The translations under genes and the position numbers were made by a program. The notes under the pieces are model-generated. The model was given only the letters and a program-made list of their open reading frames with translations, was not told the origin of the DNA and did no database searches. A DNA stretch of 64,000 nucleotides from Ramlibacter sp. (GTDB lineage Bacteria > Pseudomonadota > Gammaproteobacteria > Burkholderiales > Burkholderiaceae_C): assembly GCF_028291745.1 (NCBI RefSeq), contig NZ_JAQGNQ010000086.1:1-64000 (forward strand). The letters are read 5' to 3'. Below, piece by piece: positions 1 to 64,000 of this stretch (position 1 is its first letter; each line of letters starts with the position of its first letter).

Positions 1-1
1 C

Positions 2-697
2 ACCGCGGTCGGCACCGGCCTGAACGCCCCGATCGGCTTCGCCGAGATGGTGGCCGACAAGATCGCCGAGATCACCGGCCTGCCCTTCACCACGGCGCCC
101 AACAAGTTCGAGGCCCTGGCCGCGCACGACGCCATGGTGTTCACCCACGGCGCCATCAACACCGTGGCCGCCAGCCTGTTCAAGATCGCCAACGACATCC
201 GCCTGCTGGGTTCGGGCCCGCGTTCGGGCCTGGGCGAACTGGCCCTGCCGGAAAACGAGCCGGGCTCCTCGATCATGCCGGGCAAGGTCAACCCGACGCA
301 GAGCGAGGCGATGACGATGCTGTGCTGCCAGGTGTTCGGCAACGACGTGGCGGTGAACTTCGGGGGCGCCTCGGGCAACTTCGAGCTGAATGTGTTCCGG
401 CCGATGATCGCGCACAACTTCCTGCAAAGCGTGCGGCTGCTGGCCGACGGCATGCGCAGCTTCAACGACCACTGCGCGGTGGGCATAGAGCCGAACCGCG
501 AGCGCATCGCCGAACTCGTGCAGCGCTCACTGATGCTGGTGACCGCGCTCAATCCGCACGTCGGCTACGACAAGGCGGCCGCCATCGCCAAGAAGGCCCA
601 CAAGGAAGGCAGCAGCCTGCGCGAGGCAGCCATTGCGTCAGGCCATGTGACCGGGGAACAGTTCGATCAGTGGGTGAAGCCTGAGCAGATGGTCTGA
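2..697 (+). CDS. fumC: Fumarate hydratase class II, C-terminal part (5' end outside window)
   Basis: This is the C-terminal 231 residues of a class II fumarase, which reversibly hydrates fumarate to L-malate in the TCA cycle. The open frame enters from the left edge, reading [13 protein letters not shown], so the start lies upstream of the window. The fumarase/aspartase signature [13 protein letters not shown] is intact near position 280, and the tail ([18 protein letters not shown]) is typical of FumC. The frame ends in TGA with no sign of damage. It could in principle be another member of the superfamily, but the signature and tail match FumC closely. Confidence 0.95.
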
Positions 698-725
698 ATT
701 TTTGCGCGGTGGGTGGATCCTGGCT

Positions 726-782
726 TTTTGAACGCAGAAGGCGCAGAAGGAACAGCCAAAAGCGCGGAAGTGAAACAGCGGA
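726..782. repeat. One-armed copy of the CGCAGAAGG dispersed repeat
   Basis: The segment reads TTGAACGCAGAAGGCGCAGA and then decays into related units. It matches the left arm of the long hairpin at 14191-14304. The second arm is missing, so this looks like a degraded or half element. It lies just downstream of fumC, in the 264-nt gap before the ABC operon. Confidence 0.7.
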
Positions 783-892
783 AATGAAGGCAAGACTTCA
801 AGATCGCTCGCATGAGCGCCAGCCCTCTTGCACGCACGGGGGCTTCCCCTTAGGCCTTTCTTCCATCAGTGTCTACGCTATGGTCTGAACTG

Positions 893-922
893 TTGACACT
901 TTAAAAGTGCGTCTCCAATAAT
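893..922 (+). promoter_or_regulatory. Sigma70-type promoter for the ABC transporter operon
   Basis: A perfect -35 box TTGACA (893-898) is followed after 18 nt by AATAAT (917-922), five of six matches to the -10 consensus. It lies 40 nt upstream of the binding-protein start and stands out as AT-rich in a GC-rich background. It would drive the five-gene operon 962-7266. Confidence 0.7.
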
Positions 923-961
923 GCGCGGCGCGGTCCGTCGAGGCCGCCTGAAGGAGACAGC

Positions 962-1999
962 ATGTCAGCCAAGCCCGCCGTCCTGGCGCTGGTGGCCGCA
1001 CTCGCCTGCGGCGTGGCCCATTCCCAGGCGCCCCCGCCCTATGACGTGACACCGCAACTGGTGGCCGCGGCGCAGAAGGAAGGCAAGGTCGTCTGGTATT
1101 CGGCCACCGACGTGCAAGTCGCCGAGAAATTGGCCCGGGCCTTCGAGGCCAAATACCCGGGCGTCAAGGTGCAGGTCGAGCGCTCGGGCGCAGAGCGCAT
1201 CTTCCAGCGCATCAACCAGGAATACGGCAGCAAGATCTACAACGCCGACGTCGTCGAGACTTCCGACGCCGTGCACTTCGTGTATTTCAAGAAGCAGGGC
1301 TGGCTGCAGCCGGCCGTGCCGAGCGACGTCGCCAAGTTCTGGCCCAGTGCATACAAGGACCCGGACGGCCAGTTCGCGGCCTACCGGGCGCACCTCTCGG
1401 TGATTGCCTACAACTCCAAGCTGGTGTCCAAGGACCAGGCGCCCAAGTCGCATGCCGACCTGCTCGATCCCAAGTGGGCCGGCAAGATCGTCAAGGCGCA
1501 TCCCGGCTACAGCGGCACGATCATGACCGGCACCCAGGCGCTGAGCCAGACCAGCCTGGGCTGGAAGTACTTCGAGCAACTGGGCAAGCAGAAGATCATG
1601 CAGGTGCAGTCTTCGACCGAGCCGCCCAAGAAGCTCGCCGCCGGCGAGCGCCCCATCATGGCCGACGGCAACGAATACAACGTCTTCCTGCTGCGCGAAA
1701 GCGGCGTGCCGATCGAGCCGGTCTACGCCCCCGAGGGCACGCCGCTGGTGGTGGGCAACGCTGCCATCCTGAAGAACGCGCCCGACCCCAATGCGGCGAA
1801 GCTGTTCTACCACTTCATGTTCACGCGCGAGGCGCAGCAGTTGAACAGCGACGTGGGCGGCCTGCGCTCCTTCCATCCCGAGGTGAAGGAGAAGGCGGGG
1901 CGCGTGCCGCTGTCGCAGATCAAGCTGCTGAATTCGGATCCGACCAAGCTCGACGCCGAGGCCATCAAGAAGAAATACGAAGAGTACTTCGGGACCTGA
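962..1999 (+). CDS. ABC transporter extracellular solute-binding protein (Fe3+/AfuA-like family)
   Basis: This is a 345-residue periplasmic binding protein of the COG1840 type (Fe3+, phosphonate or small organic anions). The first 22 residues form a signal peptide (hydrophobic core LALVAALACGVAH, cleavage near HSQ-A). The mature start (VVWYSATDVQVAEKLARAFE) is characteristic of the family. An AAGGAGA ribosome site precedes the ATG. The permease and ATPase follow directly, completing an importer. The neighbours are catabolic (MmgE/PrpD and PdxA-like enzymes), so an organic acid is as likely a ligand as iron. The substrate cannot be read from the sequence. Confidence 0.88.
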   Translation: MSAKPAVLALVAALACGVAHSQAPPPYDVTPQLVAAAQKEGKVVWYSATDVQVAEKLARAFEAKYPGVKVQVERSGAERIFQRINQEYGSKIYNADVVETSDAVHFVYFKKQGWLQPAVPSDVAKFWPSAYKDPDGQFAAYRAHLSVIAYNSKLVSKDQAPKSHADLLDPKWAGKIVKAHPGYSGTIMTGTQALSQTSLGWKYFEQLGKQKIMQVQSSTEPPKKLAAGERPIMADGNEYNVFLLRESGVPIEPVYAPEGTPLVVGNAAILKNAPDPNAAKLFYHFMFTREAQQLNSDVGGLRSFHPEVKEKAGRVPLSQIKLLNSDPTKLDAEAIKKKYEEYFGT

Positions 2000-2002
2000 C
2001 GG

Positions 2003-3721
2003 ATGGCCGTCGCCCTCCCGGAAGCGCCGGTCTCGGTGGCGCGGCCGCCCCTGCGCATCGACCTGCTCAAGCCGGCGTTCTGGCTGCTGGCCGCGGTGCT
2101 GGCGGTGCTGGTGCTGCTGCCGCTGGCCTGGCTCGCGTACTACAGCGTCGTCGACCAGGACGGCCGGCTCACGCTGGCCAACTTCGCGGCGCTGGTTGCG
2201 GACGCAACCATGCGCAAGCCCTTCCTGGTGGCCATCGCCATGGCGCTGGCGGTGGGCGCGCTCTCGTGCGCCATCGCCACGCCGCTGGCCTGGCTGGTCG
2301 CGCGGACCGACATGCCGGGGCGGCGGCTGGTGCGCGTGCTGGTCACGGCCTCGTTCGTGACCCCGCCTTTCCTGGGCGCGATCGCCTGGGAGATCCTGGC
2401 CGCGCCGAACAGCGGTCTCCTCAACGTCGCCTGGCGCGCGCTCGCTGGCGGCCAACAGTACGACGCGCCGCTGCTGAACATCTACAGCTTCGGCGGGCTG
2501 GTGTTCGCGATCGCGTGCTACACCTTCCCCTATGTCTTCACGCTGGTGGCCAACGGGCTGGACCGCGTGCCTTCGGACCTGGAGGATGCGTCCTCCATCC
2601 TCGGCGGCCGCGCCTGGACCACCCTGCGCCGCATCACGCTGCCGCTGGTGCTCCCCGCGATGCTGGCGGGCTCGCTGATCGCGATCCTGCAGGCGCTGAC
2701 CATGTTCGGCTCCCCCGCCATCCTGGCGCTGCCCGCCGGCTTCCATGTGATCACCACCAAGATCTGGAGCCTGTTCCAGTACCCGCCCAAACCGGGCCTC
2801 GCCGCGGCGGCCTCCTTGCCACTCCTGGGCATCACCGTGCTGCTGCTGCAAGGCAAGGCCTGGATCCTGGGGCGCAAGGGCTACACGGTGCTGGGTGGCA
2901 AGAGCGGCGAGCCGCGCGTGACGCGCCTGGGTTTCTGGATGCCGCTGGGGCTGTTCTTCGCGCTCGCGGTGCTGTCGCTCACCGTGCTGCTGCCCTATGG
3001 CGCACTCGTGAAGATGGCGCTGACGAAGAACGGTGTCCCGGGGCTCACGCTGCACAACTTCCGCTTCGTGTTCTTCGAGTTCTCGGCCACGCGGCTGGCG
3101 ATGTGGAACACCTTCGTGCTCGGATTCTCGACGGCGACCCTAGGCACGGGCCTGGCGCTGCTGGCCGCGTATTTCGTGGCACGCACTCCGGTGCGCGGCT
3201 CGCGCCTGCTGGGAACACTGGCGACCGCGCCGGTCGCCATCCCCGGCATCGTGCTGGGGGTGGGCCTGTTCCTCACCTACTCGCATCCGCAGTTGATGCT
3301 GTACGGCACGCTGTGGATCCTGCTGGTGGCCTTCCTCACCATCGAGATGCCGGCCGGCTACCAGCAGCTGGCCGCGGCCTTCCACGGCATCCATCCGGAG
3401 CTGGAGGAAGCCAGCCGCATCCTGGGCGCCAGTCGCCTGAAGACGCTGCGCCTGATCACCGCGCCCCTGCTGCGAACGAGCGTGATCGCCACCTGGTGCT
3501 TCGTCTTCATCGGCACCATCCGCGAACTCTCCGCGACCATCCTCCTGACCACGGCCAACACCAAGCTGGTCTCCGTGATCATTTATGACCTCAACGAAAG
3601 CGGTGACCTCGGCGCGATCTCCGTGCTGGGCCTGATGCTGCTCGTGGTCTCCTTCGCGGTGGTGCTCATCGCCAACCGCCTGCCGCTGCTGGGCGGACCG
3701 CGCCTGCCGGCGCTGCGCTAG
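2003..3721 (+). CDS. ABC transporter permease, fused two-domain (FbpB-like)
   Basis: This 572-residue inner-membrane protein carries two homologous permease modules in one chain, the usual FbpB/AfuB arrangement, giving about twelve transmembrane helices. Each half has the cytoplasmic EAA loop that contacts the ATPase: LEDASSILGGRAWTTLRRI near residue 190 and LEEASRILGASRLKTLRLI near residue 470. It starts 3 nt after the binding-protein stop, so the two are co-transcribed and probably translationally coupled. Confidence 0.9.
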   Translation: MAVALPEAPVSVARPPLRIDLLKPAFWLLAAVLAVLVLLPLAWLAYYSVVDQDGRLTLANFAALVADATMRKPFLVAIAMALAVGALSCAIATPLAWLVARTDMPGRRLVRVLVTASFVTPPFLGAIAWEILAAPNSGLLNVAWRALAGGQQYDAPLLNIYSFGGLVFAIACYTFPYVFTLVANGLDRVPSDLEDASSILGGRAWTTLRRITLPLVLPAMLAGSLIAILQALTMFGSPAILALPAGFHVITTKIWSLFQYPPKPGLAAAASLPLLGITVLLLQGKAWILGRKGYTVLGGKSGEPRVTRLGFWMPLGLFFALAVLSLTVLLPYGALVKMALTKNGVPGLTLHNFRFVFFEFSATRLAMWNTFVLGFSTATLGTGLALLAAYFVARTPVRGSRLLGTLATAPVAIPGIVLGVGLFLTYSHPQLMLYGTLWILLVAFLTIEMPAGYQQLAAAFHGIHPELEEASRILGASRLKTLRLITAPLLRTSVIATWCFVFIGTIRELSATILLTTANTKLVSVIIYDLNESGDLGAISVLGLMLLVVSFAVVLIANRLPLLGGPRLPALR

Positions 3722-3738
3722 CCAACCGGAAAGAGGCA

Positions 3739-4803
3739 ATGGGATTCCTGGAACTGAACGGACTCACCAAGCGGTATGGCAGCGCGCCGGTGGTGAAGGA
3801 GCTTTCGCTCTCGGTGGAAAAGGGCCAGCTCGTGTGCCTGCTCGGCCCCTCGGGCTGCGGCAAGACCACGACGCTGCGGCTGATCGCCGGCTTCATCGAA
3901 CCGGATGCCGGCGAGATCCGCGTCGGCGGCCGCCGCATCTCGGCGCCCGGGCAGAGCGAGGCGCCCGAGCGGCGCAACATGTCGATGATCTTCCAGAGCT
4001 ACGCGCTCTGGCCGCACATGACGGTGTTCGACAACGTCGCCTACGGCCTGAAGTTGCGCGGCCTGTCGAAGTCCGAGGCGCAGCAGCGCGCCGACACGAT
4101 CCTTGCCGCCACCAAGCTGGCGCAACTGGCGCAGCGCTATCCGGGCGAGCTCTCCGGCGGCCAGCAGCAGCGCGTTTCGCTGGCGCGCGCGCTGGTGGTC
4201 GAACCCGAGACGCTGCTGCTCGACGAGCCGCTCTCCAACCTCGATGCCAACCTGCGCGAGGAGATGCGCTTCGAGATCCGCCGGCTGCACGACAAGTACC
4301 GCTACACCACGGTCTACGTCACGCACGACCAGGCCGAGGCGATGACGACCGCGGACCTCATCGTCGTGATGAACCAGGGCGTGATCGAGCAGGCCGGCTC
4401 GCCGGAGGAGATCTATGCGCGCCCGCGCACCGAATTCGTCGCCCGCTTCCTGGGCGGCACCAACATCTTTCGCGGCGGCTGGGACGGACACGACGGCGTA
4501 GCCGCCGGCAACGGCCTGTTCCTGCGCTGCGGCTCGGGCGATTTCGCGGGCCAGGGCGACACCGCCGTCTCCGTGCGCCAGCACGACGTGCGCCTGAGCG
4601 CGACGCGCCCGGAAGGCGACAGCAACTGCGTGCAGGCAACCGTGACGCGCCAGGTCTACCTGGGCTCGCATCGCGACTACCTGGTCACGTTGGCCGACGG
4701 CGAGACGGTGCGCGCGCTGGTGAGCGCCGACCTGAGCATCGCCCCGGGCGAAACCGTGTGGCTGCAGCTGCCGCCGCAGCATTGCCGCGCCCTGGCGCAC
4801 TGA
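3739..4803 (+). CDS. ABC transporter ATP-binding protein (FbpC/PotA-like)
   Basis: This 354-residue ATPase energises the importer. Visible motifs are Walker A GPSGCGKTT (about 34-42), signature LSGGQQQR (about 137-144), Walker B LLLDEP and the switch His in VTHDQAEAM. The last 110 residues form a TOBE-like regulatory domain (FLGGTNIF onward, ending near VWLQLPPQHC), as in iron and spermidine importers. A GGAAAGAGG ribosome site sits before the ATG, 17 nt after the permease stop. Confidence 0.92.
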   Translation: MGFLELNGLTKRYGSAPVVKELSLSVEKGQLVCLLGPSGCGKTTTLRLIAGFIEPDAGEIRVGGRRISAPGQSEAPERRNMSMIFQSYALWPHMTVFDNVAYGLKLRGLSKSEAQQRADTILAATKLAQLAQRYPGELSGGQQQRVSLARALVVEPETLLLDEPLSNLDANLREEMRFEIRRLHDKYRYTTVYVTHDQAEAMTTADLIVVMNQGVIEQAGSPEEIYARPRTEFVARFLGGTNIFRGGWDGHDGVAAGNGLFLRCGSGDFAGQGDTAVSVRQHDVRLSATRPEGDSNCVQATVTRQVYLGSHRDYLVTLADGETVRALVSADLSIAPGETVWLQLPPQHCRALAH

Positions 4804-4835
4804 ATCCGCAACACCAACAACACCGAGGAGCCCCC

Positions 4836-6257
4836 GTGAGCATCATCGACCAGCAGGCCGCCGAGCACCTGACCCGCTACGTTTCCGATTTCGTCTGCAG
4901 TGCGCGGCTGGGAGACCTGCCGCAGGAGGTCGTTGCCCTCGGCAAGAAATCCATTCTGGACGGCCTGGGCCTCGCCGTCTCGGGTGGCGCCAGCCACTGC
5001 GGCGCGCTGGTGCGCCGCCACCTGGACGAATTGCACCTGGGTGCCGGACCGGCCACCGTGATCGGCACGCGCCTGAAGATCGCACCGCGCTTCGCCGCCT
5101 TCGCGAACGGCGTCGGCATCCACGCCGACGACTACGACGACACGCAGCTGGCCGTGGCCACCGACCGCGTGTACGGCCTGCTCACGCATCCGACCGCGCC
5201 GGCGCTGCCGGCTGCCCTGGCGATGGCGGAAGCCACCGGCGCGAGCGGCGCCCAGGCCATGCTGGCCTATCACCTGGGCGTGGAAGTGGAGTGCAAGATC
5301 TCCGAGGCGATCAACCCGCGCCACTACCAGAGCGGCTTCCATTCGACCGGCAGTTGCGGGACCTTCGCCGCGGCCGCTGCCGCATCGAAGTTGATGGGGC
5401 TCTCGGAAGAGGCGACCGCGCGCGCGCTGTCGATCGCGGGCAGCCAGTCGGCCGGACTGCGCGAGAACTTCGGCACGATGACCAAGCCCTTCCACGCCGG
5501 CCGCTCCTCGGAGAGCGGCGTGGCCGCGGCGCAGTTTGCCGGCTACGGCTGGACCGCGACGGACCGCATCCTCGAAGCGCCGCGGGGCTTCTTCAGCGCC
5601 GCCGGCGGCGGCTGGGATCCGAGCGCGATCGCCGGCCGCCTCGGCAAGCCCTGGACTTTTGCCGAACCGGGGATCTCGATCAAGCCCCATCCGAGCGGCT
5701 CGCTCACGCACCCCGGCATGACCGAGATGCTGCGCCTGATCCGCGAGCATGGCATCCAGGCGAAAGACGTGGTGCGCGTGCGCGTCGGCACCAATCACAA
5801 CATGCCGAATGCGCTGATCCACCACAGACCCACGAACGAGTTGCAGGCCAAGTTCTCCATGGAGTTCTGCATGGCGATCCTGCTGCTGGAAGGGCGGGCG
5901 GGCCTGAACGAATTCACCGACGAAGTGGTGCTGCGTCCCGACGTGCAGAAGATGATCGAGAAGGTCGACTTCGGGGTGGATGCCGATGCCGAAGCGGCGG
6001 GTTACCACAAGATGACGACCATCATCGACATCGAGCTGGCCGGCGGCCGCAAGGTGAGCGGGCGCGCCGACTTCGGCAAGGGCAGCCCCGCGATGCCCAT
6101 GAGCTACGACGACGTGGCCGACAAGTTCCGCGAGAACACCGAGTTCGCGCGCTTCCCGAAACAGCAGGCCGAGGAGGTCATTGCCATGGTGCGCGAGCTC
6201 GAGACGCTGCCTTCGATCGACCGCCTGATGGGAGCGCTTGCGCATGACCGCCGCTGA
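4836..6257 (+). CDS. MmgE/PrpD family protein
   Basis: This 473-residue protein belongs to the MmgE/PrpD family, which includes 2-methylcitrate dehydratase, cis-aconitate decarboxylase and isomerases. The family core is visible: KKSILDGLGLAVSGG near residue 40, FANGVGIHADDYDD near 90, GSQSAGLRENFGTMTKPFHAG near 210 and KPHPSGSLTHPGM near 290. I chose the GTG at 4836 because GAGGAG lies five bases upstream and the frame upstream of it overlaps the ATPase gene. Its operon position suggests it processes the imported substrate. The actual reaction cannot be assigned, and methylcitrate dehydration is not supported because no other prp gene is present. Confidence 0.85.
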   Translation: MSIIDQQAAEHLTRYVSDFVCSARLGDLPQEVVALGKKSILDGLGLAVSGGASHCGALVRRHLDELHLGAGPATVIGTRLKIAPRFAAFANGVGIHADDYDDTQLAVATDRVYGLLTHPTAPALPAALAMAEATGASGAQAMLAYHLGVEVECKISEAINPRHYQSGFHSTGSCGTFAAAAAASKLMGLSEEATARALSIAGSQSAGLRENFGTMTKPFHAGRSSESGVAAAQFAGYGWTATDRILEAPRGFFSAAGGGWDPSAIAGRLGKPWTFAEPGISIKPHPSGSLTHPGMTEMLRLIREHGIQAKDVVRVRVGTNHNMPNALIHHRPTNELQAKFSMEFCMAILLLEGRAGLNEFTDEVVLRPDVQKMIEKVDFGVDADAEAAGYHKMTTIIDIELAGGRKVSGRADFGKGSPAMPMSYDDVADKFRENTEFARFPKQQAEEVIAMVRELETLPSIDRLMGALAHDRR

Positions 6258-7266
6258 ACGCCCCATCCTCGGCCTGATGCTGGGCGACGTCACCGGCATC
6301 GGCCCGGAGATCAGCGCCCGCCTGCTGGCAAGTGGCAAGCTGAAGGACCTGGCACGCATCGTCGTGATCGGCGACGCCCGCGTGCTGGAACTCGGTTGCC
6401 GCGATGCGCGCGTGCAGCCCGCGGTGCGCAGCTACGAGCGCGTCGCCAACATCGACTGGTCGCGCGACGAGATCCCGCTGCTGGACCTGGGCAACATCGA
6501 TCCGGCGACGCTGCCGCGCGGCGAAGTCTCGGTGGAGTCGGGGCGCCTGACCGGCGAGACGCTGCATCTCATGACGCAGCTTGCGCTGAGTGGCGCGATC
6601 GACGGCATCTCGTTCGCGCCGCTGAACAAGGGCGCCTTGCACAAGGGCGGCTGGAAGTACCCCGACGAGCACCAGATGTTCGCGGCCTGGAACCGGCACG
6701 AAGGCTTCTTCGGCGAGATGAACGTGATCGAGCAGTTCTCGACCTTCCGCGTCACCTCGCACGTGGCCCTGCGGCAGGCGCTGGACATGATCACGCCGGA
6801 ACGCATCGCCAGTGCCGTGCGGCTGGCCGACAGCAGCCTGCGTGCGTCGGGCATCGCCAGCCCACGCATCGGTGTGGCGGCACTCAATCCGCACTGCGGC
6901 GAGGGCGGCCTGTTCGGCGACGAGGAGATCCGGCTGATCGCGCCCGCGGTGCGGCGCCTGGCCGAAGAGGGGATCGCGGTGACCGGGCCGATCTCGTCCG
7001 ACGCGATCTTCCTGAAGGCGCTGAAGGGCGAGTTCGACGGCGTGGTGATGATGTACCACGACCAGGGCCAGATCGCGACCAAGCTGCTCGGTTTCAACAA
7101 GGGCGTGACCGTGACCGCGGGCCTGCGCACGGTCTACACCACGCCCGCGCACGGCACGGCCTTCGACATCGTGGGGCAGGGCAAGGCAGACACCGGCGCG
7201 CTGGAGCAGGCGATCCGGATCGCGGCGCGGATGGCGGCCGCGCGCAAGGATCGCGCGGTGGCTTGA
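6244..7266 (+). CDS. PdxA-family 4-phospho-hydroxyacid dehydrogenase (PdxA2-like)
   Basis: This 340-residue protein is of the PdxA family: NAD-dependent oxidation and decarboxylation of 4-phosphooxy-threonine or related phosphorylated sugar acids. The nucleotide/substrate start GDVTGIGPE (residues 14-22), and the metal-binding patterns TSHVAL, NPHCGEGG and YHDQG are all present. The ATG at 6244 overlaps the end of the MmgE/PrpD gene by 14 nt and has GGGAG nine bases upstream. Its operon setting points to a catabolic PdxA2 or TphB-like role, not vitamin B6 synthesis. The DUF1537 kinase that usually partners PdxA2 is absent here. Confidence 0.87.
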   Translation: MTAAERPILGLMLGDVTGIGPEISARLLASGKLKDLARIVVIGDARVLELGCRDARVQPAVRSYERVANIDWSRDEIPLLDLGNIDPATLPRGEVSVESGRLTGETLHLMTQLALSGAIDGISFAPLNKGALHKGGWKYPDEHQMFAAWNRHEGFFGEMNVIEQFSTFRVTSHVALRQALDMITPERIASAVRLADSSLRASGIASPRIGVAALNPHCGEGGLFGDEEIRLIAPAVRRLAEEGIAVTGPISSDAIFLKALKGEFDGVVMMYHDQGQIATKLLGFNKGVTVTAGLRTVYTTPAHGTAFDIVGQGKADTGALEQAIRIAARMAAARKDRAVA

Positions 7267-7280
7267 GGACATCCGAAGGC

Positions 7281-7401
7281 GGACATCCGAACGCAAAGGG
7301 CGCAAAGGTTGCGCAAAGGTCGCAAAAAAGACCCAGAAAACTTTGATGGTTTTCTTTTGCGCCTTTTGCGTAACCTTCGCGTCCTTTGCGTTCGGATGTC
7401 C
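7281..7401. repeat. Long inverted repeat built of CGCAAAGG units (bidirectional terminator-like)
   Basis: Two arms of about 47 nt face each other. The left begins GGACATCCGAACGCAAAGG and the right is its near-perfect reverse complement, with about five mismatches. Each arm is a tandem of CGCAAAGG-like 8-10 nt units. An extra direct copy of GGACATCCGAA lies at 7267-7277. It fills the 165-nt gap between the convergent PdxA-like and GntR genes and would fold into a very stable hairpin in either transcript. It is the same family as 14191-14304. Confidence 0.85.
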
Positions 7402-7431
7402 GTGTTGAACAGCCATGAACGAATACCGGCG

Positions 7432-8097
7432 CTACTTCTCGTCCGCCGACGCCAGCAGTCGTTGGCGGCCCGCCTGGATGTGCTCCTCGGCGTATTGCTT
7501 CGCCCGCGCCGCATCGCCCTGCGCGATCGCCTCGTAGAGCCTGCGGTGTTCCAGGTTCGAGCGGCGCATGTTGCCCGCCGCATTGAAGTTCTGGCGCCGG
7601 TACAGGTGCAGTTCCTTCACGTAGCTGTCGTACAGCTGGTGCGCCCGCTGGCTGTTGGACAGCTGCAGGACCTGCGCATGGAACTGCACGTTCAGCTCGT
7701 AGTAGAGACCGCTGTCGTCGGCCTGCGCCGCCGTGTCCATGCCTTGCAGCAGCGACTCGAACTGCGCGCGCTGCGCATCGGTGATGTTCTCCGCCGCGCG
7801 CTCCGCGGCGAAGCCGAACACCAGCGCGCGCAGGTCGTAGATCTCCAGCAATTCGGGGAGCGACACCTGGCGCACGAACACGCCGCGGTTCACCACCGGC
7901 GTGACCAGGCCGGTGCCGGCGAGGATGCGGATCGCCTCGCGGATCGGGCCGCGGCTGGTGCCCATGCGCACGGCCAGGGCGGCCTCGTTCAGCCGATCGC
8001 CGGCCTTGAATTCGCCGGCGTAGATCAACTGCTTCAGCTGCTCCGCGATCTGTCGCGTGCGGCCTTCGGTGGTATGGATGGCGGGGATCGTCGACAT
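7432..8097 (-). CDS. GntR family transcriptional regulator (FadR/FCD subfamily)
   Basis: This is a 221-residue regulator. Residues about 10-75 are a winged helix-turn-helix (KAGDRLNEAALAVRMGTSRGPIREAIRIL). The rest is an all-helical FCD ligand-binding domain containing LPELLEIYDLRALVFGFAAERA. It is convergent with the ABC/MmgE/PdxA operon and is the obvious candidate regulator for it, with a small carboxylic acid as effector. The ligand is unknown. Confidence 0.9.
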   Translation of the reverse strand: MSTIPAIHTTEGRTRQIAEQLKQLIYAGEFKAGDRLNEAALAVRMGTSRGPIREAIRILAGTGLVTPVVNRGVFVRQVSLPELLEIYDLRALVFGFAAERAAENITDAQRAQFESLLQGMDTAAQADDSGLYYELNVQFHAQVLQLSNSQRAHQLYDSYVKELHLYRRQNFNAAGNMRRSNLEHRRLYEAIAQGDAARAKQYAEEHIQAGRQRLLASADEK

Positions 8098-8136
8098 CGA
8101 AAAATACTCCCCGTGGACGAGGCGGCGGTGCCGGCG

Positions 8137-8164
8137 ATTATAGGAAGCGTGTGGCCGCCGTCAC
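8137..8164 (-). promoter_or_regulatory. Promoter of the GntR regulator gene
   Basis: On the minus strand GTGACG (8159-8164) is followed after 16 nt by a perfect TATAAT (8137-8142). The start codon lies about 40 nt downstream. The -35 box matches consensus at four positions. The gap 8098-8280 otherwise shows no gene. Confidence 0.6.
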
Positions 8165-8280
8165 GCGGATCGTCCTCCGCTGCTGCGGGATCGGCGGGCC
8201 GAATCGCTGGGGCGCCACAGGGTCTCACCGGCACCGTGAATTCCCGTGCCTCGTGCGCTGCGATCCAGCCGGCGATGTGC

Positions 8281-9066
8281 TCAGGTGAGGCGGTCCGTCC
8301 GCAGGCGGTGGCGTTCGTCGGTCGCGCGGTACGTCGCGGCCAGCACCGTGGCGAGAGTGCCCAGACCGGTCGCCCCCGCCAGCAAGAACAGGACGAACAC
8401 CTGGTACTTGGCCGCTTCGAGCGGCGGGATGCCGCTCAGCACCTGGCCCGTCATCATTCCCGGCAGGGTGATGATGCCGGCGGCCGACATCTGGTTCAGG
8501 ACGGGAATCAGGCCGCCGCCCAGTGCATCGCGTTGCACCATCGCCAGGGCCTGGTGCCTGGTGGCGCCCAGCGTGAGCTGGGCTTCGATCGCCGCCCGCT
8601 CCCGAACCAGGGCCGTGTTGAAGGCGTTCAGGCTGATGCTGACGCCGCTCATCGCGCTGCCCAGCACGATGCCGAACATCGGGATGGTGAACTGCGCCGC
8701 GAACCAGGGTCTGGGCTGCAGCGCCACGATCGCCAGGGCTGTCACCGGGAATGTGCCCGCGGCCATGGCTGCGATGCCGATTCCATAGCCCCACGCACCC
8801 GCAAAGCGGCTGCGCTGTCGGGAAAACGCTTCCCACCCGGCGCTCGCCAGCATGACCAGCAGCACACCAGCGACCAGCACGGGCGAGTTCAAGGCGAACA
8901 CGGATTTCAGCAGGAAGCCCACCAGCAGCAATTGCACGGCCGCGCGCAGCCCCGCGATCAGCAGGGGCCGCGCAACCCGCATGTCGAAGCGCAGCGACAG
9001 GATCCCGTTGACCACCAGCAGGGAGGCGGCGGCCAGCAATTCGGCGTAGCCGGGGGAGTCATGCAT
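8281..9066 (-). CDS. fetB: FetB-like ABC transporter permease (YbbM/UPF0014 family)
   Basis: This 261-residue integral membrane protein belongs to the YbbM/FetB family, which in E. coli forms an exporter linked to iron homeostasis and oxidative stress resistance. Family features include FTIPMFGIVLGSAMSGVSISLN and ERAAIEAQLTLGATRHQA, with about six hydrophobic helices. The length agrees with E. coli FetB. The ATG at 9066 lies inside the end of the ATPase gene (8-nt overlap, ATGCATGA), so translation is coupled. The substrate in this organism is inferred. Confidence 0.85.
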   Translation of the reverse strand: MHDSPGYAELLAAASLLVVNGILSLRFDMRVARPLLIAGLRAAVQLLLVGFLLKSVFALNSPVLVAGVLLVMLASAGWEAFSRQRSRFAGAWGYGIGIAAMAAGTFPVTALAIVALQPRPWFAAQFTIPMFGIVLGSAMSGVSISLNAFNTALVRERAAIEAQLTLGATRHQALAMVQRDALGGGLIPVLNQMSAAGIITLPGMMTGQVLSGIPPLEAAKYQVFVLFLLAGATGLGTLATVLAATYRATDERHRLRTDRLT

Positions 9067-9658
9067 GGACGCGACCCTCCAGCCGGCCCTTGCGCATCTC
9101 GAATCGCTCGGACGCCATGCGCTGGGCCAGGGCGCCGTCATGCGTGACGAGCAGGATCGCCGTCCCCTGGTCGAGGAGCTGCCGCAGCAACTGTTCCACC
9201 TGGCTCCTGCTTTGCTCGTCCAGACCCGAGGTCGGTTCGTCCAGCAGCAGCACGCGGTTGCCGGGATGGAGCGCCCGCAGCAATGCGAGCCGCTGTCGCT
9301 CGCCGGTGGACAGGCGGGCGACCGGCCAGGCAGCCGCGGCCGCGTCCATGCCCACCGCGGCCAGCAACTGCGGCAGGTCCGCGGTGCGCGCGAAATGGTC
9401 GCCGACGCGTTCGTGCCACCAGCCGGAATCCGCCGGCACGTAGGTGACCATTCGACGCCATGCGGGTGCCGACGTGGCCGTACAGGCATGGCCATCCAGG
9501 AAGCAGTCGCCCTCGTGGGGATCCAGGTCGGCCACCATGCGCAGCAGGACGCTCTTTCCGGAGCCGGAAGCGCCCTCGATCGAGACACAGGAGCCGGACC
9601 CAAGTCGCAGGCTCACGGGGCCGACGTGCAGCCGGCGCATTTCCCGGATTTCGAGCAT
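9059..9658 (-). CDS. fetA: FetA-like ABC transporter ATP-binding protein
   Basis: This 199-residue ATPase has Walker A GASGSGKS (about 35-42), a variant signature LSTGERQR, Walker B VLLLDEPTSGLD and the switch His in VTHDG. It is slightly shorter than E. coli FetA. I chose the ATG at 9658 (MLEIREMRR) because the open frame further upstream codes low-complexity sequence. It is first in a two-gene operon with the permease. Confidence 0.85.
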   Translation of the reverse strand: MLEIREMRRLHVGPVSLRLGSGSCVSIEGASGSGKSVLLRMVADLDPHEGDCFLDGHACTATSAPAWRRMVTYVPADSGWWHERVGDHFARTADLPQLLAAVGMDAAAAAWPVARLSTGERQRLALLRALHPGNRVLLLDEPTSGLDEQSRSQVEQLLRQLLDQGTAILLVTHDGALAQRMASERFEMRKGRLEGRVHA

Positions 9659-9809
9659 GCGCGATTGTGGCCTGTGCCGGCGGTGACCGGCCGGCGCCAA
9701 CGATAGGGTGGACGCCCCAGCGTGGTCCGGGGCCCGGGCGTTGTAGATTCGGGAGACGGGAAGTCGGATTCCCGGGCAAGGGCAGCCCCCACACCATCGG
9801 AGAGAAAGC

Positions 9810-11795
<1,986 letters not shown>

Positions 11796-11807
11796 ATACA
11801 GACTGCC

Positions 11808-11847
11808 GGACGCAGAAGTCGCAAAAGTCGCGCAGAAAACGCAAAAA
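11808..11847. repeat. One-armed copy of the CGCAGAAG/CGCAAAAG dispersed repeat
   Basis: Units CGCAGAAGT, CGCAAAAGT and CGCAGAAAA follow one another directly after the acs stop. The composition mixes the GAAGG units of 14191-14304 and the AAAGG units of 7281-7401. No opposing arm was found, so this is a half element. Confidence 0.65.
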
Positions 11848-11868
11848 GCTGCCTCCGGTTGCTGGAAT

Positions 11869-11896
11869 GAAAAAGCCCGCTGCAAGCGGGCTTCTT
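11869..11896 (-). terminator. Rho-independent terminator of the cytochrome c gene
   Basis: The stem AGCCCGC (11874-11880), five-base loop and GCGGGCT (11886-11892) are perfect. On the minus strand the stem is followed by a run of T. It sits 20 nt after the cytochrome c stop codon. It could also act weakly on acs transcripts arriving from the other side. Confidence 0.85.
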
Positions 11897-11912
11897 CCTG
11901 GGCCAGGGAGCC

Positions 11913-12218
11913 TCAGTGCTGCGTCAACACCCAGCCCGCCAGCTTCTTCGCCTCGGCTTCGTTGACCTGCGAGTTCGCGGGCATGGGTACGGGGCCCCAG
12001 ACGCCGGAGCCGCCCCGCATGATCTTGGCGGCCAGGCGGTCCACTGCGTCCTTCTGGCCGGCGTACTTGGTCGCAACGTCCCGGTAGGCGGGCCCGACCA
12101 GCTTGCGGTCGATGGCATGGCACGACATGCAGTTCTTCGCGGTGGCCAGCGCCTGGTCGGCCAGAGCCGGCGCGGCCAGGACGGCCAGCGTCGCCAGCGC
12201 AATCAGCGCTCGTTTCAT
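11913..12218 (-). CDS. Class I c-type cytochrome (c-551/c-552-like)
   Basis: This is a 101-residue periplasmic monoheme cytochrome c. Residues 1-20 are a signal peptide (cleavage ALA-D). The heme motif is C30-M-S-C33-H34, and the distal ligand is probably Met79 in PVPMPANSQV, as in c-551/c-552. It would shuttle electrons between the bc1 complex and a terminal oxidase or peroxidase. It is transcribed alone and ends in a strong terminator. Confidence 0.93.
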   Translation of the reverse strand: MKRALIALATLAVLAAPALADQALATAKNCMSCHAIDRKLVGPAYRDVATKYAGQKDAVDRLAAKIMRGGSGVWGPVPMPANSQVNEAEAKKLAGWVLTQH

Positions 12219-12315
12219 GAGGGACCTTTGGGTGAGTTACATTGCTTCAACGTTATTGTACGGATGGCGTTGACCTCGCCTTCCGGCACGGGATTGGCAT
12301 CGACAAGGAGCACGC

Positions 12316-12564
12316 ATGCTGTTGCTGGGGGTGGGAATCGTCCTGCTGGCGCTGAAATACCTGGAGATCGGCGTCGTGGCCGCCTGGTCCTGGTGGGTGG
12401 TTTTGTCGCCGTTCGCGCTGGCCGTGGTCTGGTGGACGTGGGCCGACATGTCGGGCTACACCAAGCGCAAGGCGATGGAGCGCGAGAGCGCCCGCAAGCA
12501 GGAGCGCATCGACAAGAATCGCGCCCAGATGGGGCTGGGCACCAAGAAGTCAGGCCGGCGCTGA
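12316..12564 (+). CDS. Small Trp-rich membrane protein (TIGR04438-like)
   Basis: This is an 82-residue protein with two close hydrophobic helices rich in tryptophan (WSWWVVLSPFALAVVWWTW) and a basic, helical cytoplasmic tail (KRKAMERESARKQERIDKNRAQMG). This matches the TIGR04438 Trp-rich family of Burkholderiales, which has no known function. It is divergent from cytochrome c, and its last 15 nt overlap the end of the convergent oxidoreductase gene. I recognise the family by composition and pattern only. Confidence 0.8.
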   Translation: MLLLGVGIVLLALKYLEIGVVAAWSWWVVLSPFALAVVWWTWADMSGYTKRKAMERESARKQERIDKNRAQMGLGTKKSGRR

Positions 12565-14094
12565 GCCCGAGCCCGAGCCGTCCGTGCCCAGCGCCGAGGG
12601 GTGCTTGCGCTTGAGGCCATGCAATGCCGGGCCTTCGATCACCGTGCCGTCCGGGCGGAAGCGGCTGCCGTGGCAGGGGCAGTCCCAGCTCGTCTCCACG
12701 CTGTTCCAGTGGACCTTGCAGCCCATGTGCGGGCACACGTTCGAGACGGCAAACAGTTCGCCGTCGGGCGCACGCCAGGCCGCCAGCGTCTCGCCCTCGG
12801 CATCGACGATCGCGCTGTCGCCCGGCGCCAGGCTGGCCAGCTTCTCGGTCTGGCGGTGGGTGAGGTAGTCCTTCACCAGCTGCTTCATCACCAGCGCGTT
12901 CTCTGCGAGGATGGCCTTGGCGCCCTTCACCAGCGAGATGCGCCCCGGCTTCACCAGGTCGGCAAAGGCCGCCTTGTGTCCGAGCAGTTCCGCGGCGATC
13001 AGGCGCGCGGCCACCGTGCCCCAGGTGAGCCCGTCGGCGGCGAAGCCGGTGGCGATGAAGCAGCCCTCGTGGTTGCGGCCGATGTAGGGCAGGGCGTCGG
13101 CACCGCGGTAGTTCTGGGCGGACCAGCGATGCGTGATCGGGCGGTCGCCGAAGTACTGCTTGGCCAACAGCTCCAGCGCCATCAGACCCGCCGTGGCGTT
13201 GTGGATGCCGACCTTGTGTTCCTGCCCGGCGCAGATCAGGTAATGGCGATCGCCGGCTTGCAGCGTGCGCACGGACAGGTGCTCACCGGCCTTCCACCAG
13301 AAGGTGCCCGGCCCGGGCGGCGCATCGGCTGTCCATTCCAGCGCGATCGCATATTCGCGGTGCACAGGCATCTCGGCATGGACCAGGTGCACGCCCTTGG
13401 GCGAATGCGTCGCCATGACGATTTCCCTGGCCGTCACGCTGCCCGAGGCGGTGACCACGCGCCTGGCCTTGGTGTCGATCTCCAGCACGCGCGAGTGCTC
13501 GTGAACGCTCGCGCCGGCCTCGGCGGCCCGCCGCGCCATCGCCACCACATAGGCTTGCGGCTGGAACTGCGCCTGGTTGCGCAGCACCATCACCTCGCCC
13601 TGCGCCGCCGGCAGGGGGGAAGGAACGGAGCTGGTGATTTCCACCGGGCAGCCTGCCGCGGCGAGCGCGTCGTACTCCTTGCGGACGTAAGCGTTGTGCG
13701 CGGAGTCTGCCCACAGCACGAGCGGGCAGCGCCGGAAGCCGACGTCCGGCAGCTGGCTGCAGCGCTCCTCGATGAAGGCGACCGCCGCGCGGCGCTCGGC
13801 GGCGACCTGCCGCGCGACCTCGGCGCCCCACTTGGCGGCGATCTCCTGCAGGCCGTTGGAGACGGTCTCGTACAGGTTGCCGGTGGAGTTGCCGGTGCTG
13901 CCGGCGCCGATCTCGTCGGCCTCGAGCAGCACGACCTTGGGCTTGACGGGCGTCTGCTGGCCGGCGAGCAGGCTGGCCAGCGTCACCCCGGTAATGCCCC
14001 CGCCGATGATCACGACGTCGGCCGTGACGTCCGCGCCGAGCATGCCAAAGCCGGACGGCGGCGCCGTGCCGCGCCAGACGGAAAGCGTCTCCAT
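12550..14094 (-). CDS. FAD-dependent oxidoreductase with C-terminal Rieske domain
   Basis: This is a 514-residue fusion. An N-terminal DAO-type FAD domain opens with DVVIIGGGITGVTLASLL. A C-terminal Rieske [2Fe-2S] domain carries CPHMGCKVHW and CPCHGSRF, the two Cys-X-His ligand pairs. Proteins of this build are found in many bacteria, and their amine or amino-acid substrates are mostly unknown. The start at 14094 (METLSVWRG) is preferred because GGGAG lies upstream; an in-frame ATG at 14121 would add nine residues. It probably works at the membrane or in the cytoplasm, since no signal peptide is seen. Confidence 0.87.
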   Translation of the reverse strand: METLSVWRGTAPPSGFGMLGADVTADVVIIGGGITGVTLASLLAGQQTPVKPKVVLLEADEIGAGSTGNSTGNLYETVSNGLQEIAAKWGAEVARQVAAERRAAVAFIEERCSQLPDVGFRRCPLVLWADSAHNAYVRKEYDALAAAGCPVEITSSVPSPLPAAQGEVMVLRNQAQFQPQAYVVAMARRAAEAGASVHEHSRVLEIDTKARRVVTASGSVTAREIVMATHSPKGVHLVHAEMPVHREYAIALEWTADAPPGPGTFWWKAGEHLSVRTLQAGDRHYLICAGQEHKVGIHNATAGLMALELLAKQYFGDRPITHRWSAQNYRGADALPYIGRNHEGCFIATGFAADGLTWGTVAARLIAAELLGHKAAFADLVKPGRISLVKGAKAILAENALVMKQLVKDYLTHRQTEKLASLAPGDSAIVDAEGETLAAWRAPDGELFAVSNVCPHMGCKVHWNSVETSWDCPCHGSRFRPDGTVIEGPALHGLKRKHPSALGTDGSGSGSAPA

Positions 14095-14190
14095 GAGGTG
14101 CTCCCTGGGCAAAGACTTCATGCTAGGGAGACCCTGCCGTCACCGGCGTAGGACGGGGACGACAACCTGGGGCGGGGTGCAATGCGGTAC

Positions 14191-14304
14191 TTCTGAACGC
14201 AGAAGGCGCAGAAGGCGCAGAAGAAACGCAGAACACGCAGAAGAACATCCCTCAAGGATTTTTCTGCGCCTTCTGCGCACTTCTGCGCCTTCTGCGTTCA
14301 AGAA
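14191..14304. repeat. Long inverted repeat built of CGCAGAAGG units
   Basis: The left arm begins TTCTGAACGCAGAAGGCGCA and the right arm ends as its reverse complement (…TTCTGCGTTCAAGAA). The arms are about 45 nt with a few mismatches around a 25-nt loop. Each arm is a tandem of CGCAGAAGG units. It lies between two minus-strand genes, downstream of ilvD's neighbour promoter region and upstream of nothing coding. It is the best-preserved member of the family. Confidence 0.85.
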
Positions 14305-14348
14305 TGCCGACGATCGCGCGGCGCATGTTCCGCCGCGCGATCAAATCC

Positions 14349-16046
14349 TCAATACAAGTCCAGCACCGCCCCCTTGCTCGCGCTCGACGCATTGAATGCG
14401 AACTTCGCCTGCACGCCACGCGTGTAGCGCGGCGCGGGCGCGGTCCATCCGGCGCGGCGCTTGGCGATTTCCTCGTCGGGGACGTTCAGCTGCAAGCGCA
14501 GCTGCAGCGCGTCGATGGTGATCGAGTCGCCCTCGTTCACGAACGCGATCGTGCCGCCCGCCGCGGCTTCCGGTGCGACGTGGCCGACCACCATGCCCCA
14601 GGTGCCGCCGGAGAAGCGGCCGTCGGTGATCAGGCCCACGCTCTCGCCGAGGCCGGCGCCAATCAGCGCACCGGTGGGCGCCAGCATCTCCGGCATGCCC
14701 GGGCCGCCCTTCGGGCCGAGGTAGCGCAGCACCATCACGTCACCGGGCTTGATCCTGCCGTCCAGAATGGCCTTCAGCGCGGTCTGCTCGTCGTCGAACA
14801 CGCGCGCCGGGCCGGTGATCACCGGGTTCTTCAGGCCCGTGATCTTGGCCACCGCACCTTCGGGCGACAGGTTGCCCTTCAGGATCGCCAGGTGGCCTTC
14901 CCGGTACATCGGATCGCTGATCGGACGGATCACGTCCTGGTCGGCGCGCGGTGCATCCGGCACGTCGGCCAGCGTCTCGGCAATGGTCTTGCCGGTGATC
15001 GTCATGCAGTCGCCGTGCAGCAGGCCGGCCTTGAGCAGCATCTTCATGACCTGCGGAATGCCGCCGGCCTGGTGCAGGTCGACGGCCAGGTACTTGCCCG
15101 AGGGCTTCAGGTCGCACAGCACCGGGGTGCGCTTGCGGATGCGCTCGAAGTCGTCGATGGTCCACTCGACCTCGGCGGCATGCGCGATGGCCAGGAAGTG
15201 CAGCACCGCGTTGGTGGAGCCGCCCGTGGCCATGATCACCGCCACGGCGTTCTCGAGCGACTTCCGGGTCACGATGTCGCGCGGCTTCAGGTCCTTGCGA
15301 ATCGCTTCCATCAGCACCTTGGCCGATTCGTGCGCAGAGTTCTGCTTCTCGTCGTGCGGGTTGGCCATCGTCGACGAATAAGGCAGCGACAGGCCGATCG
15401 CCTCGAAGGCCGACGACATCGTGTTGGCCGTGTACATGCCGCCGCAGGAGCCGGTGCCCGGGATCGCGGCCTGCTCGATTTCCCGGAGATCCGCATCGCT
15501 GATCTTGCCGGCCGCGTTCTGGCCCACGGCCTCGAACACGCTGACGATGTTCAGGTCCTGGCCACGCCACTTGCCCGGCAGGATGGTGCCGCCATAGACG
15601 TAGATCGCCGGGACGTTGGCGCGCAGCATGCCCATCATGCCGCCCGGCATGTTCTTGTCGCAGCCGCCGACCACCAGCACGCCATCCATCCACTGGCCCT
15701 GCACGCAGGTCTCGATGCAGTCGGCGATCACCTCGCGGCTGACCAGCGAGTACTTCATGCCCTCGGTGCCCATGGCCATGCCGTCGCTGATCGTCGGGGT
15801 GCCGAAGATCTGCGGATTGCCGCCGGCCTCCGCGATGCCGCGCACGGCTGCGTCGGCCAGCTTCTGCAGGCCGCTGTTGCACGGCGTGATGGTGCTGTGG
15901 CCGTTGGCGACGCCGACCATGGGCTTGCCGAAGTCGGTCTCCTTGTAGCCCATGCCGTAGTACATGGAGCGGTTCGGCGCGCGCGACTTGCCTTCGGTGA
16001 TGTTGGCGCTGCGCAGCGGCTGGATGGGGATGGTCTTCTTGTCCAT
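14349..16046 (-). CDS. ilvD: Dihydroxy-acid dehydratase
   Basis: This 565-residue Fe-S enzyme dehydrates 2,3-dihydroxy acids to 2-keto acids in valine, isoleucine and pantothenate synthesis. Cluster and active-site cysteines are visible in [16 protein letters not shown] and [12 protein letters not shown]. The C-terminal half has the expected [12 protein letters not shown]. The length is normal for the IlvD family. It is divergent from a LysR gene, which may regulate it. Related sugar-acid dehydratases share the fold, but the motif set and length fit IlvD. Confidence 0.93.
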
Positions 16047-16128
16047 GGTGGCTGGTGTCCGGGAGAGGGAAGGGCGCAGGATACGCCTCGCCCCTGATTC
16101 TTTCCAATCCGATTTTCCGGCGCGACTA

Positions 16129-16143
16129 ATATGTCTGGCATAT
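16129..16143 (+). promoter_or_regulatory. LysR-type operator overlapping the regulator start codon
   Basis: The perfect inverted repeat ATATG-TCTGG-CATAT lies in the 95-nt gap between ilvD and lysR, and its right arm overlaps the lysR ATG. It has the T-N11-A form of LysR sites. Occupancy would block initiation of the regulator (autoregulation) and may affect ilvD. This is inference from sequence only. Confidence 0.5.
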
Positions 16144-17041
16144 GAGCGATCCCGTCATCGAGTTGCGCCTGTGGCGCCAGTTCATTGCCGTGGCCGAGGA
16201 GCTGCACTTCAGCCGCGCCGCGCGCTCGCTGCACATGACGCAGCCACCGCTGACGCAGGCCATCGCGCAGCTGGAGCGGCTGCTGGGCGCGCGCCTGTTC
16301 GAGCGCACGAAGCGCAGCGTGCACCTGACGGCCGCCGGCGAGGTCCTGCTGCCCCAGGCGCGCGAGCTGCTGGCGCGCGCGCAGGCGCTGCCGGCCCAGG
16401 CGCGGGCGGCGGCGGGCGGCGAACTGGGGCGGCTGCGCGTCGCCTTCGTCTCCACGGTCGGCTTCGCGTTGCTGCCGCACTGGCTGCGGGCCTTTCGCGC
16501 GCGTCATCCGCAGGTGCAGATGGAACTGATCGAGGCGACCGGCGACGTGCAGCTCGACGCCTTCGCACGCGGCGACATCGACGCCGGCTTCATGCTGCAC
16601 TCGCCCGGCTTTGCGCCGCAGGGGCTCGCGCACCGGCGCGTGGCGCACGAGCCGCTGGTGCTCGCGCTGCCCGAGGCGCATCCGATGGCGGCGGCGCCGC
16701 GCCTGTCGCTGGCGGCGGTGCTGGCGCAGCCGCTGGTGCTGTTCCCGCGGCGCATCGTGCCTTCGCTGCACGACGCGATCCTGGGCATGTACCACGCGGC
16801 CGGCCGCGAGCCGCGCATCGTGCAGGAGGCGATCCAGATGCAGACCATCGTCAACCTGGTCTCGGCGGGACTCGGGATCGCCTGGGTGCCGGCGAGCGTG
16901 CGCGAATTCCAGCGCAGCGGGGTGGTGTACCGGCAGCTCGCCGGCAAGCAGGGGGCGAGCGTGCCGGAGTGCGAGACGACGCTGGTGTGGGGGGAGTCGT
17001 CGGCGGTGCTGGAGCGGTTCGTCGAAGTGGTCGCCAGCTGA
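16142..17041 (+). CDS. LysR family transcriptional regulator
   Basis: This 299-residue regulator has an N-terminal winged helix-turn-helix ([20 protein letters not shown], about residues 23-42, followed by [15 protein letters not shown]). A periplasmic-binding-like effector domain follows from about residue 90. The closest visible flavour is the BenM/CatR-like subfamily that senses aromatic or small organic acids. It is divergent from ilvD. Confidence 0.9.
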
Positions 17042-17141
17042 ATCGTCCGAGTGACTTATTGCCTGTGCCGCGCGCTCGCCTAGGCACCGGCAGCCCTCGC
17101 TGCTATTCTCATCGCGGCATTGGTGGATAGGCGCAATTCCC

Positions 17142-18278
17142 GTGCCGCACCCCATGCGACGGATCGCCATCCAGTCCCTCCTGTTCGATCGCGGCAAGCT
17201 GGTCGCTTCGCTGCTGGGCGTGGCCCTGGCCACGGCCCTCGCGTTCGTGCAGATCGGGCTGTACCGCGGATTCCAGATCAACTCCTCGACGGTCATCCAG
17301 CACGTCGGCGGCGACTTGTGGGTGGTGCCTACCGGGATCGACGTCATAGACAACGCGCAGATCATGTCGCCAGGCCCGCGCAATCTCCTGCTCTCGGATC
17401 CGTGCGTCGCCGACGCGCGGGCGGTGATCTACGGCTTCGTGGTGATCCAGAAACCGAGCGGCACGCGCTCCACCGCCCTCGTGGTCGCCGCCGATCCGCG
17501 GCGCGGACGGGAAGTGCCCTGGGCCGTCATCGACGGCACCGCGGCCGGGCTCGAGCAGCCGCTGCGCATCAGCGTCGACCGCACTGATCTCGACAAGCTC
17601 GAGCTGCCGGCCAAGGCACTCGGCTCCACTTTCGAAGTGCGGGGCAAGCGCGTCGTCGTGGCGGCGGTCACCGAGGGCATCCGGGCGTTCACGCTGAACC
17701 CCTATTTCTTCACCTCCATGACCAACGCGCGCAGGCTGCTGGATCTCGGCGAGAGCCAGGCGATGTACTACGCGGTCGACTTGGCGGCGCCGGCCTGCGC
17801 CGGTGAGGTGATCGCCTGGATGAAGCGGCAGCCGGACGTGCGGCTCCTGCCCACCTCGCAGTGGATGGAGACCACCGAGGCGCACTGGGTGAGCCGCTCG
17901 GGCGTCGGCATGGTGCTCGCATTCACCGCCGTGCTCGGCCTGATCGTCGGCGGCGTCATCGTCGGCCAGACGCTCTACTCGATGACCAAGGAGCACCTGA
18001 TCGAGCTGGCCACGCTGAAGGCGCTGGGCGCGCGGCCCGGCGAGCTGGCGGGCTTCGTGCTGTGGCAGGTGACCGTGCTCGGCGCGATCGGCGGCGCGGC
18101 CGGCTTCGCCCTGGCGCTCGCGCTCCAGCGCGTGCTCGTGCGGGCGAGTCTGCCGGTCGTGCTCTCGCTTCAAACGGTGGCGCTCGGCGCCGCCGCCACG
18201 CTCGCGATGTGCATGGTCGCCAGCGTCACGAGCTTGCGCGTCGTCCTCAAGGTCGAGACGGCAAAGGTATTGCGATGA
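17142..18278 (+). CDS. DevC-like ABC transporter permease (FtsX/MacB fold)
   Basis: This 378-residue inner-membrane permease resembles DevC, the permease of the heterocyst glycolipid exporter. It has one N-terminal helix (KLVASLLGVALATALAFVQI), a 200-residue periplasmic domain (GGDLWVVPTG, FVVIQKPSG) and three C-terminal helices in an FtsX arrangement. It opens a devC-devA-devB-GNAT operon. The start may be GTG 17142 or ATG 17154 (MRRIAIQSLLFDRGK); neither has a convincing ribosome site. The neighbouring lipid-modifying operon suggests a lipid as cargo. Confidence 0.85.
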   Translation: MPHPMRRIAIQSLLFDRGKLVASLLGVALATALAFVQIGLYRGFQINSSTVIQHVGGDLWVVPTGIDVIDNAQIMSPGPRNLLLSDPCVADARAVIYGFVVIQKPSGTRSTALVVAADPRRGREVPWAVIDGTAAGLEQPLRISVDRTDLDKLELPAKALGSTFEVRGKRVVVAAVTEGIRAFTLNPYFFTSMTNARRLLDLGESQAMYYAVDLAAPACAGEVIAWMKRQPDVRLLPTSQWMETTEAHWVSRSGVGMVLAFTAVLGLIVGGVIVGQTLYSMTKEHLIELATLKALGARPGELAGFVLWQVTVLGAIGGAAGFALALALQRVLVRASLPVVLSLQTVALGAAATLAMCMVASVTSLRVVLKVETAKVLR

Positions 18279-19012
18279 GCGCCGCACCGCCGCAATCCGT
18301 CCTCGTGCGCGCGCACGAGGTCTCCAAGAGCTTCCACTCCGGGGCGATCGACGCCGACGCGCTCCACGACGTCTCGATCGAGGTGCGCACCGGCGAGCTC
18401 GCGCTGCTCATGGGGCCGTCGGGCTCGGGCAAGACGACGCTGCTCTACATCCTCTCCGGGCTGATGCGGCCCACGAGCGGCGACGTCGAGCTGTGCGGCG
18501 TGACCATCACGCGCCACTCCGACAAGGTCTCCGCCGAGGTCCGGCGCCGGCACGTGGGCTTCATCTTCCAGACCTACAACCTGTTCCCGGCGCTGAGCGC
18601 GCTCGATAACGTGGCCGAGGTGTCGGTGATGAAGGGCGCCCCCAGGCACGAGGCGCACGCGCGGGCGACCGACATCCTGACGCGGGTTGGCCTCGGCGAC
18701 CGTCTGCGCCATCGCCCGGGCGAACTTTCCGGCGGCCAACGGCAGCGCGTGGCGATCGCCCGGGCGCTCGCCGGCGAGCCGACGCTGATCGTGGGCGACG
18801 AGCCGACCGGCGCGCTCGACAAGAACACCGGGTACGCGATCGTGCAGCTGCTGCGCGACCAGGTGAGCGAAGCGCGTGGCGTGCTGCTGGTCACCCACGA
18901 CCTGCGCCTGCGCCGGTTCGCCGACCGGATCATCGAGATCGACGACGGCCGCATCGTGGCGGACTCTCCCGTGACGCAATCCGGGCAGGCGCTGGAGCGC
19001 GACCATGCGTAG
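18275..19012 (+). CDS. DevA-like ABC transporter ATP-binding protein
   Basis: This 245-residue ATPase of the MacB/LolD/DevA class has Walker A GPSGSGKTT, FIFQTYNLFPALSALDNV (Q-loop), signature LSGGQRQR, Walker B LIVGDEPTGALD and switch His in VTHD. Its ATG overlaps the permease stop (ATGA), so the two are coupled. It would energise export through a tripartite pump with the DevB-like adaptor. Confidence 0.9.
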   Translation: MSAAPPQSVLVRAHEVSKSFHSGAIDADALHDVSIEVRTGELALLMGPSGSGKTTLLYILSGLMRPTSGDVELCGVTITRHSDKVSAEVRRRHVGFIFQTYNLFPALSALDNVAEVSVMKGAPRHEAHARATDILTRVGLGDRLRHRPGELSGGQRQRVAIARALAGEPTLIVGDEPTGALDKNTGYAIVQLLRDQVSEARGVLLVTHDLRLRRFADRIIEIDDGRIVADSPVTQSGQALERDHA

Positions 19013-20057
19013 AACGGCGGCGTTCGCGCTCGCCGCCGGGATCGGGTTCGCCGCCGCGCTGGCGTGGTGGGAAGCTCCCTCGGGCCGCGGAGAGCCTGCG
19101 CGCGCAGAAAAGGCGGACGAGCGCGAGCAGCGGGTCGTTGCGCAGGCGCAGATCGTGCCGATCGACGGCATCATCGAAGTGCGCCCGCTCGCCGAAGGCA
19201 AGGTCCTGAGGGTCCTGGTGCAGCCCGGCGACCGCGTCGAGATCAACCAGCTGCTCGCCGAGATCGAGAACGATCTGCCCCGGGCGACGCTGCAGCAGCG
19301 CGAGGCCGACGCCAGGGCCGCCGCCGAGCGGCTCGCGCTCGCGGCGGAAGGCACCCGTCCCGAGGATCGCGAGGCGCTGGCGGCGGCCGCGGAGGCGGCG
19401 GGCAGCGAGTCGGACCTGGCCGCGGATCGCCTGCAGCGACAGCGCCAGCTCTCCGACCAGGGCTTCGTCAGCCCGCAGTCCGTCATCGAGGCCGAGCGCG
19501 CGGCGGCCACGGCGCAGGCCCGGGCGCGCGAGGCCCGGATGCGCATGAAGGCGGGCGACGCCGGCGGCCGCCCGGCGGAAGTGCGCGCGGCACGCGAGCA
19601 GCTCGCTGCCGCCGTCGCCGTGCTGAACCAGAGCAAGGTGGCGCTCTCGCGCACCCGCATCGCCGCGCCCATCGGCGGGATCATCATGGCGCGCAGTATC
19701 AATCCCGGCGACATCATCGGTACGAACGTCACCTCCCCGACGCTGTTCAAGATCGTCGACCCCAAGCGCGTCGAAGTGCGCGTGGAGATCGAGGACTCGC
19801 TCGCCGACCGCGTGGAGCTCGGCCAGCCCATCGCCTTCGTGCTGCCGGGCAGCAGGATCCGCATCGGCGAAGGCAGGGTCTCGCGCATCGCGCCGCAGGT
19901 GGAGAAGCGCACGATCGGAGCGGACGACGCGCGCATCCGTGCTGACAGCATGATCCGTCCGGCGTGGAGCGACTACAAGCCGCTCGCCGGCGGCGGCGTC
20001 CCGCCCGTCAACTTCCGACTCGAAGCATGGATTCAACCATCGTACTCACAGAGGTAG
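19005..20057 (+). CDS. DevB/HlyD-family membrane fusion protein
   Basis: This 350-residue periplasmic adaptor has one N-terminal membrane anchor (AFALAAGIGFAAALAWW), a biotinyl-lipoyl-like half (VRPLAEGKVLRVLVQPGDRVEINQLLAEIEN), a long coiled coil rich in Ala/Glu/Arg (about 85-205) and the return lipoyl half (RIAAPIGGIIMARSINPGD). It overlaps the ATPase gene by 8 nt. It would bridge the DevC/DevA pump to an outer-membrane TolC-type channel, none of which is encoded nearby. Confidence 0.87.
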   Translation: MRRTAAFALAAGIGFAAALAWWEAPSGRGEPARAEKADEREQRVVAQAQIVPIDGIIEVRPLAEGKVLRVLVQPGDRVEINQLLAEIENDLPRATLQQREADARAAAERLALAAEGTRPEDREALAAAAEAAGSESDLAADRLQRQRQLSDQGFVSPQSVIEAERAAATAQARAREARMRMKAGDAGGRPAEVRAAREQLAAAVAVLNQSKVALSRTRIAAPIGGIIMARSINPGDIIGTNVTSPTLFKIVDPKRVEVRVEIEDSLADRVELGQPIAFVLPGSRIRIGEGRVSRIAPQVEKRTIGADDARIRADSMIRPAWSDYKPLAGGGVPPVNFRLEAWIQPSYSQR

Positions 20058-21199
20058 ACAGCGTCGTGATCGCCGAGCGCGACGTCGCGCGCAAGCGGGA
20101 CCGGCGCGAGTTCGTCGAAGCGGCGTGGGAGCTCCTCGGAGACGAGGCCAACTGGACGCCGCCCATGATCTCCGAGGAGCTGGACCAGATCGACCCCGCC
20201 CGCAACCCCTTCCTCGCGGGTGGGCACGTGCGGCTGTTCATGGCGATGCGGGGACGACGGGTCGTCGGCCGCATCGCTTACCTCGAGGGACCGTATCTCG
20301 TCGCCGGCTTCGAGCAGGGCGTGGGCTGCTTCGGCTACTTCGCCTGCCGCCCCGACGCCGAAGCGGCGGCGGCGCTGCTCGAGAGCGTCACGACGTACGC
20401 GCGCTCGCGCGGGCGCTCCAGGCTGCTGGGGCCGTTCAGCCCGACGCTGTACGACTACCCCGGCATCCTCGAGGAGGGATTCGACGCGCGGGCCACCCTG
20501 CTCACGAGCTTCAATCCTCCCTGGTACCGCGACTTCTTCGCGGCGGCCGCGTTCGTGCGCTGCAAGGAGCTGCTCGCTTTCGAGATCGCGGTGAGCGAAG
20601 AGCTTCCCGAAGGGCTGCTCAGGGCCGAGCAACTGGCGCGCCGGTCCGGGATAGAGATCCGGCACCCGGATTTCCGCTCGTTCTCCGGCGAGCTGAAGAG
20701 ATTCTTCGAGGTCCACTGGGGCGCGATCAACGCCAACTGGGGCGAGGTCGAGTTCACCGACGGGCAACGCGAGTACCTCGCGCAACACATGCGGCCGCTG
20801 CTCAGGAAAGAGCTGGTCGCCTTCGCCTACTACAAGGACCAGCCCGTCGGCATCGCCCTGGCCATTCCCGACGGGGTCGAGGCGCTGAAGACGCTGAACG
20901 GCCGGCTCGGCCCGATCCGCGCGCCGCTGGCGATGTACCGGCTTTCCCGGACCGATTCGGCGCGGCTGCCGCTGATCGGGGTGCTGCCCGAGCACCGGCG
21001 GCGCGGCATCGACGGAGCACTGATCGCGGACCTCTGGCGCGAAGGCTACCGGCGCGGGATCCGCAGATGCGATATCTCCTGGGTGCTCGCCGACAACCAC
21101 CGCATGGTGAACACGATCAAGCGGATCGGCGCCGCACCCCGGCGCCGATGGTGGATCTACTCGAAGACGCTCCAGGAGACTGCGCGGCAGGGAGATTGA
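20027..21199 (+). CDS. GNAT-fold N-acyltransferase, candidate ceramide-synthase-like enzyme
   Basis: This protein of about 390 residues belongs to a GNAT-like family recognised by NPFLAGGHVRLFMAMRGRRV, GCFGYFACRPD and LLGPFSPTLYDYPGILEEGF; the C-terminal half keeps a GNAT-like LPLIGVLPEHRRRGIDGAL acyl-CoA loop. The GNAT-type bacterial ceramide synthase of Caulobacter is of similar size and build. Beside a lipid operon with an alpha-oxoamine synthase, N-acylation of a long-chain base is the leading idea, but this is inference. The ATG 20027 overlaps the adaptor gene by 31 nt; a GTG at 20066 is an alternative start. Confidence 0.72.
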   Translation: MDSTIVLTEVDSVVIAERDVARKRDRREFVEAAWELLGDEANWTPPMISEELDQIDPARNPFLAGGHVRLFMAMRGRRVVGRIAYLEGPYLVAGFEQGVGCFGYFACRPDAEAAAALLESVTTYARSRGRSRLLGPFSPTLYDYPGILEEGFDARATLLTSFNPPWYRDFFAAAAFVRCKELLAFEIAVSEELPEGLLRAEQLARRSGIEIRHPDFRSFSGELKRFFEVHWGAINANWGEVEFTDGQREYLAQHMRPLLRKELVAFAYYKDQPVGIALAIPDGVEALKTLNGRLGPIRAPLAMYRLSRTDSARLPLIGVLPEHRRRGIDGALIADLWREGYRRGIRRCDISWVLADNHRMVNTIKRIGAAPRRRWWIYSKTLQETARQGD

Positions 21200-21226
21200 G
21201 ACTCCCTACCTTCTGGAGAGCCGCTG

Positions 21227-21259
21227 CCCTCACCCCAACCCTCTCCCGGAGGGAGAGGG
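21227..21259. repeat. CCCTCACCCCAACCCTCTCCC-type palindromic repeat
   Basis: This is a common intergenic repeat of proteobacteria. CCCTCTCCC (21239-21247), GGA loop and GGGAGAGGG (21251-21259) form a perfect hairpin. It separates two convergent operons and probably acts as a bidirectional transcript end. The minus-strand gene reads into it, so its last codons (GLSPSPSGRGLG) are encoded by the repeat. Confidence 0.85.
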
Positions 21260-23332
21260 AGAAAGCCCCGGGGGCGCGTGTTCCGCGCCCGCGCTGCACT
21301 GCGGACCGCGCAGGAATTCCTCGATGCGGGCGATGCCTTCGCGCAGGCGCTCGGGATGATCGCTCTTGCAGTCCGACGATTCGGCGGGGTCCGACGCCAG
21401 GTCGTAGAGAAAATACTCGCCGAGCCGGCGGTCCAGCAAGGTCTTCCAGCCGGCCGTCATCGCGGCCACTTCGTGCGCGAGCGGCGTCTCGCACACCGAG
21501 TAGGCGACGCGCGCGGGCTCCCCGACACGCGCGTCGAACATCGAGCGGCCGGCGTAGCCCTCGGGAATGGTGAGGCCGGCGAGATCCAGGATCGTCGGCG
21601 CGATGTCGACATGCTGCGTGACGATGGGCGGGCGCGGCGCGGCGCGTCCGGCGCCGTGCACGATCATGGGCACATGGATTACCTCGTTGAAGAGGCTGGC
21701 TCCGTGGCAGCAGAAGCCATGCTCGTAGAACGCCTGTCCGGTGTCGCCGGTGATCAGGATCGCGGTCTCCGAATACGTCCCCGAGGCCCGCAAGGCGTCC
21801 AGCAGCCGGGCGATCTGGAGATCGATGTAGCCCAGGCTGGACAGATACCGCGTCCACACATCGGCCGTGTCCCGGGCGGCGTAGCGCGCGAAGCGCAGGC
21901 TGGGTGGCGACGGGACGGCGCGCCGGGGGTCGCGCGAGAATCCCTCGGGCACGAAGAACGGCACGTGCGTCGACTGCAGGTTCATCGCCAGGAAAGTCTT
22001 GCGGTCCCGGTTCTGCTCCAGCCAGTCGATGGCGGCGGCGACGGTGTCGGCGTCGTCGAACTTGCCGCCGTGCCGGCCCCGCGCCAGCCGTTCGCGCAGC
22101 GCCGGGTTCGCGTGCGCGGCGTCGCCCCCGCCGGGCCCGGCGTGGAGATAGGGGGCGAGCGCCGGCGAGCGCAGGCGTTCGTGCATGCCGCCCCAGGTCT
22201 CGTCCTGCGAGGAGAAGAACGCGCAGCGGAATCCCGCGCGCGCGAGTTCGTCGTAGACCAGCGGCCCGTGCCGCGGGGCACGCCCCGCAGTGCGCGGTGC
22301 GCGGCCGCGCCGGCCCTTCAATTCCGGATAGCTGCCGTCGAACAGGCAGACGTCCGCGTAATCCGAGTGGCTCGCGTTGGAATAGTGGGCGGGGAAATTC
22401 ACAGCCTCCCGGGCGATCGCCGCGATGGCCGGGATGGCCCGGGCGCGCGCCGCGTCGGTGACGACGTCGGCCCGGAGCGACTCGATCACGATGACGATGA
22501 AGCGCGTCCTCGGCGTTTCGCCGCCCGCCGGACGCCCGGGCGCCCTCGAAGCCTGCGCTGGCGTGCGAGGCCGTGCCGCCTCCGGCGTCGTCCCGGACGA
22601 GTGCCCCCCCGCCGGCCCGCCGAACAGCAGCGTGGAGAGCGCGCCTGCCTGGTTGCGCAGGAACGCGGCGACGAATTTTTGCCGGGGCACCTGGGACCCG
22701 AATCTCGGCGAGGTCACCGGCTCGTTCTCCGCCAAGGCAAGCCGTGCCAGCGCGAACGTAGCCAGCGCGACCAGCGCAGAGAGCGCGAGGCCGGCCACGA
22801 CCGCGCTTTGCGCGTAGCGGACGGCCGAAGGCGCGAGCGCGTCGACCAGGCCCCGGAAGGCAAGCGGCGGCACTATCAGCGCCGCGAGCAGCACGACGAC
22901 GAGCAGCGGCACCACGGCAGGCGCCGACTCCGCCTCCTGGAGCAGCCCCATGCGGAAATTCCGCAGCGAGAAGACGAGCCCGTCGCGGTCGAGGAAATGG
23001 CCCGTCGCCCGCAGGAAGCCCCAGCTCGTCGCGAGGGTGTAGAACAGGAAGGCGTTCGCCGCCTGCGCAGCCCAGGCGAGCGCGGCCGCCAGGCCGCTCC
23101 CGCCCGCGACCAGCAGCGGCAGCGATGCGATGGCGGACACGGCCAGCGAATACGGCAGCAGCAGGCACAGCTCGAGGAGATAGCCGGCGAGCTGGACGCG
23201 CACCGGCGCACGGCGGCGCTCGCTTCTCGGGTCGGGCAGCACGAGCGCGACGATGGCGCTCGCGCAGCCCAGCACCGCCCAGAGCAGCAGGGCGCCGCAC
23301 GCGACCGACGCGAGAGCTTGCGGCCCGCCCAC
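21230..23332 (-). CDS. Alkaline-phosphatase-superfamily membrane enzyme (LtaS/sulfatase-like), possible lipid head-group transferase
   Basis: This 700-residue protein has about five N-terminal membrane helices (1-200) and a periplasmic sulfatase/LtaS-like domain (about 275-650). RFIVIVIESLRADV carries the family's first metal acid (Glu284), and the nucleophile region YSNASHSDYADV offers Ser321/Ser323 instead of Thr or Cys. The late metal site reads ITGDTGQAFYEHG: Asp530 is kept, but the usual His of GDHG is Thr531. It ends the lipid operon, 7 nt after the hydroxylase stop, with AAGGA before a GTG start. Phosphoethanolamine or phosphoglycerol transfer to a lipid is the best guess; a sulfatase or inactive role remains possible. 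Confidence 0.75.
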   Translation of the reverse strand: MGGPQALASVACGALLLWAVLGCASAIVALVLPDPRSERRRAPVRVQLAGYLLELCLLLPYSLAVSAIASLPLLVAGGSGLAAALAWAAQAANAFLFYTLATSWGFLRATGHFLDRDGLVFSLRNFRMGLLQEAESAPAVVPLLVVVLLAALIVPPLAFRGLVDALAPSAVRYAQSAVVAGLALSALVALATFALARLALAENEPVTSPRFGSQVPRQKFVAAFLRNQAGALSTLLFGGPAGGHSSGTTPEAARPRTPAQASRAPGRPAGGETPRTRFIVIVIESLRADVVTDAARARAIPAIAAIAREAVNFPAHYSNASHSDYADVCLFDGSYPELKGRRGRAPRTAGRAPRHGPLVYDELARAGFRCAFFSSQDETWGGMHERLRSPALAPYLHAGPGGGDAAHANPALRERLARGRHGGKFDDADTVAAAIDWLEQNRDRKTFLAMNLQSTHVPFFVPEGFSRDPRRAVPSPPSLRFARYAARDTADVWTRYLSSLGYIDLQIARLLDALRASGTYSETAILITGDTGQAFYEHGFCCHGASLFNEVIHVPMIVHGAGRAAPRPPIVTQHVDIAPTILDLAGLTIPEGYAGRSMFDARVGEPARVAYSVCETPLAHEVAAMTAGWKTLLDRRLGEYFLYDLASDPAESSDCKSDHPERLREGIARIEEFLRGPQCSAGAEHAPPGLSPSPSGRGLG

Positions 23333-23339
23333 GATGTCC

Positions 23340-23978
23340 TTACCTCGACGCGGTGCCGAAGACGTGATCGACCCACGTGGAGAGCGTCGCGTAGTTGCTG
23401 CGCGCGTTCCTGAAGTGGTGGGTGCGGTGGCGTTCCTGCAGGGCCCGGAACAGCGGGTTGGAAAACGTCAGCTGATGCAGCGCGAAGTGGGTGACGTCGT
23501 AGGCGAGATAAGCGAGCGCGAACGCGCCGAAGAACTGGGTCGCCGGCGTGAAGCCGAGCAGCCACCACGCGGTGCAGAACACCGCGAGGCCGATCGGGAT
23601 CGACGCAGTCAGCGGCATCATGTTCCTGCGCGCATCCTGCGGATCGACGTGGTGGCAGCCGTGGATCACGAAGACGAACCGGCGCGAATACTCCCGTTTG
23701 GCGGGGAAATGAAAGATCCAGCGATGGATGGAGTACTCCGCCAGGCCCCAGACGGCCACGCCGGCAAGCGCCAGGAGCAGCCGCGCGACGATCCCCTGTG
23801 CCGACCCCGAAATCTCGGGCCAGCCAAAGCAGACGAGGCCGAGCGGCAGCCACAAGGTGATCGCCGCCAAGGGGTGCGAGTAGGTGCAGAACTCGAGGAT
23901 CGGGTTCTGGAAGAGCGTCAGGCGCTGCGCCGGTCCGCGCCGCGGCCGTCCCGGGGCGCTCTTGAGATCATTCTGCAT
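23340..23978 (-). CDS. Sterol desaturase/fatty-acid hydroxylase family protein
   Basis: This 212-residue membrane di-iron enzyme has the histidine clusters of fatty-acid 2-hydroxylases and sterol desaturases: EYSIHRWIFH (His85, His90), HGCHH (106-110), DVTHFALH (164-168) and HRTHH (184-188). Four or five hydrophobic helices fill the rest. The size and spacing resemble the catalytic part of FA2H/Scs7, which hydroxylates the acyl chain of ceramides. It overlaps the SDR gene by 11 nt. Substrate assignment is inferred from the operon. Confidence 0.87.
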   Translation of the reverse strand: MQNDLKSAPGRPRRGPAQRLTLFQNPILEFCTYSHPLAAITLWLPLGLVCFGWPEISGSAQGIVARLLLALAGVAVWGLAEYSIHRWIFHFPAKREYSRRFVFVIHGCHHVDPQDARRNMMPLTASIPIGLAVFCTAWWLLGFTPATQFFGAFALAYLAYDVTHFALHQLTFSNPLFRALQERHRTHHFRNARSNYATLSTWVDHVFGTASR

Positions 23979-24765
23979 AGACTTCGGCTCCTGATCGCAT
24001 CAGGGTCCTGCGCACCAGGCTCGTCGGCACCAGGGCCTTGGCCAGGCGGAGCAGGAGCACGTGACGCAAGGGCACGTAGACCGTCCTGCGCCTGCGCTCG
24101 ATCGCTTGTTCGATGAGCTCGGCGGCACGTTCGGCGGAGATCGAAAAAGGCGAGCGCAGGCCCATCCGCTCGTACATGGCCGTCCGCACGATGCCTGGAT
24201 ACACCTCGGTCAGCCGGACGCCGCACTCGTCGAGCGGGTCGCGCAGGGATTTCGCGAAGGCGCGCAGGCCCGCCTTGCTCGCGCAGTAGCCGTGGGAGCC
24301 CGGGCTGAACAGGAAGGCGGAAAGCGAAAGGATGACCGCGAGATGCCCGGCGCCGCGCTCGGTCATCTCGCGCGCGACGACGGAGATCGTGTGCATGGCT
24401 CCCAGAAGATTCGTCCTGACGATGTCGATCGACGCGTCGATGGGAAAGAGCGGCTCGAAGATGCCCTTGCTCACGCCGGCGTTGACGATCGCCAGGTCGA
24501 TCCCCCGGTCGCGGCATGCGCTGCGCATCGCCGCCGAGAAGGCAGCGAAATCGGTGACGTCGGTGGCGCTCACGAGCACCTCCGCGCCGCGTTGCCGGCA
24601 CGCCGAGGCGACCGCATCGAGGCGTTCGGCATCCCGCGCGAACAGCATCAGGTAGGCGTCCGGGCCGGCCAGGCGCAGCGCGAGCGCGCGCCCGATCCCG
24701 CGGCTCGCGCCGGTGATGCAGATGGAGCGACGCCGCGGTGGGCTATCGGGCGGCACGCGCGGCAC
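23968..24765 (-). CDS. Short-chain dehydrogenase/reductase (candidate 3-keto-sphinganine-type reductase)
   Basis: This 265-residue classical SDR has the dinucleotide motif TGASRGIG (18-25), NAG (95-97), and the catalytic Ser147, Tyr160 and Lys164 (YCASK). The arginine after the glycine motif (RDAERLD) favours NADPH. Next to an alpha-oxoamine synthase its natural role would be reducing the 3-keto product to the alcohol, as KDSR does in sphingolipid synthesis. It overlaps the desaturase gene by 23 nt and the hydroxylase gene by 11 nt. Confidence 0.87.
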   Translation of the reverse strand: MPRVPPDSPPRRRSICITGASRGIGRALALRLAGPDAYLMLFARDAERLDAVASACRQRGAEVLVSATDVTDFAAFSAAMRSACRDRGIDLAIVNAGVSKGIFEPLFPIDASIDIVRTNLLGAMHTISVVAREMTERGAGHLAVILSLSAFLFSPGSHGYCASKAGLRAFAKSLRDPLDECGVRLTEVYPGIVRTAMYERMGLRSPFSISAERAAELIEQAIERRRRTVYVPLRHVLLLRLAKALVPTSLVRRTLMRSGAEVYAE

Positions 24766-25765
24766 CCTTGTACAGGAACTTCAGGTGGTCCCGGAAGGCC
24801 TCGAGGTAGCTCGCGTACTCGATGTACCTGCCTTGCTTGCCGTCGCAGGCCTGCCTGATCTCTTCGCGCTTGTTGCGCAGCAGCGGATGCGGGACCGAGG
24901 GATGGATGTGGTGCTCCACCTGCAGATTCAGGCCGGCGAGATACCAGGACACGAGTTTCGACTTCACGCGGAAGTTTGCGGTCGCGCAGGTCTGGATCCG
25001 GAAGAAGTCACCGCCCCGGACGGGCAGCGGCGTCTCGTGCTCGACCCGGGTATTGCAATGCGCGACCTGGAAGATGAGGGAAAGGATCAGGCCCATCGCC
25101 GCGTAGTTGTAGGCGAACGCGGCCAGCGCCAGGCCCGTCGGCAGCAGGGCGAGCGGCAGGACCAGCGCCCAGGCGACGAACACGGTCTTGCCAATCACCG
25201 AGCGCAGGGCCAGGCCGGCCCGCTGCCGCCCCGTCAGATCCTTCGAGCCCACGCGGCCGCCGACGATGAACCGCAGATCGTCGTTGACGTGGAGCTTGAA
25301 CACGACCAGCGCATACGCGAGCAGGCAATAGCACGCCTGCGCGAAGCCTCGCAGCGGGCTGGTGCGGGACGGACCGAGATCGAGCACCCCGCCGCCGTCG
25401 AGGTCGGGATCGAACTGCGGGTTGTTCGGGTACTTGTGGTGCTCCAGATGCCGCAGCTGCCAGAGCCGGCCGTTGACGCCCGTCCAGTCGATCGCGTACA
25501 GCCCGACGTCGTTGGCGCGCGTCCCTTGCGCGAACGCGCCGTGGACGGCGTTGTGGCCCGCGTGCATCGCCAGCCCGATCACGGCGAACGGAAGCAGGAG
25601 CAGCGCGGCGGCGCCGAGCAGGTTGTCGTGGTTGGCGAGCGCCGTGCAATAGAGGAGCACGGAGCCCGCGAACAGGAGCGCGGAGCCCAGTTGCACTTGC
25701 CTCCGTGCCCGTTCGAGCGCCTCCTCCTGGGGGCGGTCGCCCGGCGGATCGGCGGTCTTCATCAT
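24743..25765 (-). CDS. Membrane fatty-acid desaturase
   Basis: This 340-residue membrane desaturase has three His boxes: HAGHNAVH (68-75), HLEHHKYPNNP (106-110 for the His residues) and QVEHHIHP (Gln282 to His286). The QxxHH third box is shared with front-end and sphingolipid desaturases. Four hydrophobic helices anchor it. The tandem ATGATG start overlaps the stop of the preceding synthase (4-nt overlap, ending at 25762). In this operon a sphingoid or N-acyl chain is the likely substrate; regiospecificity cannot be read. Confidence 0.88.
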   Translation of the reverse strand: MMKTADPPGDRPQEEALERARRQVQLGSALLFAGSVLLYCTALANHDNLLGAAALLLLPFAVIGLAMHAGHNAVHGAFAQGTRANDVGLYAIDWTGVNGRLWQLRHLEHHKYPNNPQFDPDLDGGGVLDLGPSRTSPLRGFAQACYCLLAYALVVFKLHVNDDLRFIVGGRVGSKDLTGRQRAGLALRSVIGKTVFVAWALVLPLALLPTGLALAAFAYNYAAMGLILSLIFQVAHCNTRVEHETPLPVRGGDFFRIQTCATANFRVKSKLVSWYLAGLNLQVEHHIHPSVPHPLLRNKREEIRQACDGKQGRYIEYASYLEAFRDHLKFLYKGAARAAR

Positions 25766-27045
25766 GCGAGCCTCGCTTCCTGCACGTCCAGTTCCGGGGT
25801 GCCGGACGCCATCACCCGCTCCAGCAGATCCGCGAGCGCGTCGATCTGCGCCGTGGTGTGCTCGCTCGAGATGCTGACCCTCACGCGCTGGTCCTCCAGC
25901 GGCACCGCGGGGAAGCTCACGCCGTTGACGAAGAAGCCGCCCTGGCCGACGCTGGTGACGAGCGCCGTCACGTCGCTGTTCGCCGGGACCTCGAGCGGGA
26001 AGATCGGGCTCTGCCAGTCCTTGGGCACGCCGAGCGCATGCAGCCGGTTGGCAGCGTGGCGGATGTTGCGCCGCAGCCGCTCGAGCCGCTCCGGGTGGTT
26101 GGCGAGCGCGTCGACCGCCGCGCTGGCGGCCGCCACGGTCGCCGGCGGCAGGGACGCGGAAAAGATGTACGAGCTCGCGTTGGCGCGGATCGCGAGCGCC
26201 ACGTCTTTCTTGCACGCGACGAAGCCGCCGACGGCACCGAGCGCCTTGCTCAGGGTGCCGACGACGATGAACGGCACTTCGCGGATGCCGAAATGCTCGA
26301 ACACCCCGCGCCCGGTCGGCCCCAGCGTGCCGGTGCCGTGGGCGTCGTCGACCACCGGCAGGGCACCGTAGCGCTCGCAGGTTTCGAGGATGCCGGGGAG
26401 CGGAGGCAGGTCTCCGTGCATGGAGTACAGGCCTTCGACGAACACGAAGATGGTGCCCGCGTGGTCGCTGCGGATCTCCGAGAGGTGGCGCTCCAGGTCG
26501 GGGATCGAGTTGTGCGCGAAGAACCGGCGCCGGGCCTTGGGCAGCGCGCGCGCCGCCTCGCGGAAGCTCGTATGGCCGTACTGGTCGGCCACCACGTAGT
26601 CGTGCTCCGCCACCAGGGCCCGGACCCAGGCGAGGTTCGCGGCGAACCCGCTTGGCAGGAGCACCGAGGTCTGCGTGTTCTTCAAGGCGGCGAGCTTGCG
26701 CTCGAGCTCGGTGTGCAGCGGGTTCAGCCCGTTCATCACCGGCGAGCCGGAAAAGCTGGTGCCGAATTGCTCGACGGCGCGAAGCGCCGCCTGCTTCACC
26801 TCCGCAAGCTGGGACAGTCCCAGGTAGTCGTTCGAGCCGAACATGACGACCTGCTCGGTACCGTTCCTGACGTCGGCGTTCGAGACGCTTCCCCGGCACG
26901 GGCCGTCGACGGCGAACTCGCGACGATGGATATCGCCGGAGCCGCGATACAGGGTCGCGATCAGTGCGCTCGCCTCCGTGATCCGGTCCTGGAACGGCAA
27001 GCTTTGAATGTGGAGCATCCTTTTCAAGGAACTCAAGCGCGACAT
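25762..27045 (-). CDS. Alpha-oxoamine synthase (serine palmitoyltransferase / AONS family)
   Basis: This 427-residue PLP enzyme condenses an amino acid with an acyl-CoA or acyl-ACP. Fold landmarks: FGSNDYLGLS (69-78), GTSFSGSPVMNGLNPLHTEL (95-114), the PLP-contacting VVDDAHGTG (231-239) and the Schiff-base Lys267 in TLSKALGAVGGF. The DDAHGTG form resembles BioF, but no biotin gene is near and the neighbours are lipid enzymes, so a serine-palmitoyltransferase-like role is favoured. AGGGGG six bases before the ATG is the strongest ribosome site in the operon. The amino acid used (Ser, Ala or Gly) is unknown. Confidence 0.85.
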   Translation of the reverse strand: MSRLSSLKRMLHIQSLPFQDRITEASALIATLYRGSGDIHRREFAVDGPCRGSVSNADVRNGTEQVVMFGSNDYLGLSQLAEVKQAALRAVEQFGTSFSGSPVMNGLNPLHTELERKLAALKNTQTSVLLPSGFAANLAWVRALVAEHDYVVADQYGHTSFREAARALPKARRRFFAHNSIPDLERHLSEIRSDHAGTIFVFVEGLYSMHGDLPPLPGILETCERYGALPVVDDAHGTGTLGPTGRGVFEHFGIREVPFIVVGTLSKALGAVGGFVACKKDVALAIRANASSYIFSASLPPATVAAASAAVDALANHPERLERLRRNIRHAANRLHALGVPKDWQSPIFPLEVPANSDVTALVTSVGQGGFFVNGVSFPAVPLEDQRVRVSISSEHTTAQIDALADLLERVMASGTPELDVQEARLA

Positions 27046-27203
27046 GTGAAACCCCCTGGAACGTTTGCTGGTGCGATTCTGTCCATGCTGCTTACGCCGG
27101 CTCGACCGGAGCGATCGCGCCGCTGCGGCCCGGGCATCGGGTACGCGGCGCCGCGCAGCAGCGGCAGATCGGCGCGGCCGTCGGCGTAGTCCGCCCCGCT
27201 CAT
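27033..27203 (-). CDS. Hypothetical 56-residue small protein between radical SAM and synthase genes
   Basis: The ATG overlaps the stop of the radical SAM gene (ATGA) and the frame runs 13 nt into the alpha-oxoamine synthase gene. The product (MSGADYADGRADLPLLRGAA…) is polar, with no membrane segment, no signal peptide and no recognised domain. The overlap geometry suggests it is translated and couples the two large genes. It may equally be a non-functional coupling ORF. I cannot assign a function. Confidence 0.4.
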   Translation of the reverse strand: MSGADYADGRADLPLLRGAAYPMPGPQRRDRSGRAGVSSMDRIAPANVPGGFTCRA

Positions 27204-28813
27204 GGCGCCACCCCTCGGGCGTCTCGCCAGAGGATCGGAGCCTGGATCACCGCCGGGATCTTCGGTACGAGCTCGCCGCGTGCTTCCGTGCGTTCCCGCT
27301 TCGAGTAGGCGAGATGATCGTGCCAGAGGGCGCCCTCGGGCAGCCGCTCGTACCAGGAGCCGAGCGAACGCTTGATCAGGTCGACATAGAACTGCGGCAA
27401 GACCGTCGACTCGCCTTCGAAGTAGTCGCGGAACGCGCGATCCGAAACAAGCAGCTCGCGTACCCGGCGGTGATGCCGCAGCCGGCCGCGCCCTTCCTGG
27501 GAGAGGCCGCGTACCAGGTTCAACCAGCGGGTCTCGCGCTGCGTCGCGCTGGCGAACCGCCGGTAGATCGCCCGGGGCGAGAACGTATGCCCGACGACGT
27601 CGATCAGCCGGTCGTAGAACTCCACCCAGCCGTAGTGCCTGGGCCGCACGTTCATCGCCAAGTTGTTGTTCAGCAGCGGGAAGGGGAAAGGCAGGATCCG
27701 CCCCGCCTCCTGGTACTCCAGGTTGAGCGGCGCGGCGCTGCCGTAGGAGGTGAGCAGCGAATAACCGGGAAACGCCGCCGGGCACAGATCGACGAAGCGC
27801 TTCGTGAGCTCGAACGGCTCGGCCCCCTGGTCGTTGTCCATGCCGATCACGAAGTTGGTCTGCAGGTAGGGGACGTAGCTCTGGATGAGGTTGACGTGCT
27901 CGGAGATCCTCTCCAGCTTCTCCGTCCCCGTGGTCCGCCCGACCCGGGATTTGCCGCCCAGGTCGTACCAGGACTCGATGCCGGGCAGCAGCGCCACGAT
28001 GCCGTTGTCGCGCATGCGCCGCAGGTGCGGCTCGGTCAGGATGGAGAGGCTGGTCTCGGCGATGAAGTTGATGGCCCCGCGCGGCGCGGCGCGCTCGATC
28101 AGGCCCATGTACTGATCGAACTTGATGCCGAAGTTCGGGTCGTGCCAGGCGACCAGCGGCTTGGCGAACTTGGTCAGGAGGAAGCGCAGATCCTCCTCGA
28201 TGACGTCGAACGGCAGCGTCTGGTAGGGCACGTTGGCGTCGATGCAGAAGCTGCACGAATACGGGCACCCCATGCTGCCTATCATCGGCACCACCTTGAT
28301 CCAGGGGGCTTTCTGCAGGGTCTTCTCGACGAACTTCCAGCGCTCGCGCACGCCCGGCAGCGACTGCGGCTGGCCCGGCGCCGTGACGTAGCGTCCCAGC
28401 GGGCGCTGCCGCTCGTTGGCGCGCAGCACGTCGACCAGCGTCTCGCGGTCGGTGAAGCCGAAGACGTAGTCGAAGTAGCGGCAGGCGTCCTCCGGGTAGC
28501 TGCGCGCGTGTGGCCCGCCGAGGATCGTGATGGCGCCGTTGGAGCGGCACCACGCGCTGATCGCGTAGGCGAGCGCGGCCGCGGTGGTGAAGGCGCTGAT
28601 GAAGACGACGTCGGCCTCGGTACCGACCTCGCGGGCCAGGTCCTCCCGGCCCGTGTACACGATGAAGTTGACCGCGTGTCCTTCGCTTTCGCAGAGGGTC
28701 GCGACCACCTGGGGCATGATGCTCGCCGAGTTCGCGAACATGACGTAGCCGTAGAGGGAGCGGTTCTCCCCGTTGCCGATCAGATCGATCACTGCGACCT
28801 TGAGCTTACGCAT
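27200..28813 (-). CDS. B12-binding-domain radical SAM protein
   Basis: This protein of about 537 residues has an N-terminal Rossmann-like cobalamin-binding domain (1-130; ADVVFISAFTTAAAL, ILGGPHARSYPEDA) without the DxHxxG motif, and a radical SAM barrel with the cluster motif C183-PYS-C187-SF-C190. The C-terminal third is unassigned. Such enzymes methylate unactivated carbons or rearrange substrates. As the first large gene of a lipid operon it may modify a lipid tail, but the substrate is unknown. The start at 28813 (MRKLKVAVIDLIGNG) fits the domain edge; the longer open frame to 28984 has an unlikely basic leader. Confidence 0.85.
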   Translation of the reverse strand: MRKLKVAVIDLIGNGENRSLYGYVMFANSASIMPQVVATLCESEGHAVNFIVYTGREDLAREVGTEADVVFISAFTTAAALAYAISAWCRSNGAITILGGPHARSYPEDACRYFDYVFGFTDRETLVDVLRANERQRPLGRYVTAPGQPQSLPGVRERWKFVEKTLQKAPWIKVVPMIGSMGCPYSCSFCIDANVPYQTLPFDVIEEDLRFLLTKFAKPLVAWHDPNFGIKFDQYMGLIERAAPRGAINFIAETSLSILTEPHLRRMRDNGIVALLPGIESWYDLGGKSRVGRTTGTEKLERISEHVNLIQSYVPYLQTNFVIGMDNDQGAEPFELTKRFVDLCPAAFPGYSLLTSYGSAAPLNLEYQEAGRILPFPFPLLNNNLAMNVRPRHYGWVEFYDRLIDVVGHTFSPRAIYRRFASATQRETRWLNLVRGLSQEGRGRLRHHRRVRELLVSDRAFRDYFEGESTVLPQFYVDLIKRSLGSWYERLPEGALWHDHLAYSKRERTEARGELVPKIPAVIQAPILWRDARGVAP

Positions 28814-28889
28814 GGGGCGGCCCTGCGCGCGGCGCGCGCTGATCCGGCTGGCCATGCGCCGAAGCGTTCTGCTGCACTTGCGGGTACAT
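28806..28889 (-). CDS. 27-residue leader ORF upstream of the radical SAM gene
   Basis: The ATG at 28889 has a good AGGAG seven bases upstream (28897-28901 on the minus strand). The peptide MYPQVQQNASAHGQ… ends 8 nt inside the start of the radical SAM gene (CATGCGTAA), ideal for coupling. No recognised domain is present. It may be a leader peptide, a coupling ORF or a short substrate peptide. Confidence that it is translated is moderate, and its function is unknown. Confidence 0.4.
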   Translation of the reverse strand: MYPQVQQNASAHGQPDQRAPRAGPPHA

Positions 28890-29161
28890 CGATTCGCTCC
28901 TGTCAATTGGCCAGCGGTGTTGTCCTTGTTCTTGCTTGTGTTGCGGACGGATCCGGGGTCGAGCCCGGTGCCCGCAGGCAGCACGGGCAGGGAAACGATA
29001 CGAGAGAACCTGCGAATTCCCGGTGAGGGACGTCACCTGCTTCTTGTGTGGCGGTCCACCGGAGTGGCCCGGCGCAGCGAATCCAGCGTGCTGGCGCGGA
29101 GGGGAGGGGGCAGCAGGTGCAGCACACCCGCCGGCTAGCCGCTGCGCCACAATACGCCCCC
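28890..29161. other. Divergent intergenic region between lipid operon and lgt
   Basis: This gap must hold the promoters of the minus-strand lipid operon and of lgt. A purine-rich stretch (minus strand AAGCAAGAACAAGGACAACA) precedes the leader ORF. TTGACA occurs on the minus strand directly before the leader's ribosome site, too close to serve as its -35. No clear promoter, gene or structured RNA was recognised. Confidence 0.5.
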
Positions 29162-30013
29162 ATGCTCGTTCACCCCAAGATCGATCCCGTCGCGCTGCAG
29201 CTCGGCCCCATTGCCATCCACTGGTATGGCCTGACCTACCTGCTGGCGTTCGGCCTGTTCATGCTGCTGGCCAACCAGCGACTCAAGCACGAGCCCTTCC
29301 GCTCGCTCCAGGGCCCCGGCGCCTTGAGCCGCAAGGACATCGAGGACATGCTGTTCATGGGCGTCCTCGGCACGGTGATCGGGGGACGCCTGGGCTACTG
29401 CCTGTTCTACAAGCCGGAGTTCTATCTCACCCATCCGCTCGAGATGCTCTTCGTCTGGCAGGGCGGCATGAGTTTCCACGGCGGGCTGATCGGCGTGATC
29501 CTGTCGCAGGTCTGGTACGCGCGCACCCACCACAAGCCGTTCTGGCGGCTGATGGACTTCATCGCCCCCTGCGTGCCCCCCGGCCTCGGGGCCGTGCGCC
29601 TCGGCAACTTCATCAACGGCGAACTCTGGGGCCGCCCGGCCGATCCAAACCTGCCGTGGGCCATGGTGTTCCCGCAAAGCGGCAGCGGCATCCCGCGCCA
29701 TCCGTCGCAGCTGTACGAGTTCCTGCTCGAAGGGGTGCTGCTCTTCATCGTGCTGTGGCTCTATGCCCGCAAGGAGCGCAAGGAGGCGCAGGTCTCCGCG
29801 GCCTTCCTGGTCGGCTATGGCGCGGTGCGCTTCACCGCCGAGTACTTCCGGGAGCCGGACGCCTTCCTCGGCATCCTTGCCCTGCACATGAGCATGGGGC
29901 AGTGGCTGTGCATTCCGATGATCCTGGCCGGCGTGCTGCTGTGGGTCTGGGCGGAAACCCGCACGAACAGCGCCGGCCGTCCCCCGGCCAGCCGCCGGCC
30001 AGCGGCGGACTGA
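29162..30013 (+). CDS. lgt: Prolipoprotein diacylglyceryl transferase
   Basis: This 283-residue inner-membrane enzyme transfers diacylglycerol from phosphatidylglycerol to the lipobox cysteine of prolipoproteins. Key features are [12 protein letters not shown] near residue 20, [10 protein letters not shown] (the essential His) near 103 and the Lgt signature [14 protein letters not shown] near 150. Seven hydrophobic helices are expected. The ATG at 29162 begins the conserved [16 protein letters not shown]. It is monocistronic here. Confidence 0.95.
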
Positions 30014-30106
30014 CCCCGCCGCCGGGCGGCGCGACCGAGACTGTCGCGGTTGCCGCAATCGCATTCTTTACGGTGGCGCGGACCCACGCGGGCCCGCACT
30101 CCGCCA

Positions 30107-30122
30107 TAATTATGCGTAATTA
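30107..30122 (+). promoter_or_regulatory. Palindromic operator upstream of the malonate operon
   Basis: The perfect inverted repeat TAATTA-TGCG-TAATTA lies 24 nt before the GntR gene start. It is an AT island in GC-rich DNA and is about the size of FadR/MatR-type sites. The GntR product would bind it to control itself and the downstream malonate genes. Binding is inferred. Confidence 0.6.
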
Positions 30123-30145
30123 CACGGCATGAGAGGCAGTTCGCG

Positions 30146-30808
30146 ATGCGCCTGGTCCACAACTCCCTGCACGACGAAGTCGCTGCGCAGCTGCGGGAGC
30201 GCATCTTTGCCGGCGAGCTCACGCCCGGCACCTTCCTCGACGAGGTGCAGCTCGCCCAGCAGTTGGCGATCTCGCGCACGCCGCTGCGCGAGGCCCTGAA
30301 GGTGCTGACGGCCGAGGGCCTGGTGCGGCACGAGCCGCGCCGCGGCTGCTTCGTCAACGAAGTGACCGACCAGGACCTCGACGAGATCTTCCCCGTCATC
30401 GCGCTGCTCGAAGGCCGCTGCGCCTTCGAGGCGGCGCAGCACGCCACCGATGCCGACCTGGCCGCGCTCGAAGACCTGCACCAGAAGCTCGCGCGCCATG
30501 CCAAGGCCAAGCGGATCAACGAGTACTACGAGACCAACTACGCGATTCACGAGGCGATCATCGCGCTGGCCGGCAATCGCTGGCTGGCCAGCGTGATCGG
30601 TGACCTGCGCAAGATCGTCAGGCTCGCGCGGCTGCAGCAATTGCATGCGCCGGGCCGGCTGGAACAAAGCCTGTCGGAGCACCTGGCCGTGTTCGCCGCC
30701 CTGAAGGCGCGCGACGGCGAGGGCGCCGAAGCCGCCATGCGCACCCACCTCACCCGCCAGCGCGGCGCCCTGCGCGAGCTGGCCAGGCAACGGCCGAGGT
30801 TGGCATGA
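30146..30808 (+). CDS. matR: GntR/FCD family regulator of malonate use (MatR-like)
   Basis: This 220-residue FadR-type regulator has an N-terminal winged helix (LTPGTFLDEVQLAQQLAISR, about residues 25-44, then TPLREALKVL) and a helical FCD effector domain with the metal-site pattern FPVIALLEGRCAFEAA. It is first in a cluster with malonyl-CoA decarboxylase and malonyl-CoA synthetase, the arrangement of rhizobial matRABC, where MatR is the malonate-responsive repressor. The gene name rests on that context. Confidence 0.82.
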   Translation: MRLVHNSLHDEVAAQLRERIFAGELTPGTFLDEVQLAQQLAISRTPLREALKVLTAEGLVRHEPRRGCFVNEVTDQDLDEIFPVIALLEGRCAFEAAQHATDADLAALEDLHQKLARHAKAKRINEYYETNYAIHEAIIALAGNRWLASVIGDLRKIVRLARLQQLHAPGRLEQSLSEHLAVFAALKARDGEGAEAAMRTHLTRQRGALRELARQRPRLA

Positions 30809-30854
30809 GCGTTGCATCCTTTTTCCACAAGACTTCTGCAAAGGCGGCGTCATC

Positions 30855-32267
30855 GTGAGCCCAACCGACTGGATTACCCGCGGTGCCTCTCTCTGGCGCC
30901 CCTCGTTCGAAAAGGCGGGCGGCGGCGGCGCGCCCGAGGATCGCCCCAGGATTGCGGCCGAACCCGCGAAAGCGGGGACTGTCCCCACCATCGCCCATGC
31001 TTCCCGCACGACGCGCGAGCGCTTGCAGGCCACGCTGCGCCGCGGCCAGGAGGCGCTGTCGCCCCGCGTGCTGCGACGCACCCTCGCCGAGATGCAGGCG
31101 ATCGTCGACCAGCGCGCCAGCGAGGTCGAGGGCAGCCGCCGCGCCCGCGCCTTCGCGCAGTGGTATGCCGGGGCGGGCGCCGAAGAGCGGCGCGACGCCT
31201 GGCTGCTGGTGAGCGAGCAGTTCGGTCCCGACCCGAAGAAGATCAAGACCGCGCGCGAACATTACGAGGCCGTGCAAGGCACGCCCGAAGAGGGCGGGGC
31301 GGAGATCCGCCTGCGCCGCGCCCTGGTGTCGCCGCGCATGCGCCTGCTGCAACGCTTTGCCGCCTTCCCCGAAGGCATGCGCTTCCTGGTGGACCTGCGC
31401 GCCGAACTGCTGCCGCACCTGAAGTCCGACAAGCGCCTGCTGCCGCTCGACGCCGAACTCGAGACGCTGTTCTCCACCTGGTTCGACGTCGCCTTCCTCG
31501 AGCTGCGGCGCCTGTCCTGGGATTCGCCGGCCTCGCTGCTGGAGAAGTTGATCAAGTACGAGGCGGTGCACGACATCCGCGGCTGGTCCGACCTGAAGAA
31601 CCGCCTCGACAGCGATCGCCGCTGCTACGGCTTCTTCCACCCGCGCCTGGATGGCGAGCCGCTGATCTTCGTCGAGGTGGCGCTCACCGACAGCATCTCC
31701 GACTGCATCACGCCGCTGCTCGACGAGGCCGCGGCGGTCGCCGACCTGACCAAGGCGACCACCGCGATCTTCTATTCGATCAGCAACTGCCAGACCGGCC
31801 TGCGCGGGGTGAGCTTCGGCGACTCGCTGATCAAGCGGGTGGTCGAGACGCTGAAGGACGAATTCCCGAAGCTCAAGACCTTTGCCACGCTGTCGCCCAT
31901 CCCCGGCTTTCGCGGCTGGCTCACCAAGCAGCTACCTGCCGAGAAGCTCGCGGCCTGGGAAAAGCCGCTGGAGCTGGCCCCGAAGTCGCCCGAGCGGCAG
32001 GAGCTGCTGTCCTGGGCGGCCCGCTACCTGGGCAAGGAGATGCACGAAGGCAAGCCGGCCGATCCGGTGGCGCGCTTCCACCTGGGCAACGGTGCGCGCG
32101 TCGAGCGCATCAACTGGGCCGGCGATCCCTCCTCCAAGGGCCTGAAGCAATCGTTCGGCCTCATGGTGAATTACCTGTACGATCCCAAGCGGCTCGACAA
32201 GCACCGCACGATGCTGTCGCAAGGAGAAATCCCGATGGCCGGGGCCATCGAGGACCTGTACCGTTAG
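30855..32267 (+). CDS. matA: Malonyl-CoA decarboxylase
   Basis: This protein of about 470 residues decarboxylates malonyl-CoA to acetyl-CoA. The MCD fold is clear: SEQFGPDPKKI near residue 118 in the helical domain, LIFVEVALTDSIS in the GNAT-like catalytic domain, the nucleophile loop LSPIPGFRGWL and the His in ARFHLGNGARVERINW. The start is GTG 30855 with AAAGGCGG upstream. The first 50 residues are unlike other MCDs and include a stretch encoded by a palindromic repeat (30962-30985), so the true start may be further downstream. Confidence 0.9.
   Translation: MSPTDWITRGASLWRPSFEKAGGGGAPEDRPRIAAEPAKAGTVPTIAHASRTTRERLQATLRRGQEALSPRVLRRTLAEMQAIVDQRASEVEGSRRARAFAQWYAGAGAEERRDAWLLVSEQFGPDPKKIKTAREHYEAVQGTPEEGGAEIRLRRALVSPRMRLLQRFAAFPEGMRFLVDLRAELLPHLKSDKRLLPLDAELETLFSTWFDVAFLELRRLSWDSPASLLEKLIKYEAVHDIRGWSDLKNRLDSDRRCYGFFHPRLDGEPLIFVEVALTDSISDCITPLLDEAAAVADLTKATTAIFYSISNCQTGLRGVSFGDSLIKRVVETLKDEFPKLKTFATLSPIPGFRGWLTKQLPAEKLAAWEKPLELAPKSPERQELLSWAARYLGKEMHEGKPADPVARFHLGNGARVERINWAGDPSSKGLKQSFGLMVNYLYDPKRLDKHRTMLSQGEIPMAGAIEDLYR
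30962..30985. repeat. REP-like palindrome inside the malonyl-CoA decarboxylase leader
   Basis: ACCCGCGAAAGCGGGGACTG followed by TCCCC combines the hairpin CCCGC-GAAA-GCGGG with GGGGACTGTCCCC. It resembles ACCCGC-GAAT-GCGGGT at 49225-49240, which is also followed by G-CACTGTC. It lies in frame in the variable N-terminus of the enzyme. Confidence 0.6.
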
Positions 32268-32300
32268 CGGTCTGGCCAGCTGCCAGCTAGAGGAGACACC

Positions 32301-33296
32301 ATGATGCATTCGAGCCGTGCAACCCGGCGCGAGGTCCTGCGCGTGGCCGCCTGGGCAGCGGCGGCCGGCGCCATTCCCTTGGCCCGCGCACAGCAGGCCT
32401 GGCCCGCCAGGAACGTCATGATGATCGTTCCCTTCCCGCCGGGTGGGGGCACCGATGCCTTCGCGCGGCCGCTGGCAGCGCAGTTCAACAAGCAGACCGG
32501 CAAGCAGCTGGTGATCGACAACCGCGGCGGCGCCGGCGGCACGGTCGGTGCATCGATCGCCTCGCACGCCGCACCCGACGGCTACAACCTGTTCATGGGC
32601 GCGGTGCACCACACCATTGCCCCTTCGATCTATCCGCGCCTCGACTACGACCTGCAGCGGGACCTCATCCCCATCACGCTGGTCGCCAGCGTGCCGCAGG
32701 TGGTCGTGGTCAATCCGCAGCGGATCCCGGCCAAGAACTTCAGCGAGCTCGTGAAGCTGCTGAAGGCCAACCCCGGCAAGTTCAATTACGGGTCGGCCGG
32801 CAACGGCACCTCGCATCACCTGGCCGGCGAGCTGTTCAAGATGCAGACGGGGACCTTCATCACGCACATTCCCTACCGCGGCGCGGGCCCCGCGCTGCAG
32901 GACCTGGTCGCCGGCAACTGCGACCTCATGTTCGACGGCCTGGGCGGCTCGGCCCCCCACATCAAGGGCGGCCGCATCCGCGCGCTGATGATGGCGGGCA
33001 GGCAGCGCAACGCCGCGTTCCCCGACGTGCCCTGCGCCCGCGAGGTCGGGCTGCCCGATTACAACGTCACCAGCTGGTACGGCATCTGGGCGCCGCGCGG
33101 CACGTCGGCCGAGGTGCAGACGCGCGTGGCCGACGAAGTGCGCAAGGCGATGGCCACGCCCGAACTCAAGGACATCTGGGAGCAGAACGGCGCGGACTTC
33201 CCCAACCTGACGCAACCGCAATTCGCCTCCTTCATCGACGGCGAGATCAAGCGCTGGGCGGTGGTCGCGAAGGCCGCCAACGTGCGGCTGGATTGA
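32301..33296 (+). CDS. Tripartite tricarboxylate (TctC/Bug family) substrate-binding protein
   Basis: This 331-residue periplasmic receptor is of the Bug family, typical of Burkholderiales. A twin-arginine-like signal (TRREVLRVAAWAAAAG, cleavage near ARA-Q) leads to the canonical mature start WPARNVMMIVPFPPGGGTDAFAR. The domain-hinge motifs NYGSAGNGTSHHLAGE and VPYRG-like IPYRGAGPALQD are present. No TctA/TctB membrane subunits are nearby. Its place in the operon suggests it captures malonate or a related dicarboxylate. Confidence 0.9.
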   Translation: MMHSSRATRREVLRVAAWAAAAGAIPLARAQQAWPARNVMMIVPFPPGGGTDAFARPLAAQFNKQTGKQLVIDNRGGAGGTVGASIASHAAPDGYNLFMGAVHHTIAPSIYPRLDYDLQRDLIPITLVASVPQVVVVNPQRIPAKNFSELVKLLKANPGKFNYGSAGNGTSHHLAGELFKMQTGTFITHIPYRGAGPALQDLVAGNCDLMFDGLGGSAPHIKGGRIRALMMAGRQRNAAFPDVPCAREVGLPDYNVTSWYGIWAPRGTSAEVQTRVADEVRKAMATPELKDIWEQNGADFPNLTQPQFASFIDGEIKRWAVVAKAANVRLD

Positions 33297-33300
33297 AGCG

Positions 33301-34080
33301 ATGGCAGCACCGGTGCGGCTGGCGCTGCAGGGGCCCATCGCCCGCGTGACGCTGTCGCACCCCGCCGGGATCGATGCCATCTCGCGCGCGATGTGGCGCG
33401 AGCTGCGCGAGATATTCGTCCAGATCCAGGGGGCGCCCGACCTGCGCTGCGTGATCGTCGGCGGCGAGAACGGCGGCTTCTGCGCCGGCGGCGACATCGC
33501 CGAATACCCGCAGTTCCGCTTCCACCCCGAGACGCTGCGCCGCTTCCATGAAGAGGAAGTGTGGGGCGGCCTGGCGGCCATGCTGGCCTGCGAGGTGCCC
33601 ATGGTCGCGGAGCTGGCCGGCGCCTGCATGGGAGCGGGACTGGAGATTGCCTGCTGCTGCGACCTGCGCATTGCCGGCGTGTCCACGCGCTTCGGCGCGC
33701 CGATCGGCCGGCTCGGTTTCCCGCTGGCGCCGCGCGAGGCGCAACTGCTGGCCGCGGTTGCTGGCGAAGCCACCTTGCGCGAGCTGCTGCTCGAAGGCGG
33801 GCAGCTCGATGCGCGCGAGATGAAGGCGCGCGGCTTCGTGCAGCGCGTGGTCCCCAACGAAGACCTGCTGGGCGAAGTGCGCGCCACGGCCGAACGCGTG
33901 GCGCAGCTCGCACCGCAGGCCGCCCGCATGAACAAGCGCACGCTGCGCCGGATGGCCGGCCGTGCCGCCCAGGCACCGCTGCCCGAGGACTTCATGGCGC
34001 GCGCGTACGATTACGCCACCAGCGCGGAACACCGCGAAGGCATCTCGGCCTTCCTCGAAAAAAGATCTCCCCGCTTCTAG
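33301..34080 (+). CDS. Enoyl-CoA hydratase/isomerase family protein
   Basis: This 259-residue crotonase-fold protein has the first oxyanion-hole segment FCAGGDIAEYPQF (about 60-72) and the second LAGACMGAGLEIACCCDLRIA (about 102-122, with the GAGLE turn). It starts 4 nt after the receptor stop. A hydratase is not needed for malonate breakdown, so its role in this operon is unclear. Decarboxylation or thioester hydrolysis of a malonyl-CoA analogue is possible. Confidence 0.85.
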   Translation: MAAPVRLALQGPIARVTLSHPAGIDAISRAMWRELREIFVQIQGAPDLRCVIVGGENGGFCAGGDIAEYPQFRFHPETLRRFHEEEVWGGLAAMLACEVPMVAELAGACMGAGLEIACCCDLRIAGVSTRFGAPIGRLGFPLAPREAQLLAAVAGEATLRELLLEGGQLDAREMKARGFVQRVVPNEDLLGEVRATAERVAQLAPQAARMNKRTLRRMAGRAAQAPLPEDFMARAYDYATSAEHREGISAFLEKRSPRF

Positions 34081-34097
34081 GACGCATTCGGACGGAC

Positions 34098-35624
34098 ATG
34101 GACAACCGCAATCTCTTCGCGGCGCTGCGCGCCGCTTTCCCCTCGGACCTCGACACCACCGCCATCGAGACCGACAACGGCCTCGCCTACAGCTGGAGCG
34201 ACCTCGAGCGCGGCACGGCGATGATCGCCAACCTGCTGCAGTCGCTCGGCATCGAGGAGGGCGCGCGCATCGCGGTGCAGGTCGAGAAGTCGGTCGAGGC
34301 GGCGATGCTGTACCTCGCCACGCTGCGCGCGGGCTATGCCTTCCTGCCGCTGAACACCGCCTACCAGAAGGCGGAGATCGAATACTTCGTCGGCAACGCC
34401 GAGCCCGCGGTGGTGGTGTGCAGCCCGGCCAACTTCGGCTGGGTGAGCAAGATCGCTTTCCAGGCCGGCACGCAGCACGTGTTCACGCTGGGCGACGACC
34501 GCACCGGCTCGCTGCTGGAGCGCGCGGCAAAGCAGTCGGACCGGCAGGAGCCGGTCGCCCGCAGCGACGACGACCTCGCCGCCATCCTCTACACCTCCGG
34601 CACCACGGGCCGCAGCAAGGGCGCGATGCTCACGCACGGCAACCTGCTGTCCAACGCCGAAGTGCTCAAGACGTACTGGGGATGGAAGGAGGGCGACGTC
34701 CTCATTCACGCCCTGCCGATCTTCCACGTGCACGGCCTGTTCGTGGCACTGCACGGGGCCCTGCTCAATGGCAGCAAGATCCTCTGGTTCGCGAAGTTCG
34801 ATCCCAGGCGGGTCATCGATCGCTTCCTCGATGCGACGGTGTTCATGGGCGTGCCCACGCTCTACGTGCGCATGCTGGCCGAATCGCGCCTGAACAAGGT
34901 GGTGTGCCGCAACATGCGCCTGTTCATCTCCGGCTCGGCGCCGCTGCTGCTGGAGACCTTCAACGAATGGTCCGAGCGCACCGGCCACACCATCCTCGAG
35001 CGCTACGGCATGAGCGAGACGATCATGCTGACCTCGAACCCTTACGCGGAGCAGGACGGCGAGCGTCGCGGCGGCACGGTGGGCTTCCCGCTGCCCGGGG
35101 TCGGCCTGCGCGTGCGTGACGAGGCAGGCGAGGAGGCGGGCGCCGGCGAGATCGGCGCGATCCAGGTGCGCGGCCCCAACGTGTTCAAGGGCTACTGGCG
35201 CATGCCCGAGAAGACCAAAGAGGAGTTCACCGAGGATGGCTGGTTCAAGACCGGCGACGTCGGCAAGATCGACGGGCGCGGCTACGTCACCATCGTCGGC
35301 CGCAGCAAGGACCTGATCATCAGCGGCGGCTACAACGTGTACCCGGCCGAGATCGAGGGCTACATCAACGAGATGCCCGGCGTGGCCGAGAGTGCGGTCG
35401 TCGGCGTGCCGCATCCGGACTTCGGCGAAGTGGGCGTGGCGGTCGTGATTGCCAAGCCGGGTGCGCAGGTGAACCCCGAGGAACTGATCGCCACGCTGAA
35501 GTCGCAGCTGGCGAACTTCAAGATTCCCAAGCGCTGCTTCGTCGTGCCTGAGCTGCCCCGCAACACGATGGGCAAGGTGCAGAAGAACCTGTTGCGGGAA
35601 CAGCACCGGACGCTCTACGCCTGA
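34098..35624 (+). CDS. matB: Malonyl-CoA synthetase (AMP-forming)
   Basis: This 508-residue adenylating enzyme is of the MatB type, activating malonate to malonyl-CoA. It has the AMP motif YTSGTTGRSKGAMLTHGN (about 163-180), HALPIFHVHGLFVALH, the A5 region ERYGMSETIM, the hinge GRSKDLIISGGYNVYPAEIE and the catalytic C-terminal PRNTMGKVQKN lysine. The ATG at 34098 is 17 nt after the hydratase stop. With the adjacent decarboxylase it completes malonate to acetyl-CoA. Confidence 0.9.
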   Translation: MDNRNLFAALRAAFPSDLDTTAIETDNGLAYSWSDLERGTAMIANLLQSLGIEEGARIAVQVEKSVEAAMLYLATLRAGYAFLPLNTAYQKAEIEYFVGNAEPAVVVCSPANFGWVSKIAFQAGTQHVFTLGDDRTGSLLERAAKQSDRQEPVARSDDDLAAILYTSGTTGRSKGAMLTHGNLLSNAEVLKTYWGWKEGDVLIHALPIFHVHGLFVALHGALLNGSKILWFAKFDPRRVIDRFLDATVFMGVPTLYVRMLAESRLNKVVCRNMRLFISGSAPLLLETFNEWSERTGHTILERYGMSETIMLTSNPYAEQDGERRGGTVGFPLPGVGLRVRDEAGEEAGAGEIGAIQVRGPNVFKGYWRMPEKTKEEFTEDGWFKTGDVGKIDGRGYVTIVGRSKDLIISGGYNVYPAEIEGYINEMPGVAESAVVGVPHPDFGEVGVAVVIAKPGAQVNPEELIATLKSQLANFKIPKRCFVVPELPRNTMGKVQKNLLREQHRTLYA

Positions 35625-35785
35625 GGCAGCCTACGGCCGCGGGCGAAGGAAATTAGTACTAGGGCTTGGTACATTGCACCGGACTGCGCTCGCGCGCGCC
35701 TTGGGGGAATGGCTTAACGAGCGCCGAACCTACTGGTCCAGCCGCTCGCGACTCCTTAAACTGGCCAGCCGCCCCTTCCTTCACC

Positions 35786-36184
35786 ATGTCCGCAACTCAA
35801 GGCCAGGCGCGCGACGCCATCGCTTTCCAACTGGTCACTGCACTGGAAAATTACGACCAGGCCGCCACAGCCATGGTGGCCGGCTGGCCGGACCTGGAGC
35901 GTTATCACGAAGCGAGCGCTCAGGTAGAGACCATCCGCATGTACTGCGCGACACTGCCCGAGCTGCGGGTGCAGTGGGTGGAACTGCTGATCGCCCATTC
36001 GGAACTGGTCCACTTCCTCTGGCGCGTGCAGTACGGCAACCAGGAGGCTGCGCGGGCCGAGGTCGGCACCGTGCGCGAGCACCACAGCGATTGCGTGGCC
36101 GCCCTGCGCAAGCGCGCGCTGCGCTACCTCGCGCGACAGCTCGGGGCACGGGGTCTGCCGCCGGCCAGCGACCTCGCACGCTGA
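35786..36184 (+). CDS. Hypothetical small protein A, paralogue of the protein at 40753
   Basis: This is a 132-residue soluble, helical protein with no domain I recognise. It is clearly homologous to the 116-residue product of 40753-41103: both share an MS..QG.A..AIAFQ start, ALE.YDQ.A, a central MRRYA/IRMYCATLP block, WVE.LI.H.EL.H.LW.VQ and TVR..H. The pair encloses the CheB/CheR/PAS and CheB genes. The start ATG 35786 is set by the homology. The 160-nt gap upstream contains the palindrome TAGTACTA (35654-35661) and no clear promoter. Confidence 0.75.
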   Translation: MSATQGQARDAIAFQLVTALENYDQAATAMVAGWPDLERYHEASAQVETIRMYCATLPELRVQWVELLIAHSELVHFLWRVQYGNQEAARAEVGTVREHHSDCVAALRKRALRYLARQLGARGLPPASDLAR

Positions 36185-36218
36185 ACGCGCCGCGGCTGGC
36201 GCCGCGGTGCTGGTGGCG

Positions 36219-39200
36219 CTAGTGCGGCGGCAGCGGCGGCCGCGAGGCCAGGTCGCGCAGGATCTTCACGTAGCCGACCGCCTGCCCGGCGCCATCCCGC
36301 ATCAGCATCAGCACGCCGCTGCCCTGGAAGCGGCTGCCGTCCTTGCGCACGTGCTGCCTTTCGTCGGCGGCGCGGCCGCTGTCGTGCGCCAGGCGGGCCT
36401 CCTGGTCCGGCCCCCCGGCCGCGCGGTCTTCGGGCGTGAAGATCACGTCGGCGGATTGACCGATCGCTTCCTGTTCGGTGTATCCCAGCAGGCGTTGGGC
36501 GCCGGTGTTCCAGATCGTGATGCGGCGCTCGAGGTCGGTCGAGAAGATCGCGTACTCCACCACGTTTTCGACCAGCAGCCGCAGCCGTTCCTCGCTCTGG
36601 CGCAGCGCCTCGGCGGCGGCGCGCGCAGCCGTGATGTCGCGCGCCATCGCGGTGGCGGCCATCACATGGCCGGCCTGGTCCGTGATGGGCGAGATGGTGA
36701 CCGCCACGTGCACGTCGGCGCCGTCCTTGTTCCGCCGCACCGTTTCGAAATTCTCCACGGCGCGTCCGGCTGCCACTTGCGCCAGCAGTTTCTGCTGCTC
36801 GCCGCTGCCGTCGAGCGAGAGGATCGACAGTGGCTGTCCGATCGCCTCTTCCGCGCTGTAGCCGAACAGCTTCTGCGCCCCGCTGTTCCAGCTCAGGATG
36901 GTCTGGTCGAGGGCGAAGCTGATGATCGCGTCGGAGGTGGAGGAGACCACGGCGGACAGCCACAGCCGCATCTCCTCGGCCTGCTTGCGCTCGGTGATGT
37001 CGATGAAGGTGAAGACGATGCCGGCGATGCGGTCGTCCAGCGTGCGGTAGGGGATCACCCGCGCCAGGTACCAGTTGCCGCTGGACTGGCCGACCTCGCG
37101 CTCGATCGGCACCAGCCGCTGCAGCACGCGCCGCGCGTCCTCGCCCAGCTCGGGGTATTCCAGTTGCGTCGCCATGTCCGTGAGGGGCCGGCCGACGTCG
37201 CCGGGGATCAGGTTGAACAGGACCACCGCGGCCGGCGTGTAGCGCATGATGCGCAGCTCGCGGTCGAGGAACACGGTGGCGATCGCCGTCGCGTCCATCA
37301 GGTTCTGCATGTCGCTGTTGGCATGACTGAGCTGGTCGACCTTGCCCTTGAGTTCGTGGTTGACGGTGGTCAGCTCCTCGTTGATCGACTGCAGTTCCTC
37401 GCGGCTGGTCTCCAGCTCCTCGGTGGCGGCGCGCAGTTCCTCGTTCATGGCCTGCAACTCCTCGTTGCTGGCCTTCAGTTCCTCGGTGGAGGCCTCGTAC
37501 TGTTCGACCGTGTCGCGCAGGTGCGCCTTCAGCCGGTCGATCTCCAGGTCGAGATGGCGGGCCAGCGGATCGGCCTCGAGCGGCACGCCCTGCTGCTCGC
37601 CCTGCTGCTCGCCCTCGGCACCTTGCCCGGTGCGTACCGTGAACATCACCAGGTACAGCGTCGAAGGTCCCGACTCGGCGGGCACCACCCGCAGTGAAGT
37701 GAGCGTCGCTCCGCCGGGCAACTCCAGCGACACGGGCGGCAGGTCGACGGCGACGCCGGTCTGCGCTGCCTGGAACAGGGCGGCCCGCAGCTCGATGCGC
37801 AGTTCGGCCGGCACTGACCGCAGCAGGTTGCGGCTCGGCTCGCCGCCGGAGAGTTGCAGGAAGCGGCCGGCACTGGGCGACAGGTGCAGGATCTCGTACT
37901 CGCTGTCGACCAGTACCGAGGGCGGGCCCAGGTGCTCGAGCAGGCGCAGGTGGGCTTCCGGCGCGCGCGTGCCCGGCGCCGTGCGCGTCAGGCTGGGCCC
38001 GGGCGGCGCGTGCAACACCCGGTCGAAGTTCGCACCGGCGACCACCGGTGCCTCGCGCACCGGGTGCTGCTCCTCGCTGGTGAACCGCAGGTTGGCCAGC
38101 GCCGGCGCCAGCACGGGCAGCGTCGGGCGCACCGTCGACCGGTGCTGGTAGATGCGGTGCTTCTTGTCGAGGGTGATGAACAGCGGGTTGGCCTCGTCGA
38201 CCGACTCGGAGGAACCGAGGAACAGCTTGCCCGCCGGCACCAGCGAGAAATGCACCGTGTCGAAGACCCGCGCCTGTGCCTCCTTGGCCAGGTAGATCAG
38301 CAGGTTGCGGCAGGTGACCAGGTCCTGGCGCGAGAAGGGCGAATCGCGCAGCACGTCGTGCACGGCGAACAGCACCATCTCGCGCAGTTCGCGCCGCACC
38401 CGGTAGCCGCGGTGCTCCTTGGTGAAGAAGCGACGCAGCCGCTCCTCGTTGACGTCCGCGGTGATGGCCGCGGGGTAGACCCCATCGCGCGCCGCCTGCA
38501 CGGCCACTTCGTCGAGATCGGTGGCGAACACCTGGATCAGCGGCGGCGACTCCAGGGTGCGCGCGTACTCGCTCAGCATCATGGCCAGGCTGTAGGCCTC
38601 CTCGCCCGTGGCGCAGGCGATCACCCAGACGCGCACGGCGTCCGTCGGCCCCTTGCCCTCGAACAGCGAAGGGATGTAGCTTTCGAGCGCGCTGAAACAC
38701 TCCGGGTCGCGAAAGAAGTTGGTGACGCTGATCAGCAGGTCCTGCAGCAGTGCCCCGCATTCGCCGGGGCGGGTGCGCAGACAGTTCAGGTAAGCCGGCA
38801 GGTTGTCGACGCCGTTGACCTGCATGCGCCGGCCGATGCGCCGCAGCACCGTGGCACGCTTGTAGTGGCTGAAATCGCGCGACGTGCGCATGCGCAGGAA
38901 ATTGAGCACGTCGCGCAGTTGCGCCTCGTCGCCTTCGCCCTGCCCGGGCTCCGCTTCCGGTCCCGCCTCGGGGGGCAGCGAGACGCTGTGCTCCAGCCGG
39001 AAGTAGGCCAGCAGGCGCGCCGGCATGTCCTGCACCGGCAGCACCCAGTCGACCATGCCGGTGCCGATGGCCGTGCGCGGCATGCTCGAATGCGCGGCCT
39101 CTTCCGGATCCTGCGAGATGGTCAGGCCACCGCGTTCCTTGATGCGCTTGATGCCGATGGCGCCATCGCCATTCATGCCGGAGAGCACCACGGCAGCCGC

Positions 39201-39638
39201 ATGCGGGCCGTGGCTGTCGGCGAGGGTGCGGAAGAAGAGGTCGACGGTGACGTGGCCGGTGCGATCGCCGTCGACGTCCTGCAGCGTGAGCCGGCCGTCG
39301 ACGGCCTGCAGCAGCTTGCGCGGAGGGATCACGTACACCGTGTCGGGGCGCACCTCGAGCGTCTCGCGGACCTGCACCACTTGCATGCGCGTGCAGCGCT
39401 GCAGCAGTTCCGACAGCATGCTCTCGTGCTCGGGCGAGAGGTGGATCACCACCACGTAGGCCAGGCCGGTGCGCGAGGGCAGGGTGGCGAAGAAGCTCTG
39501 CAGCGCTTCGATGCTGCCGGCCGAACCGCCCAGTCCCACCACCGGCACCTTCGCGTAACCGTAGCCCGGGACGGCGTCATCCATTTCGTCGGCGAAGTCC
39601 TCCTCGGCCCGGTCCGGCTGCGCCGTTTCCTCGCTCAT
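36219..39638 (-). CDS. CheB-CheR-PAS fusion sensor protein lacking a kinase domain
   Basis: This is a 1139-residue multidomain protein. Order: CheB methylesterase (about 30-215; GGSAGS nucleophile Ser, HLSPEHES, SGMNGDG Asp), CheR methyltransferase (about 235-505; FFRDPECF, ACATGEEAYS, SAM-site TDLDEVAV, CRNLLIYL), a PAS-like domain, a heptad coiled coil near 680-785 (repeats of EELxxxNEEL) and three further PAS domains to the end. Relatives usually finish with a histidine kinase, GGDEF or other output domain; this one stops after the last PAS (YVKILRDLASRPP). It may signal by methyl or protein-protein contact. No chemoreceptor is encoded nearby. Confidence 0.93.
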   Translation of the reverse strand: MSEETAQPDRAEEDFADEMDDAVPGYGYAKVPVVGLGGSAGSIEALQSFFATLPSRTGLAYVVVIHLSPEHESMLSELLQRCTRMQVVQVRETLEVRPDTVYVIPPRKLLQAVDGRLTLQDVDGDRTGHVTVDLFFRTLADSHGPHAAAVVLSGMNGDGAIGIKRIKERGGLTISQDPEEAAHSSMPRTAIGTGMVDWVLPVQDMPARLLAYFRLEHSVSLPPEAGPEAEPGQGEGDEAQLRDVLNFLRMRTSRDFSHYKRATVLRRIGRRMQVNGVDNLPAYLNCLRTRPGECGALLQDLLISVTNFFRDPECFSALESYIPSLFEGKGPTDAVRVWVIACATGEEAYSLAMMLSEYARTLESPPLIQVFATDLDEVAVQAARDGVYPAAITADVNEERLRRFFTKEHRGYRVRRELREMVLFAVHDVLRDSPFSRQDLVTCRNLLIYLAKEAQARVFDTVHFSLVPAGKLFLGSSESVDEANPLFITLDKKHRIYQHRSTVRPTLPVLAPALANLRFTSEEQHPVREAPVVAGANFDRVLHAPPGPSLTRTAPGTRAPEAHLRLLEHLGPPSVLVDSEYEILHLSPSAGRFLQLSGGEPSRNLLRSVPAELRIELRAALFQAAQTGVAVDLPPVSLELPGGATLTSLRVVPAESGPSTLYLVMFTVRTGQGAEGEQQGEQQGVPLEADPLARHLDLEIDRLKAHLRDTVEQYEASTEELKASNEELQAMNEELRAATEELETSREELQSINEELTTVNHELKGKVDQLSHANSDMQNLMDATAIATVFLDRELRIMRYTPAAVVLFNLIPGDVGRPLTDMATQLEYPELGEDARRVLQRLVPIEREVGQSSGNWYLARVIPYRTLDDRIAGIVFTFIDITERKQAEEMRLWLSAVVSSTSDAIISFALDQTILSWNSGAQKLFGYSAEEAIGQPLSILSLDGSGEQQKLLAQVAAGRAVENFETVRRNKDGADVHVAVTISPITDQAGHVMAATAMARDITAARAAAEALRQSEERLRLLVENVVEYAIFSTDLERRITIWNTGAQRLLGYTEQEAIGQSADVIFTPEDRAAGGPDQEARLAHDSGRAADERQHVRKDGSRFQGSGVLMLMRDGAGQAVGYVKILRDLASRPPLPPH

Positions 39639-39662
39639 TCCATCCCCTTCGGTGCCGGACGA

Positions 39663-40679
39663 TTATGCGTCGGGCTCATCCTCTTCCGCAGTGGGGGAGG
39701 TCTCGGCCATCTCGGTGAGCATGCGGATCTGGCCGCGCAGGCGATCGGCCTCGGCGAGCCCCGCGGCCGCTTGCGGGCGGTCGCCCGTGGCATTGGCGAT
39801 GCCGGCCAGCCGGCGCAGCAGCATCTCGCGCTCCTGCAGCGCCCGCACGCCGCTCCACAGCGCGTGTTCCGCCGTTTCCTTCTGCGCCTGCAGCAGGTTG
39901 ATCGAGGAATACGCGTGCCCGGTGTGGCAGCGGTAGCGCAGCGGCTTGCGGTCCTTCAGCTCCCAGAGCGTCCCGCTGCAGTCGGGACAGGTCAAGGTGG
40001 AGGGCGTGGCAATCACGGCCAGGTCTTCCATCTTCATGCCTCTTCGATTCAGTTCGGCCTCACGGATCAGTTCCTCCGGGACCGAGGCCGGCGCCACCCG
40101 CGCGGGCTCGCCTACGAGTTGCACGAGCAGGGGCGCCAGTTCTTCCAGACGCACGATGTAATCCACCTGCACGTTGGCCAGCGCGTTGCGCGGCATCGCC
40201 GGCTCCGCCGCGGTGTCCGGGTCCTGCACGATGGCGATGCCACCGCATTCCTTGATCGACTTCAGGCCGCTGCTGCCGTCGTCCATCTGGCCCGTGAGCA
40301 CCACGCCGATCGCCCGCGGCCCCCAGTCGACGGCCGCCGTGCGGAACAGGGGATCGATTGCCGGGCGGGCGTAGTTCTCCTTGGGACCGCGCGACAGGCG
40401 CAGGGTGTTGCCCTGAATCATCATGTGGTGGTCTGGCGGCGCGACGTACAGCGTGCCGGGCATCAGCCGCTGGCCGTCCTCGGCGTGCATGGCGTGGTTG
40501 GGGCCGCGCGCGCGCAGCAGTTCCGGCAGCAAGCTCGGCTGTCGGCCGACGTGCTGCACGACGCAGATCGGCGCGGCAAAAAACTTCGGCAGGCATTCGC
40601 TCAAGTGCAGCAATGCGCCGACACCGCCCGCGGAAGCGCCGATCACGATGACGAATCCGGGGTCGGGACTGGCAGTCAT
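39663..40679 (-). CDS. Stand-alone CheB-type methylesterase with C-terminal Cys/His segment
   Basis: This protein of about 338 residues opens directly with the CheB catalytic domain (VIVIGASAGGVGAL, VVQHVGRQPSLL, LTGQMDDGSSGL), with no receiver domain. A C-terminal region holds a zinc-ribbon-like CPDCSGTLWELKD…YRCHTGHAYS and a helical tail. It lies 24 nt upstream of the CheB/CheR/PAS gene on the same strand and forms an operon with it. The start at 40679 fits the domain boundary; ATG 40724 and GTG 40736 are longer options. Confidence 0.87.
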   Translation of the reverse strand: MTASPDPGFVIVIGASAGGVGALLHLSECLPKFFAAPICVVQHVGRQPSLLPELLRARGPNHAMHAEDGQRLMPGTLYVAPPDHHMMIQGNTLRLSRGPKENYARPAIDPLFRTAAVDWGPRAIGVVLTGQMDDGSSGLKSIKECGGIAIVQDPDTAAEPAMPRNALANVQVDYIVRLEELAPLLVQLVGEPARVAPASVPEELIREAELNRRGMKMEDLAVIATPSTLTCPDCSGTLWELKDRKPLRYRCHTGHAYSSINLLQAQKETAEHALWSGVRALQEREMLLRRLAGIANATGDRPQAAAGLAEADRLRGQIRMLTEMAETSPTAEEDEPDA

Positions 40680-40727
40680 GGACCATTGTGCGCCCCGGGG
40701 AAAAATTTCGGTCGCCTCGTGCATCGC

Positions 40728-40740
40728 GACCGTCACGGTC
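40728..40740. promoter_or_regulatory. Palindrome in the divergent cheB / small protein B region
   Basis: GACCGT-C-ACGGTC is a perfect 13-nt palindrome about midway between the divergent cheB and small-protein-B genes. It could be an operator for both. No family of regulator can be named. Confidence 0.4.
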
Positions 40741-40752
40741 TACACTGGCTCC

Positions 40753-41103
40753 ATGTCCATCTCGCAAGGCGCCGCACTTTCGGCGATCGCGTTCCAGTTC
40801 GCCGCGGCACTGGAGGTTTACGACCAGGAGGCCGATCGGCTGGTGCAGGCGCACGGCGATCTCGGTATCTACCAGGCGCTGGGGGTCCGGATGGACGAGA
40901 TGCGTCGCTACGCCACGGCGCTGCCGGACTGCGCCGGGCCCTGGGTCGAAGTGTTGATCCGGCACTTCGAGCTGACGCACACGCTGTGGCACGTGCAGCA
41001 GGGCAAGGCCGTGTACCGGGACCTGCAGACGGTGCGCCACGCGCATGCCGGCGCGGTGCAGTTCCTGTCGCAACGGCTGGTTCATCTGCTGCCGCGACAC
41101 TGA
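40753..41103 (+). CDS. Hypothetical small protein B, paralogue of the protein at 35786
   Basis: This 116-residue helical protein has no recognised domain. About 40 percent of its residues match the product of 35786-36184 by eye, over the full length. It is divergent from the stand-alone cheB gene and directly precedes cysK, 34 nt upstream. Placement on both sides of the CheB/CheR pair suggests a shared job, perhaps as a partner or substrate of those proteins, but this is inference from position. Confidence 0.75.
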
Positions 41104-41137
41104 GCAGGCAGCGCACGAGAGCGCGCAGGAGACACGC

Positions 41138-42139
41138 ATGAAGGCCAACAGCATCCTCGAGACCATCGGCCGCACCCCGCACATCCGCATCAATCGCCTG
41201 TTCGGCGACACGCACCAGGTGTGGGTGAAGTCGGAGCGCGCCAATCCCGGTGGTTCGATCAAGGACCGCATCGCCCTCGCGATGATCGAGGACGCGGAGC
41301 GCAGCGGAAAGCTCAAGCCCGGCGGCACGATCATCGAGCCCACCTCGGGCAACACCGGCATCGGCCTGGCGATGGTGGCGGCCGTGAAAGGCTACAAGCT
41401 GGTGCTGGTGATGCCCGACAGCATGTCGATCGAGCGGCGCCGGCTGATGCTCGCCTATGGCGCGAGCTTCGACCTCACGCCCAAGGAAAAGGGCATGAAG
41501 GGCTCGATTGCCCGCGCCCACGAACTCGCCGACAAGACGCCGGGCGCGTGGATCCCGCAGCAGTTCGAGAACCCGGCCAACGTCGAGGTGCACGAGCGCA
41601 CGACCGCGCGCGAGATCCTCGAGGACTTCCCGCAAGGCATCGATTACCTGATCACCGGCGTGGGCACCGGCGGCCACATCACGGCCTGCGCCAAGGTGCT
41701 CAAGCAGCAGTGGAAGCAGTTGAAGGTCTTCGCGGTGGAGCCCACCGGATCGCCCGTGCTTTCCGGCGGCGCGCCGGGGCCGCACCCGATCCAGGGCCTG
41801 GGCGCCGGCTTCATCCCGCAGATCATGGACACCACGTTGCTCGACGGCGTGATCCAGGTCGACGCCGAGCCCGCGCGCGAGATGGCGCGGCGCGCCGCGC
41901 GCGAGGAGGGCCTGCTGGTGGGCATCTCCTCCGGTGCGGCGCTCGCGGCGATCGCGCAGAAGCTCAAGGACATCCCCGCCGGCGCCACCATCCTCGGGTT
42001 CAACTACGACACGGGCGAGCGTTATCTCTCGGTCGAGGGATTCCTGCCCGCGGCCGGTGACGCGCGCGGACCTGGTGCAAGTTTGAACGCGTGTTCTGGC
42101 GGTCGCGCAAATAAAGGCAACAAATTCGCCCACGGGTAA
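41138..42139 (+). CDS. cysK: Cysteine synthase (O-acetylserine sulfhydrylase)
   Basis: This 333-residue PLP enzyme makes cysteine from O-acetylserine and sulfide. The PLP lysine is Lys42 in NPGGSIKDR, the phosphate/substrate loop is [10 protein letters not shown] and the second PLP loop is [14 protein letters not shown] lies seven bases before the ATG. Oddly, about 23 residues follow the normal family end ([13 protein letters not shown]) and are encoded by less GC-rich codons, ending NKGNKFAHG, as if the ancestral stop had been lost. Confidence 0.9.
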
Positions 42140-42186
42140 CGCGATGCACGCACAATGTTGGTGTCTCCTAACCGGCAGTACGCCTC

Positions 42187-42828
42187 GTGCAGGTCCCTCT
42201 CTCCCAGGTCGACATCGCAGGCTTCCATAGCGAAGCCACGCGGCTGCTCGGCCAACAGGTGCCGCCGGAGTCGGTCGAATGGAGCGCCGCCCCCGCACAG
42301 TCCGTCGACGAGGAGTCGCTCGATCCCGGCCGCGCGGCCATCCGCAACCGGGCGGCGCGGGCCATCATTCCGCAATCCTTCATCCGCATGAGCGAACTCG
42401 TGGTGCTGCACCGCGACCGCGAACGCTTCGACCTCCTGTATCGCTCGCTCTGGCGGCTCGTGTACGAGCCGGAGCTGAAGCACGACTTCGGCGACGGCGA
42501 CCTCGCGCGCCTGCGGCAGATGGCGCAGGCGGTGCGGCGCGACATCCAGAAGATGAAGACGCGGCTCGCTTTCCGGCCGCTGGTGCTGCGCGGCGGTACC
42601 GTCTCGGTGGCCTGGTACGAACCCGCGCACTTCATCGGCGAAACCGTCGGTGCCTGGCTGGCCAATCGCGACCCGGCCACCCCCTGGCTGCTGCTCACGC
42701 CCGACCGCAGCATGCGCTGGGACGGCACGCGCCTGCTCAGTGCGCCGGCGGTGGCGCCCACGCCGCAAGGTCACGTGCTGTCGGACGAGGAATGGGCGAC
42801 CGTGCTGGAGGCGCTGCCCTGGGTCTGA
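42187..42828 (+). CDS. DUF4130-type protein (TIGR03915-like)
   Basis: This protein of about 213 residues has a central block RFDLLYRSLWRLVYEPELKH, VRRDIQKMKTRLAFR and VAWYEPAHFIGETVGAWLANR followed by PWLLLTPDRSMRWDG. This resembles DUF4130, a domain often fused to or paired with family-4-type uracil-DNA glycosylases (UdgX group) and labelled a probable DNA-repair protein. Here it stands alone, with no glycosylase or radical SAM partner nearby. The start is GTG 42187. The family call is from memory of the pattern. Confidence 0.6.
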   Translation: MQVPLSQVDIAGFHSEATRLLGQQVPPESVEWSAAPAQSVDEESLDPGRAAIRNRAARAIIPQSFIRMSELVVLHRDRERFDLLYRSLWRLVYEPELKHDFGDGDLARLRQMAQAVRRDIQKMKTRLAFRPLVLRGGTVSVAWYEPAHFIGETVGAWLANRDPATPWLLLTPDRSMRWDGTRLLSAPAVAPTPQGHVLSDEEWATVLEALPWV

Positions 42829-42837
42829 GCCGCCGGT

Positions 42838-43524
42838 TCAGGTCGGCGTGTTCGGCTGCGAAGGCAGGCCCAGGTCACTGGAAAAACTGAAGTCGCTGCG
42901 CGTGCGCGTCCACTTCATCTCGCCTTCGCCGATCAACTGGCGGCAGCGCAGGAACAGGCTGTCGAGCGCGGCGTCCTGGGTATCGCGCAACGCGTGATAG
43001 CGCGGGTCGGCATAGTGCGCGCGTTGGTGCGACGAGTGCGTCATGCGCAGGATGTTCTCTTCCCACAGGTACTTCATCAGCTCGCGATGGGTCTCGAGCA
43101 GTTGCACCATCAGCCGATGCAGCTCGGGGAAGTGTTCATCCTTGATGCACACGGCCGCGGCGAGCGCGGCGGGGATCGTCAGGTTCTCGGGGTCCTGGTG
43201 CAGCAGGGGCTCGCCACGGTGCCAGTCGATCCAGGCGGTATACGCCTTCAGGGAATCCATCAGCCGGTAGCCGGCCGCCCGCCGCCGCGCGATCTGCCGG
43301 CGCCGCCGCCACAGCGCCCAGGCCAGCGCGATCACCATCGCCAGGGCGATGGCGAGCAGCGGATACAGCGCGTCGGTGGATGGCAGTGCAGGCACGATGA
43401 GCATGCTCGGGCTCGCGAGCGGATCCTTGAGTCGGTGTTTGTCCTGACTCGCGGCCGGTACTTCCGTGGCAGGCGCTTGCTGCGCCACCGCCGCGGGCGG
43501 CCCGCGATGGAGCCAGCATGCCAC
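42838..43524 (-). CDS. Hypothetical single-pass membrane protein
   Basis: This product of up to 228 residues has one transmembrane helix (ALYPLLAIALAMVIALAWALW) followed by a basic stop-transfer segment (RRRRQIARRRAAG) and a soluble helical cytoplasmic domain with many His and Glu residues. Translation may begin at GTG 43524 or, more naturally for a membrane protein, at ATG 43404 (MLIVPALPSTDAL). It is convergent with the DUF4130 gene, with 9 nt between stops. I do not recognise the family. Confidence 0.6.
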   Translation of the reverse strand: MACWLHRGPPAAVAQQAPATEVPAASQDKHRLKDPLASPSMLIVPALPSTDALYPLLAIALAMVIALAWALWRRRRQIARRRAAGYRLMDSLKAYTAWIDWHRGEPLLHQDPENLTIPAALAAAVCIKDEHFPELHRLMVQLLETHRELMKYLWEENILRMTHSSHQRAHYADPRYHALRDTQDAALDSLFLRCRQLIGEGEMKWTRTRSDFSFSSDLGLPSQPNTPT

Positions 43525-43577
43525 CGCTGCCGGTTGCCGGCATCCTCACGATGGCGGGCGCTGGGGCTTGGCGCGTA

Positions 43578-44126
43578 CTACTTGACGCCGCGCCGCCGCA
43601 TCATCTCCTCGCCCATCGCGTGCTGCGCCTGCGGGTCGAGCAGGGACTGCGCGGCGGGATAGGCGATGGCGTCTTCCGCCCGCAGGTGCTCCTCGTACAG
43701 GGCCGCGAAAGCGTCGAGTGCGGCATCGTCGTCCGTGGCGAGTGCCGGCAGGGCGCCCTCTGCAATGCCCAGCAGCACGGCGCGGGCGGGCGGCCAGCGC
43801 TCCTGCATCCGGGCGTGCTCCCGCAGCAGCCGCTGCACGATGGCCACCAGGGGCGGATCGCCCGCGGCGAGCAGTGGTGGGAACACATGCAGTTCTTCGT
43901 CGCGGTGATGCTGCGGCGCCGCCTGGTCGAAGTAGCGCATGACATCGCGGGCGGCCTGCTGCGCCTGCGGGTCGGCGCGGTGGCTGGCCAGGTGCGTGCG
44001 CAGCCGCGCGAGCAGGGCCAGCATGCGCTGCATCCGTTCGTGGCAGGCCGCGAGCATCTCGAACGGCTGCTCGAAGCCCGCGGCCGGCGGGGCGAACAGC
44101 GAGGCGAGGCCAATGGGCTGCGTCAT
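43578..44126 (-). CDS. Hemerythrin-domain protein
   Basis: This 182-residue four-helix hemerythrin HHE protein would bind a non-heme di-iron centre for O2, NO or iron sensing. Candidate ligands are the His and Glu in CHERMQRM, QHHRDEELHVFP, REHARMQ and YEEHLRAEDAIAYP. It ends 19 nt after the B12-dependent ribonucleotide reductase gene stop, so both may share a transcript. An oxygen-related link between the two is plausible but not shown. Confidence 0.85.
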   Translation of the reverse strand: MTQPIGLASLFAPPAAGFEQPFEMLAACHERMQRMLALLARLRTHLASHRADPQAQQAARDVMRYFDQAAPQHHRDEELHVFPPLLAAGDPPLVAIVQRLLREHARMQERWPPARAVLLGIAEGALPALATDDDAALDAFAALYEEHLRAEDAIAYPAAQSLLDPQAQHAMGEEMMRRRGVK

Positions 44127-44145
44127 CGCGAGGCCGCCCGCCGCC

Positions 44146-46542
44146 TCACCCGCAGGCGCCCACGTGCCCGCACTGCGTGCAGAAATCGCAGCCGTCGCGG
44201 CGGATCATCGCGTGGGCGCCGCACTCCGGGCACTTCGCGCCCGCCAGGGTCGGTGCGGCGGCGACCGGCGCTGGCGGCGTGGCGAGCGCGGCGACCGGCT
44301 CGCCGTTGCGGCGGGCGATGATGTTCTGGATGGCATAGGCAATCGCCGCCACCTCCGAGTCGTGCCAGAGCGGCACGGTGTTGCCGTCGGCGCGCAGGTG
44401 CGTGCCCAGGCGCACCGGCCCGCGGTCCCAGGCCACCTTGCGCATGTCGGCCAGCGCGCGCTCGAGGAAACCGCCGCGTGCCGCCAGCGACAACAGCCGC
44501 ATGCTGGAGGTGATCCACTGCTGCGACTCGCCGCTCTGGCCCACCGGCATGAAGAACTCGATCGCGCGCTCGCGCCCGTCGGCCACCGGCATGAAGGAGA
44601 CGACGATGTAGAGCGCCTGCCGCCCCTGCTGCGTCCAGTACTCCAGCTTCTCGACCACCGCGGGCAGCTGCCCCTTGGGCCGGCTTTCGATCATGGCGCG
44701 CATCGGGTCGTGCCTGCGGCGGTCTCCTTCCGGCGCGGGATCGACGGCGGCGGCCTGCGTCGACAGCACCGACCCAAGGATGTCATTCGGCCGGTAGGTC
44801 GCCAAGCCCTTCAGCCCGGCCCGCCACGCGGCGAGATAGAGGCCCTGGAACTCTGCGTAGGGATAGTCGGCCGGCACGTTCACGGTCTTGGAGATGGCCG
44901 TGTCGATGAAGGGCTGCACCGCCTGCAGCATGGCCAGGTGCTCCGAGGCGGGCATCTGCAGCGCCGACACGAAGTAGGGCGGCAGCTGCGCGGTATCGCC
45001 GCCGAGCGCGCGGTACAGGCGCCAGGCGTGGTCTTCCACCTCGTATTCGGTGGTGCTGCTGTCGGACTCGCGCTTGCGGCGGCGGTAGGTCCACGAGAAC
45101 GGGGGTTCGATGCCGTTGGAAGCGTTGTCGGCAAAGGCCAGGCTCACGGTGCCGGTCGGCGCGATCGACAGCAGGTGGCTGTTGCGGATGCCGTGCGCGC
45201 GGATCGCCTCCTGCAGCGGCGCCTCGAGCCGGCTCGCGAAGGTGCCCGCTTCCAGGTAGGCATCGGCGTCGAACAGCGGGAACGCGCCTTTCTCCTGCGC
45301 GAGTTCGACCGATGCGGCATAGGCGGCATCGCGCATGGCACGGGCGATGCGCGATGCCATCTCGCGGCCTTCGGGCGCGTCGTAGCGCAGGCGCAGCATG
45401 GCCAGCGCATTGCCCAGGCCGGTGAAGCCCACGCCGATGCGGCGCTTGGAGTGCGCTTCCTGCTGCTGCTGCGGCAGCGGCCACACGGTGAGGTCCAGCA
45501 CATTGTCGAGCGCGCGCACCTGGATGGCCACCGCGCGGGCGAAGCGTTCGAATTCGAAGCGCGGCGCTCCGACCAGGCCGAAGGGGTGGCTCACGAAGCG
45601 CGTGAGGATCACCGGCCCGAGGTCGCAGCAGCCATAGGCGGGCAGGGGCTGCTCGCTGCAGGGATTGGTGGCGGCGATGCGCTCGATGGCGCGCAGGTTG
45701 TTGTCGCGGTTCATCGTGTCGATGAACACCACGCCCGGCTCGGCGAAGTCGTAGGCCGAGCGCATGATCGTGTCCCACAGCTGCTGCGCGGGCAGGGTGC
45801 GGTACACCCACAGGCCGTCCGCGCGCAGGTGCGCCCCCTGTGCGATGAGCGCCGCGCCGGGGCGCGCGCGGTGCACCAGCGCCCAGTCGCCGGCCGCCGC
45901 GAGCACGGCGAAGAATTCGTCGCTGACCGCGACCGAGACATTGAAGTTGTTCCAGCGCCCCGGCGTGCGCTTGGCGGTGATGAACTCCAGCACGTCGGGA
46001 TGATCGATGCGCAGCACGCCCATCTGCGCGCCGCGCCGCGCCCCCGCGCTTTCGACGGTGGCGCATGAGCGGTCGAATACGTCCATGTAGCTGCACGGGC
46101 CCGAGGCCAGCGAAGCGGTGGCGCGCACTTCGGCGCCCCGGGGGCGGATGCGCGAGAAGTCGTAGCCGACGCCGCCGCCGCGGCGCATCGTTTCGGCGGC
46201 TTCGCGCAAGGCCTCGTAGATGCCGGGATAGCCCTCGTCGTCGCGGCCCTGGATGGCGTCGCCCACCGGCTGCACGAAGCAGTTGATCAGCGTGGCCGAA
46301 AGGTCGGTGCCGGCGGCGCTCATGATGCGGCCGGCGCCGATCGCGCCCGCCTGGAGATTCGCGAGGAAGCGGCGCTCCCATTCCGCGCGCAACGGCTCGG
46401 CCTCGACGCTGGCGAGCGCCCGGGCGACGCGCCGCATCACATCGAGCCCGGACGTCTCGCTGCCCTTCAGGTACTTCTCGCGCAGGACGTCCTGGCTGAT
46501 CGCCTGCACGGGCGGTTCGGCGGGGGATGGATCACGCTTCAT
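44146..46542 (-). CDS. nrdJ: Adenosylcobalamin-dependent ribonucleotide reductase (class II)
   Basis: This 798-residue enzyme reduces ribonucleotides to deoxyribonucleotides using coenzyme B12. Active-site landmarks are TLINCFV (Cys88), the radical/catalytic loop NPCSEQPLPAYGCCDLG, and APTGTVSLAFADNASNGIEP near the substrate site. The C-terminus has a zinc-ribbon-like tail (CPECGAHAMIRRDGCDFCTQCGH) that could serve as the thiol shuttle. No ATP-cone is visible at the N-terminus, so allosteric control is likely reduced. It lets the cell make DNA with or without oxygen. Confidence 0.93.
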   Translation of the reverse strand: MKRDPSPAEPPVQAISQDVLREKYLKGSETSGLDVMRRVARALASVEAEPLRAEWERRFLANLQAGAIGAGRIMSAAGTDLSATLINCFVQPVGDAIQGRDDEGYPGIYEALREAAETMRRGGGVGYDFSRIRPRGAEVRATASLASGPCSYMDVFDRSCATVESAGARRGAQMGVLRIDHPDVLEFITAKRTPGRWNNFNVSVAVSDEFFAVLAAAGDWALVHRARPGAALIAQGAHLRADGLWVYRTLPAQQLWDTIMRSAYDFAEPGVVFIDTMNRDNNLRAIERIAATNPCSEQPLPAYGCCDLGPVILTRFVSHPFGLVGAPRFEFERFARAVAIQVRALDNVLDLTVWPLPQQQQEAHSKRRIGVGFTGLGNALAMLRLRYDAPEGREMASRIARAMRDAAYAASVELAQEKGAFPLFDADAYLEAGTFASRLEAPLQEAIRAHGIRNSHLLSIAPTGTVSLAFADNASNGIEPPFSWTYRRRKRESDSSTTEYEVEDHAWRLYRALGGDTAQLPPYFVSALQMPASEHLAMLQAVQPFIDTAISKTVNVPADYPYAEFQGLYLAAWRAGLKGLATYRPNDILGSVLSTQAAAVDPAPEGDRRRHDPMRAMIESRPKGQLPAVVEKLEYWTQQGRQALYIVVSFMPVADGRERAIEFFMPVGQSGESQQWITSSMRLLSLAARGGFLERALADMRKVAWDRGPVRLGTHLRADGNTVPLWHDSEVAAIAYAIQNIIARRNGEPVAALATPPAPVAAAPTLAGAKCPECGAHAMIRRDGCDFCTQCGHVGACG

Positions 46543-46612
46543 GCGGTGGCACCTCGGCGGCTAGGATAGCCCTTTTGCCGGCGCCACTGATTGCACCAGG
46601 GCCAGCGGGTAG

Positions 46613-46639
46613 GGTGGGTCTCGCGCAGCGAGCCCCACC
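46613..46639. repeat. Intergenic hairpin GGTGGGTCTCGC / GCGAGCCCCACC
   Basis: Twelve-base arms (46613-46624 and 46628-46639) with a three-base loop and one mismatch form a strong hairpin. It lies between the stop of the heme-oxygenase-like gene and the nrdJ start on the same strand. It may end the upstream transcript or belong to a dispersed palindrome family. Confidence 0.7.
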
Positions 46640-46674
46640 GTGCAGCGCCCGACCCTGGGGCCTGTTCACCGACC

Positions 46675-48093
46675 CTAGCGCGTCGCCTCCGCCCAGAACA
46701 GGCGCGTCGCTTCCAGGCCGGCCGGCGTCCAGTGCTGCGCCGGCGACATCGCACGCAGCAGCAGCGCCGATCGGGCGACGGGGTCGGATCCGCGCAGCTG
46801 CTCGCGCAGCAGCATCAGATCGGGATCCACCGCATCGTCGGCGCCGGGCAACGCCAGCGCCGGCGCATTGCGCGCCAGTGCACGGAAGGTGGCGCGGCGG
46901 CGCGGCTGCGTCGGCGCTGCCTCGGTGAAGGGCCGGCCGTCGGCGCTGCCCGCGCCGCGCAGCCAGTCGTGCAGCACCTGCAGTTCGTAGCTCGAAAACA
47001 CCCCGAACATCTCCGCGCGCTCGCCCTGCAGCAGCGACCAGAAGCGGCTCTGCTCCGCCGGCTCGCCGATGCGGATCCAGCCCGCCTGCTGCAGGGCGGC
47101 CACGAATTCGCCCATGCGCTGCGGCTGCGCGAGCCACTCGTTGATGCTGCGCCCCCCGACCCGGCAATAGTCCGAGTGGGCGCCGCTGCCGGCGCCGGCC
47201 TTGCGCGCAAGCAGCCGCAGCGCTTCGGCCTGGATGTCGAAGCCGGCGATGACGTCGCTGGTGCCCAGGCCGGCGCCCGCCAGCTTGCAGCCGCCTTGCA
47301 CGCGCCGCCAGAAGGCGCCGCCGTCATCCAGGCGCGGCAGCAGGTCCAGCACCGCCTGGCAGGCGCGGCGTGCATGTCCCGTGTCGCCGTTGTCCACCGT
47401 CACGTGCAGGGTGAAGTAGTAGGGGTCCAGCCCCAGCTCGTTGAGTTCGTAGGCGGTGATCAGCAGGTGCAGCGGCAGCTGCTCGTAGCCCAGGTTGAAG
47501 CCCGCCACCTCGGGCAGGAACTCCTGCGCGTTCCACGCCAGTGCGAGCTGGATCAGCCCCTGCTCGTACAGGGCATCCGGCAGGTCGTCCAGCGGGTCCA
47601 GCGCGTAGCGCGCCAGCAGGCTGCGATAGAGCACCACGTGGTTCTTGTCGGTCGCGCCTTCGCCCAACTCCTCGACATAAGTGCGCACCAGATCGCCCAG
47701 GCGCGGACTGCCCCAGTGCGGCAGCAGCCCGTACAGCCAGGCGCCGTCCACCAGCTTGGTCGGAGCGACATTGCGCAGGAAGTAGAGCGCATGCGCGCGG
47801 TTGCCGAAGAAGCGGCGCGGCGCACCTGCGCGGCGTTGCTCCAGGTAGTGCGCGTAGCGGGCATGCACGCTGCGCGTGTTCTCTTCCATCCAGGCCAGCA
47901 GGTCGGCGGGGGAGGGCGGAAGCTCGCCTTGCTCGCTTTGGAGCGCCTGCAGGCGCGCACGCAGGAAGTCGGCGGCGGCGGCACGGGTTGCCGCGTCCGG
48001 TTCACCCGCGGCCAGCCGCTCGTACAGGGGCCGGAATGCGAGCGGTTCGCTCGCGCTCTGAAGTTGCCGCCATTCTTGTTGTCCGATATGCAT
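46675..48093 (-). CDS. Heme-oxygenase-like di-iron (HDO) family protein
   Basis: This protein of about 472 residues has a central fold like Haem_oxygenas_2 / iron-containing redox enzymes (relatives: SznF, UndA, BesC, CADD). Candidate iron ligands are Glu141/142 and His152 (EELGEG…NHVVLY), Glu195/Glu204 (PEVAGFNLGYE), and His230, Asp234, His240 (HVTVDNGDTGH). Such proteins oxidise amines, fatty acids or amino acids with O2. The start at 48093 is chosen because codons upstream of it use rare third bases. It follows a methyltransferase gene, a pairing seen in small-molecule pathways. The C-terminal 200 residues are unassigned. Confidence 0.75.
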   Translation of the reverse strand: MHIGQQEWRQLQSASEPLAFRPLYERLAAGEPDAATRAAAADFLRARLQALQSEQGELPPSPADLLAWMEENTRSVHARYAHYLEQRRAGAPRRFFGNRAHALYFLRNVAPTKLVDGAWLYGLLPHWGSPRLGDLVRTYVEELGEGATDKNHVVLYRSLLARYALDPLDDLPDALYEQGLIQLALAWNAQEFLPEVAGFNLGYEQLPLHLLITAYELNELGLDPYYFTLHVTVDNGDTGHARRACQAVLDLLPRLDDGGAFWRRVQGGCKLAGAGLGTSDVIAGFDIQAEALRLLARKAGAGSGAHSDYCRVGGRSINEWLAQPQRMGEFVAALQQAGWIRIGEPAEQSRFWSLLQGERAEMFGVFSSYELQVLHDWLRGAGSADGRPFTEAAPTQPRRRATFRALARNAPALALPGADDAVDPDLMLLREQLRGSDPVARSALLLRAMSPAQHWTPAGLEATRLFWAEATR

Positions 48094-48187
48094 GGCACCA
48101 CTGTGTGGCGATGGCTTGCCCGACGCTATCGGGACCGGACGCCGCATTGCGTGGGGACGCTCCTACGCGGGGGCAGGACGCCCTTGC

Positions 48188-49153
48188 TCAGGTAGTTGCA
48201 CGCTCAACGATCAGGGCGACGGCGGCGATCCGCTCGGCATCGCGGTACGCGGCTTGCGCGAGCTCCTCGCCGAAGACGTCCGGGTCCAGCTCGCGGTAGC
48301 GCCAGGTCCAGCCTGCATCTTGCAGGTAAGGGCGCAGGGCAGTGAGCAGCGGATCGACGCCTTCGGCCATGGCAACGCCGGTGTACAGCACGAGGCGCCC
48401 ACCTGGAGCCAGCCGCGGCATGCCTTCGCGCACGATGCGCAGGGACAGTGCCTCGCCCCAGCGGCCGCCGCCGTGGCGGTAGGTGCGCTGCGCCGCGTCG
48501 TTGAGATAAGGCGGGTTGGCGACGATCAGGTCCAGCGACCCGCTCACCGGCGCGAACAGGTCGCCCTGCGCGAAGCTCGCGTCCGGCAGGCCCGCATGGG
48601 TCGCATTGGCCGCTGCGAAGTGCAGGGCGCGCGGGTTGATGTCGCTCAGGACCAGGCGCGGCGAGGCCGGCGCACTGGCACGCGCCGCCACGATGCCGCC
48701 GGGGCCAGCGCCGCAACCGACGTCGAGGATGCGCGCGCCGTCACGCAGCGGCGCGCGCGCCAGCTCCTGTACCACCAGATCCGCGAAGCGGAAGGTGTCC
48801 GGCCCGAAGAACACCGAATCGGCGGCGGTGGTCGGGTAGGCCGAATGCGCGAACAGCAGCTCGTGCAGCGTGGAGAAGCGCACCGCGCTGCGCAGGCGGC
48901 CGCCGTCTGCGGGCGCCAGCAGGTCCGCGGCGCGCAGGGCGTCGAGCGCGTGCCGCGGCAGCAGATCGGGCGTGAAGGCGCGGCTGAAGCCGAAGACGTC
49001 GCGCAAGGAGCGCGCAGTCGCATCGGGGTCGCGCGCCAGCACGCGCTCGTGCGTGGCGGGCGTGACGGTCGTGAAGGCATAGCCCTCTTCGGTGAGCCAT
49101 CGCAGCAGCTGCAGCAGCACCTGCTGCAGGGGGGAATCGAGGGTCGGGGTCAT
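48188..49153 (-). CDS. Class I SAM-dependent methyltransferase (HemK/PrmC-like)
   Basis: This protein of about 321 residues has a helical N-terminal half and a Rossmann methyltransferase domain: SAM loop ILDVGCGAGPGG (about 165-176), acidic turn LSDINPRAL and the catalytic NPPY tetrad in IVANPPYLND, which marks N-methyltransferases acting on glutamine or similar amides. The first ATG that fits is 49153; 49189 and 49204 extend the frame with poorer codons. It precedes the heme-oxygenase-like gene on the same strand. The substrate is unknown. Confidence 0.83.
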   Translation of the reverse strand: MTPTLDSPLQQVLLQLLRWLTEEGYAFTTVTPATHERVLARDPDATARSLRDVFGFSRAFTPDLLPRHALDALRAADLLAPADGGRLRSAVRFSTLHELLFAHSAYPTTAADSVFFGPDTFRFADLVVQELARAPLRDGARILDVGCGAGPGGIVAARASAPASPRLVLSDINPRALHFAAANATHAGLPDASFAQGDLFAPVSGSLDLIVANPPYLNDAAQRTYRHGGGRWGEALSLRIVREGMPRLAPGGRLVLYTGVAMAEGVDPLLTALRPYLQDAGWTWRYRELDPDVFGEELAQAAYRDAERIAAVALIVERATT

Positions 49154-49224
49154 ACGAAAAAAGTCTTGCAGGCGCGGCAATGTTGCCATGCAGGCGCCAT
49201 TCACTCGGCGGTAGGCACCGTCCT

Positions 49225-49240
49225 ACCCGCGAATGCGGGT
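49225..49240. repeat. REP-like hairpin ACCCGC-GAAT-GCGGGT
   Basis: Perfect 6-bp arms with a GAAT loop lie in the divergent gap upstream of wecB. The following GGCACTGTC resembles the copy inside the malonyl-CoA decarboxylase gene. A second overlapping inverted pair GTAGG (49211-49215) / CCTAC (49222-49226) is also present. Confidence 0.55.
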
Positions 49241-49285
49241 GGCACTGTCGAAGCGGCTGACCTTGGAAATCCAACATCCGTTCGA

Positions 49286-49310
49286 GTTTGAAACAAACAG
49301 GTTGAAACAA
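49286..49310 (+). promoter_or_regulatory. Iterated TTGAAACAA sites upstream of the exopolysaccharide operon
   Basis: TTGAAACAA occurs twice, at 49288-49296 and 49302-49310 (14-nt period), and the first copy lies in the inverted repeat GTTTG-AAA-CAAAC (49286-49298). A related TTGTTTGTAAACA lies at 49388-49400. This AT-rich cluster is about 180 nt before wecB and looks like a transcription-factor site array. The factor is unknown. Confidence 0.5.
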
Positions 49311-49408
49311 GCACGTTGCACTGCATGCGGCCGTCGAGGGAACTCGATACCAGCCCCGTCGAGCAGTGCGCACATCGCAGCAAGGCCTTGTTTGTAAACA
49401 GACGTGCA

Positions 49409-49437
49409 GGCGGACCGTAACGGGCGTTACCTCCGCC
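49409..49437 (+). promoter_or_regulatory. Two-step hairpin in the wecB leader
   Basis: GGCGGA (49409-49414) pairs with TCCGCC (49432-49437), and inside it GTAACG (49417-49422) pairs with CGTTAC (49425-49430). The inner arms are perfect with a GG loop, and a 2/1 nt bulge separates the two stems. It ends 48 nt before the wecB TTG start. There is no T-tract, so it is an operator or RNA structure, not a terminator. Confidence 0.5.
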
Positions 49438-49485
49438 GACCAGCAGTAACAGCCGGGTAGGACCGGCGCCCACAGGGAGGCGTCT

Positions 49486-50610
49486 TTGGACAAACGTATC
49501 GTCGGGATCGTGAGCGGCACGCGGCCGGAAATCATCAAGCTCGCGCCGGTCTACCACGCATTGCGCCAGCACGAGGAGCTGTGCGTCCTCTGGGTGCACA
49601 CCGGGCAGCACGGTGACATGGCCGCCGACATGCTGCGCTGCTTCGGCATCGAACCCGACGAGCGCCTGGCGCGCAAGGGCTCGTCGCTCGAGGAATTCAG
49701 CGTCGACTGCCGCTCGCAACTCGACGCCCTGATGGCCCGCCAGCGCTGGGACCTGTGCATCGTGCAAGGCGATACCGAGAGCGCCTTCCTCGGTGCACTG
49801 GCGGCGTTCTATCGCCGGGTGCCGGTAGCTCACGTCGAAGCGGGCCTGCGGACCTACAACCTCGAGCGCCCCTTCCCCGAGGAAGGCCTGCGCCAGATGA
49901 TCAGCCGCATCACCAACATGCACTGGGCGCCGACCGAGCGCGCCCGCGCTGGTCTGCTGCGCGAGGGCATCGAGCCCGAGAAGATCCAGCTCACCGGCAA
50001 CACGGTGGTGGACGCGCAGCAGTGGGTGTGCGAGCGCAACGGGATCCGCCGCGAAGGCGATGCCGGGAACGGCCACATCCTGGTCACCGCGCACCGCCGT
50101 GAAAACTGGGGCGACGAGATGGAGCAGACCTTCCATGCCGTGGCCGACATCGCCCGGGCGCACCCCGAAAAGCGCGTGCTGTTCCCGGTGCACCTGAACC
50201 CGGTCGTGCAGCGTCCCGCGCACACGATCCTGGCCGGCCTGGAGAACGTGAAGCTGGTCGCTCCGCTCGACTACCTGGGCATGCAGCAGGCGCTGGTCAG
50301 CGCATCGCTGCTGCTCACCGACTCCGGCGGCCTGCAGGAAGAAGCGCCCACCTTCGGCGTGCCCACGCTGGTGCTGCGCCACGAGACCGAGCGCCCGGAA
50401 GCGGTCGAGGCCGGCTGCGCGCGCCTGGTCGGCCCGAAGCGCGAGGCGATCGTGCGCGAAGCCGAGCGCCTGCTGACCGACCCCGTCGCCGCCGCTGCGA
50501 TGCGCAAGGTGGCCAACCCCTTTGGCGACGGGCAAGCGTCCCGTCGCATCGCCCAGGCCGTGATGGCACGGCTGGTCGTCCCTGCCCAAGTAGCCGCCGA
50601 GCCGGCCTGA
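49486..50610 (+). CDS. wecB: UDP-N-acetylglucosamine 2-epimerase (non-hydrolysing)
   Basis: This 374-residue enzyme interconverts UDP-GlcNAc and UDP-ManNAc, supplying ManNAc units. It has the family start IVSGTRPEIIKLAPV, AHVEAGLRTYN, the mid-protein TGNTVVD and LVTAHRRENWG, and the C-terminal DSGGLQEEAPTFGVPTLVLR with the nucleotide site. It starts at TTG 49486 with a strong AGGGAGG six bases upstream. It opens the exopolysaccharide operon and, as in the E. coli Nfr system, would provide the sugar donor for the glycosyltransferase. Confidence 0.93.
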   Translation: MDKRIVGIVSGTRPEIIKLAPVYHALRQHEELCVLWVHTGQHGDMAADMLRCFGIEPDERLARKGSSLEEFSVDCRSQLDALMARQRWDLCIVQGDTESAFLGALAAFYRRVPVAHVEAGLRTYNLERPFPEEGLRQMISRITNMHWAPTERARAGLLREGIEPEKIQLTGNTVVDAQQWVCERNGIRREGDAGNGHILVTAHRRENWGDEMEQTFHAVADIARAHPEKRVLFPVHLNPVVQRPAHTILAGLENVKLVAPLDYLGMQQALVSASLLLTDSGGLQEEAPTFGVPTLVLRHETERPEAVEAGCARLVGPKREAIVREAERLLTDPVAAAAMRKVANPFGDGQASRRIAQAVMARLVVPAQVAAEPA

Positions 50611-50633
50611 CCAACAAGAGGAGTTCCAAACGA

Positions 50634-50915
50634 ATGACGTCCAACATCATCCGGCTCGCCACGACGGCCGCTCTTTCCTGGAGCGCTGCGGTGGCCCTGG
50701 CCCAGTCCGTCACGCCGCCGCCGCTGCCGCCGGGCGCCAACCTCGTGCGCCCCGGCGCCGGGCTGAACGACGACGAGAAGAAGCGCTACGTCCGTGCGCA
50801 TCACCACAAGATGCAGAACAAGAAGGACTACACCAAGGACGACAGCACGGACGGGCCGCAAGACAACGCCGGCTCCAAGGCACGCGGCAACAACAACAAC
50901 AACACCAAGAAGTGA
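50634..50915 (+). CDS. Small exported hydrophilic protein in the exopolysaccharide operon
   Basis: This 93-residue product has a signal peptide (RLATTAALSWSAAVALAQ-S) and a short, very polar mature part with His, Lys and Asp runs (RAHHHKMQNKKDYTKDDSTD) and an Asn tract NNNNN encoded by AAC repeats before the end. No domain is recognised. It sits 23 nt after wecB and 10 nt before the deacetylase, so it is part of the operon. A periplasmic polymer-binding or adaptor role is possible. Confidence 0.65.
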   Translation: MTSNIIRLATTAALSWSAAVALAQSVTPPPLPPGANLVRPGAGLNDDEKKRYVRAHHHKMQNKKDYTKDDSTDGPQDNAGSKARGNNNNNTKK

Positions 50916-50925
50916 GCCGCCAACC

Positions 50926-52749
50926 ATGATGTTTTTTCGCCGAATCCTGCTCGCCCTGGTGGCCTGCTTCGCGTTGGCCGGTGCCGCCGGCGCGCAGACG
51001 CTGCCGGTCGACCGCACGCAACTGCAGAACCTGATCAACCAAGTGCGGGATCCCGTGCAGCGCGCGAAGCTGCAGGCCCTGCTGGCGCAGCTGCCGGCGC
51101 GCCCGGACTTCGCCACGCTGCAGTCGCTCGGCTTGCAGGCGCTGCAGATCCTGCGCACGGGTATCACTCCGACGCCGGCGCCTGCGCCGGCGGGTGCCGC
51201 TCCGTCCGTGCTCGTCCTGTACGACGCGGCCTCCGGGACCGAATTCGACAAGCTCGGGTTCGGCTACGCGATCATGCTGCGCAACCTGCTGGGCCACTTC
51301 AACGCCAACGTCGACCTGCAGCCGATCAGCGCCTACACGGCCGGCAAGGTCGAGGCCTATAACGCGACCTTCTACCTCGGCGCGATCTACGACAACCCGG
51401 TGCCGGCGGCGTTCCTGCAGGACACCATGACCACGGCCAAGCCGCTGGTCTGGTTCAAGTACAACCTGTGGCAGCTCGCGGGCAATGCCGCCTACAACTT
51501 CACGGCTTCCAAGGGGATTGCGTTCAGCGCGCTGCGCGGCCTGAATGCGGCTGCGTCGGCCGCGAACCCGGCGCCTGGTTTCTTCGACACGGTGAAGTAC
51601 AAGGGCCTGGACTTCGTCAAGTACTACGCGTACGACGCCGCGCGCAACGTGGTGAACGCCGATCCCGACATCGGCGTGACGACCATCCAGGACGCCACCA
51701 AGGCGCAGCAACTGGTCTCGATCTACGACGGCGCCGAAGCGGCCGGCTACGTGACCCGCTCCGGCAACTTCTGGTATGTCGCCGACATGCCCTTCAGCTT
51801 CATAGGCCCGCGCGATCGCTACCTGGTGTTCGCGGACATGCTGCACGACATCCTGGGCATCAACCACGCCGAAAGCCACCAGGCCATGGTGCGCTTCGAA
51901 GACGTCGGTGCGCTGGTCAGCGTGCAGGCGATGAAGACGCTGTCGGACTACATGTTCGCCCGGCACCTCCCGTATTCGATCGCGACGATCCCGCTCTACC
52001 TCGACCCGCTGGGTGCCTACAACGGCGGCGTGGCCGAGACGGTGCCGCTGTCGCAGGCGACCAACCTGAAGCGCTCGCTCGACTACGCGGTCAACCGCGG
52101 CGCCGAGATCGTGATGCACGGCTATACCCACCAGTACGGCCGCATGAAGAACCCCAACACGGGCGTGAGCGGCGACGACTACGAGATGTGGGACATCGTC
52201 GACAACAAGCCGGTGCCCGAGGACTCGGTCGATTGGGTGCGCGGCCGATTGGCTGCGGGTCTCACGGACCTGCGTGCGAACGGCTATAACCCGGTGGCGT
52301 GGGAGATGCCGCACTACCAGGGCTCGGCGATCGCCAACCGCACGGCGGCGACGATGTTCAACACCACCTACCAGCGCGTCGTGTACTACACCGCGGACAA
52401 GCCGAACTTCTTCGCCCCCACCGGCAAGGACTTCGCGCTCGGCCAGATCTTCCCGTACGTGATCCAGAAGGACTACTACGGCCAGCGCGTGCTGCCGGAG
52501 AACCTGGGCAACATCGAGTACGACATCCACACGATCGACCCCACGTCGAACTACAGCTACACGGCCGACGACATCGTCACCAACGCCAGATACGCCAAGG
52601 CGGTGCGTGACGGCTTTGCATCCTTCTTCTTCCATCCGTTCTGGCTGGAGCCCGAAGTGGGCACCCCCGGCTTCGCGGATTTCCAGAAGACCATGGATGG
52701 CATTAGCCAGCTCGGCTTCACCTGGGTTGCGCCCAGCAAGCTGCCATGA
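50926..52749 (+). CDS. DUF2334 / polysaccharide deacetylase-like exported protein
   Basis: This protein of 607 residues has a signal peptide (about 1-23), a flavodoxin-like or amidotransferase-like middle (VLVLYDAASGTEFDKLGFGYA) and a C-terminal DUF2334 polysaccharide-deacetylase-like domain. The metal triad of deacetylases is plausible: Asp326 (VRFEDVG), His398 and His402 (MHGYTH). A late FFFHPFWLE carries another conserved His. It would de-N-acetylate the growing polymer in the periplasm, comparable in role to PgaB or PelA. The ribosome site is weak. Confidence 0.8.
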   Translation: MMFFRRILLALVACFALAGAAGAQTLPVDRTQLQNLINQVRDPVQRAKLQALLAQLPARPDFATLQSLGLQALQILRTGITPTPAPAPAGAAPSVLVLYDAASGTEFDKLGFGYAIMLRNLLGHFNANVDLQPISAYTAGKVEAYNATFYLGAIYDNPVPAAFLQDTMTTAKPLVWFKYNLWQLAGNAAYNFTASKGIAFSALRGLNAAASAANPAPGFFDTVKYKGLDFVKYYAYDAARNVVNADPDIGVTTIQDATKAQQLVSIYDGAEAAGYVTRSGNFWYVADMPFSFIGPRDRYLVFADMLHDILGINHAESHQAMVRFEDVGALVSVQAMKTLSDYMFARHLPYSIATIPLYLDPLGAYNGGVAETVPLSQATNLKRSLDYAVNRGAEIVMHGYTHQYGRMKNPNTGVSGDDYEMWDIVDNKPVPEDSVDWVRGRLAAGLTDLRANGYNPVAWEMPHYQGSAIANRTAATMFNTTYQRVVYYTADKPNFFAPTGKDFALGQIFPYVIQKDYYGQRVLPENLGNIEYDIHTIDPTSNYSYTADDIVTNARYAKAVRDGFASFFFHPFWLEPEVGTPGFADFQKTMDGISQLGFTWVAPSKLP

Positions 52750-52781
52750 GCCGTGCCATGAACTCCACTACGAGGTGCACC

Positions 52782-54878
52782 ATGAAAATCGCCCGTGTCC
52801 TGCCCGCCGCCGCGCTGGCGGCCCTGTGCCTGCTGCCCGGCTGGGGAGAGGCGCAGCAGCCTACGCAGCCGCCGTTACGGCCGGTGCAACAGCCGGCAGG
52901 GGCGAACGTGCCGCCGCAGACCTCGGTGTTCCGGCCGGTGGATCCGTCCCAGCCGGGCGCCTCGCCGGCGGCGGCCCAGGCCAACGCCGGCGTGTGGGTG
53001 CCGCGCACCGTGAGCTTCGCGGACCTGGGGTTCACCGAGCCCGTGGTCCTGGGTTATCCGGACACGATCAAGGAGATCTACCTGCCGGTGCCGCCCGGCA
53101 TCAATCTCTCCGGCGCGACCCTGCAGCTGGATGCCAGCTACGTGCGCGCCGACGGCGGCCGCACGACGCTGGTGTATGCCATCGACGGCGCGCCGGCGAT
53201 CGCCAACGGCATCACTGCCGACCGCGGTGACGCCAGCGCCTCGATTCCGGTCGACGGCAAGCCGCGGCCCAGCGGCTTCGTGCGCCTGAACGTCGACTGG
53301 CGCACGGCAGTCGCCCGCGAGAACACCTGTGCCGACGCGCGCACGCCGGGCAACATCCTGCGGATCGAACCGACTTCCCGCTTCGTGTTCCGCTACGACG
53401 GCTCGGCGATCCACGACCTGTCCACGGCCTGGGGCTCGCTGCCCACGACGCCGACGATCCTGATCCCGTCCAACCGGGTCGAGCCGCAGGTGTACGACAC
53501 GGCCTGGCGCGTCGGCGTGGCGCTGGAGCGCGCCGGCAAGCGGCCGCGGATCATCACCGGCGACGGCAGCGGCACGCCGCCTCCTCCCACCACGCCCGGC
53601 GGCGTGCAGGCGACGCCCGCGCCGACTCCGGCGGATGCCGACATCGTGATCGGCGCCTCGGCCGGCGGCCAGCAGGTGGCCTCCAAGCAGATCGCGCTGG
53701 GTAACGTGGGCGGCCGCCCGATCATCGTGGTCGCACCCGATGCCGGCGCCGAAGCCGCGGGCCTGTTCACGCAGATCTGGCAGCAGGCGGCCGACGGCAC
53801 CAAGCTCACGATCAACGCGGTCGACACGCCGAAGAACAGCGACTCCAACGCGGTGTCGCTGCAGTACCTCGGCGCCAAGCCCTCGAGCTTCGACGTGCTG
53901 GCCCATGCCGACTGGACCGCGACCTTCGACATCGGCTCGGTGGCTGCCGACGGCAAGGCTCCCGGCACGCTGGTGATGGACGTCGCCGCCTCTCCGAGCG
54001 CCGCCCGCACGCCGCCCGTGGTGTCCGTGTTCATGAACGACGTGCTGCTGGGCGCCAAGGAAATGGAAGCGACCGGCAAGCGCGAGCGCATCGTCGCGCC
54101 CGTGCCGCGCTACGCGCTGCAGACGCGCAACGTGATCCGCGTGTCCTTCGTGCGCCAGCTCGCCTCCGACCGCTGCCGCGAGACGCCCGAGCCCTATCCG
54201 GTGTCGGTGCTGCCCTCCAGCCACATGCTGCTGGACAAGATCGATCCGTCGAGTGACTTCACCGGCCTGATGTCCAAGTTCGCGAGCGGCGGCACGCTGC
54301 TGGTGCCGCAGGCGCACATGGGCGATGCCACCGGCACGCTGCCGCGCGTGATCCGCCTGGCCGCGAGCACGGGCCTGTCGCCCTCGAAGGCGAAGTTCCA
54401 GACCGTGGCCGACGGCGCGCATCCGAAGGTCGACGGTCCCTACCTGGCGGTGGACGTGATCCCCGACGGCTACGCCGAAGGCGTCAAGCCCGAGCAGGAC
54501 CGCCTCTACCTGGCCGGCACCAAGGACCGTCCGCTGCTGGACGTGCGTGGCCTGAACCGCGTCGGCATCCTCGAAGTCAACGGCAAGGGCAACGACATCG
54601 GCGCGGTCTACCGCACGCTGGGTCCGCAGGCGCCGTCGATGGAAAAGCCGATCCAGCTATCCAGCGGCAACCTCGCGATCATGGGCAACAACGGCCTGCG
54701 CACCGAGGTGAACACCCGCGATCCTTCGGGGCAGGGCATCATGAAGGAAGCCCAACCCGGCCTGTTCGAGCGCGGCTACTGGTGGCTGCTGCCGATCGTG
54801 CTGGTGGCGCTGTTCGTCGGCCTGCTGGTGTTCGCAAGCCGCATGCGTCGCCGCAAGGCCATCGCCGGCGACCGGTGA
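52782..54878 (+). CDS. BcsB-like periplasmic polysaccharide-synthase subunit
   Basis: This 698-residue protein has a signal peptide (ALAALCLLPGWGEAQ), a large beta-rich periplasmic region (SFADLGFTEPVVLGY, IYLPVPPGINLSGATLQLD, AADIVIGASAGGQQ) and one C-terminal transmembrane helix (GYWWLLPIVLVALFVGLLVF) with a basic tail. This is the architecture of BcsB, the cellulose-synthase partner that guides the polymer. No BcsA-type PilZ synthase is present, so it probably partners the NfrB-like glycosyltransferase. GAGGTG five bases before ATG 52782 sets the start. Confidence 0.82.
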   Translation: MKIARVLPAAALAALCLLPGWGEAQQPTQPPLRPVQQPAGANVPPQTSVFRPVDPSQPGASPAAAQANAGVWVPRTVSFADLGFTEPVVLGYPDTIKEIYLPVPPGINLSGATLQLDASYVRADGGRTTLVYAIDGAPAIANGITADRGDASASIPVDGKPRPSGFVRLNVDWRTAVARENTCADARTPGNILRIEPTSRFVFRYDGSAIHDLSTAWGSLPTTPTILIPSNRVEPQVYDTAWRVGVALERAGKRPRIITGDGSGTPPPPTTPGGVQATPAPTPADADIVIGASAGGQQVASKQIALGNVGGRPIIVVAPDAGAEAAGLFTQIWQQAADGTKLTINAVDTPKNSDSNAVSLQYLGAKPSSFDVLAHADWTATFDIGSVAADGKAPGTLVMDVAASPSAARTPPVVSVFMNDVLLGAKEMEATGKRERIVAPVPRYALQTRNVIRVSFVRQLASDRCRETPEPYPVSVLPSSHMLLDKIDPSSDFTGLMSKFASGGTLLVPQAHMGDATGTLPRVIRLAASTGLSPSKAKFQTVADGAHPKVDGPYLAVDVIPDGYAEGVKPEQDRLYLAGTKDRPLLDVRGLNRVGILEVNGKGNDIGAVYRTLGPQAPSMEKPIQLSSGNLAIMGNNGLRTEVNTRDPSGQGIMKEAQPGLFERGYWWLLPIVLVALFVGLLVFASRMRRRKAIAGDR

Positions 54879-54885
54879 GCCACAA

Positions 54886-54911
54886 GGACCGCGCGTGCTC
54901 GCGCGCGGTCC
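54886..54911 (+). other. Strong intercistronic hairpin between the BcsB-like and glycosyltransferase genes
   Basis: GGACCGCGCG (54886-54895), loop TGCTCG and CGCGCGGTCC (54902-54911) form a perfect 10-bp GC stem. No U-tract follows, so it is not a classic terminator. It could stabilise the upstream mRNA 3' end or give partial attenuation between the two genes. Confidence 0.65.
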
Positions 54912-54976
54912 GAGCAAGAGGGGCGCGGCTTGCCGCGCAATGCAGTCCAGAAGATTGAAGCAGTAAGGGGATCGCC

Positions 54977-57148
54977 ATGAATTGGGACTTGTTGATTGCG
55001 GAGTACAACTCGGGCCTGGAGGTGCTTGCGGCGATCCTGGCGCTGGTCATCTTCGTGTCGTCGCTCGATGACGTGTTCATCGACTGCTGGTACTGGGCGC
55101 GGCGGCTGTTCCGCCGGGCCAGGGTGGAGCGCGGCGCGCAGTACCGCCGCCTCACGCCCGAGGCGTTGCGCGATCGCCAGGAGCAGCCGATGGCCATCAT
55201 GGTCCCGGCCTGGCAGGAAAGCGACGTGATCGCCGCCATGGTGCAGAACATGGTGGAGGTGATGGAGTACCGCAACTACCGCGTGTTCGTCGGTACCTAT
55301 CCCAACGACCAGCCGACCATCGACGAGGTCGAGCGCATGGTCAATCGCTACCCGCAGCTGCAGCGCGTGGAAGTGCCGCACCCCGGCCCCACCAGCAAGG
55401 CCGACTGCCTGAACGCGGTGGTCGCGGCGATCTTCGAGCACGAGAAGGAAATGGGCGTCGAGTTCGCGGGCGTCGTGCTGCACGACAGCGAAGACGTGCT
55501 GCATCCGCTGGAGCTGAAGTTCTTCAACTACCTGCTGCCGCGCAAGGACATGATCCAGCTGCCGGTGGCTTCGCTGGAGCGCGAGTGGTACGAGCTCGTG
55601 GCCGGCACCTACATGGACGAATTCGCCGAGAGCCACGCCAAGGAAATGGTGGTGCGCGAGAGCGTCTCGGGCATGGTCCCGTCCGCCGGCGTCGGCACCT
55701 GCTTCTCGCGCAAGGCCCTGCTCGGCCTGGTCGGCGCGACGCGCAACAAGCCCTTCAACATCGACAGCCTCACCGAGGACTATGACGTCGGCATGCGCCT
55801 GTCGCAGCTGGGCATGAGCTCGATCTTCGGCGTGTTCCCGGTCACCTTCCACATCAACCGCAATTCCTGGGGCACCAGCCGCCGGCGCGAACTGCTGATG
55901 CAGATGCCCCTGTGCGTGCGCGAGTACTTCCCCGACAACTTCCGCGCCGCCTACCGCCAGAAGGCGCGCTGGGTGCTGGGCATCGGTTTGCAGAGCTGGG
56001 AGCAGATCCGCTGGCGCGGCCGCTCCACCGCGGCGCGTTACCTGCTGCTGCACGACCGCAAGGGCGTGATCACGTCGTTCGTCAGCATCCTGGCCTACAT
56101 CCTGGTGGCGCACTTCATCGTGTTCCACGTCGGACTCGCCACCGGCTGGTGGCATGCGTACTATCCTTCGCTGTTCCAGGACGGGAGCATCTGGCGCAAG
56201 ATGATCTACATCAACGCCTTCTTCCTCGCGCTGCGCGCGGCCCACCGGGTGTATTTCACCTCGGCGCTGTACGGATGGGAGCACGGGCTGATGTCGCTGC
56301 CGCGCATGGTGGTGGGCAACTTCGTCAACTGCATGGCCGTGGCGCGCGCCTGGAAGATGTACCTGTCGTACCTGTTCAAGGGCACGCGCCTGGCGTGGGA
56401 CAAGACGGCGCACGAATTCCCGTCGTCCGCGCAACTGGCCCGCAGGCGCCAGCGCCTGGGCGAGCTGCTCACCTCGTGGAACGCGGTCGACCAGAGTGCC
56501 ATCCAGCGCGCGCTGGAAAAGCAGGCCGGTGCCGACGTGCCGCTGGGCCGCGTGCTGGTTTCCAACGGCTGGCTCGATGAGGAGACGCTGGCCGAAGCGA
56601 TCGCGTACCAGGCCGACCTGCCGCGCGCGCACCTGTCTGCCGAAACCGTGCGCAAGCACGCAGCCGACATGCCGCTGGAGCTGGCGATCCGCCATCGCGC
56701 CGTGCACATCGGCCTGAACAAGCACAGCCGGCCGGTGCTGGCGGTCACCAGCCCGCTGTCCGAAGCAGCGCTGGCCGACATGACGCAGGGCCTGGGCGTG
56801 GAGCCGGTGCAGCGCATCGCCCGCGAGGGTGAACTGGCCGTGGCCCTGCGCCTGCTGCGCGATGCCGGGCACGACGGCAAGAGCACCGTCCCCACGGGGC
56901 CGCTGCTGGGCGACATGCTGATCGAGCGTGGCCTGTTGCGGCGCGATCAGTTCGAGACCGCGATGCACGAATACAAGCCTGACCGCCATGGCCGCATCGG
57001 CGACTACCTGGTGCAGCGCGGCGTGATCGCGCGCGAGATGCTGGAGCAGGTGGTGCAGGAGCAGCGCAGCTACTTCGCCCGCACCGCCGCGCAACCGGAA
57101 CAAGCGCACAGGGGATTCTTCGGCAAGCCGTCCGCCCAACCCACCTAG
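54977..57148 (+). CDS. nfrB: NfrB-like membrane glycosyltransferase with two MshEN-type c-di-GMP-binding regions
   Basis: This 723-residue protein resembles NfrB. It has one N-terminal helix (VLAAILALVIFVSS), a GT2 domain (about 70-335) with HDSED (169-173), the second acidic TEDYD (266-270) and QKARW (328-332, QxxRW), then several helices (about 365-450). A C-terminal MshEN (GSPII_E_N)-like region starts at LGELLTSW (about 494) with PLGRVLVSNGWLDEETLAEA (522-541). A second LG-repeat pair follows: LLGDMLIERGLLRRDQF (643-659) and RIGDYLVQRGVIAREML (673-689). Binding of c-di-GMP there would switch on polymer synthesis from UDP-ManNAc or similar. Confidence 0.87.
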   Translation: MNWDLLIAEYNSGLEVLAAILALVIFVSSLDDVFIDCWYWARRLFRRARVERGAQYRRLTPEALRDRQEQPMAIMVPAWQESDVIAAMVQNMVEVMEYRNYRVFVGTYPNDQPTIDEVERMVNRYPQLQRVEVPHPGPTSKADCLNAVVAAIFEHEKEMGVEFAGVVLHDSEDVLHPLELKFFNYLLPRKDMIQLPVASLEREWYELVAGTYMDEFAESHAKEMVVRESVSGMVPSAGVGTCFSRKALLGLVGATRNKPFNIDSLTEDYDVGMRLSQLGMSSIFGVFPVTFHINRNSWGTSRRRELLMQMPLCVREYFPDNFRAAYRQKARWVLGIGLQSWEQIRWRGRSTAARYLLLHDRKGVITSFVSILAYILVAHFIVFHVGLATGWWHAYYPSLFQDGSIWRKMIYINAFFLALRAAHRVYFTSALYGWEHGLMSLPRMVVGNFVNCMAVARAWKMYLSYLFKGTRLAWDKTAHEFPSSAQLARRRQRLGELLTSWNAVDQSAIQRALEKQAGADVPLGRVLVSNGWLDEETLAEAIAYQADLPRAHLSAETVRKHAADMPLELAIRHRAVHIGLNKHSRPVLAVTSPLSEAALADMTQGLGVEPVQRIAREGELAVALRLLRDAGHDGKSTVPTGPLLGDMLIERGLLRRDQFETAMHEYKPDRHGRIGDYLVQRGVIAREMLEQVVQEQRSYFARTAAQPEQAHRGFFGKPSAQPT

Positions 57149-57168
57149 GGAACCGCCCCCCAAAGAAC

Positions 57169-59508
57169 ATGAAACAACAACAACAACAACGAAAGGCGCT
57201 GGCACTCGCCGCGGTGCTCGCGCTCTCCTCCTGGCAGGTGGCGGCCCAGACCGCGCCGCGGGGCGCGGCTGCCCGCAATGCCGCGACCGCACGCACCGCG
57301 CAGGCCGCCAATGCGGCGGCGGACGCCGGCTACAAGGCGTTCGCGCGCCGCGACTACGCCGCTGCCGTGGAGAGCGCGCAGCGCGCCGTGCAACTCGCGC
57401 CCGAACGGCGCGACTACTGGCTGCTGCTGGCGCAGGCGCATGCCGGCAACCAGCAGATGGACCAGGCCGACCAGGCCTTGAACCGCGCCGCGCAGCTGCG
57501 CGGCGACGACCAGGCGCTGGCCCGCGCGCGCACCGAGCTCGCGCGCATGCGCGCCCAGGCCGCGGGCGAAGCGATGTACCGTGCGCTGCAGGCCGGCGAC
57601 ATCAAGGCCGCGATCACCGAGGGTACCGAAGCCGTCCGCTGGGCGCCCGAGAACGCGGGCTACCGGCTGGTGCTGGTGCACGCGCTGCTGCGCGACGGCC
57701 GCTTCGCCGACGCCGATCGGCTGGCGGGCGAAACGATCGCGCTGCTGCCCGACAGCGCCGCTCCACTGGCATTGCGGGGCTACGCGCGCCAAGGACTGGA
57801 TCGCCCCGCGGATGCGAGCGCCGACCTCGAGCGCGCCCTGGCGCAACGCAACCTGCAGCCGGCCGCGCAGCGCCAGCTGCGCCTGCTGGCCGCCGACCTC
57901 GCGCTGGCACAGGGCAACGGGCAGCGCGCGATCGAATGGCTGGCACCGCTGCCGGCCGACGACGTCGACGCGGCCGGCCGGCGCGAGCTCGCCCGCCAGC
58001 GCGCCGGCGGCTCCGCGCCCGCCCCCTTCGCGCTGCGGTCGCCCGGCATCGATTGCTCGAACGTCGATGCCTCGCAGACCTGCACGCTGCAGGCCGCGGC
58101 CTTGCCGCCCCTGCCCGGATTCGCGAACGCCACCGCCGCCTACCGTGCCCTCGAAGAGCGCGACGTGCAGCGGGCGCTCGACCAGGCGCGCCTGGCCACC
58201 ACCGCCGCGCCCGGCCAGCGGGACTGGCAGTTGATGCACATGAACGCGGCGCTGGCCGCCAACGAACTGCCGGAAGCGGAGCAGGCCGCGACCGCGGCGC
58301 TGGCCCTGCGCTCCGACCCGCAGACGCTGGCGCAGCGCTCCACGATCCGCCGCAAGCTGGGCAACATAGGCGGCGCCAACGAAGACGCCGAAGCCGCACT
58401 GGCCTCGGGCCAGTTGCCGCCGACCACCGAAGCGAGCCTGCTGGCCGACCTGGGCCGCAAGCGCGAGGCGCGCGAGCGCCTGGCGAGCGTGCCGGCGGAT
58501 TCGGCCACGCCGCAGACACGCCTCGACGCGGCCTACCTCTCCAATCGCATCGGCGACGACGAAGCCGCACGCCAGGCCTTCGCCCAGGCCGATGCCGCCG
58601 GCGGCCTGCCGCCCACCTCGCTGCTCGATGCCGGTTATGCCGCGATGCGCAGCAAGCACGACGACGAGGCCGTGGCGTACTTCAAGCGCGCCGTCGATGC
58701 GGCCAACGGCCTGCAGCTGAAGATGGATCCGCAGATGCTGTACGACACCCGCCGCACGATCGCGGAGGTGTCGCGCAAGTGGGGCGTGCTGGCCTCGCTG
58801 ACCGTGCGCAATGGCGCCGGCGTGTCCCCGACCTTCGGCGCCGTCGGAGTCGGTGCCGGTGGCAGCCCCGGTGCGCGCACCACGCAAGCGGGCGTGGAGG
58901 CGTACTACCGGCCCTGGGGCTTCCGCAACGGCCAGTTCGTCGAACTGTTCGCGCGCGGCTTCACCACCCTGGACACCCAGGGCGGCGGCAACACCGGCAG
59001 CGACAGTTTCCAGGGCGGCGTCGGGGTGCGCTGGAAGCCGCTGACCGCGCAGAACCTGGTGCTGTCCCTCAGCCGCACGTTCGGCCCCAATGTCACCGGC
59101 GACTGGCTAGCACAGCTCGGCTGGTCGTGGGACTACGGCTCCGACCTGCTGGTGGAGCAGCCAAGCTGGTGGACGTCGCGCTTCTACGCCGAGATCGGCC
59201 GCTACCTCAGCCAGGGCATCGACTACGGCATCGCCTCGGCGATGGTGGGCCGCAGCTACGTGGTCAGCGCCGACGGCCGCACGGTGGCCTTCCCGCACCT
59301 GTTCGCGGGGGTGGAGTACACGTCCAACGATCCGGTGGCGAAGACGGCCGCCGGCATCGGCCCCGGCGTGAGCCTGCGCCGCTGGTTCCGCGAGGATGTG
59401 TACGACGCGCCGCGCTCGTACTTCGACCTCACGGTGCAGTACCGCGCGCGCCTCACGGGCGACGACCGCATGAAGGGCCTCTACCTCAACGGACTGCTGT
59501 CCTATTGA
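57169..59508 (+). CDS. nfrA: NfrA-like outer-membrane protein: TPR repeats plus NfrA C-terminal domain
   Basis: This protein of 779 residues has a signal peptide, preceded by a Gln run encoded by (CAA)n at 57173-57190. The middle (about 40-520) is tetratricopeptide-like helical repeats (AQAHAGNQQMDQADQALNRA and many more). The last 230 residues are a beta-barrel-like NfrA C-terminal domain, with QAGVEAYYRPWGFRNGQF and the closing YDAPRSYFDLTVQYRAR…LSY. It would form the outer-membrane exit for the polymer. In E. coli NfrA is the N4 phage receptor. It starts 20 nt after the glycosyltransferase stop. Confidence 0.87.
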   Translation: MKQQQQQRKALALAAVLALSSWQVAAQTAPRGAAARNAATARTAQAANAAADAGYKAFARRDYAAAVESAQRAVQLAPERRDYWLLLAQAHAGNQQMDQADQALNRAAQLRGDDQALARARTELARMRAQAAGEAMYRALQAGDIKAAITEGTEAVRWAPENAGYRLVLVHALLRDGRFADADRLAGETIALLPDSAAPLALRGYARQGLDRPADASADLERALAQRNLQPAAQRQLRLLAADLALAQGNGQRAIEWLAPLPADDVDAAGRRELARQRAGGSAPAPFALRSPGIDCSNVDASQTCTLQAAALPPLPGFANATAAYRALEERDVQRALDQARLATTAAPGQRDWQLMHMNAALAANELPEAEQAATAALALRSDPQTLAQRSTIRRKLGNIGGANEDAEAALASGQLPPTTEASLLADLGRKREARERLASVPADSATPQTRLDAAYLSNRIGDDEAARQAFAQADAAGGLPPTSLLDAGYAAMRSKHDDEAVAYFKRAVDAANGLQLKMDPQMLYDTRRTIAEVSRKWGVLASLTVRNGAGVSPTFGAVGVGAGGSPGARTTQAGVEAYYRPWGFRNGQFVELFARGFTTLDTQGGGNTGSDSFQGGVGVRWKPLTAQNLVLSLSRTFGPNVTGDWLAQLGWSWDYGSDLLVEQPSWWTSRFYAEIGRYLSQGIDYGIASAMVGRSYVVSADGRTVAFPHLFAGVEYTSNDPVAKTAAGIGPGVSLRRWFREDVYDAPRSYFDLTVQYRARLTGDDRMKGLYLNGLLSY

Positions 59509-59509
59509 A

Positions 59510-60343
59510 ATGCGACGTGCAATCCTGGGGCTGATGGCAGCCGCTGCCATGCTGGGCGGCTGCGCCAACGTGACGGTTCCGCCGATCGAGGGCGTGGTCT
59601 GGCAGATCGACAACGAGCACACCGAGCCCAAGGGCGACTGGGAACGGCTCGGCGTGCGTCGCCTGCTGGTCCAGTGGACCGTGGTCGACAACCTGGCCTT
59701 CACGCCCGGCACCGATATCCCGCCCGCCGCGAAGATGCCCGACTGGCAGCGCATCGCGCGCGAGCCGTGGGCGCAGGAGGTGATCGTCGGCCTCGCCGGC
59801 CGTTTCGACGAGCACGGCGCCCGCACCGACCTCGACAACCTGGTCGCGCTGTCGGCGCGGGTGGCCAGGACCCCGCCGCCGGTGAAGGTGGCGGGCTACT
59901 ACTTCCCGATCGAGATCGACCCGACCTGGATGGAGGCCTTCCGCCTGAAGACGCTGTTGACGCAGCTGCCGCGACCGCTGTGGATCAGCGTCTACGACAG
60001 CGCCAACGTGGGCCCGGAGGAACTCGCCCAGAGCCTCGTCGAATGGCTGCCGCCCGATGTGGGCGTGTTCTTCCAGGACGGCGTGGGCGTCTATGCGCGC
60101 ACGCCTTTCGTGGCCAAGCACTACATCGACGTGCTGGTGCGCCGGCTCGGGCGGGAGCGGGTGAGGGTGATCGCCGAAGCGTTCCGGCCGCAGGTCGGCG
60201 GCGGCTTCCGGCCGGCGACGCTGGAAGAGTTGCGCCCGCAACTGGCCAGGTACGAGGGCTTGCCGATCTACCTGTTCGAAGGGCCCCGTTACGTGCCCCC
60301 GGCACTGGTGCAGGGGCTGTCTTCGGCACAGGGCCAGCGGTAG
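59510..60343 (+). CDS. Exported lipoprotein, glycoside-hydrolase-like (DUF4434-type candidate)
   Basis: This 277-residue product has a lipoprotein signal (MLGGC-A, lipobox LGGC at about 15-18) and a domain resembling TIM-barrel glycoside hydrolases of the DUF4434 sort: RRLLVQWTVVDN, YYFPIEIDPTWMEAF and VGVFFQDGVGVYARTPF with acidic residues at strand ends. It starts one base after the NfrA-like stop, so it is tightly coupled. A role in cleaving or trimming the exported polymer is plausible, but the family call is uncertain. Confidence 0.65.
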   Translation: MRRAILGLMAAAAMLGGCANVTVPPIEGVVWQIDNEHTEPKGDWERLGVRRLLVQWTVVDNLAFTPGTDIPPAAKMPDWQRIAREPWAQEVIVGLAGRFDEHGARTDLDNLVALSARVARTPPPVKVAGYYFPIEIDPTWMEAFRLKTLLTQLPRPLWISVYDSANVGPEELAQSLVEWLPPDVGVFFQDGVGVYARTPFVAKHYIDVLVRRLGRERVRVIAEAFRPQVGGGFRPATLEELRPQLARYEGLPIYLFEGPRYVPPALVQGLSSAQGQR

Positions 60344-60416
60344 TCTCCGTCCTACATGGCAAAGTCGGGGTTTCCTACCCACCAGCTTCTGCCGAGCTTC
60401 CACAGTCCGTAAGCAC

Positions 60417-62426
60417 ATGAAAAACCTGCTTACGCCTAGCCGGACATTGGCAGTACCGCTGCTGGTGGCGTATTGCACCTGCGCGGTGGCGCAGTCGCTG
60501 GGCGCCCCGGCGGCCGACGTATGGATCGGCCAGCCCCTGGACATGTCCGTGCCTGCCCGCTTCGCCTCCAACGAGGCCGACGACCAGTGCGTGCATGCCG
60601 ACGTCTTTTACGGCGACAAGCAGCAGCTGCGCGGCGTGCGCGCCACCGTCATCGGCACCGAGGCCAACCGCCGCGTGCGCATCGAGACCGACACCGCCAT
60701 CGACGAGCCGGTCGTGACCGTGTCGCTGCGCGCCGGCTGCCGCAACTTCGTTACGCGCAGCTACACGCTGCTGCCGGACATCCCGTCCGAGACGGTGCTG
60801 GCCGCCCTGATGCGGCCGCAGGCGCCGCCGCTCCTGACGGCCGCCACCACGCTGGCGCCGCAGCGCTCGCCCCTCGTTCGTGCGCCGCGCAGGCCCTCTG
60901 TGAGCCCGGCCAACCCCGGCACCACGGTTGCGGACACAACGACCGCCGATGCAGCCCCACTGGCGGCGCCCCGCATCGGTCGCGCGCTGCGCCGAGCCGT
61001 CCCGGGGCAGGGCGCCCGTCTGCGGCTCGAGCCCCTGACGCCCGATCCGCAAGCGTTCCTGCGCGTGACCGCCACCCTGGCCGATCCCCAGGGCGACGCC
61101 GCCCGACGCGCCACTGCGGCCCTGATGTGGCAGGCGATCAACGCCGATCCGCAGGACCTGCTGCGCACCAGCGCCATGCTGCAGAAGCTGGAAAGCGAGA
61201 TGGCGCAACTGCGCCGCAGCGCCGCCCAGACCCACAGCGACATGGCGGACCTGCGCCGCCGGTTCGAGGAACCGCAGCCCTGGTACGCCTCGCCGGCCGC
61301 CATCCAGGTGCTCAGCCTGCTGGTGCTGGCGGCTGCCGCTGCCGCCGGCCTGCTGTGGTTCCGCACGCGCCACCTCGATCTGACCCGTGGCCCCTGGTAT
61401 GCGACAGCCGCGGAGCCCTTCGAGCCGGTGCACGCACCCGTTGCAGCGACCGAGGTGCAGGCGGCGCCGTTCGCCGTTCGCCCGCTGCGCGCCGAGCCCG
61501 TGCCGGCAAGCGCTGTCCGCGAAGCCAGGCCGGTCCCGCCCGTTGTGCCGCTTGCGGTGCCCCAGGTCGCTGTCGTATCTGCTGCGCCGAGCGGCCCCGG
61601 GCCGATCGACTTCACGCTGCCGGCCACGCCGCGCCGGCCCGCCAGTGGTGTGCTGCGGGTCGAGACACTGGGCGCGACCTTCCAGGAGGTGGAGTTCCTG
61701 TCCTCGCTCGGCCTGGCCACCGATGCGATGGAAGTGCTCAAGACCTATCTGCATGACAGCAGCAGCCCGGCGCCGCTGGCCTACTTCGAGCTGATGCGCC
61801 TGTGCGACCAGGACGAAGACCCGGCCGCGGTGACGGCCGTGCGTCGCCGGTATGCGCAGGTGTTCCGGGTCGAGGCGCCTTCGCTGCAGCAGGTCACCGC
61901 CGGCCGCGGCCTGGAAAGCATGGCCGACCTCAGCGAGCGCATCAGCCGGACCTGGGAAAGCGCAGAGGTCCTCGACCTGATCGAGGACACGCTGTTCAAC
62001 GTGCCGGCCCCCGGCGCCGCGCTGACGCTGCAGGCGGGGCGCGACCTGATCTGCCTGCACGAGCTGGCGCTGGCGCTGGTCACCGAAGGCGCAACGCAGG
62101 CCGACGCCGAATCGCAGCCGCTCGCCCCCTGGGCGTACAGCGACGATCCGGCGGCGGCGCAGGCCGCGACCCAGGCGCTTGCCGATGCCGATGGCGGCCA
62201 TCACTTCGCACTCGACGTCGACCTGAACGCCGCGCCCGAGCCGCTGCCGCAGCAGCAGGAACCGGAAGCGCCGCCCGAACCCGAAGTGGATCTCGAACTC
62301 GCCCCGCTGCTCGCCGAGTTGCACGCGGCCGCCGAACGCAATGCCACGGCTCGCGCGCAGGCCGAGGCGGAGGACGCCTTCAGTGCCGCCGTCGCCCTGG
62401 AACGCGCCCCCGCGAGCCGCTACTAG
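60417..62426 (+). CDS. FimV/TspA-like membrane protein
   Basis: This 669-residue protein has a signal peptide (LAVPLLVAYCTCAVAQ-S), a FimV-like N-terminal domain with LGAPAADVWIGQPLDMSVPA and a likely disulfide Cys58-Cys108, one transmembrane helix near 297-316 (QVLSLLVLAAAAAAGLLWF), a Pro/Ala-rich cytoplasmic linker and a helical FimV-like C-terminus (FLSSLGLATDAMEVLKTYLH). FimV proteins organise type IV pili and polar signalling and raise cAMP in Pseudomonas; here it may localise the polysaccharide machine. It is followed 14 nt later by the c-di-GMP enzyme. Confidence 0.8.
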   Translation: MKNLLTPSRTLAVPLLVAYCTCAVAQSLGAPAADVWIGQPLDMSVPARFASNEADDQCVHADVFYGDKQQLRGVRATVIGTEANRRVRIETDTAIDEPVVTVSLRAGCRNFVTRSYTLLPDIPSETVLAALMRPQAPPLLTAATTLAPQRSPLVRAPRRPSVSPANPGTTVADTTTADAAPLAAPRIGRALRRAVPGQGARLRLEPLTPDPQAFLRVTATLADPQGDAARRATAALMWQAINADPQDLLRTSAMLQKLESEMAQLRRSAAQTHSDMADLRRRFEEPQPWYASPAAIQVLSLLVLAAAAAAGLLWFRTRHLDLTRGPWYATAAEPFEPVHAPVAATEVQAAPFAVRPLRAEPVPASAVREARPVPPVVPLAVPQVAVVSAAPSGPGPIDFTLPATPRRPASGVLRVETLGATFQEVEFLSSLGLATDAMEVLKTYLHDSSSPAPLAYFELMRLCDQDEDPAAVTAVRRRYAQVFRVEAPSLQQVTAGRGLESMADLSERISRTWESAEVLDLIEDTLFNVPAPGAALTLQAGRDLICLHELALALVTEGATQADAESQPLAPWAYSDDPAAAQAATQALADADGGHHFALDVDLNAAPEPLPQQQEPEAPPEPEVDLELAPLLAELHAAAERNATARAQAEAEDAFSAAVALERAPASRY

Positions 62427-62440
62427 AACGAAGGAAGCCG

Positions 62441-64000
62441 ATGGACCTGGTGCAGCAACGACCCGCTCCCGGCGACCGGCCCGGCGCGGTCCTGGACGAC
62501 TTCGATCCGACCACGCAACGTCCCGCCCCGCTGCGATCCTCCTGGCTGTACACGGCGGCACTGCAACCCGCGGACGAACCGCAGCGGCTGGTCGAACTCC
62601 GTGGCTTCGGCATCCTCGACACCGAACCCGACGAGGACTACGACCGCCTGGTGCAGCTGGCCGCCGTGCTGTGCGGCACGCCCATGTGCGCGCTGACCTT
62701 CGTGGAGGGCCAGCGCCAGTGGTACAAGTCCAGCGTCGGGCTGCCGGTGCAGCAGATCCCGCGCGAGAAGTCGTTCTGCGCGCACGCCATCCTCGATGCC
62801 GACCGCGTGCTGGAGATCCCCGACGTCGCCAAGCTCGGTTGGGCCGACTCGCAGCCGTGGGGTCCGCAGGGCCCGCTGCTTCGCTACTACGCCGGCGTGC
62901 CCTTGCGCACGCGCGACGGCAGCGCCATCGGCACGCTGTGCGTGATGGACCAGGTGCCGCGCCGCATGACCGAGAGCCAGCGCGATGGCCTGGTCAAGCT
63001 GGCCAAGGCCGTGGCCAGCCTGCTGCGCCTGCGCCGGCAACTGCGCATCGCCACCGAAACCGACCGGCTCACGGGGCTGCCGAACTGGTTCCATTTCGAG
63101 GCGGAGTTCGACCACTACAAGCCGGCCTGCGGCATGGTGTGCTTCGTGCGCCTGAAGACGATCAACCAGATCAATTCGGCGCACGGCTTCCGCGTGGCCG
63201 ACGCCTTGATCCAGCAGACGGCCGATCGCCTGCGCGTGTTCGGTGAGCACGGCGCCATCATCGGCCGCATCAAGCGCGGGCTGTTCGTGCTGTTCTTCCC
63301 GGATGCCAGGCCGGCGGAGTTCGCGCAGAAGGTGGCGCCGGAGCTCGCGCAGTCCCTGAGCCAGCCTTACGAGGTGAACAATCTCTCGATGGTCTGCCCG
63401 GTGAACCTGGGCTTCGCCTCCTTCCCGGACGACGGCAAGACGCTGGACGAAGTGGTCAATGCGGCGGACACGGCACTGGCGGTGGCCATCGAGCGCGAAC
63501 AGTCGATGGCCTTCTTCGACCGCTCCGTCGACAACGTGCAGAGCATGCATTACCGGCTGGAGCCGCAATTGCGGCGCGCGCTGGCCAAGAGCGAGTTCGT
63601 CAACTACTACCAGCCGAAGGTGGAGCTCGCCACCGGCCGCATCGTCGGCGTCGAGGCGCTGGTGCGCTGGATGGATCCTGCGCGCGGCCTGGTGCCGCCG
63701 GGTGAGTTCGTGCCGGCGCTGGAAACCACGGGCCTGATCGGCGCCGTGGCGCAGAAGATCATGGAGCGGGCGATCGCCGACTGGCGCAGCTGGCGCGATG
63801 CCGGCCTGATGGCGCCTCGCATCGCGGTGAACGTGGCCTCGGCGCAATTGCGCGACGAGGATTTCGTTCCGGCGTTGCAGCGCGCCCTGGAGGTGCTGCA
63901 GGGCGATCCCTCGGCCATCGGCATCGAGATCACGGAAAGCATCCTGATCTCGAACATGGAGCGCGCGATCGAGGTGCTGACGCAGGTGCGCAAGCTCGGC
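62441..64000 (+). CDS. GAF-GGDEF(degenerate)-EAL c-di-GMP phosphodiesterase, runs off the window
   Basis: The frame is open to the right edge (520 codons so far). A GAF domain spans about 50-200 (TEPDEDYDRLVQLAAVLCGT, FCAHAILDADRVLEIPDV). The GGDEF domain keeps TDRLTGLPN, but the active-site loop reads IKRGLFVLFF (277-286) instead of GGDEF, so synthase activity should be lost. The EAL domain has EALVRW (405-410), NVASAQL and IGIEITES, all consistent with an active phosphodiesterase. AAGGAAG precedes the ATG. It is the last gene of the locus and would lower c-di-GMP and so restrain the MshEN-controlled glycosyltransferase. Confidence 0.9.
   Translation, partial: MDLVQQRPAPGDRPGAVLDDFDPTTQRPAPLRSSWLYTAALQPADEPQRLVELRGFGILDTEPDEDYDRLVQLAAVLCGTPMCALTFVEGQRQWYKSSVGLPVQQIPREKSFCAHAILDADRVLEIPDVAKLGWADSQPWGPQGPLLRYYAGVPLRTRDGSAIGTLCVMDQVPRRMTESQRDGLVKLAKAVASLLRLRRQLRIATETDRLTGLPNWFHFEAEFDHYKPACGMVCFVRLKTINQINSAHGFRVADALIQQTADRLRVFGEHGAIIGRIKRGLFVLFFPDARPAEFAQKVAPELAQSLSQPYEVNNLSMVCPVNLGFASFPDDGKTLDEVVNAADTALAVAIEREQSMAFFDRSVDNVQSMHYRLEPQLRRALAKSEFVNYYQPKVELATGRIVGVEALVRWMDPARGLVPPGEFVPALETTGLIGAVAQKIMERAIADWRSWRDAGLMAPRIAVNVASAQLRDEDFVPALQRALEVLQGDPSAIGIEITESILISNMERAIEVLTQVRKLG

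Follow-up and report, generated by a model that had tools for sequence, protein, structure and literature searches.

The closest described systems are the ceramide pathways of Caulobacter and Escherichia coli (spt, acpR, aasR, cerR/epi, and bcerS/aca), whose loci often carry LptF/LptG-like transporter genes near the gene for the N-acyltransferase, a GNAT-family protein. In one report (PMC9386255), the ceramide N-acyltransferase gene aca is equated with yghO and CC_1154, and serine palmitoyltransferase (SPT) is stated to be accompanied by ACP and ACS genes in alpha-, beta-, and gamma-proteobacteria. In Caulobacter, the synthase and the N-acyltransferase are described as cytosolic and the reductase as periplasmic, the order of steps being disputed (PMC11087976), and hydroxylation of the amide-linked chain is attributed to the DesA-family protein CC_0202 (PMC11324152). 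Sphingolipids are also reported from a non-canonical oxoamine synthase, in the SgaA/SgaB pair (PKS and oxoamine synthase) of Pseudomonas fluorescens (PMC12134224).

The locus analyzed here is a ∼12-kb insert with ten genes between lysR and lgt on a contig of Ramlibacter sp. It resembles the Caulobacter/E. coli pathway in combining an oxoamine synthase with a GNAT of the same family, but has a classical short-chain dehydrogenase (SDR) in place of CerR, an FtsX/HlyD-type pump, and a synthase lying outside the SPT clade. In contrast to that pathway and the rhodobacterial SPT module, neither AcpR nor AasR was recognized, as assessed in the ten Pfam-scanned genes, in ORFs of at least 80 aa inspected by eye, and in the gap between the synthase and radical-SAM genes. 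For hydroxylation, we propose an Scs7-type enzyme where a DesA-family protein is named for Caulobacter. SgaA/SgaB, compared by their published description only, are PKS-fed, unlike the pathway proposed here. The locus is probably a variant form of ceramide-type synthesis in bacteria, equipped with an exporter of its own, and we consider it reasonably likely that this island was horizontally acquired and that its product is an exported N-acylated long-chain-base (ceramide-type) lipid.

Gene content and insertion site

As assessed by the ORF list and a Pfam scan, each gene named in the preliminary description is an open frame of the family claimed (Table 1). All nine named genes are present, and a tenth, encoding a B12-binding radical-SAM enzyme within the same span, had been overlooked. 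Tight packing of the minus-strand genes was also borne out: with start codons picked by us (a few coordinates and spacings may move), a 7-bp gap after the LtaS-fold gene is followed by overlaps of 11, 23, and 4 bp up to the synthase gene. The GNAT gene, however, is the last of the plus-strand exporter run, in which overlaps from permease to GNAT are 4, 8, and 31 bp. These convergent runs are separated by 30 bp, and the radical-SAM gene heads the minus-strand run, 154 bp from the synthase gene. No sigma-70-type promoter match was found at the locus and terminator-like sites number 3 versus 4.4 expected, so the operon boundaries are drawn from spacing alone.

Table 1. Genes of the Ramlibacter sp. 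insert
Product	Position	Strand	Supporting features
FtsX/MacB-type permease, DevC-like, 378 aa	17142..18278	+	PF02687 E 8e-11, PF12704; TIGR01185 devC 92.7 bits (cut-off 290)
ABC ATPase, LolD/DevA/MacB class, 245 aa	18275..19012	+	PF00005 E 7e-35; DevA 214 bits (cut-off 295.8)
HlyD/DevB-like periplasmic adaptor, 350 aa	19005..20057	+	PF13437, PF16576; one N-terminal hydrophobic stretch
GNAT N-acyltransferase, YghO/Aca/bCerS family, 390 aa, proposed ceramide synthase	20027..21199	+	homology to Rubrobacter, E. coli YghO
Membrane-anchored sulfatase/LtaS-fold enzyme, 700 aa	21230..23332	-	PF00884 E 2.5e-29; four N-terminal hydrophobic stretches
Di-iron fatty acid hydroxylase, Scs7/FA2H type, 212 aa	23340..23978	-	PF04116; PDB 4zr1/4zr0
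Classical SDR, 265 aa, proposed 3-keto reductase	23968..24765	-	PF00106 E 1e-36
Membrane fatty-acyl desaturase, 340 aa	24743..25765	-	PF00487 E 6.5e-27; third His box QVEHH
Alpha-oxoamine synthase, 427 aa	25762..27045	-	PF00155; catalytic His/Asp/His/Lys/Arg retained
B12-binding radical-SAM enzyme, 537 aa, proposed chain modification	27200..28813	-	PF02310; PF04055 just below cut-off

The ten-gene block was probably acquired horizontally. Among 21 lgt loci of the same genus, lysR adjoins lgt in 15 and ilvD adjoins it in five, none with an insert; the ilvD(-lysR)-lgt arrangement is contiguous and insert-free in 20 of the 21. Third-position GC is 0.87-0.94 in the island genes versus 0.91-0.95 in five flanking genes, with no clear composition shift at the island ends. 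We found no direct repeat pair linking both ends, and no tRNA gene within the window (the whole 64-kb stretch of DNA analyzed). None of the genome and plasmid searches made returned an ortholog of the full ten-gene set, and the homologues compared are at most 39% identical, except for those of the radical-SAM protein (57%, to a Gemmatirosa plasmid gene near which the other nine genes are absent) and the ATPase (up to 47%). A scan of the genome contigs for the synthase, based on one sequence, gave three loci at 34-35% identity; because it used six weak peptide patterns, it argues only weakly for an absence of close relatives from the contig collection. In the plasmid search, the sulfatase/LtaS-fold query found no place covering 80% of its length in 232 records, and the desaturase query returned four weak records only.

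GNAT, hydroxylase, and other putative tailoring enzymes

The GNAT aligns over nearly its full length with a protein from Rubrobacter (33% identity) and with E. coli YghO (28%), with E values down to 9e-63, and keeps 24 of the 34 columns that are invariant in eight relatives. Judged by these alignments, it is a member of the bacterial ceramide-synthase family bCerS/Aca/YghO, for which PMC9386255 provides the link between yghO/CC_1154 and aca. Family matches occur in 43 of 398 genomes of the phylum, its own included. An SPT or SPT-like gene is found close to a relative of the GNAT in Streptomyces, Rubrobacter, E. coli, Sphingomonas, P. veronii, and one genome of the same family.

The sole PDB match of the hydroxylase is the yeast ceramide hydroxylase Scs7 (4zr1, E 3e-18; 4zr0, E 6e-18), with 182 residues aligned and ten His matched, which we presume to be the ligands of a di-iron site. 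The match to this Scs7/FA2H ceramide alpha-hydroxylase covers the hydroxylase domain only, and the same activity is predicted for the Ramlibacter protein. Relatives are present in four of the 398 phylum genomes, including its own, and all four also carry the GNAT.

The SDR has no predicted membrane stretch. It was rejected as a CerR (NDUFA9-like) protein: it belongs to adh_short and gave no blastp match at 1e-3 to five CerR-type reductases, one of them a fragment. None of the locus genes was recognized as CerR. A PDB search at E 0.01 returned nothing for the desaturase or the radical-SAM protein.

Proposed head-group enzyme and exporter

LtaS-type phosphotransferases are membrane-anchored and have a sulfatase fold, with a Thr nucleophile and a D-H metal pair. 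The Ramlibacter enzyme is 25% identical to an LTA synthase family protein of Rubrobacter. It has a Ser at the place of the Rubrobacter Thr when aligned by eye (the automatic alignment is gapped there), and the metal-site D-H reads D-T, His being replaced by Thr. The active site is thus atypical. We propose that the enzyme is a periplasmic head-group transferase or hydrolase. Formylglycine sulfatases carry the activation motif C/S-x-P-x-R; the aligned stretch of the Ramlibacter enzyme reads ASHSDYAD instead, and a formylglycine sulfatase was rejected.

The exporter had been described as DevCAB-type. It does contain the permease, ATPase, and adaptor families of DevBCA/MacAB-type exporters, but all three proteins score below the curated cut-offs (DevA and DevC, Table 1; DevB, 52.1 versus 129 bits). 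The likeness to DevBCA is a functional analogy only, by which a lipid would be the substrate. None of the ten genes encodes an outer-membrane channel. Permease relatives were found in 13 plasmid records; in the two inspected, one lies beside polyketide-type genes and the other ∼6 kb from nifH, and neither has ceramide genes beside it. In the open-access literature, none of the matches listed for DevB-type/ABC export of sphingolipids, LtaS-type head groups on ceramide, or hydroxylase gene clusters fits this gene set.

Proposed pathway

The initial view of the locus as a sphingolipid-type pathway is favored by the GNAT family, the Scs7-type hydroxylase, and the distant core sets described below, and is weakened by a synthase outside the SPT clade, by the lack of any recognized CerR, AcpR, or AasR in the locus, by the atypical active site of the LtaS-fold enzyme, by searches that returned no ortholog of the full set and mostly distant homologues, and by permease relatives that, in the two plasmid records inspected, have no ceramide genes beside them. 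Substrates, step order, head group, and export are inferred as follows. The alpha-oxoamine synthase would join an amino acid, most likely serine, to a fatty acyl thioester, giving a 3-keto long-chain base, and the cytosolic SDR would reduce the ketone. The GNAT would N-acylate the base or keto-base, as presumed for its YghO/CC_1154 relatives, and the Scs7-type di-iron enzyme would hydroxylate the amide-linked acyl chain. The desaturase, and possibly also the B12-radical-SAM enzyme, may modify a chain. Export of the lipid would fall to the FtsX-type ABC pump and its HlyD-type adaptor. At the periplasmic face, a head group would be added or trimmed by the membrane-anchored LtaS-fold enzyme.

More tentatively, the island may be a portable and self-contained ceramide factory that moved as one 12-kb unit, comprising a deep-lineage synthase, a eukaryote-style SDR, a GNAT, an Scs7-type hydroxylase, and a dedicated FtsX/HlyD-type tripartite pump. 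Its product might then be a phospho-ceramide that is hydroxylated, unsaturated, perhaps altered by the radical-SAM enzyme, and exported. If this is true, the factory and its pump would provide a bacterial sphingolipid with an export route of its own. With a classical SDR, and a GNAT closing the exporter run, step order and exit from the inner membrane would be addressable in one small gene set. The locus further suggests that ceramide-type synthesis can travel between bacteria as a unit, and that differing synthases and reductases can be assembled around a common GNAT and hydroxylase, so surveys by SPT alone may overlook producers.

Related gene sets

None of the searches made turned up all ten genes together elsewhere, but distant sets with synthase, GNAT, SDR, and hydroxylase genes, sometimes with LtaS, occur in Acidisoma and other genomes, two of them referred to as G516 and G520. 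The refuting condition proposed earlier, a gene set that does not recur in other genomes, therefore does not hold for the core set. In the plasmid cluster of Acidisoma sp. PAMC 29798 (L126/L137), the GNAT gene is divergent from SDR-synthase-hydroxylase, with identities to the Ramlibacter proteins of 25% (GNAT), 35% (SDR, encoded beside the synthase), 34% (synthase), and 36% (hydroxylase). The cluster likewise has an Scs7-like hydroxylase, a classical SDR, and, nearby, an annotated LTA synthase family protein, for which tblastn gave no match with the Ramlibacter LtaS-fold enzyme. Unlike the Ramlibacter locus, it is embedded in capsule genes, and its synthase is of another clade; placing the Ramlibacter synthase among Acidisoma-type synthases was rejected (AU p 0.0003).

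In RkpG/H/I-type systems, a module of synthase, SDR, and membrane protein lies with capsule export genes and provides a lipid carrier for capsule-type glycan assembly. The lipid could similarly anchor a surface glycan to the membrane, in the manner of capsule loci with ABC-type export, with the synthase, the SDR, and the LtaS-fold protein building the sugar carrier. We regard this as unlikely. Genes annotated as LTA-synthase-family and capsular do adjoin the hydroxylase and SDR genes in Acidisoma and on two Novosphingobium plasmids, but in the Pfam scan none of the ten island genes came out as a glycosyltransferase or capsule gene, the pump is of the FtsX/HlyD type, and the GNAT points to N-acylation.

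The ceramide-type reading has further parallels. G516 and G520, both among the four phylum genomes with hydroxylase relatives, have the same core activities as the Ramlibacter locus (synthase, GNAT, desaturase, and hydroxylase) encoded side by side: GNAT and hydroxylase genes are ∼1.1 kb apart, with the synthase gene upstream and a desaturase gene between them. That desaturase has a sphingolipid Delta4 (Lipid_DES) domain and an HNEHH box, both absent from the Ramlibacter desaturase with its QVEHH third box. G520 additionally has an SDR and a GT21 gene, and an ABC-ATPase-like ORF adjoins the synthase gene in G516; neither genome gave an adaptor or LtaS match at 1e-6 there. The Rubrobacter radiotolerans plasmid cluster (L047), in the order synthase-GNAT-reductase-LtaS, encodes the best plasmid match of the GNAT and the LtaS-fold relative compared above, and its synthase is likewise under the SPT cut-offs (444 of 640 bits). 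In contrast to Ramlibacter, its reductase is annotated as an NAD(P)-dependent oxidoreductase rather than a classical SDR, and the annotation of the stretch lists neither a hydroxylase nor a desaturase, an exporter, or a radical-SAM gene. Two other regions, L134 (G051) and L140 (around the G631 hydroxylase), contain no core gene except the query gene.

Placement of the synthase and what it could make

The alignment confirms that the catalytic residues of the synthase are conserved, and its best PDB matches are SPT structures (231 bits). It passes none of the NCBIfam cut-offs: the top score is for BioF (315 bits, cut-off 426), with SPT equivalogs at 296, 269, and 209 bits (cut-offs 640, 500, and 670) and Kbl models at 265 and 238 bits (cut-offs 460 and 493). 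In the best tree, it falls into none of the SPT, BioF, and Kbl clades and stands alone on a long branch (length 1.44). In the phylogeny proposed earlier as a check, the best tree thus groups it neither with BioF or Kbl nor with SPT. Constraining it with eight proteobacterial SPTs was rejected (AU p 0.025), with p 0.066 for all 12 SPT or SPT-like rows and 0.174, not rejected, for BioF.

The neighbours of the synthase in the best tree are three prodigiosin-type-cluster synthases and a Persicobacter synthase (open fork, 91/85), and identities are among the highest to a PKS-fused synthase (39.0%) and to one of these prodigiosin-type-cluster synthases (38.4%), though a GNAT-adjacent Streptomyces synthase reaches 38.2%. 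The neighbours and the first two values fit an amino-ketone or amino-alcohol natural product, i.e. a small aminolipid made by a PigH-like or PKS-like oxoamine synthase, tailored, and secreted. A distant radical-SAM homologue beside a ketosynthase/condensation megasynthase in G349, and the permease homologue adjoining polyketide genes, fit it too. It is nevertheless improbable: no ACP, PKS, or NRPS genes were recognized in the locus, and the ceramide-type GNAT and Scs7-type hydroxylase favor a membrane lipid.

The substrate is not readable from the sequence, and the cysteate acyltransferase 28eh is among the weaker PDB matches (138 bits), as might be expected if the synthase took cysteate, alanine, or glycine and gave a sulfonolipid-type, capnine-like base or a 1-deoxy base. 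We find this quite improbable, as 28eh is outscored by the SPT structures and an LtaS-type transferase would need a 1-hydroxyl acceptor, which is present in a serine-derived base. Least credible, and very unlikely, is a displaced BioF-type enzyme among an unrelated lipid-modifying set: despite the top BioF score and the unrejected BioF constraint, the score is under the cut-off, the best tree places the synthase elsewhere, its gene overlaps the desaturase gene, and synthases of analogous synthase-GNAT-hydroxylase sets in other genomes also score best with BioF while falling short of the cut-off.

Organization and probable acquisition of the ten-gene set

All ten genes of the block are open and strongly coding, and they form two convergent runs separated by 30 bp. 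In the minus-strand run, a 154-bp gap lies between the B12-radical-SAM gene and the oxoamine synthase gene, after which the genes overlap by 4, 23, and 11 bp before a 7-bp gap that precedes the LtaS-fold gene. Every gene named in the preliminary description, which proposed a sphingolipid-type locus with its own exporter, is present as an open coding frame, the radical-SAM gene being the one that it omitted.

Coordinates and content of the features in the window and of the loci compared
Locus	Coordinates	Strand	Content
Window, ten-gene block	17142-28813		both runs below
Plus-strand run		+	permease, ATPase, adaptor, GNAT; overlaps of 4, 8, and 31 bp
Minus-strand run (reading order)		-	B12-radical-SAM protein, oxoamine synthase, desaturase, SDR, hydroxylase, LtaS-fold protein
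Window	12550-14121		FAD oxidoreductase fused to Rieske domain
Window, after GntR gene	30855-32267		malonyl-CoA decarboxylase
L137 (Acidisoma plasmid)	9909-21151		hydroxylase, SDR, LTA-synthase-family, synthase, GNAT, beside capsule-type genes
L138 (genome G516, contig C6)	7708-11884		oxoamine synthase, GNAT, Delta4-domain desaturase, Scs7-like hydroxylase
L139 (genome G520, contig C28)	7206-15145		oxoamine synthase, GNAT, Delta4-domain desaturase, Scs7-like hydroxylase, SDR, GT21-family gene
L142 (own genome, contig C49)	7133-8386		oxoamine-synthase-like; deep clade with two same-genus proteins
L042 (Gemmatirosa plasmid)	16001-17575		B12-radical-SAM homologue, 57%
L161 (genome G349)	7889-9412		distant radical-SAM homologue; RND pump and phosphopantetheinyl transferase downstream

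To the left of the insert lie ilvD and lysR, and to its right lgt and a GntR regulator gene. lgt was detected in 21 of 24 same-genus genomes, and inspection of these loci with ∼1.5 kb on either side revealed that lysR adjoins lgt in 15, ilvD adjoins it with no lysR in five, and one (L111) is differently arranged. Searching 36 same-genus genomes with the synthase at E 1e-30 gave matches in 12, all of 33% identity or less. For the radical-SAM protein, a 1e-20 search of 299 other genomes of the order gave no relative, and a 1e-15 search of 397 others in the phylum gave two distant homologues, both in one genome. Together with the location of both flanks on one 130-kb contig (assembly contamination estimate of 4.7%), this scarcity of relatives and the same-genus arrangements indicate that the set probably entered between lysR and lgt by transfer. 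GC content is 0.695 in the insert, 0.679 in the left flank, and 0.693 in the right flank, and no repeats or tRNA marking the insert ends were found.

GNAT and hydroxylase belong to sphingolipid-type families

As judged from sequence, the set would function in the manner of a bacterial ceramide pathway; two of its components, the GNAT (P0004) and the Scs7-type hydroxylase (P0006), are well assigned to sphingolipid-type families. P0004 shows weak similarity to Pfam GNAT. Its homologues near genes for serine palmitoyltransferase (SPT) or SPT-like proteins match over almost the full length in Rubrobacter (33%), Streptomyces (32%), Sphingomonas (28%), Escherichia coli (YghO, 28%), and Pseudomonas veronii (27%), and it retains 24 of the 34 columns invariant across eight relatives. 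For dihydroceramide synthesis, PMC9386255 gives yghO and CC_1154 as aca, the gene for the acyl-CoA N-acyltransferase. At E 1e-20, the family occurs in 43 of 398 phylum genomes, own included, and one member was found in the window's genome. Among 29 non-own GNAT loci fetched with 1.5-kb flanks, four have a hydroxylase-like neighbor (25-28% identity; both of the two scanned are FA_hydroxylase), three an oxoamine synthase, and 22 neither. Ten wider stretches, seven picked for neighbors already seen and three as top scorers, contain LptF/LptG-like genes (8/10), a hydroxylase- or desaturase-family gene (8/10, one weak), and a synthase (5/10), from which it appears that the GNAT family tends to accompany lipid transport and lipid oxidation genes.

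When P0006 was searched against the PDB at E 0.1, the sole matches were two constructs of Scs7 (E 3e-18), the ceramide hydroxylase of yeast. The alignment has ten histidines in common, which we take to be the di-iron ligands. Relatives at 1e-10 are found in 4/398 phylum genomes, own included, all of which also hold the GNAT. Given that 42/397 other genomes are GNAT-positive, the chance of this for three out of three is ∼0.001 by a hand calculation that assumes identical 398 genomes in both searches and ignores relatedness.

Distant, separately arranged sets of core genes exist elsewhere (Acidisoma, G516, and G520). The order in G516 and G520 is synthase-GNAT-desaturase-hydroxylase, with a desaturase bearing the sphingolipid Delta4 domain PF08557; in G520, an SDR follows the hydroxylase and a gene of GT21, the ceramide-glucosyltransferase family, is nearby. 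Both compact sets bear a likeness to the eukaryotic glucosylceramide route. In Acidisoma, the GNAT gene is divergent from SDR-synthase-hydroxylase, and the LTA-synthase-family gene lies amid capsule genes; hydroxylase, SDR, and LTA-synthase-family genes also adjoin capsule-type genes on two Novosphingobium plasmids (L125 and L127). These associations, with the synthase and GNAT in Acidisoma, suggest a ceramide-type capsule anchor. In genome G631, GNAT and SDR genes are divergently arranged, and the hydroxylase gene lies elsewhere in the genome. All five plasmid records with a P0006 relative were inspected: a P0007-like SDR is close by in four and an annotated LTA-synthase-family gene in three, L128 has neither, and L129 carries no annotation.

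The oxoamine synthase forms a lone branch in the tree

Unlike the Caulobacter-type pathway, the locus has no CerR, AcpR/AasR, or cut-off-passing SPT that we could find, and the set is therefore not a member of that pathway as defined. G674, from the same family, has the standard set FAAL-CerR-ACP-SPT, with a GNAT ∼3 kb off.

The synthase (P0009) retains the family His, Asp, His, Lys, and Arg, whose roles we take from S. paucimobilis SPT. Its top PDB matches are SPTs, its top NCBIfam score is BioF, and it falls below all curated NCBIfam cut-offs. A tree of 56 rows placed it by itself on a branch 1.44 changes per site long, which meets three prodigiosin-type-cluster synthases and a Persicobacter synthase at an open fork (91/85). 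Constraining it with Acidisoma-type synthases was strongly rejected (p 0.0003), as was, less strongly, a grouping with proteobacterial SPTs (p 0.025); the tests did not reject placing it among the full 12 SPT or SPT-like rows (p 0.066) or beside BioF (p 0.174). The Acidisoma, G516, and G520 synthases, encoded beside GNAT and hydroxylase, themselves lie outside the SPT clades and under SPT cut-offs, and those of Rubrobacter and Streptomyces are also under the cut-offs by score. Lineage by itself thus cannot settle synthase function, and more than one synthase lineage seems to serve the ceramide set. In one Pseudomonas, sphingolipids are reported to arise from a PKS together with an oxoamine synthase of non-canonical type (PMC12134224). 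Apart from P0009, a search of the own genome at 1e-30 yielded a single oxoamine synthase, which falls in a different deep clade; its gene adjoins one resembling secA by eye.

Modifying enzymes, head group, and export

The SDR (P0007) is of the classical type, with no similarity to the CerR-type reductases compared; BT_0972 is mentioned as a proposed 3-ketosphinganine reductase of Bacteroides (PMC11087976). A Pfam scan found no Delta4 domain in the window desaturase. Its third box is QVEHH, a pattern known from front-end and Delta8 long-chain-base desaturases. Around the Gemmatirosa radical-SAM homologue, there is no match to any of the other nine island proteins. The ∼30% identical G349 gene adjoins a KS/condensation/reductase megasynthase. 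Our guess is that the radical-SAM protein has a tailoring role, such as methylation.

In the LtaS-fold protein (P0005), a sulfatase-fold domain is accompanied by four hydrophobic stretches at the N terminus, and the aligned stretch contains no sulfatase activation motif. Aligned by eye to a Rubrobacter LTA-synthase-family protein, P0005 has Ser for Thr and D-T for D-H, and its activity may differ as a result.

The exporter is an FtsX/HlyD-class pump. A lipid substrate is proposed from its tight coupling to the GNAT gene, which is the sole direct argument. A candidate sphingolipid transporter is encoded by LptF/LptG-like permease genes that lie close to the ceramide-synthase GNAT gene at L048, L049, L151, L153-L156, and L158-L160, most of these loci also carrying a hydroxylase- or desaturase-family gene. 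Relatives of the window permease occur in 13 plasmid records; of the two inspected, that of Beijerinckia adjoins polyketide-type genes and that of Nitratidesulfovibrio lies ∼6 kb from nifH.
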